Source: a virus
Length of the DNA: 30,194 bases
IMG/VR virus record: IMGVR_UViG_3300029309_000227
Span: 1 to 30,194 of that record
Strand: one strand, 5' to 3'
Part shown: piece after piece, positions 1 to 30,194 of the stretch
How the letters are laid out: the number at the start of each line of letters is the position of its first letter
How positions within the stretch are numbered: position 1 is the stretch's first letter
Made by a program: the position numbers and the translations under genes
Notes under the pieces: model-generated
Seen by the model: only the letters and a program-made list of their open reading frames with translations
Databases searched by the model: none
Told to the model about the DNA's origin: nothing

Positions 1-2
1 TT

Positions 3-212
3 TTACATCTCTTAAAAATATTTGATCGTTTTGAACTATGGAACGAAAATAAAATTTTAAATTCTTATATAGTTGTTAGCAACAAATTAAAGGAGATGCG
101 TGGGCTTCCATCTATAAACAGAAAAGACTTTTATAAAATAATACTCAATGATAAAATAAATTTAAAGGGTGAATTAGAGCGAGTTAAAAAAAATGTTAAA
201 AATAATTGTTAA
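3..212 (+). CDS. C-terminal end of an unknown protein (5' truncated by window edge)
   Basis: An open frame with no start codon runs from the window edge to a TAA at 210-212, giving 69 residues. It is rich in Lys, Asn and Ile and ends in a basic, probably helical segment (ELERVKKNVKNNC). It lies in the same direction as, and 23 nt ahead of, the next small gene, so it is probably the upstream member of the same rightward operon. I recognise no motif. The real protein begins outside the window, and its function cannot be told from this fragment. Confidence 0.5.
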   Translation, partial: LHLLKIFDRFELWNENKILNSYIVVSNKLKEMRGLPSINRKDFYKIILNDKINLKGELERVKKNVKNNC

Positions 213-235
213 CTTTATGTTCATTAATTGTAGAT

Positions 236-463
236 ATGAAGTATTCAGTTAGTGATATAGACAAAATTGTTAATTTTAAATCCTGGTCGGACAAACAAAA
301 GATTGATGAGTTGCTAAAAATAGACTCGATGATTTATCCAAATTTAGGAACCGAATCAAGTGTCAAAGAAAAAAGGCAAGCACAGAGTATATCTAAACGA
401 ATATATAGATTGATAAAAAAAATTGACAAAACCCTTGGGGAGACACTGTTAGTTAATTATTAA
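236..463 (+). CDS. Small basic protein of unknown function (75 aa)
   Basis: The start chosen is the ATG at 236. An in-frame TTG at 206 would add ten residues but overlaps the end of the upstream gene, and the protein reads naturally from MKYSVSDIDK. It is basic and apparently all-helical (SKRIYRLIKKIDKTLGE near the C-terminus). I have an impression of similar small proteins near phosphoesterase genes in marine Bacteroidota phages, but can assign no role. No Shine-Dalgarno sequence precedes the start. The stop is followed 5 nt later by the next gene's ATG, which suggests one transcript with coupled translation. Confidence 0.6.
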   Translation: MKYSVSDIDKIVNFKSWSDKQKIDELLKIDSMIYPNLGTESSVKEKRQAQSISKRIYRLIKKIDKTLGETLLVNY

Positions 464-468
464 TAACT

Positions 469-657
469 ATGAGTATAGAGCCCTTAGAAAGAAAGCGCGT
501 TCAGAACATTAACTTTGTTATGGATGACCTACACAAATCTGTTTCTTCTATTTACGAGCATTTAATGGACAAAGAGTATGGGTTGTTGCAGCCCGAAATC
601 AACGATTTGATTAAAAAATTAAAGTCCATTAATGAATCGATAAAAGATGAAATATAA
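469..657 (+). CDS. Small helical protein of unknown function (62 aa)
   Basis: The gene encodes a 62-residue charged protein with heptad-like spacing of hydrophobic residues (about residues 13-60, e.g. INDLIKKLKSINESIKDEI). This suggests a short coiled coil, perhaps a dimerisation or adaptor module. It starts 5 nt after the preceding stop, and its last 11 bases overlap the start of the phosphoesterase gene, so the three genes are probably translated together. There is no enzymatic motif, and its function is unknown. Confidence 0.55.
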   Translation: MSIEPLERKRVQNINFVMDDLHKSVSSIYEHLMDKEYGLLQPEINDLIKKLKSINESIKDEI

Positions 658-1366
658 TACCATACGTCCTAGGCTCACCGGTAAAAGAAAAACTGCTTTT
701 GAATACTTAATGCGAAAAGAAAGGAGGATGCTTATCGTAGGAGATATACATGCGCCTTTTAATCATCCAGATTATTTAGAGTTCTGTCAAGATGTGTACG
801 TTAAATGGAATCTTAATCAAGTAATATTCATAGGAGATATAATAGATAACCACTACGCTTCATTTCATACCACAGATCCTGATGGTCTTGGAGGGGGAGA
901 TGAGCTTAGCTTAGCTATAAAGGAAGTTAGTAAATGGTATAAAGTATTTCCAAAAGCGGATGTAACTATTGGCAACCATGACCGTATGGTGATGCGTAAA
1001 GGCTTTGAATCTCAGATCCCTAAAAGATGGATTAAAAGTTATAATGAAGTATTAGGCACACCTAAATGGAAGTGGGTAGAGAATATAGTTTATGATGAAG
1101 TATTATACGAACACGGTGAAGGGGGTCAAGCGCAGATGAAAGCAAAAAACAACATGATGAGCAGTGTCTGTGGGCACACGCACACGGAAGCTTACACTAG
1201 ATGGTTTGTCGGTAAAAAGTTTCGTGTCTTCGGAATGCAGACCGGATGTGGTATCGATATTAAAAGCTACGCGGCAGCTTACGCAAAAAATTTTAAACGA
1301 CAAGCTTTAGGATGTGGGGTGGTATTAGGAGGGCATACAGCCTTTAATGTGATGATGGATTTATAA
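647..1366 (+). CDS. Calcineurin-like metallophosphoesterase
   Basis: The 239-residue protein carries the full set of metallophosphoesterase motifs in order: GDIH (D33, H35), GDIIDNH (D64), GNHD (N110, H111), a HGEGG segment with H156, and GHTH (H177, H179). Together these form the two-metal active site of the calcineurin-like fold. Members of this fold hydrolyse phosphoproteins, cyclic nucleotides or nucleic acids, and the substrate cannot be told from sequence. The GDIIDNH to GGGDEL spacing and the C-terminal CGIDIKSYAAAYAK block match, as I recall, a subgroup common in marine and crAss-like phages. The ATG at 647 overlaps the upstream gene by 11 nt. The M at residue 28 is a possible shorter start but would begin only five residues before D33, so the longer start is preferred. 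It is the last gene of the rightward cluster. Confidence 0.9.
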   Translation: MKYNTIRPRLTGKRKTAFEYLMRKERRMLIVGDIHAPFNHPDYLEFCQDVYVKWNLNQVIFIGDIIDNHYASFHTTDPDGLGGGDELSLAIKEVSKWYKVFPKADVTIGNHDRMVMRKGFESQIPKRWIKSYNEVLGTPKWKWVENIVYDEVLYEHGEGGQAQMKAKNNMMSSVCGHTHTEAYTRWFVGKKFRVFGMQTGCGIDIKSYAAAYAKNFKRQALGCGVVLGGHTAFNVMMDL

Positions 1367-1382
1367 CAATGTTTAATTTTAA

Positions 1383-1406
1383 AAACCCTAGGTTTGAATT
1401 TTTTTT
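1383..1406 (+). terminator. Rho-independent terminator between convergent gene clusters
   Basis: A perfect 5-bp stem AAACC/GGTTT with a 3-nt loop (1383-1395) is followed within 3 nt by eight T residues (1399-1406). It lies 16 nt after the phosphoesterase stop. Read on the other strand, the same stem is followed by two further T residues and A/T-rich sequence, so it may also stop leftward transcripts, though weakly. A second hairpin (TATACT/AGTATA, 1413-1428) lies between it and the 1695-residue gene but has no T-run. The stem is short with only two G-C pairs, so efficiency is uncertain. Confidence 0.55.
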
Positions 1407-1457
1407 AGTTTTTATACTTAACAGTATAATACTTTATTTGGTGTGGAGTTTAGTCTT

Positions 1458-4400
1458 TTAGTTTCTTCTTTTACGCCTTTGCCTTTCTCTTTCTTTTTCT
1501 CTTGCATACAAAGAATTAGGCCCGTATTGTTTTTCCCAAAGCTTTGGATTGGTTCTTTTAATTCGTTCAATTTCTTTTAAAGTTGGTTTTTTCTTAGATT
1601 TGCTCGCGGCGTCTTTGATGTTTTTTATGTTTCTTTCCACGGCAAATCCAACTTCAGAGGGTAAAGCGCCAAATAAATATAGGATATACAATTTACCGTT
1701 GTCTTTTATTTGATTTATTTGTTCCTTAGTTAATTTATATTCTTTTTTAGTTCCAAAACTTTCTTTTTCAAACTTACCAGTTCTATATAAGTTAGCGTAT
1801 TCAATAAGTAATGAAACTCTTTCGGCTCCAATTCCAAAAGTACCCAAAATATCAAACAGATTTCTACTTTCATTAGGATCATAAACGAGGTTTTTATTTG
1901 AATCAAACAAAAACTTGTACATATTATTTACGGCGGGCAAAAACAAATCATCTGCTGGTGTGCCCGACAAAGGATTTACTAAATCTGAAATTACATTTGT
2001 CCGTATACCTTTTAAACGGTTAGAAAAGCTTCTTTCTTTTTTCTCCTTACTTTCTTCTTCTGCTCCAGGTAACAAAGACCTTGCCGCGTCGGTTAATCCG
2101 TATAAAGTTAATATCCTAAATGTGTTAAATAAAGCTGTTTCCGCAGCTAAACCACCCAGAGATTTCAAAGCCTCGGATTTAGCTTCTTTTGAGGAAGTTT
2201 TGTTAAATGCGGTATTGACGTCAGAGTATAAGCGTGTTTTTAAATTAAACAAAAAGTTTGAAAAAGGAGCCACCATTTGTGTGAAAATTCTAGTGCCAGG
2301 GCTTTTAGATCCATATATTTTACCAGCTAAATCTCTGTCTGATATGTTTTGCTGTCTATCAACCATCTGCTGCGCATAGTCACCCGCTTTTCGGTTTACT
2401 TCATGTGTTTTCCAATCAATACTAGATGGGTCAACACCTTGCTCTTTTAAACTTTTAAAATAAAAACCTAGCCAAGATGTGTTTGCTGTAAATTTATCAG
2501 AAGCTATTAGTCCTTTTAAGTAAAAGGTTTGTAATTTATCTAAAACTTTTAATGTTTTGGCTGGCGCGCTTTCTGCTGCTTTCTCTAATTGGTTGTTTAA
2601 AGAATCAATTTGAGCCTCAGATCCTATCCCTCTCAAAGCAATAGCATATCCTGAATTTTTTAACCAGTCTCTTGCATCTTTACTAGTTACAAAAGTGTTG
2701 ATTCCACTTAAAGTATTTTCTGCCCCAACTGTAACTAAAGTATTTGCAACAGGCGCAGTTTGTTTTATAACCTGACCGAAACTACCAAGCACACGGCCTA
2801 CCGCAAAAGCTGCTAATCGATTTACTCCTTTTGCTAATTTTTGTGTTCTTGGGTCGGTAAACTCTATTCCTCTTTTTCTAGCAACAAATTCTTTAATTCT
2901 GTCAGTCATCAAGTCTCTATCGCTTTTTGTTTCTATTAGTTGATTAACTTCTGGAGATTCAAAAAAACCTTTTACTTGCTGAATAGATTCAGCGGTGTTA
3001 ATATCCATTATTGCTTTTTCCAATGACTTCATTTGCTTGTTATCAAAATTTAAATCTACATATTGATTTTCACCTAATCCACTTGGGCGAGTTATAGGTT
3101 TTAAAACACCCGTTTCTTTGTCATATATTTTGGCGCGGGTGTTGTTGTCCTCTAAAATAGGGTCGCCAATTTCACCCAAGTCTTTTTTTGTGTCCGGCAA
3201 AACAGAATACACATGCGTGGTGTAGTTTATATCTTTATCTAAACCTTTGTTGTAAACCCCTTGATTCACCTCTAGCAAGTCGTCATAATATTCTGACCAT
3301 TTGTTTGTAACCCATTCTACTGCTTCTAAGTTTTGCGGATCTACTTTAGACTCAACCTCATTAATATTGTTTGCGTCTTTTAATATTTTATTGTAAACAT
3401 CCTCATACACCTGTCCTTTTTGTTTTAAGGTTTGAGAATTTTGATTTTTTAATTTTTTAAATGAATCCTCTATAAGTTTTTTAGTTCGTTTAAACTCTTG
3501 CGCTTGACTTGCTTCGGTTCCATCAATAGTTCTCCTAACAAACCCCAACATTCCACGAGCGACAATATTAAACTCTGTATTAAAAGCTTCATTATTAGGT
3601 TTGCTTTTTTTAAATTCTTTAACAAAATCATCTTTTATATCTCGAGCAGTCTTTTCTGACTTACTTGTATTAAAAAACAAATCTGATAACCCAGAAAGCT
3701 TTAATATTTTTGTTGTGTTTTGTCTACCATTAAACATAAACTCTGTAAACAAACCAAATGTGGCTATGTTTTTGCCCCATTCCTGAGCGATTGTGCTTAG
3801 TTTTTGAGCAGTTAAACCATCTTTAATTGCTTTTTTTAAGTTTAATCTACCCGCATAGTTGCTGACAGTTTTAGCCATTCCGCTGGTATTAGAGTTAGTG
3901 GCAAAATTTACCAAAGCATCAAGAGCTCGAAGAGACTCTACTTCTGTAAGTAAATTTAAGTCCATCTCCAAGAACCTCTTTGCGGTTTGTTTTTGTTTGG
4001 GTGTTAAAGAAATTTTTTGCCCTTCTCCTGTCTCAGGGTCTGTATTAAATATATCTCGCCCAGTTTTAAGTTGGTTGTCCACTATACCGGCGTACAAATC
4101 AAACGCTTTTTTTGTAGCATCTTTAACTATTTTAGCTTTGTCTTGTATTTTGTTTTTAATTTGCTGGTTTATCGCTTGCTCAGTTCCTACTGCGTCTCTG
4201 CTTTCATCGTATAAAATATCTCTAACCTCTTTTAAGTTAAGCTCACTTGCAGGTGTACCTGTTAAAAACTCAAAAGCATCTTGTTCTAATTGTGCGTTTT
4301 GTTTGTTGATTAAATCTATTTCTTTTGCATTATATTCATCTGTCGCTTTAACATCTACCGCTGGAGCAACTCTACCTTCTTGAATGCTTTTTTTTGTAGT

Positions 4401-6545
4401 AGGTTTTAAACCGTCTAAAAGATTTTTACCCACATCTAAGTATTCTTGTACATCACTTACATCGTAGGGGTCAATTTTTAAAAAACCTTTAGCGCTATCT
4501 TTTACTGTAACATCAAGACGACCCGAAGGATCTTTAGTTTGTTTGGCTATCTGTTTGCGTAAAAGTTCTGCATCAGTAAGTTTTTTTTGATCTGCCGCTT
4601 TTTCAAACACTTTAGTAGTTTTGTTTACAAGTTTTTCTACTACAACAGGGTTCTTAAAATTCAAATTAGCAGTTTGTTTTATTAAAGAGTTAGCAACTTT
4701 AGAGCTAATCTTTCCTTGTTTTTGTGATTGATTTATTAAATCAGTAAAAGCTTTTTTTCTTACGCTTGCATCGTTTTGAGGGTTTCTAATTTTTTCAGTA
4801 GCTTCAGTAATTAAAGTTTCTTTTACCTGCTCTACGGTGGTAGGCTCAATTACCTGGGTCTCTGTAACCTCAGTCTCAACTTCGACCTCTTGGTTTGGTT
4901 CAGTTGTTTCATCGATTTGGTTTTCGAGTGTAACCTCTCCGGCAATTTCTGTCCCCTCGGCGTCTCCCTCTCGAACTGAGCCGCTATCTTGGGGTGGTTG
5001 CGGTAAAGGTATCTCCTCTGCGCTTGACTCTTGAATGGCATCTGTTGTGTATTTATTAGTTATATTATTTATTTTTTGAGTTACTTCTTGCTCTTTAACC
5101 TGTGTGTCTACAGGATTGTTTTGCAATTCAGTTAACTCTTCTTGTAAAGGAACTAGTTCGTTTAAATCTTGTTCTGATATATCAGGATATGCTTGTAAAA
5201 AGTTATCCTTAATATTGTCTTGTCTTACAACCCTATCGCTTAAATTATTAAAATTATCAAGCAAAGTATTAGCTTCGCTTTGTGTAAGTTTATTTTTTTT
5301 TACTAACCCATCAACAGTAGCCTCTATTATAATTTTACTGTTTGGAGATTTAATTACTTCAACTTGAGATAGATCAATGGTTTTATTACCTTTTTCGATT
5401 TCAAAAGCCTCAACTAAAGAATTGTATTTAGACTCATCTATAATTTTATTAATATTAGATTTTTGTTTATTTTGAATTACCCTTCTTACACCTGGGCCTA
5501 ATCCAGAAAGAGGTGCTCCCACCGCTCCTCCAACTAAAAACGTATCAAAAGATTCTTGAAAAATATTTTCAAAGGCTCTTGCGTCATCAGAAAGTAAAGC
5601 GTCCAAACTTTTTTGACTTAATAAAGTTAGGGTTTCGCTGCTACCCTCCACACCTAGGCCTTTTAATGCTGACCTATATATATCTTTAATTGTAGTTAAA
5701 GCTTTTTCTTTAGGAACTCCTTTGAGTTTTTTAAATGTTTCCAAGCCCAACTTTCTTGTGAATCTTTCAAAAATAGCTTCAGCTAGGCCAGACCCAGCGG
5801 CGTTTGCTAAAGTCTGAAAATTTAAATCTTTTCCTTTTTGTTGCAATTCTCTACTTTTACCAGCAGCTGTTCCTCCAGCAATCAAAGCTAAACCTCCAGG
5901 GGCAAAAGCTAAAACCAAGGAAGGGATTGCGCCAACAACCTCATCAACTAACCTGCCCACACCTTGAGCTATCTGCGCTGGTTTTAAAGAAATTAAATCC
6001 TCTCCTATTCCAGTTTCAAATTGCTTTATTGTTTCTTGTATTTGGTCAGCTTCTTGTTGAAGATTTTTCGATATTTTATTTAAAGGGGCAGCTATTCCAA
6101 CTGTTCCGCCACTAGTCGAAGCCGCAGTGGTTAAAACCTTTTCTCTATTTTCTGGGCTAAGTTTGTTGTAGCTTTTTTCAAACTCAGGGTCTACTAGCCC
6201 AATAATTGGAACAGATGCTTCGAGCGCCAACAAAGGAATCCTAGTTATATTAGACGCTAAAGTTTTAGTGTTAGCAATTAACTTTTTTATTGCCTCGGGG
6301 TCTTCAGGATTTAAATCTAATGTCCCTGTCATAGAGCCTGTGGGAGCTGTTGGCTCTTCAATTTGTGTTGAGACTGTTTCTTGTACATCAACAACCGAGT
6401 CATCGGTCTCTGATTGAATTATGGTTTCATCTTCTTTTGTAAAAATACCTTGCGAGACTAGATTGTCAAAATCGTTGGGGTACATCTCACGCAACTCAGA
6501 TTCATTATAAATATTCCCCGCTGGTGTTTTGTATTTATCCTCCAT
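1458..6545 (-). CDS. Giant internal virion / DNA-ejection protein (1695 aa)
   Basis: The longest gene in the window sits at the end of the late region, directly after two other likely internal virion proteins. Size and position match T7 gp16, the inner-core ejection protein, although I see no sequence match to it and no obvious transglycosylase motif. Visible parts are: an N-terminal KTPAGNIYNESELREMYP segment; a Gly/Ala-rich hydrophobic stretch at about residues 203-229 that could enter a membrane; an acidic Glu/Thr/Val low-complexity linker at about 505-585; long Lys/Gln/Asn-rich helical regions; and a second Gly/Ala-rich region near 1500-1530. The C-terminus is very basic. In related phages such proteins are packaged and ejected into the host envelope. 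The start is the ATG 2 nt after the preceding stop, with no Shine-Dalgarno sequence. Confidence 0.7.
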   Translation of the reverse strand: MEDKYKTPAGNIYNESELREMYPNDFDNLVSQGIFTKEDETIIQSETDDSVVDVQETVSTQIEEPTAPTGSMTGTLDLNPEDPEAIKKLIANTKTLASNITRIPLLALEASVPIIGLVDPEFEKSYNKLSPENREKVLTTAASTSGGTVGIAAPLNKISKNLQQEADQIQETIKQFETGIGEDLISLKPAQIAQGVGRLVDEVVGAIPSLVLAFAPGGLALIAGGTAAGKSRELQQKGKDLNFQTLANAAGSGLAEAIFERFTRKLGLETFKKLKGVPKEKALTTIKDIYRSALKGLGVEGSSETLTLLSQKSLDALLSDDARAFENIFQESFDTFLVGGAVGAPLSGLGPGVRRVIQNKQKSNINKIIDESKYNSLVEAFEIEKGNKTIDLSQVEVIKSPNSKIIIEATVDGLVKKNKLTQSEANTLLDNFNNLSDRVVRQDNIKDNFLQAYPDISEQDLNELVPLQEELTELQNNPVDTQVKEQEVTQKINNITNKYTTDAIQESSAEEIPLPQPPQDSGSVREGDAEGTEIAGEVTLENQIDETTEPNQEVEVETEVTETQVIEPTTVEQVKETLITEATEKIRNPQNDASVRKKAFTDLINQSQKQGKISSKVANSLIKQTANLNFKNPVVVEKLVNKTTKVFEKAADQKKLTDAELLRKQIAKQTKDPSGRLDVTVKDSAKGFLKIDPYDVSDVQEYLDVGKNLLDGLKPTTKKSIQEGRVAPAVDVKATDEYNAKEIDLINKQNAQLEQDAFEFLTGTPASELNLKEVRDILYDESRDAVGTEQAINQQIKNKIQDKAKIVKDATKKAFDLYAGIVDNQLKTGRDIFNTDPETGEGQKISLTPKQKQTAKRFLEMDLNLLTEVESLRALDALVNFATNSNTSGMAKTVSNYAGRLNLKKAIKDGLTAQKLSTIAQEWGKNIATFGLFTEFMFNGRQNTTKILKLSGLSDLFFNTSKSEKTARDIKDDFVKEFKKSKPNNEAFNTEFNIVARGMLGFVRRTIDGTEASQAQEFKRTKKLIEDSFKKLKNQNSQTLKQKGQVYEDVYNKILKDANNINEVESKVDPQNLEAVEWVTNKWSEYYDDLLEVNQGVYNKGLDKDINYTTHVYSVLPDTKKDLGEIGDPILEDNNTRAKIYDKETGVLKPITRPSGLGENQYVDLNFDNKQMKSLEKAIMDINTAESIQQVKGFFESPEVNQLIETKSDRDLMTDRIKEFVARKRGIEFTDPRTQKLAKGVNRLAAFAVGRVLGSFGQVIKQTAPVANTLVTVGAENTLSGINTFVTSKDARDWLKNSGYAIALRGIGSEAQIDSLNNQLEKAAESAPAKTLKVLDKLQTFYLKGLIASDKFTANTSWLGFYFKSLKEQGVDPSSIDWKTHEVNRKAGDYAQQMVDRQQNISDRDLAGKIYGSKSPGTRIFTQMVAPFSNFLFNLKTRLYSDVNTAFNKTSSKEAKSEALKSLGGLAAETALFNTFRILTLYGLTDAARSLLPGAEEESKEKKERSFSNRLKGIRTNVISDLVNPLSGTPADDLFLPAVNNMYKFLFDSNKNLVYDPNESRNLFDILGTFGIGAERVSLLIEYANLYRTGKFEKESFGTKKEYKLTKEQINQIKDNGKLYILYLFGALPSEVGFAVERNIKNIKDAASKSKKKPTLKEIERIKRTNPKLWEKQYGPNSLYAREKERERQRRKRRN

Positions 6546-6547
6546 GA

Positions 6548-8308
6548 TTATTCAAGTTTTTGTAAAACCGACTCAGGAAGAGGCTGGTTTAAAGAAATGG
6601 CATCATATATTAGAGGTATTAAATTTTTGAACTCAGCTTCGTCACCACTCGTAGTTCCTATTTTTAAAACTTTGCCCTCTGGAAAAAGATTTGGAACACT
6701 AATAACTAGTCTTGTAGGGTTTTTTTGAACACTTATTTGAGGCGTCATCTCTGGTTTTAGCTGAGATGTTACTGCAAATATTTTATTGACCGCCTCTCTC
6801 ATATCCTCAGCTCTAGCACCTGGAAATTTTGTGCTAAAAAAACGATCAAAATCCACGCTATCTAAAACATCAGGCCCAAATACGCCTGATTCAATTTGTG
6901 TCTCTATAAATGAACCTCCAGTTTTTTTCCTATCGCCTTCCCTTATAAAAATAGTAGGGGTGTTAGATTCATTAGTAATCTTTAAAGATTTTAGTTCGCT
7001 TGCTATGTTTTCTAAACCTGTTATACCTGTTATAGATTCCATGAAATCTTTTTTACCTTTATTAGTTTTAACACCTTCCGAATCAGTCGTCGTGTAAGAA
7101 TATGGTATAGGGTCTAATCCTGACTTATCAGTGTAAGTTACTGTAAACCCTGTTTCGGTGAAATCTATGTCTTGTATTTCGTTGTCTTTGTTGCCCACAT
7201 AATAATCTTTTGCTAATTGTTTTTGAGCATCAGTCCCATCATACAGATAAGATAAAAATCTTACGTTTTCTAATCTTGCTTGTCTGCCAGCAATTTCTTT
7301 TCTATCCCTTGCATCGGGCTCTTTTTTAACGGGCTCTTTAATAGTTCTATCAAAACTAGCGAGGAGTCTTGTTTTAACTATATCTTTAGCTTTGTTTAGT
7401 TGCTCTTCAGTTAATACCACATTTCCTTGAGGGTCATAAACTATTTTGTTTGGGTCAGTATTATCCATATCAAAAACAAGATTGTAATTTTCCCCACTAT
7501 GATCTGCAAGTATACTAGCTGCAACTTTTGAATTTACACCCCCTACTATTGAGCTCACTTGGTCGTTTAAAGCCTCGTCAATCTCTTTATTTAAAACATC
7601 TCTGTCATCCTTATCTAAACTTGCTATAGTAACTAAACGACCACTTGAATCTTGAATGGTAACTTTTCCTACAGAATCTGATATGTTTTTAATTGTTTTG
7701 TCTAGCTCAAAATTCTTAAAACCCTCAGTAGATAATTTAACTAATTCAGAAGCGGTCATAAAATCTCCAGACTTAGCTGATACAACACCATTTTCATCTA
7801 AAGTAGAAACATTAACAGACGCGGTATAAGGATTTATATACGCTCCACTTTTGGCAAAATTCAAATACCCCTCCATTTTAGCTTTTATGTCCGCTAACAA
7901 TACGCTTTGATCGCCATTTTGTATACCTTTTAAAGCAGCATCATAATTCTCATTAAATTTTTTTGCAGCAGTAAACATTAGTTCTGTTCCAGATTTTAAA
8001 TTGGCTCGCCTTTGATAGTATTCTTGTTCTGAAATAGCTCCCCTTTTTAAATCTTGTAAATCACGAAGAGCTTGCTTGGAGGCTTGCTGCGAGAAGTCAG
8101 ATATAAACCTATTAGCCTCTTCATAAGATCCTTGTGGTTGATCTAAAAGACTTTTAGCGTACTCAGCTTCTTTTTTGTTAATATCGTCTTTTCTTGCTTG
8201 TCTATCAGCTTGATCTGCACTAATAGCATCAGACATTTGTTTACCAATGTCCGCCCAATTTATTATATTGGGCTTACTATCTCTAACATATCCAAATCCT
8301 GTTGACAT
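6548..8308 (-). CDS. Internal virion protein (586 aa), probable ejection component
   Basis: A 586-residue protein between a small Ala/Gln-rich virion protein and the giant 1695-residue protein, in the order seen for T7 gp14-gp15-gp16. The N-terminal part (about 15-170) is strongly helical and rich in Gln, Asp and Lys (ADQADRQARKDDINKKEAEY). The rest is mixed, with many Asp/Lys/Thr-rich short strands. No transmembrane segment or catalytic motif is visible. The assignment rests on gene order and composition, not a recognised domain. It starts 5 nt after the preceding stop, in an A/T-rich context without a Shine-Dalgarno sequence, and is followed after 2 nt by the next gene. Confidence 0.6.
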   Translation of the reverse strand: MSTGFGYVRDSKPNIINWADIGKQMSDAISADQADRQARKDDINKKEAEYAKSLLDQPQGSYEEANRFISDFSQQASKQALRDLQDLKRGAISEQEYYQRRANLKSGTELMFTAAKKFNENYDAALKGIQNGDQSVLLADIKAKMEGYLNFAKSGAYINPYTASVNVSTLDENGVVSAKSGDFMTASELVKLSTEGFKNFELDKTIKNISDSVGKVTIQDSSGRLVTIASLDKDDRDVLNKEIDEALNDQVSSIVGGVNSKVAASILADHSGENYNLVFDMDNTDPNKIVYDPQGNVVLTEEQLNKAKDIVKTRLLASFDRTIKEPVKKEPDARDRKEIAGRQARLENVRFLSYLYDGTDAQKQLAKDYYVGNKDNEIQDIDFTETGFTVTYTDKSGLDPIPYSYTTTDSEGVKTNKGKKDFMESITGITGLENIASELKSLKITNESNTPTIFIREGDRKKTGGSFIETQIESGVFGPDVLDSVDFDRFFSTKFPGARAEDMREAVNKIFAVTSQLKPEMTPQISVQKNPTRLVISVPNLFPEGKVLKIGTTSGDEAEFKNLIPLIYDAISLNQPLPESVLQKLE

Positions 8309-8313
8309 ATTTA

Positions 8314-9096
8314 TTATTTCGAATAATTAGGATTAGTAGTGTCAAGAGGAGTTATATCAGGCAAGATACTAACGGACGGTAGAGGGGTAATATCAACAGT
8401 AGGCATGTTAGCTTGAAACTGTTGGCTTATATCAACTACACCATTTGGTGTTCTAAAAAATCTAGAATTAGGATCGTCTATTAGTTTTGTTGAAACTATT
8501 TGGTCTCCTACTGTTTCGGTTGGAAATTGTACTGAACTATCGCTAAACAAAGGAACAGCTTGCATTGCCTGTATCCCTGCGCTGACTAATCCTTGAGCCC
8601 CTGCTTGATTTAACTCTCTTTGTCTAGCCCTTTGGTCAGCAGCCATATTTTGAAAACCCATTACTTCTTGTTTGTCTAATCCAACCAGTTGTCTTTGTAG
8701 ATTTCTATCTTCATTAGCTGCGGCTCTTTGTAGGCTTTGAAGTTCTTGACCCATAGCAATTCTGTTTTGATTTTGCATTTGTTGTGCGGCTAACGCTGCA
8801 CGACTAGCTCCAGCAACTGCGCCTCTTTGATCACCCTCTTGAGCTGCTTGTACAATTTGAGCACCTGTTGATATACCAGCTTCTCTAGCTAGCTCATAAG
8901 GTTCTTTTTGTATAGAAAGTCCTTTTAAATAATTTACTTGCAATTTGTCTCTTGCCTCTTGTAAAGCTTCCCCTGCTTTTTCAGCGGCCTTGTTTGCTTC
9001 TCTTCTGGCTTTTCCTGCTTGGATAAAGCTAGTACCTGCGCCAGCTGCAGATACACCGGCTCCAATCAAAAGCGCTGTAGATGTTGCTACTGCCAT
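8314..9096 (-). CDS. Small internal virion protein with Gly/Ala-rich hydrophobic N-terminus (gp14-like by position)
   Basis: The 260-residue protein opens with a Gly/Ala-rich hydrophobic segment (ALLIGAGVSAAGAGTSF, about residues 9-25), which could be a glycine-zipper membrane helix. It continues as a long Ala/Gln/Arg helix (about 27-175) with coiled-coil character and ends in a Pro/Thr/Asp-rich tail. This pattern is typical of the smallest ejection protein of podoviruses, which T7 gp14 exemplifies by inserting into the outer membrane. Together with the two downstream genes it makes a three-gene ejection set. It starts one base after the stop of the acetyltransferase-like gene, so it probably shares that transcript. 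Confidence 0.65.
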   Translation of the reverse strand: MAVATSTALLIGAGVSAAGAGTSFIQAGKARREANKAAEKAGEALQEARDKLQVNYLKGLSIQKEPYELAREAGISTGAQIVQAAQEGDQRGAVAGASRAALAAQQMQNQNRIAMGQELQSLQRAAANEDRNLQRQLVGLDKQEVMGFQNMAADQRARQRELNQAGAQGLVSAGIQAMQAVPLFSDSSVQFPTETVGDQIVSTKLIDDPNSRFFRTPNGVVDISQQFQANMPTVDITPLPSVSILPDITPLDTTNPNYSK

Positions 9097-9097
9097 A

Positions 9098-9508
9098 TTA
9101 TAATATTTTTATCATTTCTTGATTATATTTATCACCTAAGGTATAACCGAGCTCTTGATATATTTTTTGTAAACCTTGATGTTTAATAAGAGCATAGACA
9201 TAATTAGCTCCGCTATTTTTACAACTTGCCGTAAGAACATCAATTAGCATAAGCAAAGCTTTTTTTCTATTTGTTTTACCTTTATAATTTTTATTGGATA
9301 TAATCCAATCTACCCATGCCACGCTAGAGTTTGTCATATAAATAAATCCAGCGCAAACAGGAGTTTGATGGTCTAATACTAACATCCCCCCAACACCATT
9401 GTCTGGTAAAAAATCTTTTCTAGGAGGCTCCCATTCCCAGTCTTTCCACCAACCAACTAGTGTGTTTTCGTAGTCAGTGGCTTCTAACTGCCTAATATTA
9501 AATTCCAT
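9098..9508 (-). CDS. GNAT-like N-acetyltransferase, phage tail-region type
   Basis: A 136-residue protein that looks like a compact GNAT fold: an N-terminal strand (FNIRQLEATDY), a WWKDWEWEPP block, a central strand pair (VCAGFIYMTNSSVAWVDWIISN), a basic helix start (YKGKTNRKKALLMLIDVL) and the C-terminal QELGYTLGDKYNQEMIKI, resembling the usual GF-rich end of GNAT enzymes. The acetyl-CoA loop is not a clear Q/RxxGxG/A; GKTNRK may serve instead, so activity is uncertain. Genes of this kind recur, as I recall, among tail genes of uncultured marine phages. It lies between an appendage gene and the ejection genes and has its own TAnnTTTG box only 7 nt before the ATG, implying a leaderless or nearly leaderless message. 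The substrate is unknown; it could be virion protein or a host product. Confidence 0.65.
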   Translation of the reverse strand: MEFNIRQLEATDYENTLVGWWKDWEWEPPRKDFLPDNGVGGMLVLDHQTPVCAGFIYMTNSSVAWVDWIISNKNYKGKTNRKKALLMLIDVLTASCKNSGANYVYALIKHQGLQKIYQELGYTLGDKYNQEMIKIL

Positions 9509-9515
9509 TCTAGAG

Positions 9516-9524
9516 CAAAGATAC
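9516..9524 (-). promoter_or_regulatory. GTATCTTTG promoter-like box before the acetyltransferase gene
   Basis: The leftward strand reads GTATCTTTG in the 22-nt gap between two genes. It contains TATCTTTG, which fits the Bacteroidota -7 consensus TAnnTTTG. The final G is only 7 nt from the ATG at 9508, so transcription would begin at or next to the start codon. No clear -33 TTG element is seen about 20 nt upstream. The same nine bases occur before three other genes. Confidence 0.55.
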
Positions 9525-9530
9525 TAAAAA

Positions 9531-10880
9531 TTAAGGGAAGCTTTTCATAACTTGAGACTCGATAGCAAAAAGCTCAACTGATAAAGGCCCGTTATGCTGT
9601 AGAGTTGTTAAGCAATAATGACCTAGCAAACCATGTGATTCAGCTAAAGTGTTTTTAAATGCTAATATAAGAGGTGTATTAGTGGTGGGATTTGTAGCGC
9701 CATTTATGGTGCTATCAACTGTAATGCTAGATGTAGATATTGCGGTTATCACACCTGCAAGAGCGGGTGTATTGTCGTATTCATTAACGTAATAAAGGTA
9801 GTCGCCAATGCTAATTATAGAATCAATAGGAACGGAAAAGTTAAATATTCTCGGATTGTCTACATTAAAACCTGTGGTTCTGCCTATACCATTAACAGAT
9901 CTTAGTACAAAATCTTTTAGTTCAGTTGGGGCTTGCGCTGTATTTTTTATAGCCGCATAATACGCTCCTTCTTTTTGTTCAAACCAAGTGCTGTTAACTG
10001 CACCTTGATTGTTCATGTCAGTTAAAAAAGTGCTTGTCCAACTTCCGTTTGATTCTAGTGATATGTTTTTAAACAATTTATTTTCCAAAGGGCTTTCATT
10101 AAATACTGTTGTAATTGTAGCAGGAAATTGTTGGTTGTAAAAATTGTTTCTTGAATTGTTTGTGTTGTGTCTATACAGATTACCGCCAGAAAAAGTATAA
10201 AAGAAATTATTCATTCCTAACATATAATCAGGGTGGTAAGAATAAAAGGATGGCCATCCTTGCGCACCATCACTATAAGTTAGTGTGTATTGATCTGGTA
10301 TGGGGGCGAGTGGGTCGGGCACAGGATTGGTAGGCACTGGTGTGGGTAAAGCTGTAGTCTCAGCTGTAGCTGTTGGCGTTGGTGTAGGAGTTGCTGGCGT
10401 TGGTGTTGGCGGACTAGTAGCAGGAAATGTAAGATCAGGAGTTGCATCTGGTGTAAGCAATCCTTGTAAGCATATTTGCGCACTACCAAAAGTATTTGGT
10501 TGAGCCCCAAACAGAGATGATCTAGTTACAAATGTTAATATTGTGTACTCTCCTGAAACTAAAGAAGAGGGAGGGTTTGAGGGTTGCGTAAAAGCTGTAG
10601 GGTTGCTTTGAGTAGCTTTATTATTTACCCCATACGGATAAAATTTTACTATTTCGTTACCTAAGCTATCAAGTATTACACCAGCTCCTTCAACATATTC
10701 AGGGCCAGTAGTCCATTGAGTTCTTAATTGTGGAGTAGCTGCTGCATTAAAACTTAATGTGCCATTTATATTGATAGTAGCAGTATCGGCTACTTGATAA
10801 ATATTACCGTCATTACCCCTATAAGTGGTAAGACCTCCATCATTTACAAAAACTGGATTTCCGCAATTTCTAAAACTCAT
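9531..10880 (-). CDS. Tail/appendage protein with Pro/Thr-rich linker (449 aa)
   Basis: It appears to have three parts. Residues 1-150 are beta-rich (NPVFVNDGGLTTYRGNDG...). Residues 152-196 are a proline/threonine linker (PTPTPATPTPTPT). Residues about 197-449 contain the segment GWPSFYSYHPDYMLGMNNFF followed by an RNNFYN motif and a KEGAYYA motif. I remember this last domain as part of the long tail protein of marine and crAss-like phages, so its presence in a separate gene is notable. The likely role is a virion appendage involved in host recognition. The linker is a plausible site for sugar attachment, and a glycosyltransferase is encoded immediately upstream. It has a promoter-like box of its own (10898-10906). 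Only two cysteines (C6, C137) lie before the linker. Confidence 0.6.
   Translation of the reverse strand: MSFRNCGNPVFVNDGGLTTYRGNDGNIYQVADTATININGTLSFNAAATPQLRTQWTTGPEYVEGAGVILDSLGNEIVKFYPYGVNNKATQSNPTAFTQPSNPPSSLVSGEYTILTFVTRSSLFGAQPNTFGSAQICLQGLLTPDATPDLTFPATSPPTPTPATPTPTPTATAETTALPTPVPTNPVPDPLAPIPDQYTLTYSDGAQGWPSFYSYHPDYMLGMNNFFYTFSGGNLYRHNTNNSRNNFYNQQFPATITTVFNESPLENKLFKNISLESNGSWTSTFLTDMNNQGAVNSTWFEQKEGAYYAAIKNTAQAPTELKDFVLRSVNGIGRTTGFNVDNPRIFNFSVPIDSIISIGDYLYYVNEYDNTPALAGVITAISTSSITVDSTINGATNPTTNTPLILAFKNTLAESHGLLGHYCLTTLQHNGPLSVELFAIESQVMKSFP
10293..10427 (-). repeat. Degenerate short-period repeat encoding a Pro/Thr linker
   Basis: Within the appendage gene, this stretch codes for alternating proline and threonine (residues 152-196). 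At DNA level it is a run of degenerate 6-nt units of the type GGTGTT/GGCGTT on the plus strand, with locally higher GC than the surroundings. Such runs can gain or lose units by slippage, which would change linker length without breaking the frame when multiples of three are involved. No perfect long repeat is present. Confidence 0.5.
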
Positions 10881-10897
10881 CGTGTTGTATTATTATG

Positions 10898-10906
10898 CAA
10901 ATTTAC
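10898..10906 (-). promoter_or_regulatory. TAnnTTTG promoter-like box before the Pro/Thr-linker gene
   Basis: The leftward strand reads GTAAATTTG, a variant of the GTATCTTTG box that keeps the TAnnTTTG pattern. It lies in the 50-nt gap after the glycosyltransferase stop, 17 nt ahead of the ATG at 10880. The gap is otherwise A/T-rich with no terminator-like hairpin. Confidence 0.45.
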
Positions 10907-10930
10907 AATTTTATTAAGTATGTTATAAAT

Positions 10931-12157
10931 TTACACTTGCAAATACCTTATTATTGGTTCATCCCACCCTTTGGATTCACTGTGAGGATAGACAACATAT
11001 TTATAAGCAGGCATTCCAATGTACTCTCTTACAACTTGAATCAAATGTTTTTTATACCACTTATCCACTTCGTCTTTGTGTACATCTTCTCTATAAATTT
11101 CTTTTCCTTGAGCGTCTTGAAATATTATAGCTACAAAGCTATAGTCATCGTAATTTAACTCAGCTCTATTAAATTCAATTATGTATCTGACTTTTGTCAA
11201 ATATGGAAAGTTATAAGTTCCAGGCAGCTTGTTATCTATGGTAGGTTGTTGTACGGCTCTGTCTTTAAATCTAATACCAATATGACGCTGAAAGTCTTCT
11301 AAAGTAGCCTCTTCTCCAAAACCATACTCTTGTAAATTTTTTTTCACACACTCAGAGCATTGAGCTCCATCAACTCCTAAAAGCATTTTCATTCGATTTA
11401 GAGAGCCTGTGTTTTGTTCAGTCCATTGTTTGTGGTCATCCCAATGTTTTGTTCTACCCTCTCGAGTGTATTCATGCCATGCAATAACTTCATGTGGATG
11501 AAATAAACTATACCCCCATGTAAATGCTCGAGCCGCTATACTTATTTCTTCTCCGTGAAAATAAAGCAAAGGGTCATGCGGAACTTCCTTACAAAACTTT
11601 CCTAGTGTAAAAGCAAAATGAGCAGAGTAAAATCTAGCTGGAAGAGGTTTGTCTGTTAGTTTACTCATGTGATATGGAAGAAAAAACACCACGCCTTCGG
11701 GTGAAAATTTATGAAACGACATACCCCAAGGCATAGTTTGTCTGTCATCTGGGTCATTGTTGGGGTTGTAAGAAGGAAGGTAAGTTGTTATTAATGGTTT
11801 TTGATGACCTATTTTTTTTATAAAATCCATCATCGCAATCAACTTTACATCCCAACCTCTAACAAATCTATGGTGCGAATCAAGTTGTAGGGTGTATTTT
11901 TCCCCATCGTAATGTTGCTGAATTTGATTTCTTGCCCAACAAACACCTAAAGATTCTTTGTGTGGTATATCTATAATAATAAACTTAGAATCTTTTTTGT
12001 ATTTAGTTAATCTATCCCACTTATCTTTTTTAGAATATTGATGAGCTATACATATCTTTAAATTATTAGGGTATTTAGCCTTACTAATTAAGTCATCCAA
12101 AGTTGGTATTAGTTCAGGGTCACGATAGCTTGCTATCTGAACAAAAATAGAATCCAT
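10931..12157 (-). CDS. Gnt1/GT60-like (GlcNAc-type) glycosyltransferase with extra C-terminal domain
   Basis: The N-terminal 250 residues match what I know of the Pfam 'Glycosyltransferase (GlcNAc)' family, whose type member is the Dictyostelium Skp1 GlcNAc-transferase Gnt1 (GT60). Visible motifs are IFVQIASYRDPEL (4-16), SLGVCWARNQIQ (69-80), the metal/nucleotide-sugar motif QLDSHHRF (91-98, D93 and H95 in a DxH), KPLITTYLPSY (120-130), FHGEEISIAAR (200-210) and WHEYTREGRTKHW (227-239). The enzyme would transfer a sugar from a nucleotide donor, and in this family acceptors include proteins. A CSEC motif follows the core. The last roughly 85 residues (YIIEFNRAELNYDDYSFVAI onward) look like a separate beta-rich domain. 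It lies between two appendage genes, one with a Pro/Thr linker, so a virion protein is a plausible acceptor; host-surface sugars are the alternative. It has its own promoter-like box. Confidence 0.85.
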   Translation of the reverse strand: MDSIFVQIASYRDPELIPTLDDLISKAKYPNNLKICIAHQYSKKDKWDRLTKYKKDSKFIIIDIPHKESLGVCWARNQIQQHYDGEKYTLQLDSHHRFVRGWDVKLIAMMDFIKKIGHQKPLITTYLPSYNPNNDPDDRQTMPWGMSFHKFSPEGVVFFLPYHMSKLTDKPLPARFYSAHFAFTLGKFCKEVPHDPLLYFHGEEISIAARAFTWGYSLFHPHEVIAWHEYTREGRTKHWDDHKQWTEQNTGSLNRMKMLLGVDGAQCSECVKKNLQEYGFGEEATLEDFQRHIGIRFKDRAVQQPTIDNKLPGTYNFPYLTKVRYIIEFNRAELNYDDYSFVAIIFQDAQGKEIYREDVHKDEVDKWYKKHLIQVVREYIGMPAYKYVVYPHSESKGWDEPIIRYLQV

Positions 12158-12177
12158 TTAATTTAATTTAATTAAAT

Positions 12178-12186
12178 CAAAGATAC
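12178..12186 (-). promoter_or_regulatory. GTATCTTTG promoter-like box before the glycosyltransferase
   Basis: An exact copy of GTATCTTTG on the leftward strand in the 36-nt gap between an appendage gene and the glycosyltransferase gene, 20 nt before the ATG at 12157. The leader between box and ATG is made of TTTAA units and contains the palindrome TTTAATTAAA, which may be an operator or merely A/T-rich leader. Confidence 0.55.
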
Positions 12187-12193
12187 TATTTAT

Positions 12194-13543
12194 TTAGGTA
12201 CCATAATACCCATAGTTAGTATTAAATGGGTCAACAGCTGGGCCGTAAAGCGATGAGCTACTACAACTGTTACAATCATCATCATCACCTATCCTTGTAA
12301 TACTATAAGCTTGGTTGTATAGCTGAGGGGTTTCAGTTGTTCCCGCTACCACATAACAGGCATTGTCTACAAAATTTCTCCATAAACCAGTTGCTCCATT
12401 AGGGTAGTAACTTACTGGCTGCGGCGAAACCGCTAATGCGCTTGTGTATTGAGAATTGTTGGAGTTATAATACCTAACATCACATCTAACAAATAAAATA
12501 TATGGCTCAGGGCATCCAATAGCATAACCTCTAAAACTAGGGCTGCTTTCAAGCACACCAAAAACATCTATAGCTTGAATACCTGTAAGCTCGCTTTTGC
12601 CAGCAAGTTGAGAGTCATCTATTAATTGTTCAGTTATATAAATGTCTGTGCCATTTGGGCTTACTCTTGTACCAAGGTTATTCAAAGGCTGTGTTGTTCT
12701 AAAATAATAAGTGTTAGTTTGATCAGAGCATTTTCTAAGTTGATATATGTACTCCACAGGCGGAACAACCACAGAGGGACATCCTGTTTCGTTTGTTGGC
12801 ACTACTGTAAGATTTTGTCCAGCTGTAGAGTTTAGAATTAAACTAGAGGACACGGTAGTTTTTATAGGGTTGTTCTCATTTGCAGCAGGGTCAAAAAATC
12901 CAGTATCACTTACACCAGGGTAATCTATAGGGTCTGAAATGCCAAATCTTTGATTATCTGTTGGTTTGTTAGCGTCGGTTGCTTCTATATAGCCGCCAGT
13001 TGTAAAAAACTGATTGTTAGAGCAAGGTGATATAAAATAGAATTTAGTAGGAGGTGTTGTAACAATGTCTTCTAATTCACCAGACAATGTATTAACCACA
13101 GTGTCTCCGCCCACGGGTATATTGCCACTTGGGTTACTAGCAACAAAAGGATTAGAGGTTTTAAATCTTTTAGCTGAATTTATTACAGAAACGCCTATCC
13201 TAAAAAAATACGGCGTGCCCGCAGCCCCAGTTTTAGTAGCTGGTTCAGGAACTCCAGGATCAAATCCTTGTCCAACTAATACATAATCTACATCTCTTGT
13301 ACCTCCTGTTATGTTGTTACTTATATTTTGTGTGACAGTATAAGTAGTCGGTGGAGTCGGTGGAGCGGAACAATTAGCACAAGTCTCTTGAACTTGAAGC
13401 AAACCATTTAGTTGTTGCCTAGATATTGTGTTATTTGAATAATATCCATCGGCAGCCAATGTTTGAAGGGAAACATCTGTATACACAGCAGTAGCATTTT
13501 CTAGTGTTGCCGCGTCTAAATAAAATAGTTGTCTTGTTGCCAT
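12194..13543 (-). CDS. Cys-motif tail/appendage protein (449 aa)
   Basis: A beta-rich, Ser/Thr/Asn-rich virion-type protein. It starts with a module (ATAVYTDVSLQTLAADGYYS) that I recall as a recurring small domain in appendage proteins of marine Bacteroidota phages. This is followed by a CANC pair (C55, C58) and a Pro/Thr linker (SAPPTPPTTY). The middle contains several Pro-rich turns and paired cysteines. The end has DDDDCNSCSSSS (C424, C427) and an aromatic/Gly tail. CxxC pairs suggest metal or disulfide cross-links stabilising an extracellular fibre. It starts 10 nt after the stop of the large tail gene and reads as a continuation of that operon. Host attachment is likely but not proven. 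Confidence 0.55.
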   Translation of the reverse strand: MATRQLFYLDAATLENATAVYTDVSLQTLAADGYYSNNTISRQQLNGLLQVQETCANCSAPPTPPTTYTVTQNISNNITGGTRDVDYVLVGQGFDPGVPEPATKTGAAGTPYFFRIGVSVINSAKRFKTSNPFVASNPSGNIPVGGDTVVNTLSGELEDIVTTPPTKFYFISPCSNNQFFTTGGYIEATDANKPTDNQRFGISDPIDYPGVSDTGFFDPAANENNPIKTTVSSSLILNSTAGQNLTVVPTNETGCPSVVVPPVEYIYQLRKCSDQTNTYYFRTTQPLNNLGTRVSPNGTDIYITEQLIDDSQLAGKSELTGIQAIDVFGVLESSPSFRGYAIGCPEPYILFVRCDVRYYNSNNSQYTSALAVSPQPVSYYPNGATGLWRNFVDNACYVVAGTTETPQLYNQAYSITRIGDDDDCNSCSSSSLYGPAVDPFNTNYGYYGT

Positions 13544-13553
13544 ATGTTATATT

Positions 13554-16500
13554 TTAAGTTGCACATTTTAAGGTTGCTCTCCATTTAGTTCCAGCTAGAG
13601 GCCCATAAACTTTTAATGTTGCTGTTGTGGTTGCTGTGCTTTTGGTAAAACTTACTGTTCCTTTTCCGCCAACAAAAAAAGTTCCATCTCCCGTTGAAGG
13701 TAAAGGCGCGTCAGCAGCACCGGTAGAAGCACCTATGTAAGTGTGCCCAGTATATACACCGTTATTGGGTTCAGTTAAATTATCACTTACTAAAGTTTGA
13801 TTTAATTGGGGGATTTTAGTTCCGTCGCCTCTATATTGAGTGTCAATAACTATAGAGCCATCAAACTCAACTATAAACCTATCGGGTATATCGATGGCCT
13901 CAAACTGAAGAGTTACCGTTCCTGTGCCTGCGCCTAGAGTTATAGTCTGTGTATCAGGATAGCTTTGTCCTCCAGAGTAAGATGCCACTGCCCCACAAGG
14001 AACCACAGGGGAAGGAGCGCTACAATTACAACAAGCGTTTACCGATGAAGTTGTATCTTGACACAAACTCATTGAAGTTGTATTTCTATAATCCCAAATT
14101 AAATATAAATGCTTATCAGTAGAAGTTCCACTAGGCATGGTAAATGTAGCGTAGTTTCTGTCATTATCGGTAACAATAGGTGTTGCGTTGTTGGCAGCAG
14201 CTAACAAAGCATTTATATCTGTTGAGGTGTTTGAATAGACTGTGCTGCTTCTTAAATACATCAATCGATTTGATACTGTATCAAAATCATAATTATCATT
14301 ATTTATTTTGTTACTTATAATCGAAACAAGAGCTCCTTCATCAGGTATAGCGTTTGATCCTAGCGCACCATTAACTGTTAGGTATTGTGATACAATAGGA
14401 TTAGTTGTGCTTGATTGGAAGACAACTTGATTTGATTGCAATGGTGAGCTGGATACATTATCTGTCCACCTGTATTGATTGTGAATTAGTTTAGTTGCAT
14501 CAGAGTTGCTTGTAATTGCAATATTGTATAATGTAATATCAGTTTGAGCAGGACAGCTTACAGTGATTTCAATGTTATCTGAAACTTGGCTAACAGTGGA
14601 AACCTCTATGGTTATTTCTTTTATGTCTGCTATGCTTTTAGGAACAGTAAACGAGCCGCTGATATAAACAATGCCACTAGTGTAAACCACGCCATTGTAA
14701 AAAGCATTTATTACATATCCTGGGCCAGAGCCAGCTGTGCTAGTTGCTTCTGTTACAATCTCTACATCAGCAGTTTCTGTTATTACATTTACAAGACCCG
14801 CTCCGCTTGGAGTGTTTTCTTCAGAAATAATATTATCGCTTTCAGACTCGGGAATAATATAACTTACAGTAACTGTTCCAGTTTCTAATCCTTCATCTAC
14901 ACAAAACACGGTTGCAACCCCAGGATTTACAGCTATGAACTGAGTGGTGTCACAAGGAATACATTCGTTAAATTCAAAAGTATTTTCAGAGTTTGTGGCT
15001 AAAACAAATTCATCTGTATAAGGGTCATAACCTCCTAACTTTTGAGTGGATATAGAGTTAATAAACATATCTCTAAACCACGACCTCATTCCAGCTTTTG
15101 AGATAATTGATAATCTGTCGTTTCCAACATCAGCGCCTGTAATTTTTACAACTGACCCTCTTTTAGAATCTGTAAAAAAAGTGTCTACTCCCCAAGAGGC
15201 AAAGCTTTCAGGGTTATTACTTATACCATATTCCTCAGGTCTAGCTATTTGTTTTCCTAATACAGTAGGCACTGAGGTTAAAGCTCCACCTCCACCCGCA
15301 TCTGTTAAAATATCTTTACCTACTAAGACGTATGATATTCTGTCTTCTTGTAATGTTAGTATGTCATTTCTTCTAGCGTGTAATTTTCTAACTGGGCCAA
15401 ATGAATCTTCCAAAGTTTTAAAATTAGCTAAACCAAGATTAAACTCATTTAGTTTGTTTACATTGGACTCATCATTAAATACACCACTATAAGTTAAATC
15501 AGCAAACCTATGAGCTTGCTTGTATATTTGTGAAGAAGTAGTAAATGTTCTATTACCAAAGTTTAATGTTTTACCATTAACAGAATCTCTTATTTTAAAG
15601 CTCTCAACACCATTTCCAAATGTAATACAGTTGTAAAAACCTGTGTCAATTATTGCGTCTTGTGCTGTATTTAATCCTGCATTTTGAAAGTCAATAATTT
15701 GGTCTTGGCTTGAGCCTGAATGTTGGCCTAGCGCATCGATGCTAAATGATAAATCATTTTCATACCAAACATCTGGCAAAGCATCTAGTGGTTGCGTTTC
15801 AAAAACTATTGTATTGTCTGCTCTTATAACCTCAATGTTAACTTCTAAAGAGCTTCTGCCTCTACCAGCACACCTTCTATCACCAGATATTCCTAAAAAA
15901 GTTTCTCCTGTAGCGTTACCGCCAGTGTCGCTTTTAAAAAATTCAAAATAATAATTTAAATGTTGCTGACTTAAATCAGAAGAGACAGGTTTAGCGGTGC
16001 TTATAGAAGTAGCAGAAGAGCCGCTTTGACTGTACACTATAGTGCCATTATAAGTAGTAGTTGACCCTGATCTGCCTTGAGTAAATGTAGATTTATCTTG
16101 AATTAGCGCTGATATGTTTTCCCCGTCAAAAAATTCTTTAAAATTTGTATAGTCTACAGCAACAAATACTTCCTCCTCAAATTCCCATCTTAAATTTTGG
16201 CATGCCGCAGATGCTCCACCCCCTGACCTATTCATATTGATTGTTATCTTTACTCTACTACCTGTAGGTATAGTGTAATCAATAAAACTAGTTGCCCCTG
16301 AACCTGCTGAGTTGGGAACACTAACTGAATAAAATATTTTAGGAAAATGATTTGTTTTATTCACGGAATTACTTTCTGTTCCTTTAAATACAAAGTTTCC
16401 TCCTGCATCAGTGTTGTTTACTACAGAAAAATTGTTAGGATTAATTTTCATGTAAGTCCCAGAGGGAGCATCTAAATCGGAGCTAGGGTTTAAAGGATCA

Positions 16501-18125
16501 GGAAATGTTATAAAACCCTTGGTTTTAGTTTCTTTCTCTAAAACTGTGGCAATCGTGCAGTTAGTTCTAACTCCATTAGCGTCCGACTTTACAATTAATC
16601 GGTCACCAGCTTGAACTTTATTTGCGTTTTCTCCTTCTAATAAAAAGAAAGCATCATTAGTGTCGTTGGCTTGGAAAAATATATTAGTGTAGATAGTTTC
16701 GTAAAGGTCTCTATCGGGCTTTATACAAAATTTAAATCTTTTTGCCCAAAACGGAGCAATCATAGCTGGCGCTCCCCCTGCTTGTCCACCTGGAATATTA
16801 ACTTGAATTTTATTAATAAACTCAGAACCCGAACAAGGAACTGAAACAGTATTGTTAGGGCTAACTAAAGCGGTAGATGAACGATTAAAATCATCCATGT
16901 AGATTATACCTATTTCATACCCTCTATTGCTATGAAGGCTGTAATTGTTAGATGTTCCTGTATACTGAACGTCTGCTGAGCTAAGCCTATAATATTCATA
17001 AGTTGTATTGGCGCTATCAACAAATTTCATTGCTAACAGCTGTAGACCAATGGTATTTTCAGTTGGATATGCATAGATTTGAAACCCTTCGGCGCCTGCA
17101 CTTATTCCGCTTTCAGTTTTTACAAAAGACCCTAAGTTAGATATTACACAATTAAATTCATCAGTAAAAGTAAAACCATTACAAGAATTGGTTACAGTTT
17201 GTATGCTAGTTGAGCTACCAATTTTTGCCACAAAATCTGCGCTAGTGGCTAAAGTATAAGCGTCGCTAAAGTCTTGTTGTAATATGTAATTAAAACTTAA
17301 TTGAGTAAACGGCGTAGTGCTTGTGGGGGCTACACCTGCTGTAGTTGAAAAAGAGCTGTGTATAAAAGCTATTTCAAAAGAAATCCTAGACCCTTTATTT
17401 AATGCAATTCCTGTCAAATCTATAGTAAGTATAGAGTTATCTACCGATTGCGTTGCTCCGTATGTATAATATCCTTGTCCTATAGTAGATGGCACATCAA
17501 TAAGCTCTACTTCGGCTTGGTCTAATGTTGCGCTATAATTAAAATTTACGGCGTTGTTGAACCGGTCTTTTAAATCATAACCTTCAATATAATTTCCATA
17601 GACAAGCCTATTGCCCATAATTGTTTGAGCTTGTGCTTTTAAAGGCACATTGTCGTATAAACGAAGTATTTCGTTTTCAGGTAAAACGGTAAAGATTTTT
17701 GAGCCATCAAAAACAAGAGTAAAATCATCATTGTTGCCAACTCCTTGGGCAAGCTTATCAACCCTTTCAATTATTTTTATAGTAGGGTCTTGCATTTCTT
17801 TAAACAATATTTCAAATCCCATTACTAAAGAGTCGCCTGTATTAACAGTAACCTCAACGGCATTAAAGTCATTTATCATTCCTTCATTTAAAAAGGAAAC
17901 AGGGGTAAATCCAAAACTAGCGGCTGCAAATGCAGGGTCGCTAAACTGAGAAACTGCCGAGAACTCGCCATTAGCATATTGATATCTGTAAGCAAAACAA
18001 ACAAACCTATCTTCTAAAAAAGTACTTTCGCCTATTGTATTAATTAAGTTTATTGTAGGAGATTCCGATGGTGGTTTTTTAATCACCAAAAGAGACTCTG
18101 CGCTAAACTGATCTATGTACGCCAT
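13554..18125 (-). CDS. Large tail/host-recognition protein, C-terminal portion of a split protein (1523 aa)
   Basis: It reads as the bulk of a long tail protein I remember from uncultured marine phages and crAss-like relatives. Recognisable blocks are DQFSAESLLVIKKPPSESPT near the start, RFVCFAYRYQYANGEFSAVS (about 38-57), FKFCIKPDRDLYETIYTNIF (about 468), SWGVDTFFTDSKRGSVVKI (about 970) and LGGYDPYTDEFVLATN (about 1035). The N-terminal block that normally precedes these (NPPR...) is in the gene just upstream, one base away but in a different frame. A Cys-rich linker (ACCNCSAPSPVVPC, near residue 1365) joins a C-terminal beta domain of about 150 residues that could be the receptor-binding tip. 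The first 18 bases are nearly identical to the start of the 306-residue connector gene. The start is the ATG directly after TAAA; a longer start is impossible because of the stop. Confidence 0.75.
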   Translation of the reverse strand: MAYIDQFSAESLLVIKKPPSESPTINLINTIGESTFLEDRFVCFAYRYQYANGEFSAVSQFSDPAFAAASFGFTPVSFLNEGMINDFNAVEVTVNTGDSLVMGFEILFKEMQDPTIKIIERVDKLAQGVGNNDDFTLVFDGSKIFTVLPENEILRLYDNVPLKAQAQTIMGNRLVYGNYIEGYDLKDRFNNAVNFNYSATLDQAEVELIDVPSTIGQGYYTYGATQSVDNSILTIDLTGIALNKGSRISFEIAFIHSSFSTTAGVAPTSTTPFTQLSFNYILQQDFSDAYTLATSADFVAKIGSSTSIQTVTNSCNGFTFTDEFNCVISNLGSFVKTESGISAGAEGFQIYAYPTENTIGLQLLAMKFVDSANTTYEYYRLSSADVQYTGTSNNYSLHSNRGYEIGIIYMDDFNRSSTALVSPNNTVSVPCSGSEFINKIQVNIPGGQAGGAPAMIAPFWAKRFKFCIKPDRDLYETIYTNIFFQANDTNDAFFLLEGENANKVQAGDRLIVKSDANGVRTNCTIATVLEKETKTKGFITFPDPLNPSSDLDAPSGTYMKINPNNFSVVNNTDAGGNFVFKGTESNSVNKTNHFPKIFYSVSVPNSAGSGATSFIDYTIPTGSRVKITINMNRSGGGASAACQNLRWEFEEEVFVAVDYTNFKEFFDGENISALIQDKSTFTQGRSGSTTTYNGTIVYSQSGSSATSISTAKPVSSDLSQQHLNYYFEFFKSDTGGNATGETFLGISGDRRCAGRGRSSLEVNIEVIRADNTIVFETQPLDALPDVWYENDLSFSIDALGQHSGSSQDQIIDFQNAGLNTAQDAIIDTGFYNCITFGNGVESFKIRDSVNGKTLNFGNRTFTTSSQIYKQAHRFADLTYSGVFNDESNVNKLNEFNLGLANFKTLEDSFGPVRKLHARRNDILTLQEDRISYVLVGKDILTDAGGGGALTSVPTVLGKQIARPEEYGISNNPESFASWGVDTFFTDSKRGSVVKITGADVGNDRLSIISKAGMRSWFRDMFINSISTQKLGGYDPYTDEFVLATNSENTFEFNECIPCDTTQFIAVNPGVATVFCVDEGLETGTVTVSYIIPESESDNIISEENTPSGAGLVNVITETADVEIVTEATSTAGSGPGYVINAFYNGVVYTSGIVYISGSFTVPKSIADIKEITIEVSTVSQVSDNIEITVSCPAQTDITLYNIAITSNSDATKLIHNQYRWTDNVSSSPLQSNQVVFQSSTTNPIVSQYLTVNGALGSNAIPDEGALVSIISNKINNDNYDFDTVSNRLMYLRSSTVYSNTSTDINALLAAANNATPIVTDNDRNYATFTMPSGTSTDKHLYLIWDYRNTTSMSLCQDTTSSVNACCNCSAPSPVVPCGAVASYSGGQSYPDTQTITLGAGTGTVTLQFEAIDIPDRFIVEFDGSIVIDTQYRGDGTKIPQLNQTLVSDNLTEPNNGVYTGHTYIGASTGAADAPLPSTGDGTFFVGGKGTVSFTKSTATTTATLKVYGPLAGTKWRATLKCAT
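18108..18125 (-). repeat. 18-bp start cassette, copy 2 (encodes MAYIDQ)
   Basis: The first 18 coding bases of the 1523-residue tail gene, ATGGCGTACATAGATCAG, differ at one position from the first 18 bases of the 306-residue gene 2 kb upstream in the same operon. The upstream and downstream bases diverge. It could be a short duplication that supplied a start codon to the split gene, or a chance convergence. Confidence 0.5.
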
Positions 18126-18126
18126 T

Positions 18127-19197
18127 TTATAATGTTAATGTATAAGTAACTCCGTTTGTTAAACTTAAACCTATTAAAACCAATGAACCAGTGGCCTCAG
18201 GGTTTTGTGCTGCTCCGCTATCATCTGTAAAAAAAAACTGCGGCATATTGTAGTTGCATGAAAATGTTCCACTGCTTCCATCAGAACCTGTAATAGTTCC
18301 AGATAAAACACCTTGCCCTGGATTACCCGCTCCTGATGCCATAATAATACCTAGGGTGCTTGACCCTGCGCTTGAACCAGATGTTGTAGTCATAAATTGT
18401 GTTAAAGCAAAACCACTAGCATTGTTAACTCCTTGTATTCCATACCCTTTGGTTTGATTTAAAGCGCCAGTGCCTAAAGTGTAACACCCTGTGCCTGGTA
18501 AATTAATCTGAGTTGTTGTAGGTGCAACCCCAGCTCCCATTTCATTTATTGAAGTAGGACAACCTATAGTTGTGCCTTGATGAAAACCTATTTGTTCAGC
18601 GCCTGTACCTGTGGTTTGACCAGCTGTAAAGCTCCAAGCTGTTGTACTAGAAGTGGTTGATGTAGCTGTGTTTGGTTCAGCAAAGGGTTTTTTAGTATTT
18701 ATTACGCGGGGTGGATTAAAATTATCAGTAAAAAAAAGAAGGTCTCCTTCAAGATTAACACCTGTCACTAAAAATTTTGGATTAAAATTTAGCGTTGTGT
18801 TTACTCCAGACCCATCATCAATACTTACAATATGATATACAATATCTGTAGTTAGTGTATTAAAAGATACAATCATGTCTAGTTTACCTGTGTTACCTAA
18901 AGAAAAAGAAGGGTCGTGAACAAACCAATATATTGTTTCGTTAGCGCCATCATCATAGGCTCCTATGCAACGAGCACTGTCGCTTAAATTAACATTTGTA
19001 TTACTAACAGGGTCAAGATAAAACAAACGAGTCAACTGAGTATTACCTTTAGCTTTTTCGATTGAGCCTATCTCTGATTCCTCGGTTGAGCCAAGGCGTA
19101 CATTTAAAGCATCTATATATTCTCCATTAGGAACAAGTCTCTCATCGAGAACTTTGTTCATTCGTCCCTTTACAAAATTTCGTTGAGTTCTAGCCAT
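18127..19197 (-). CDS. N-terminal portion of the split large tail protein plus inserted Gly/Ser/Thr-rich domain (356 aa)
   Basis: Residues 1-172 look like the N-terminus of the large tail protein of related phages: FVKGRMNKVLDERLVPNGEY (8-27), DALNVRLGSTEESEIGSIEKAKGN and TGVNLEGDLLFFTDNFNPPR (145-164). After residue 172 the sequence turns into low-complexity Gly/Ser/Thr-rich strands (SSTTAW, TTTSGSSAGSST, SGTITGSDGSSGTF) and stops at 356. The expected continuation (DQFSAESLLVIKKPP) opens the next gene, 1 nt after this stop and in a shifted frame. The two polypeptides therefore probably assemble together, with the new segment displayed at the break. An intact gene with a sequencing frameshift is unlikely because the inserted segment itself has no counterpart in the family as I recall it. 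Confidence 0.65.
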   Translation of the reverse strand: MARTQRNFVKGRMNKVLDERLVPNGEYIDALNVRLGSTEESEIGSIEKAKGNTQLTRLFYLDPVSNTNVNLSDSARCIGAYDDGANETIYWFVHDPSFSLGNTGKLDMIVSFNTLTTDIVYHIVSIDDGSGVNTTLNFNPKFLVTGVNLEGDLLFFTDNFNPPRVINTKKPFAEPNTATSTTSSTTAWSFTAGQTTGTGAEQIGFHQGTTIGCPTSINEMGAGVAPTTTQINLPGTGCYTLGTGALNQTKGYGIQGVNNASGFALTQFMTTTSGSSAGSSTLGIIMASGAGNPGQGVLSGTITGSDGSSGTFSCNYNMPQFFFTDDSGAAQNPEATGSLVLIGLSLTNGVTYTLTL

Positions 19198-19198
19198 T

Positions 19199-20119
19199 TT
19201 ACTTTATCCACTTATTTTCTCCTCTTAAATTCATTAACAATCTGCTTGGGTGTAAATTACTCATCCTAATTTTGGCGTTTCTAAGCAAAGCTGACTTATC
19301 TTTTCTAGCTCGGTTTACTATATATTCTTGCACCCCAAATTTGTTGTTTAATAATGCGTATTTAATATAAGCGTAAATATACTCTTCGAACATTTTGTTT
19401 ACACTTACACTGTCATCATTACCGTTTTCCATACCATCTGAAATGTACTGAAGTATACATTGTTGATTAGCCATAGTCGAATCAAAATTAATTACACCAG
19501 CTTTTCTGTCAATCGTGAAAGTTGGGTTAAAATTAGCGGTCTCAGTATTTAAGCCATAACGAGCTCCAATACGAGAATTGTAAATATCACTATCAAAATT
19601 ATTAAGTCCTGGATTAGCGTTTTCATCATTTAATTGGTTTAAGTATATACTCTCTAAAGACCCATTAGTTCTTGCTGTATCTAAGCTAGAAGTTTTTGTA
19701 TTTACGTTGTCATCAGAATCATAGGTAAATGATGAACTTCCAGATTGTACAAAAGAAGTCGCTGATTGCACTTGTATGTTTTCAACTAAATCTCTAATTA
19801 CATTATCTCTAAACAAAGAAAGTTTTACCCAATTAACAAAATCAGAAGGCAGAACAAATTTTAAATCATCGTAGACAGTTAACTCTAAAGATTTAATAAT
19901 TTTAAAAGCATCGTAGTTTAATTCTTGTATACCCCTTTTGGCATGAAATAATATTTTATATCGGTTCACATTGTTAACTAAATGATGGTTTCCTTCATAC
20001 ATTAACAAGAAGTTGGTAATCACATCTTTTAAAGTTACATATTGATATGAACCCCAATTTGCATCGTTGGGTGTTGCTCCGTCATTTGTGTAATATTTTT
20101 TCTGATCTATGTATGCCAT
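19199..20119 (-). CDS. Connector / tail-stabilisation protein (306 aa)
   Basis: The block NRYKILFHAKRGIQELNYDA (52-71) followed by KSLELTVYDDLKFVLPSDFVNWVKLSLF is the hallmark, as I remember it, of a structural protein found next to the tail protein in marine phages and in crAss-like phages, where it has been called a tail stabilisation or tubular protein. The C-terminal third (FEEYIYAYIKYALLNNKFGV...) is helical and basic. Placement between the adaptor-like gene and the large tail gene fits a role at the head-tail interface. The start is the ATG 2 nt after the preceding stop. Confidence 0.65.
   Translation of the reverse strand: MAYIDQKKYYTNDGATPNDANWGSYQYVTLKDVITNFLLMYEGNHHLVNNVNRYKILFHAKRGIQELNYDAFKIIKSLELTVYDDLKFVLPSDFVNWVKLSLFRDNVIRDLVENIQVQSATSFVQSGSSSFTYDSDDNVNTKTSSLDTARTNGSLESIYLNQLNDENANPGLNNFDSDIYNSRIGARYGLNTETANFNPTFTIDRKAGVINFDSTMANQQCILQYISDGMENGNDDSVSVNKMFEEYIYAYIKYALLNNKFGVQEYIVNRARKDKSALLRNAKIRMSNLHPSRLLMNLRGENKWIK
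20102..20119 (-). repeat. 18-bp start cassette, copy 1 (encodes MAYIDQ)
   Basis: The first 18 coding bases of the connector gene, ATGGCATACATAGATCAG, match the first 18 of the large tail gene at 17 positions. The only difference is a synonymous third-position A/G. Confidence 0.5.
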
Positions 20120-20121
20120 AA

Positions 20122-20832
20122 TTATTGTTTTTGATCTTGCATTTGTTCTTCTAATTGTCCAAACTTAAACACATCTCCTTCTCTAATTTCTATACCAGCG
20201 TATTGTAATATTTTAGCAACCAAGTTATTGGCGTCATCTCTAGGTAATTCAAAATCTTGATAGTCTGCTTGACTTTGGTCAAATATAGGGTCGCCTGTAC
20301 TTATAACACTAAATGTCCATTTTGGGTCTAAAGGATATCTGATGTATTGAGCTTCAATATCATTTGCTCCGTTAAATGTAGAAGGAAAAATAGTTATTAG
20401 GTTAGCTTGTTGAGTATAAGCTGGGAAATTTACCGATGGCGCTGTAAGCAAAGAGTTGTTAAGTAAAGTGATTTTACTTTGTGAAACGCGCTCTGCTTGA
20501 CCTTTGAATGTTACGCCCGATGAACATAACACTTTATTTATTATATAATAATCCGAGGGTAAAGTATAAATATTTCCTGAGCTCTGTGTAAGCGTAGCGG
20601 TAACCGAAAAAGTATCTATTACTTCTTCGTAACTTTTTTTAATATCAGCATAACCTGTGCCTGACACTCTTGCGTTTTCTTCATTTATTTGCTGATTATA
20701 ATTAGCAAAATATTCGTCAAACAAATCAAGTTGTGCTTGTTTAGCAAACAGATTAAAATCCGCAGGCGATATATATCCGTAATTGTTTTTATTAATAATC
20801 GCTAATACTGTATTTCTTACAGAGTTTATCAT
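20122..20832 (-). CDS. Head-tail adaptor / tail-tubular-A-like protein (236 aa)
   Basis: A 236-residue protein with an N-terminal helical part (SVRNTVLAIINKNNYGYISPADFNLFAKQAQLDLFDEYF), a central strand-rich part (YTLPSDYYIINKVLCSSGV) and a helical, acidic C-terminus ending in EEQMQDQKQ. The pattern 'helices, LPxDYxxI, strands, helices' is common to head-tail adaptor and tail tubular proteins (T7 gp11, P22 gp4 class). The position right after the capsid block and before the tail proteins agrees. Family membership is by layout and impression. It begins a transcription unit: a strong terminator and a GTATCTTTG box lie directly upstream. Confidence 0.55.
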   Translation of the reverse strand: MINSVRNTVLAIINKNNYGYISPADFNLFAKQAQLDLFDEYFANYNQQINEENARVSGTGYADIKKSYEEVIDTFSVTATLTQSSGNIYTLPSDYYIINKVLCSSGVTFKGQAERVSQSKITLLNNSLLTAPSVNFPAYTQQANLITIFPSTFNGANDIEAQYIRYPLDPKWTFSVISTGDPIFDQSQADYQDFELPRDDANNLVAKILQYAGIEIREGDVFKFGQLEEQMQDQKQ

Positions 20833-20848
20833 TACGTTTCAGTTTGTA

Positions 20849-20857
20849 CAAAGATAC
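20849..20857 (-). promoter_or_regulatory. GTATCTTTG promoter-like box starting the connector/tail unit
   Basis: An exact GTATCTTTG on the leftward strand, 16 nt before the ATG of the adaptor gene and directly behind the T-run of a strong terminator. A terminator-promoter pair this tight implies that the connector and tail genes are expressed separately from the small head genes upstream. Confidence 0.6.
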
Positions 20858-20859
20858 GC

Positions 20860-20891
20860 AAAAAAAAAGAGGTCATTGATTTTGACCTCTT
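20860..20891 (-). terminator. Strong rho-independent terminator after the 80-aa gene
   Basis: On the leftward strand a perfect 9-bp stem AAGAGGTCA/TGACCTCTT (20883-20891 pairing with 20867-20875), with a 7-nt loop, runs into nine T residues ending at 20860. It starts 24 nt after the stop of the 80-residue gene. This is the clearest intrinsic terminator in the window apart from the one after the capsid gene. Confidence 0.85.
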
Positions 20892-20915
20892 GTTAGATTA
20901 TCGACTAAACGAGTT

Positions 20916-21158
20916 TTATGAAACCGTTGTTATCGCTTGACTTAAAGTTACGTCAATGGTTGCGTCAGTATAGCCTTGTCCCCAAACACTTACAAGAGCA
21001 GATTCTATAGCCGTTTTGTCTGCGGCGGTCATATTTCCTGAACCTGCTAAAGTCAATTGCTTGTCGAGGTAGTTCAAAACAATATTGTTTGTAACTAACC
21101 CAACGTATAATACATCACCGCCAAAAACATAATTTCCAATTACTAAAAATTTATTCAT
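20916..21158 (-). CDS. Small virion-type protein B (80 aa), possible capsid-associated
   Basis: An 80-residue beta-rich protein beginning MNKFLVIGNYVFGGDVLYVG, with a helical centre (TAADKTAIESALVSVWGQGY) and a closing strand (ATIDVTLSQAITTV). The plan matches the 91-residue gene just upstream: MNK[FY] start, a V[AT]..-strand, an I/V-x-[IL]-x-Y strand, an Ala-rich helix ending in W, and a final strand with L-S-Q. The two look like diverged paralogues. Position after the capsid gene, tiny size, a private promoter and a strong terminator suggest an abundant capsid decoration or cement protein. No family is firmly recognised. Confidence 0.5.
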   Translation of the reverse strand: MNKFLVIGNYVFGGDVLYVGLVTNNIVLNYLDKQLTLAGSGNMTAADKTAIESALVSVWGQGYTDATIDVTLSQAITTVS

Positions 21159-21170
21159 AATTTCTAAGAT

Positions 21171-21446
21171 TTAAAAGGTGAATGTAAAAGCGTTTACCGT
21201 TTGACTCAATGCCGGTATACTATATAATACTTTTGTCCATTTCTGTTGTTGAGCACTTTTGATAACATCGAATACGATGTCTACGTCTGCTTGTACTAAA
21301 GCCGAGCCTGACGCAATTTTACTTTGAGAGCCATTACTGTAATCAATAACAATATCATCTGCGCTATCTAAATAGCAAGACGCTACATCTTTTACAGAGA
21401 ACTGCTCTACTCCACCTCCAACGGTGATACTTGCATATTTGTTCAT
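21171..21446 (-). CDS. Small virion-type protein A (91 aa), possible capsid-associated
   Basis: A 91-residue beta-rich protein (MNKYASITVGGGVEQFSVKD) with an Ala/Val-rich helix (ALVQADVDIVFDVIKSAQQQ), W75 and a terminal aromatic strand (NAFTFTF). I have an impression of similar small proteins behind capsid genes of marine phages but cannot name the family. It forms a two-gene unit with the 80-residue gene 12 nt downstream, and a GTATCTTTG box lies 27 nt upstream of its ATG. Role inferred from context only. Confidence 0.5.
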   Translation of the reverse strand: MNKYASITVGGGVEQFSVKDVASCYLDSADDIVIDYSNGSQSKIASGSALVQADVDIVFDVIKSAQQQKWTKVLYSIPALSQTVNAFTFTF

Positions 21447-21473
21447 AATAAAAAAATTTATGTGTTAAAAAAA

Positions 21474-21482
21474 CAAAGATAC
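21474..21482 (-). promoter_or_regulatory. GTATCTTTG promoter-like box before the small paired genes
   Basis: An exact GTATCTTTG on the leftward strand, in the 45-nt gap after the 247-residue gene, followed by seven T residues and an A/T-rich leader of 27 nt to the ATG at 21446. The two small genes are bracketed by this box and the terminator at 20860-20891, making a compact independent unit. Confidence 0.6.
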
Positions 21483-21491
21483 AACATTTTA

Positions 21492-22235
21492 CTATGCGTT
21501 TTTAGCTAGTGATTTAAGGTGTTTGTATAATTCTATACCATCATCACTTTCAAAAAATGAAGCCGCCATATACAAAGGGTCTTCTCCGTAAGGAACATTT
21601 GTAAGTTTCTTTTTATTAGAAGCTGTATTAAACCATATTTCTTTTCCTTGATTTCTAAGACTTAAAAGCTTTTTATCAAAAAAAGATTGAATGGTGGCAT
21701 TCATTTTTAAAGTAGGGTCTTTAAGCAAATTCAAAAAGTCTTCGGGTTGGTTTTTAGCCAATACTAATATTTCTCTTTTCAATTCCTCTAAAGAAGTTTT
21801 CCTTGGGTCTTTTTGAAAAAGCACACGAGTCATGTTTTCTATTTGCTCTACACTTAAGTTTCTAGCTTCAATTAGCGCATCTACTTGTAGGTCTAATTGT
21901 TTGTTTTTCTCAGCCGCATCTTTTTCTTTATTAATCTCAACAAAGACTTTACCATTAGCTGGGTGTATAGCTAAGAACTGTTGAAGCATTGTGTTTTCTT
22001 TTGGAACATTTAAAAAACCATCAGAAAACCAAATATGCTCTCTAACTATTTGTCCATCTTGCTCGTCTACAAAAATTGATTTTTGATTAGGTGAGTACCT
22101 AATAGGTCTGTTCACACCTTTTTTTTCATCCCAATAAAGCATTGGTCTTTTTCCTTGCCCTTGGTCAATTCGATATTGTAAAGGGGCTTTATCTCTCGTA
22201 AGTTTATACGATCTGTCTTTTACTTGTAATTTCAT
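21492..22235 (-). CDS. Head-region protein of unknown function (247 aa)
   Basis: A Lys/Leu-rich 247-residue protein. The N-terminal 90 residues are strand-rich (RSYKLTRDKAPLQYRIDQGQ, RPMLYWDEKKGVNRPIRYSP). A helical, charged middle follows (NKEKDAAEKNKQLDLQVDAL), and the end is mixed (WFNTASNKKKLTNVPYGEDPLY). No catalytic motif is visible. It lies directly downstream of the capsid gene but beyond a strong terminator, and no TAnnTTTG box was found in the 64-nt gap, so it probably depends on terminator read-through. It may be a head-completion or minor structural protein; this is position-based only. Confidence 0.45.
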   Translation of the reverse strand: MKLQVKDRSYKLTRDKAPLQYRIDQGQGKRPMLYWDEKKGVNRPIRYSPNQKSIFVDEQDGQIVREHIWFSDGFLNVPKENTMLQQFLAIHPANGKVFVEINKEKDAAEKNKQLDLQVDALIEARNLSVEQIENMTRVLFQKDPRKTSLEELKREILVLAKNQPEDFLNLLKDPTLKMNATIQSFFDKKLLSLRNQGKEIWFNTASNKKKLTNVPYGEDPLYMAASFFESDDGIELYKHLKSLAKNA

Positions 22236-22253
22236 TTGATTCGATTTAAATTT

Positions 22254-22288
22254 TAAAAAATAAGAGAAGGGGATTTCTCCCCCTCTCT
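22254..22288 (-). terminator. Strong rho-independent terminator after the major capsid gene
   Basis: On the leftward strand an 11-bp stem (one G-U pair) spanning 22288-22263 closes on a GAAA tetraloop and is followed by TTATTTTTT (to 22254). The 5' arm begins AGAGAGGGGG and the 3' arm is CCCCTTCTCT. It lies 11 nt after the capsid stop. The opposite strand lacks a T-run, so it works in one direction only. Confidence 0.88.
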
Positions 22289-22299
22289 GTAATTAAATA

Positions 22300-23766
22300 T
22301 TATTCTTGAAATAAGAAGAAGTTGTTCGCACCCATTGTACAAACAGCTCTCTCAGATAAGAAATTAACTTGCATATTATCTATGTCTGTAGTAGCAGCAC
22401 CACCAGCAGATCCAGTAATCCAAGTTTTGTAACGCCTATCTTCAGTTTCAGAAGCTCTATAACGTACATGTAAGAATGGTCTTTTAGCATTTTTACCAAG
22501 AATTTGGTCATAAACACTAGTTGAACCAGCAGGAACCAATAGACCGTTGATACGACCTGATCCAGCTCCAGTTGGTAAACCACCTCTCATTGTAGGATCG
22601 TTTAGATATTTCCAATCTGTTTTATAGAAGTCATAACCTCTTCTAAATCCAGAGAATCCTAGATTTAAAGCCATTTCTTCGTCATTGTCAAATAGACCAT
22701 AAGAAGTACCGCCAGACCCATAAGAGTTTTGTGCAGCTAACATATCATCGATATCAAACGTAAACTGTCTGTCAATAAACAATACGTTTTCCTCGATAGC
22801 TCCTTGCTTGTCTAATCTACTAATGATTGCGTCGAAATCTGATAATGTTGTAGGGTTACCTCCATCCCAAATGTTTCCTCTTTGAGAAACTGAATAGAAG
22901 ATACCGTCAGAACCAGCACCTGGATTAGCAGCAGCACCTGAACTACCTAAAGCGGCAGCAGCACCAGAGTTAGTCTCTGCAGGTACAGCTTCAATCATTG
23001 CTGTTTCTAGATAATCATCAAATCTTAATCTTGTTTCATGCTCAGATTTTAGATACCACAGATATCCAGTCGCTCCATCTTCAGTAGTAATTTCTACCCA
23101 TCCGATTTGCGCCATATCAGAACCAGACACTGTATAAGTATCTTTGATAATGATTGGTTTGTTTTCGAATATGAAGTCGTTAGACTCTAAAGAACCGACC
23201 ATTCCAGCAGTTCCTTTTCTAAATTCTGATCCATAAATAAACACAGTAAGGTTAGTGTCTGTAGCGGCAGCTGTACCACCTGTGTTTCCAACATATCCAC
23301 CTGCTTCATAAAAAGCAACTGTAAACTCACCTCTACCGCCACCCGCGTTATTTACTGCGGTTACAACAGCTTTGTTTAAACCTGAGCCATCGTTTTGTAC
23401 AATAACTACAGTTTGACCAACTCTTACTACTTGTTCAGCAGCAGTAGGGTCTAAAGTGTCGTTTACTCTGAATGTTCCTGTATCAGCTGCATTAGCTGCC
23501 CCTGAACCAACAGATGTATATTTAGTGTGTAATCTACCTTGCTCTGCCCATTTAATAAGGTCAGAGTTAGTAGGCATCTCTGCTCCTACCATTCTTAGGA
23601 AGGATGAGATAGTTCTATTCCCATAACGCTCAAACTCCTTTTCATAAGTATCAGGAAGATACTGATTTAAAAAGTCGAAATTCGTTATGTAGTTTTCAGT
23701 TGACGGAGTTCTTTCTGAACTCGGTGTCAACGCAAAACTAGGTACGGATTTTACTTGTCCTGGCAT
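22300..23766 (-). CDS. Major capsid protein (488 aa)
   Basis: The sequence agrees closely with my memory of the capsid family of marine Bacteroidota phages and related crAss-like phages: N-terminal ENYITNFDFLNQYLPDTYEK, FERYGNRTISSFLRMVGAEM, then GRLHTKYTSV; a central FIYGSEFRKGTAGMVGSLES block, IGWVEITTEDGATGYLWYLK, GAIEENVLFIDRQFTFDID, MALNLGFSGFRRGYDFYKTD and the C-terminal KRPFLHVRYRASETEDRRYK. About 488 residues is typical. The Ala/Gly-rich stretch near 265-285 (AAAALGSSGAAANPGAGS) may be a surface loop insertion. It follows the scaffold-like gene by 18 nt and is followed by a strong terminator, the arrangement seen around T7 gene 10. The ATG has no Shine-Dalgarno sequence, only an A/T-rich leader. 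Confidence 0.85.
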   Translation of the reverse strand: MPGQVKSVPSFALTPSSERTPSTENYITNFDFLNQYLPDTYEKEFERYGNRTISSFLRMVGAEMPTNSDLIKWAEQGRLHTKYTSVGSGAANAADTGTFRVNDTLDPTAAEQVVRVGQTVVIVQNDGSGLNKAVVTAVNNAGGGRGEFTVAFYEAGGYVGNTGGTAAATDTNLTVFIYGSEFRKGTAGMVGSLESNDFIFENKPIIIKDTYTVSGSDMAQIGWVEITTEDGATGYLWYLKSEHETRLRFDDYLETAMIEAVPAETNSGAAAALGSSGAAANPGAGSDGIFYSVSQRGNIWDGGNPTTLSDFDAIISRLDKQGAIEENVLFIDRQFTFDIDDMLAAQNSYGSGGTSYGLFDNDEEMALNLGFSGFRRGYDFYKTDWKYLNDPTMRGGLPTGAGSGRINGLLVPAGSTSVYDQILGKNAKRPFLHVRYRASETEDRRYKTWITGSAGGAATTDIDNMQVNFLSERAVCTMGANNFFLFQE

Positions 23767-23784
23767 AATTTTTATATTTTATAT

Positions 23785-24951
23785 TTAACTTTTTTTAATA
23801 CTTTTTATTCTTAATCCTCGGCTCGATGGCTGAGATAGTGCTTTAACCTGAAGTCCGCCTTTACTAACAGCTTGCGGTGCGCTTCTTTCTGTCATATCAA
23901 TATTTTTAGTTTTACGCATCACAGTGTCTGTTGCTTGAGACTGACCTTGCTCATAAAAAAATCGAGCAAACTTTTCAGGATTCATAGCAATCGCTAATGA
24001 CCTATGATAACCCTCAGCATCTACTAAAAGCCCTTGATCATCCAAAAATTTATTCACAAAATTCATTGGAGTTTCTTGCGCTTTTTTTAATTCTGATACG
24101 CTACCCGGAGTGTAAACTAGTTCTGTTTCGTCTATCTTGAATTTAAAACCTTTAAAATCAGGATTAAAAAGCTCATTGCTTTTTTGGACAAACCATTGAC
24201 TTCGTTTTACAGACTCCTCTTGTTGAGTCTTAGCATCATTTAAATATTGCCTATAAGCTTGAAGCTCTTCTGAAGCAGTGCCAGAACTTTCCCTTGACTC
24301 AAGAGGCTGTTTGTACAGCTCCTGCTGTTGTCTAAAGAACTTTTTAGCTTTAGCAATTTCTTTTTTCTTTGCTAGTTTGAGTTTTTTTATTTGTGCTGGT
24401 TCATCAACCTCTTCATCAAATTTAAAATCATCCATCATCATCTCGATGTCTTCTGAATCTAAACCTTCTTCAGTAATAGCATAATACTCTCTTAGCAAAG
24501 AGTCAGGATTCATATCGGAATAGTCTCTTTGTAGTTTTACATAGTCGTTAATTCCTCTTCCTGTTTCTTTTTTATACTTAAAGTAAGCAGCGACATCTTT
24601 TGGTAACTCTTCGCTTTTTTCTCTTTCAGCTAAAAGTTCATCAAATGAAGTTATTTGCTTACCATATCTTTGTTCAATATATGAAAGAACCTGAGTGTCA
24701 TCTAGCTCGGGTGGCTTCACCTCAGCTTGAATCTCCTCCTCTTTAATTTTTTCTTCTTCAGCAACTGGCTCACTCGCTGGTTGCTCAATGTTTTTTTTTG
24801 GCTTTTCTTCAGCCGCAGCTTCTTTAACCTCTACAGTTGAGTCAGCTTCAGACTCTTGTGTTTCTTGCTCGTGTTTATCAAGCAGTTCTTTTTCTATTTG
24901 TTGAGTTGACTTGCTTTCTAGCTCAGTCATCTCGCGTACTTTTAATTCCAT
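23785..24951 (-). CDS. Scaffold-like acidic head-assembly protein (388 aa)
   Basis: The first 95 residues are extremely Glu-rich low complexity (EEKIKEEEIQAEVKPPELDD). A helical, charged middle follows (YIEQRYGKQITSFDELLAER, FRQQQELYKQPLE), then a more ordered C-terminus ending in basic residues (SRGLRIKSIKKS). An acidic coiled-coil body with a basic C-terminal tail placed between portal and capsid genes is the usual picture of a phage scaffold, whose basic end touches the capsid protein. No protease motif is visible. A TAACTTTG box lies 15 nt upstream of its ATG, so scaffold and capsid may form their own transcript ending at 22254. Confidence 0.65.
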   Translation of the reverse strand: MELKVREMTELESKSTQQIEKELLDKHEQETQESEADSTVEVKEAAAEEKPKKNIEQPASEPVAEEEKIKEEEIQAEVKPPELDDTQVLSYIEQRYGKQITSFDELLAEREKSEELPKDVAAYFKYKKETGRGINDYVKLQRDYSDMNPDSLLREYYAITEEGLDSEDIEMMMDDFKFDEEVDEPAQIKKLKLAKKKEIAKAKKFFRQQQELYKQPLESRESSGTASEELQAYRQYLNDAKTQQEESVKRSQWFVQKSNELFNPDFKGFKFKIDETELVYTPGSVSELKKAQETPMNFVNKFLDDQGLLVDAEGYHRSLAIAMNPEKFARFFYEQGQSQATDTVMRKTKNIDMTERSAPQAVSKGGLQVKALSQPSSRGLRIKSIKKS

Positions 24952-24966
24952 TAGATTTAATTTTTA

Positions 24967-24974
24967 CAAAGTTA
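24967..24974 (-). promoter_or_regulatory. TAACTTTG promoter-like box before the scaffold-capsid unit
   Basis: The leftward strand reads TAACTTTG, matching TAnnTTTG, in the 46-nt gap after the portal stop and 15 nt before the scaffold ATG. It differs from the GTATCTTTG copies in the two free positions and the preceding base. Confidence 0.5.
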
Positions 24975-24997
24975 AACAAAATTTAAACACACTTTTT

Positions 24998-27433
24998 CTA
25001 CCTTGGCTCGAACTCCGCTAGGTCAAAACCATCTAAAGAATCCTCGTTTGATTCAAAGTTTTTTGGAGGAAGATTGTTTTTTCTTTGTGTTATAAGTTGT
25101 GATTGCTCGGTGTTTTGTTGGCTTATTCTTTCGCTTTTAGCTTTTTCTTTACTATCTTCTCTAGCAGATATTGCATTTTGTGTTATACCTTGAAGCTGTA
25201 GGTTGTATTGAAACTCTTGTTGCATTAATTGAGCTTTGAGTTGAGCTTCATTTTTATTTTTTTCTATTTCAAAAGCTATCTCGGCTTGTTTGTATTGCAT
25301 TTTAGATTGAGCCTCAGCTTCTATTTTTTGCATTGCAGTTTGCGCAGCAAGCTGTTGTGCTTGTAGTTGCTGTTGAGCAACCATGGCTTGTTTTTGCATT
25401 TCTCTTTTTTCATCAGCCTCTTGTTTAGATTTTCTTTTTACTTTCAATAACTGATTAGCTAATTTTAGATTTTGTATTTCGCGTATATCGATAGCATCTT
25501 CAAGATTTATATCTCCTTTAGATAAAGCCATTTGAATATTTTGCTCTAACATAGCTTGTTGTTCCTCATCAGGAGAAAGCTCAATAAAAATACCAAAGTC
25601 ATAAATATACAAATCACTTATCTCGTTTAGTATGCTGACATTGTATTTTCCAATTTTATTGATAAAATCTTCTTTGAAATCAGAATACTCTAATATGTCT
25701 GCAACCCTATATGTTAATGCTTCAGATAGTGTTCTGTATATATATAAACTTCCATCAAGTATATGTCTAGTGGCAGTGTTGGAATTTAAAGCCGCAAGTT
25801 TTTGAACACCTACTAAAGCATCGGGATTTGGTGTAGAACCATCTCTCGCTTCATTTAAGCCTGTTACAGCCCTCATCATGTCTAAGTAATGGTTATAGTT
25901 AGCTATGAGCATTTGTGTCTTAGAAGCGCCTGAATTTGATGTTAGCTGTTGTATTGGTACTCTTGCGTTATTAAACTCTCCCTCTTGCGTATAACTTCTA
26001 CCGATAACACTACCTGTTTGAAAATAAAGACGAAGCGCATCCTCTGGATTATATCCTTGCCCAGTTCCTAAATCAACTTCATTTAGACCATCTGCGTCTA
26101 TGTACACACCATCTGGAACAGTTCTAGCGATGACTTGTTGTAGTTTTAGATGTGTAACTTGTATTAAATCTGCGAAAGGAATCATTCTTCTAACTAAAGA
26201 CTCGATAACACCTTTATACATACGGGGAGCAACTGCAACATAATTAGGCATTGCGTGTTGTGAGCTTGATTTAGGACGAACCATGTTTTTCGAAAGCTCC
26301 CATTTTAGTAATATGTTAGTGCCCATAACCATTACACCATCATACCAAACATCTATAGTTTTTTCTATTTTTTCAAAGTTTCCTTCTTCTAGCATTTCAT
26401 CTGGCGGATTAAACGTATCATCTTTCTGAATCATTTTAGTTCCGCCGTTGTCAAGCTTTTTCTTTTTATAGACCATCTTCTGTGTGGTCTTGTAGTTAAA
26501 ATACATCAGCGTGCAAGTATCTCTATAAAAAATATCGTTTTCATAATACTGCGCTGTGTTAAAATAGTCATACCAGCTTTGGCTGTATTGTGCAATCTTT
26601 TCTAAATCCTCTCTTGTTAGCGTGGGGTCTATTTTAATAAGCTCTGCGGTTGGCACTGTTTTGATTTCGCCCCAATAGAAACAATCTTTAAAATGAGGGT
26701 CTTCTGTGTAGCTGTAAACAACATTAGCAGGGTCAACGTATTTGACAGTAACTCCTGCGCCTGGTAAGAACTCATGTTTAGCCACAGCCATGCCTGTAAC
26801 CATCATATCATAATCTAATCGTTTTCTTATATCATCATAATGGTTTTCAGCAAAGATGGTATTGATTGCTTCTTCTTCTGCTATTTCTATCGCTGGTTTG
26901 TAATTTAAGTTCATATAAAGAGAAAGCTCTTCGTCGCTTGCTGGCAGTTCATCCGGATTCATAATAAAAGGATCAAAGCCTGTGTTTTCTTGAACAGTTT
27001 GCAAGACATCTTTAGCGGCCATTTGCCCTTCTATCATATCTTGATACTTGTTTCTTTTGGATTGCGATAAAGCGTCTTGAGCGTAGGCTTTTACTTTAAA
27101 CAGCCTATCAGACATTCCGTTGACTACTATATCTACAAACTTGGCTATAATTGGAACGGGTGTCCAGTCTAAGTTAAGATAAGACAAATCACCGTCAACA
27201 GCTAGTTCGTTTTTATATTTATTGATAGGTTGTTCCCCTCTAGCATAAAGTCTTAGTCTGTTAAAGTCTCGCCATTGAGAATAATATCTACATCCTGTAG
27301 AGTCTTTTCTAAACCATTCGTATTGTATGGCTTGTCCAATTTGTAGTCCGTATTGTTCCGTTGCTTTCTCTGCGTCTGATACATATTGACTAGGAAAGCC
27401 CACAGATGAAATGTCTATTTTAACCTCTTTCAT
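24998..27433 (-). CDS. Portal protein (811 aa)
   Basis: The protein directly follows the large terminase gene, sharing an ATGA overlap, and precedes the scaffold and capsid genes, the standard position of a portal. Its N-terminal half has the segments SQWRDFNRLRLYARGEQPIN and DWTPVPIIAKFVDIVVNGMS, which I recall from portals of marine phages and crAss-like relatives of about 800 residues. The middle contains VAKHEFLPGAGVTVKYVDPA. Residues about 660-780 form a long Gln/Ala/Lys/Glu helix (MVAQQQLQAQQLAAQTAMQK), probably the barrel-like coiled coil projecting into the head. The dodecameric portal is the DNA entry gate and docks the terminase. Confidence 0.82.
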   Translation of the reverse strand: MKEVKIDISSVGFPSQYVSDAEKATEQYGLQIGQAIQYEWFRKDSTGCRYYSQWRDFNRLRLYARGEQPINKYKNELAVDGDLSYLNLDWTPVPIIAKFVDIVVNGMSDRLFKVKAYAQDALSQSKRNKYQDMIEGQMAAKDVLQTVQENTGFDPFIMNPDELPASDEELSLYMNLNYKPAIEIAEEEAINTIFAENHYDDIRKRLDYDMMVTGMAVAKHEFLPGAGVTVKYVDPANVVYSYTEDPHFKDCFYWGEIKTVPTAELIKIDPTLTREDLEKIAQYSQSWYDYFNTAQYYENDIFYRDTCTLMYFNYKTTQKMVYKKKKLDNGGTKMIQKDDTFNPPDEMLEEGNFEKIEKTIDVWYDGVMVMGTNILLKWELSKNMVRPKSSSQHAMPNYVAVAPRMYKGVIESLVRRMIPFADLIQVTHLKLQQVIARTVPDGVYIDADGLNEVDLGTGQGYNPEDALRLYFQTGSVIGRSYTQEGEFNNARVPIQQLTSNSGASKTQMLIANYNHYLDMMRAVTGLNEARDGSTPNPDALVGVQKLAALNSNTATRHILDGSLYIYRTLSEALTYRVADILEYSDFKEDFINKIGKYNVSILNEISDLYIYDFGIFIELSPDEEQQAMLEQNIQMALSKGDINLEDAIDIREIQNLKLANQLLKVKRKSKQEADEKREMQKQAMVAQQQLQAQQLAAQTAMQKIEAEAQSKMQYKQAEIAFEIEKNKNEAQLKAQLMQQEFQYNLQLQGITQNAISAREDSKEKAKSERISQQNTEQSQLITQRKNNLPPKNFESNEDSLDGFDLAEFEPR

Positions 27434-29676
27434 CTAATTAATTCACTTAAAATTCCATCATTAGTATATCTTGCAAAGTTAAGACTTATTTTGGATTGTT
27501 TTTTATTAGGTAAATAAATGCCTTTTTGATTAGCCATAATGGCAAGTCCTGAGCTAATACTTGCATCAAATCTCGTTCTATTACTAATATCAAACTTAGC
27601 CCAATCTTCTAACAGTCTATTAAAATATAAAGTGCCCATACTATTAGACTCTCTATAAGTAGACTCCATGTCTAATCCAACATGCTTTTCTATATATGAC
27701 TCTATAGCTGCTGCATGAGATTGTTTTACATCCTCTGATGTGTTGGGGATACCACCTAACTCTCTTTCTGTTTTTGAAAGATTGTTATAATGTTTATCGG
27801 GTCTATTCATGCAATAACCTCTATATCCTCTATTTTTAAAATGATACAAAAGCCTTGGTTTGTTGTTCTCAATTAGAATAGGCATACTATAATATACACA
27901 AGCCATAAGAACTTCCTCAAAAAATATCTCCGCCGTCTGAGGCCTAGCCACATACTCTAAGAAAAATTCATTACTTGGAGCTTGTTCCATGCTGAACTTG
28001 GTTAATCCATGCAACGCCCCATTTGATCCTCGACCACCCACAGTTCCTGATATATCATATGAGTCACATCCAAAAGCTCCAATGTGTTCATTTATAGGAT
28101 GATAACTGCCATTTTTGGTTTGTTTTCTATTTGTCAACGACTTATTAGGAGTCCATGATACTTTGAATCTTCCATTTGGATCAGGAGTAAATATAACCTC
28201 TGTATCTTTAACCCCGTCTTTCCAATAAAACTTACCCGTTGTAACATGCTGAGGCATAATCAAAGAGTCATTGTAATCAATCTGTTGGTATATTTTTGTA
28301 AGGTTGAAAAGAGAAGATTTACTTTCATCTCTAAAGGCATGGGACACACTTCGAGGAAATTGTCTATAATACTCATTTAAAGCATCGGGATCTTTCTTCA
28401 AAGAATCCACTTCAGCTTGCCAATAATCTATAGCTCCGTTAGTAATCATTTCTCCATCCACTCCTATCACGGGTTCTTTTGGTTTATAAAAAACAGGCAT
28501 ACCATGTCTATCTATAAATCCTTCCATGTTCCACTCCATTGGAATAAATAAAGAATACATACCGCTTTTAGTTTGACCATTAGAGTTTCTAGTATTAATA
28601 TCTGAATCTTCAAACAGTTTTTTAAAGTTAGCCCCACCTTTTCCTAAAGCATTAGAAGTAGATCCCATCATACACTTACCAATAATCTTACTTCCTAACC
28701 TCAAACAAGTCTTCGTAACCCTCCAGTTATTTAAAATATTATTTGGTTTAAGCCATTTTCCTGATTCATCATGCACTAAAAGTAAGAGCTTTTCACCATC
28801 ATAAGAGTTTTCGTCTGTATTCTTCCAGTCAATAGTGGTATCTAAACCGTATAGCTCATCATCAGCAACATCATACATATTTTTTTTTGTAATCTTTGAG
28901 GCTGGTATTCTGAAAGCAAGCTCAGTCTTTGGCTTATCCATTCCATCCTGGATAGGTTTAAAAAAGAAAGGGAGTCTATTAGCTATAGGAACAACTTTGT
29001 CAGTAAACATTTTTTTTGCATCTGAACCTGTCTTAGACAGTATACCTACTCTTGAGTCTTTCGCTAGTGTTCCTGTGTTTACACACTCTGAAGAACCCAT
29101 AAAAGAAAATCCAGACCGTCTGATTTTAAGATAATCTAAACCAAAACATCTCTTGTCAGCCTTACATGCCTCCCAATAAATAAAAAATATTCTATTAGCT
29201 TCTCTAAAGTCGGGATAGCCAACATCGATTGTAGTCCACTGCAAGTACATATAATGAGCTCCAGTAATGTAAGTAGGACTACCATTATTATAAAAACTAT
29301 ACCCTAAATCTCTACGATCAAATTCACTTTCTATATAATCAACCCATTTATCTTTAAAAGGCGCAGGCATTTCATTCCATTGGAATATAGAAGATATTCT
29401 AGAAAGCTCTCTAGGTAACTGCATTCGATCCCAATACTGATTACTTTTAGTTTCTGATCTTTTATAAACACTTCCCTCTATCAATGGTAAGGCTATATGC
29501 AAACCACTTATCTCCACTACCTCACCGATTTTTCCAGATTTAGATATAACTACAACATCATACTTCTCATTATAGCCATATATCCAAGTCTTAGACCTGT
29601 TCTTGCGTTTAACTATTCCTGAAGGAATATAGTTAGGCACACTGCTAAATATTTTATTTTGATCTTCGTTCTGCAA
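27430..29676 (-). CDS. terL: Terminase large subunit (DNA-packaging ATPase-nuclease, 748 aa)
   Basis: The packaging motor protein. ATPase half: an atypical phosphate-binding segment at 184-192 (KIRRSGFSF, in place of a canonical GKS/T loop), Walker B at 297-304 (LLLLVHDE, D303 and E304) and motif III GSTSNA (338-343). Nuclease half, RNase H-like: FGCDSYD (D538), LIENN (E603) and a later acidic SEDVKQ. The segments GSPTYITGAHYMYLQW and RIFFIYWEACKADKRCFGLD are, as I recall, characteristic of terminases of crAss-like and related Bacteroidota phages. Its start overlaps the preceding small gene by 23 nt, and its stop overlaps the portal start as ATGA, so translation is coupled. Confidence 0.92.
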   Translation of the reverse strand: MQNEDQNKIFSSVPNYIPSGIVKRKNRSKTWIYGYNEKYDVVVISKSGKIGEVVEISGLHIALPLIEGSVYKRSETKSNQYWDRMQLPRELSRISSIFQWNEMPAPFKDKWVDYIESEFDRRDLGYSFYNNGSPTYITGAHYMYLQWTTIDVGYPDFREANRIFFIYWEACKADKRCFGLDYLKIRRSGFSFMGSSECVNTGTLAKDSRVGILSKTGSDAKKMFTDKVVPIANRLPFFFKPIQDGMDKPKTELAFRIPASKITKKNMYDVADDELYGLDTTIDWKNTDENSYDGEKLLLLVHDESGKWLKPNNILNNWRVTKTCLRLGSKIIGKCMMGSTSNALGKGGANFKKLFEDSDINTRNSNGQTKSGMYSLFIPMEWNMEGFIDRHGMPVFYKPKEPVIGVDGEMITNGAIDYWQAEVDSLKKDPDALNEYYRQFPRSVSHAFRDESKSSLFNLTKIYQQIDYNDSLIMPQHVTTGKFYWKDGVKDTEVIFTPDPNGRFKVSWTPNKSLTNRKQTKNGSYHPINEHIGAFGCDSYDISGTVGGRGSNGALHGLTKFSMEQAPSNEFFLEYVARPQTAEIFFEEVLMACVYYSMPILIENNKPRLLYHFKNRGYRGYCMNRPDKHYNNLSKTERELGGIPNTSEDVKQSHAAAIESYIEKHVGLDMESTYRESNSMGTLYFNRLLEDWAKFDISNRTRFDASISSGLAIMANQKGIYLPNKKQSKISLNFARYTNDGILSELIR

Positions 29677-29932
29677 AGCCTTGTTTTGTATCTATTTTAC
29701 TTTTATTTGCTGACATATTTATATTTTCTTGTTCAGCATCTATCTTATTAAGTATTTCAAACGCATCAAAAATAGCTAACTTTTTAGTAGCGGCTGCATT
29801 TTTAAGCCTATCAGCAGCAAGCTCATCTTCTGGATCCGGTTTAATAATATTTTCTTTAGCCACCTTAATAAGCTGTTCGACTGCTTTTCTTCCCGCTTCT
29901 ATAATCTGTACTTTTAATATTTCTGAACTCAT
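29654..29932 (-). CDS. Small helical protein upstream of terL (92 aa), possible small-terminase equivalent
   Basis: A 92-residue, charged, all-helical protein (KAVEQLIKVAKENIIKPDPE, RLKNAAATKKLAIFDAFEIL). Its position directly before, and overlapping by 23 nt, the large terminase gene is where a small terminase subunit usually lies, but no helix-turn-helix is evident, so this is context only. Its start overlaps the stop of the GroES-like gene in an ATGA. The C-terminus (DTKQGFAERRSK) is basic. Confidence 0.45.
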   Translation of the reverse strand: MSSEILKVQIIEAGRKAVEQLIKVAKENIIKPDPEDELAADRLKNAAATKKLAIFDAFEILNKIDAEQENINMSANKSKIDTKQGFAERRSK

Positions 29933-30192
29933 ACCATTATAGTTATTTGATGATCAAACATCCGATATAATTTTTCTCCATCAACTTCAAACTCATATTC
30001 ACTTTCTGGTTTAAATATTATTTTACTTCCTTGATTCACTCCTTTAGATAGTAAATAATTATTAGGATAAACCATTTCAGCCAACAACGGCTCTTCTTTC
30101 CCTCTCTTATAAATATAAGAATCTTGTTTTTTTACAGGCTTTACAAAACAATATCTATCGTGACTATACCACTTATTATTATGATTATACAT
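29929..30192 (-). CDS. GroES-fold (co-chaperonin-like) protein, probably partial
   Basis: The C-terminal half (GVNQGSKIIFKPESEYEFEV, then DGEKLYRMFDHQITIMV) lines up with the end of GroES (VGDRVLF...GTEVKVDGEEYLIMREDDILAVI), and DRYCFVKPVKK fits its first strand. Between them only a short turn (DSYIYKRGKEE) occupies the place of the long GroES mobile loop that binds GroEL. The ATG at 30192 lies 2 bases from the window edge with the frame still open, so this may be the second domain of a longer protein. Phages such as T4 (gp31) encode GroES substitutes for capsid folding, and position ahead of the head genes fits such a role. The assignment is by pattern only. Confidence 0.5.
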   Translation of the reverse strand: MYNHNNKWYSHDRYCFVKPVKKQDSYIYKRGKEEPLLAEMVYPNNYLLSKGVNQGSKIIFKPESEYEFEVDGEKLYRMFDHQITIMV

Positions 30193-30194
30193 AT

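Follow-up and report, generated by a model that had tools for sequence, protein, structure and literature searches.

Late genes of a podovirus-like Bacteroidota phage and its relatives are probably transcribed from host-type -7 elements that lack the -33 TTG

The leftward late genes of the phage analysed here are separated at several points by short gaps that carry a repeated box, which raises the question of whether these boxes are promoters and, if so, which RNA polymerase reads them and how they are timed. The window (the whole analysed stretch of 30,194 nucleotides, IMG/VR record IMGVR_UViG_3300029309_000227) covers the late half of a podovirus-like Bacteroidota phage, and G001, a 45.8-kb contig of the same phage (98.8% identical), continues it into an oppositely oriented early arm. 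Four exact copies of GTATCTTTG and two TAnnTTTG variants are found among the late genes. All six lie in intergenic gaps in the sense orientation, 7-27 nt from an ATG, at the coordinates that a sequence-only reading of this DNA had listed.

From right to left along the minus strand, which carries all six boxes and the genes that follow them, the first box is the variant TAACTTTG (24967-24974), 15 nt from the ATG of a 388-aa gene (23785-24951; phrog_16786, unknown function). Because this gene lies between the portal and capsid genes, its product is a putative scaffold, and the box is the predicted promoter of a unit comprising this gene and that of the major capsid-type virion protein (22300-23766; phrog_13704). 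An exact copy of GTATCTTTG at 21474-21482 is found 27 nt from the ATG of a pair of small genes (21171-21446 and 20916-21158), while the copy at 20849-20857 lies 16 nt from the ATG of the connector/tail unit (20122-20832 onward). A third copy (12178-12186) is 20 nt from the start of a gene assigned by PHROGs as a glycosyltransferase (10931-12157). The second variant, GTAAATTTG (10898-10906), precedes a 449-aa linker/appendage gene (9531-10880) by 17 nt, and the last exact copy (9516-9524) is only 7 nt from the ATG of a 136-aa acetyltransferase-like gene (9098-9508) followed by the ejection genes.

Counts across the entire window show no enrichment of the nine-mer with one mismatch (11 found, 10.3 expected) or of TAnnTTTG (51 against 45), so it is placement alone that gives the boxes their significance. 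In the gaps of at least 9 nt (386 nt in total) there are six sense and no antisense TAnnTTTG sequences, where shuffled sequences contain a mean of 0.40 and none of 3000 shuffles reached six; a nine-mer common to at least four gaps arose in one of 3000 shuffles. One additional exact nine-mer, absent from the sequence-only reading, is located on the plus strand at 23138-23146, antisense within the capsid gene. In G001, too, the exact nine-mer occurs at the four late sites and as this one antisense coding copy only. A scan for promoters of the sigma-70 type in the window gave no more matches than shuffled sequences did.

The motif search in relatives that had been proposed as a check gave a similar pattern. 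The relatives compared were the complete genome MW202828 (portal 76% identical), Maribacter phage Panino, the Flavobacterium elemo phages, Cellulophaga phages phi38:1 (Pervagoviridae) and phi13:2 (Pachyviridae) and hundreds of IMG/VR contigs. The sense-strand density of TAnnTTTG in the late gaps of 17 contigs is 7.3/kb, compared with 0.7/kb antisense and 0.83/kb (sense) in late coding sequence; in early gaps the densities are 2.8/kb and 0.4/kb, respectively. GTATCTTTG was found 21 times in sense and never in antisense in the late gaps of these contigs. When all 8-mers with two wildcards were ranked without prior choice of a motif, TA..TTTG came first, with 68 of 149 late gaps against 4 antisense and 9 shuffled.

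Conservation was also assessed gene by gene using non-redundant upstream regions of the relatives. A box precedes the scaffold-position gene in 35/38 relatives, the first tail gene in 25/25 (22 with TATCTTTG), the linker gene in 16/22 and the small gene in 18/35, and the acetyltransferase-position gene has one in 11/13 (each time TATCTTTG, usually 4-7 nt from the ATG). No box was found in relatives ahead of the capsid (0/42), large tail (0/27) or GroES-like (0/18) genes, and the terminase gene has one in 2/38. The same late promoter class is seen in MW202828, elemoF, phi38:1, phi13:2 and Panino, among them cultured phages of Flavobacterium, Maribacter and Cellulophaga. It is extremely improbable that the boxes are chance matches or translational signals instead of promoters. 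The lack of a motif excess over the whole window would fit such an explanation, but their specificity for strand and gap, their conservation at particular genes and the fusion of terminators to boxes argue against it. Placement and conservation agree with the earlier proposal of Bacteroidota-type -7 elements, each marking a late unit with a promoter of its own. In a group of flavobacteria-infecting viruses, the late (virion) promoters very likely have this box as their core.

Two intrinsic terminators that had been reported on the minus strand were recovered. One (22288-22263) is 3' of the major capsid gene, with no box after it; the other (20891-20867) closes the unit upstream of the connector/tail genes, and its T-tract extends up to the box at 20849, which thus begins immediately past the terminator. 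Hairpins are also visible in relatives at the position of the capsid terminator. Ahead of the first tail gene a terminator is fused to the box in 23/25 relatives, and in these 23 the terminator stems have 22 different sequences. The boxes and conserved terminators would cut the late arm into short, separately promoted units, predicted to be scaffold-capsid, small pair, connector-tail, glycosyltransferase, linker appendage and acetyltransferase-ejection. Since boxes are kept before the genes that begin units and are absent before internal ones, the boundaries of this map, which is that of the sequence-only reading, appear to be largely conserved across relatives. The map does not account for a 247-aa gene (21492-22235, minus strand) that lies behind the capsid terminator and is boxless in the window's clade; a box precedes it in 2/39 relatives, and MW202828 and elemoF have both a terminator and a box at this place (window 22236-22299). 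As it sits behind a terminator without a box of its own, this gene is probably expressed through read-through. The spacing of only 7 nt between box and ATG at the acetyltransferase-like gene (4-7 nt in most relatives) predicts a near-leaderless late mRNA.

Which polymerase would read the boxes is suggested by the -7 element itself. Promoters recognized by sigma-ABfr consist of a -33 TTTG and a -7 TAnnTTTG (refined to TAHHTTTG), and the late sites match all six conserved -7 positions. They also resemble these promoters in having almost no G at the two variable positions (1 of 97 late sites among the types listed; approximately 2% at either position in 129 non-redundant late sites), an AT-rich spacer and a location just 5' of genes. 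In contrast, they have no -33 TTG, contain only A/T from -22 to -17 and often have G at -13. From the -7 sequence we infer that host RNA polymerase carrying the housekeeping sigma factor (sigma-ABfr type) recognizes the boxes as the -7 elements of late promoters, a reading in which we have high confidence. This polymerase would use the -7 core at the late units without the usual second element.

Recognition of the boxes by a sigma factor or RNA polymerase of phage origin is very improbable. The strict core, with four exact nine-mers in the window, could be taken as a sign of such a protein, but all six conserved -7 positions coincide with those of the host sigma factor. Furthermore, no protein in 20 genomes scored above the cut-off of a sigma-family model (TIGR02937) that matched 14/14 controls. 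The model for T7-type polymerases (PF00940) gave no match, with its control unmatched as well, and for a virion RNA polymerase a Pfam and PHROGs scan of one protein, the 1876-aa ejection protein of the relative G002, identified no polymerase domain. Transcription of late genes by host polymerase has also been proposed for Crassvirales (PMC10136315), but their early genes are transcribed by a virion RNA polymerase, whereas the early genes discussed here have host-type promoters. The large-terminase protein weakly resembles those of crAss-like phages.

The sequence-only reading had noted that no -33 TTG box was evident and that the GTATC part of the box was stricter than the Bacteroidota consensus. 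The comparison of the two classes used 147 late and 86 early sites located no more than 150 nt from a start codon, with near-duplicates removed and with genes taken from a simple ORF caller. A TTG 23 nt ahead of the box (approximately -35) is present in 0/147 late and 35/86 early sites (p = 3e-18), where late and early are labels based on genome arm and gene function and not on timing data. The lack of this element is hence both real and specific to late sites, and it persists when one site is counted per ortholog group (0% late, 53% early; median p = 2e-6). With the same weighting, a GC-free stretch from -22 to -17 is found in 36% of early and 78% of late sites, A at -33 in 17% and 57% and G at -13 in 21% and 57%, respectively; the last two weaken as late-class features once each ortholog group counts once. 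The greater strictness survives as a preference only. About half of the late sites in relatives have G at -13 and about a third have TC at the nn positions, and C at -9, which had been part of the same claim, shows no difference between late and early sites when one site is taken per ortholog group.

Promoter identity and the division into two classes are both read from sequence, and on these terms the late sites form a distinct class, defined by TAHHTTTG without a -33 TTG, with only A/T from -22 to -17 and often with G at -13. The early promoters of the same phages, unlike the late ones, carry TTTG(G) at a fixed distance and correspond to the full two-part sigma-ABfr promoter. Panino has both classes on one strand, where they are divided by gene function: TTTGG is found at -23 for groEL and other non-structural genes but not for structural genes. 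The Panino groEL promoter is accordingly of the early type (TTG at -23), although groEL and the late genes share a strand. GroEL and GroES-like proteins are encoded by MW202828 (L081/L082), Panino (L291/L292), elemoF (L287) and G002. In sigma-70 extended -10 promoters, base contacts just upstream of the core can replace the distal element. The late sites have TTnG before TAHHTTTG and belong with a different sigma family, so that this comparison is an analogy only; the frequent G at -13 and the A/T-only stretch may nevertheless compensate for the absent -33 contact. An A-tract at -33 was considered as an upstream activator site and rejected, being strong in raw counts and weak per gene group. 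Part of the late A at -33 stems from terminator loops or conserved coding sequence.

Two explanations were weighed for how a host-read promoter class would be confined to late genes. One treats the late boxes as constitutive promoters of the ordinary flavobacterial kind that work without any phage factor; late timing would come solely from template copy number once replication has taken place, and early promoters would simply be stronger thanks to their -33 box. We regard this as a serious alternative, if a little short of evenly balanced. Promoters of F. johnsoniae have TAHHTTTG with a transcription start 4-5 nt downstream, an AT-rich spacer and a weak -33 element that is hardly evident (PMC6847099), while in B. 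thetaiotaomicron both elements are evident (PMC7366714). As the F. johnsoniae -33 element is itself barely evident, the missing late -33 does not alone require a phage factor. Against purely constitutive use, late phage sites differ from Flavobacteriia host gap sites in A at -33 (74% against 20%), in the GC-free stretch from -22 to -17 (86% against 33%) and in being G/C-richer at -29/-28, a comparison that is soft given that the host gap sample includes many non-promoter matches. The host loci were fetched using an RpoD query that is supported by 98% identity matches only.

The other explanation invokes a dedicated late factor, a phage DNA-binding protein that would recruit host polymerase to the -33-less late promoters or retarget it there; it is an extension of the host-polymerase reading and not its opposite. 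T4 middle promoters (MotA/AsiA) and Mu late promoters (C protein) likewise keep a host core element, have a poor distal one and rely on a phage factor; here the factor is a candidate only and its binding site is putative. A phage-specific late factor had been suggested from the strictness of the box and the missing -33 TTG. No sigma-family protein scored above the cut-off in the 20 genomes, as described above, and the candidate that did emerge is a MarR-like protein of approximately 130-230 aa (phrog_17028, unknown function). It is the sole non-structural, non-chaperone G002 family present in all of MW202828, elemoF, phi38:1, phi13:2, Panino, G006 and G014. Its gene was found in one copy in 23/23 near-complete genomes and was missing only from the fragments G000 and G001; it is expected in the window's own phage, as G001 stops short of the region. 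DnaA-like HTH proteins were rejected as late factors, being missing from some of the genomes compared.

A structural model of the MarR-like protein (pLDDT 70) reproduces the MarR helix order and wing. The best Foldseek matches were AbfR, TcaR and MarR (E-values of 6e-4 to 2e-3, TM-score about 0.45), and a family profile compared with the PDB returned MarR/SarA/Rot structures first, with marginal E-values of 0.007-0.5. With moderate confidence, then, the candidate is predicted to have a MarR-type winged-helix fold. Its gene is also divergent from a box-bearing neighbour in the window's clade. At L384, L387, L396 and L397, back-to-back boxes (TATCTTTG, a few bases, CAAAGATA) are found 5' of the MarR-like gene, where they serve it and its divergent neighbour and make a palindrome; the corresponding site in MW202828 is TGTCACAAA...TTTGTGACA.

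Universal presence together with the predicted fold makes this protein the best candidate for late timing, while universality in itself is no evidence for such a role. Timing of the late class by a phage product, for which the MarR-like protein is the best candidate, is a tentative hypothesis, and direct recruitment or retargeting of host polymerase by such a protein is an equally tentative one. In their favour are a late class lacking the -33 contact that the same phages' early promoters possess, the single copy of the gene in every near-complete genome, the resemblance of model and profile to MarR/AbfR/TcaR and SarA/Rot and the position of the gene opposite a box-bearing neighbour. Conversely, most MarR proteins, which bind palindromic operators as dimers, act as repressors, no upstream operator shared by every late promoter group was found, A at -33 drops to 57% per group, the structural model is of moderate confidence and, as F. 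johnsoniae promoters are likewise without an evident -33 (PMC6847099), a helper is not strictly required. The broader proposal that Pervagoviridae, Pachyviridae, Elemovirus and the window's marine clade share a -33-free late class and a MarR-like protein that switches host polymerase from early to late genes is speculative and somewhat doubtful.

No description of late promoters in Bacteroidota phages was found in the open-access literature, and how these phages time gene expression through a host polymerase of unusual promoter specificity appears to be little studied. The promoter map described here is conserved over several genera, including cultured phages with cultured hosts, and early promoters can be told from late ones by sequence. 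It would allow better prediction of gene units in many uncultured marine relatives, and the analysis provides one named protein for deletion or purification.

Two further features were observed near start codons. A copy of TAACTTTG at window 27474-27481 (minus strand) lies within the end of the terminase gene, 40 nt ahead of the portal ATG; TAHHTTTG is kept 40-52 nt ahead of the portal ATG in 11/15 relatives, and this box may be a portal promoter or merely conserved coding sequence. The leaders that separate box from ATG often have an A/T repeat, for example TTAAATCTAAT or AATTAAATTAAA, directly 5' of the start codon (window 12158-12193, 24952-24997 and 22236-22299, as well as relatives). This repeat may be a signal for translation in a phylum that has no Shine-Dalgarno sequences.
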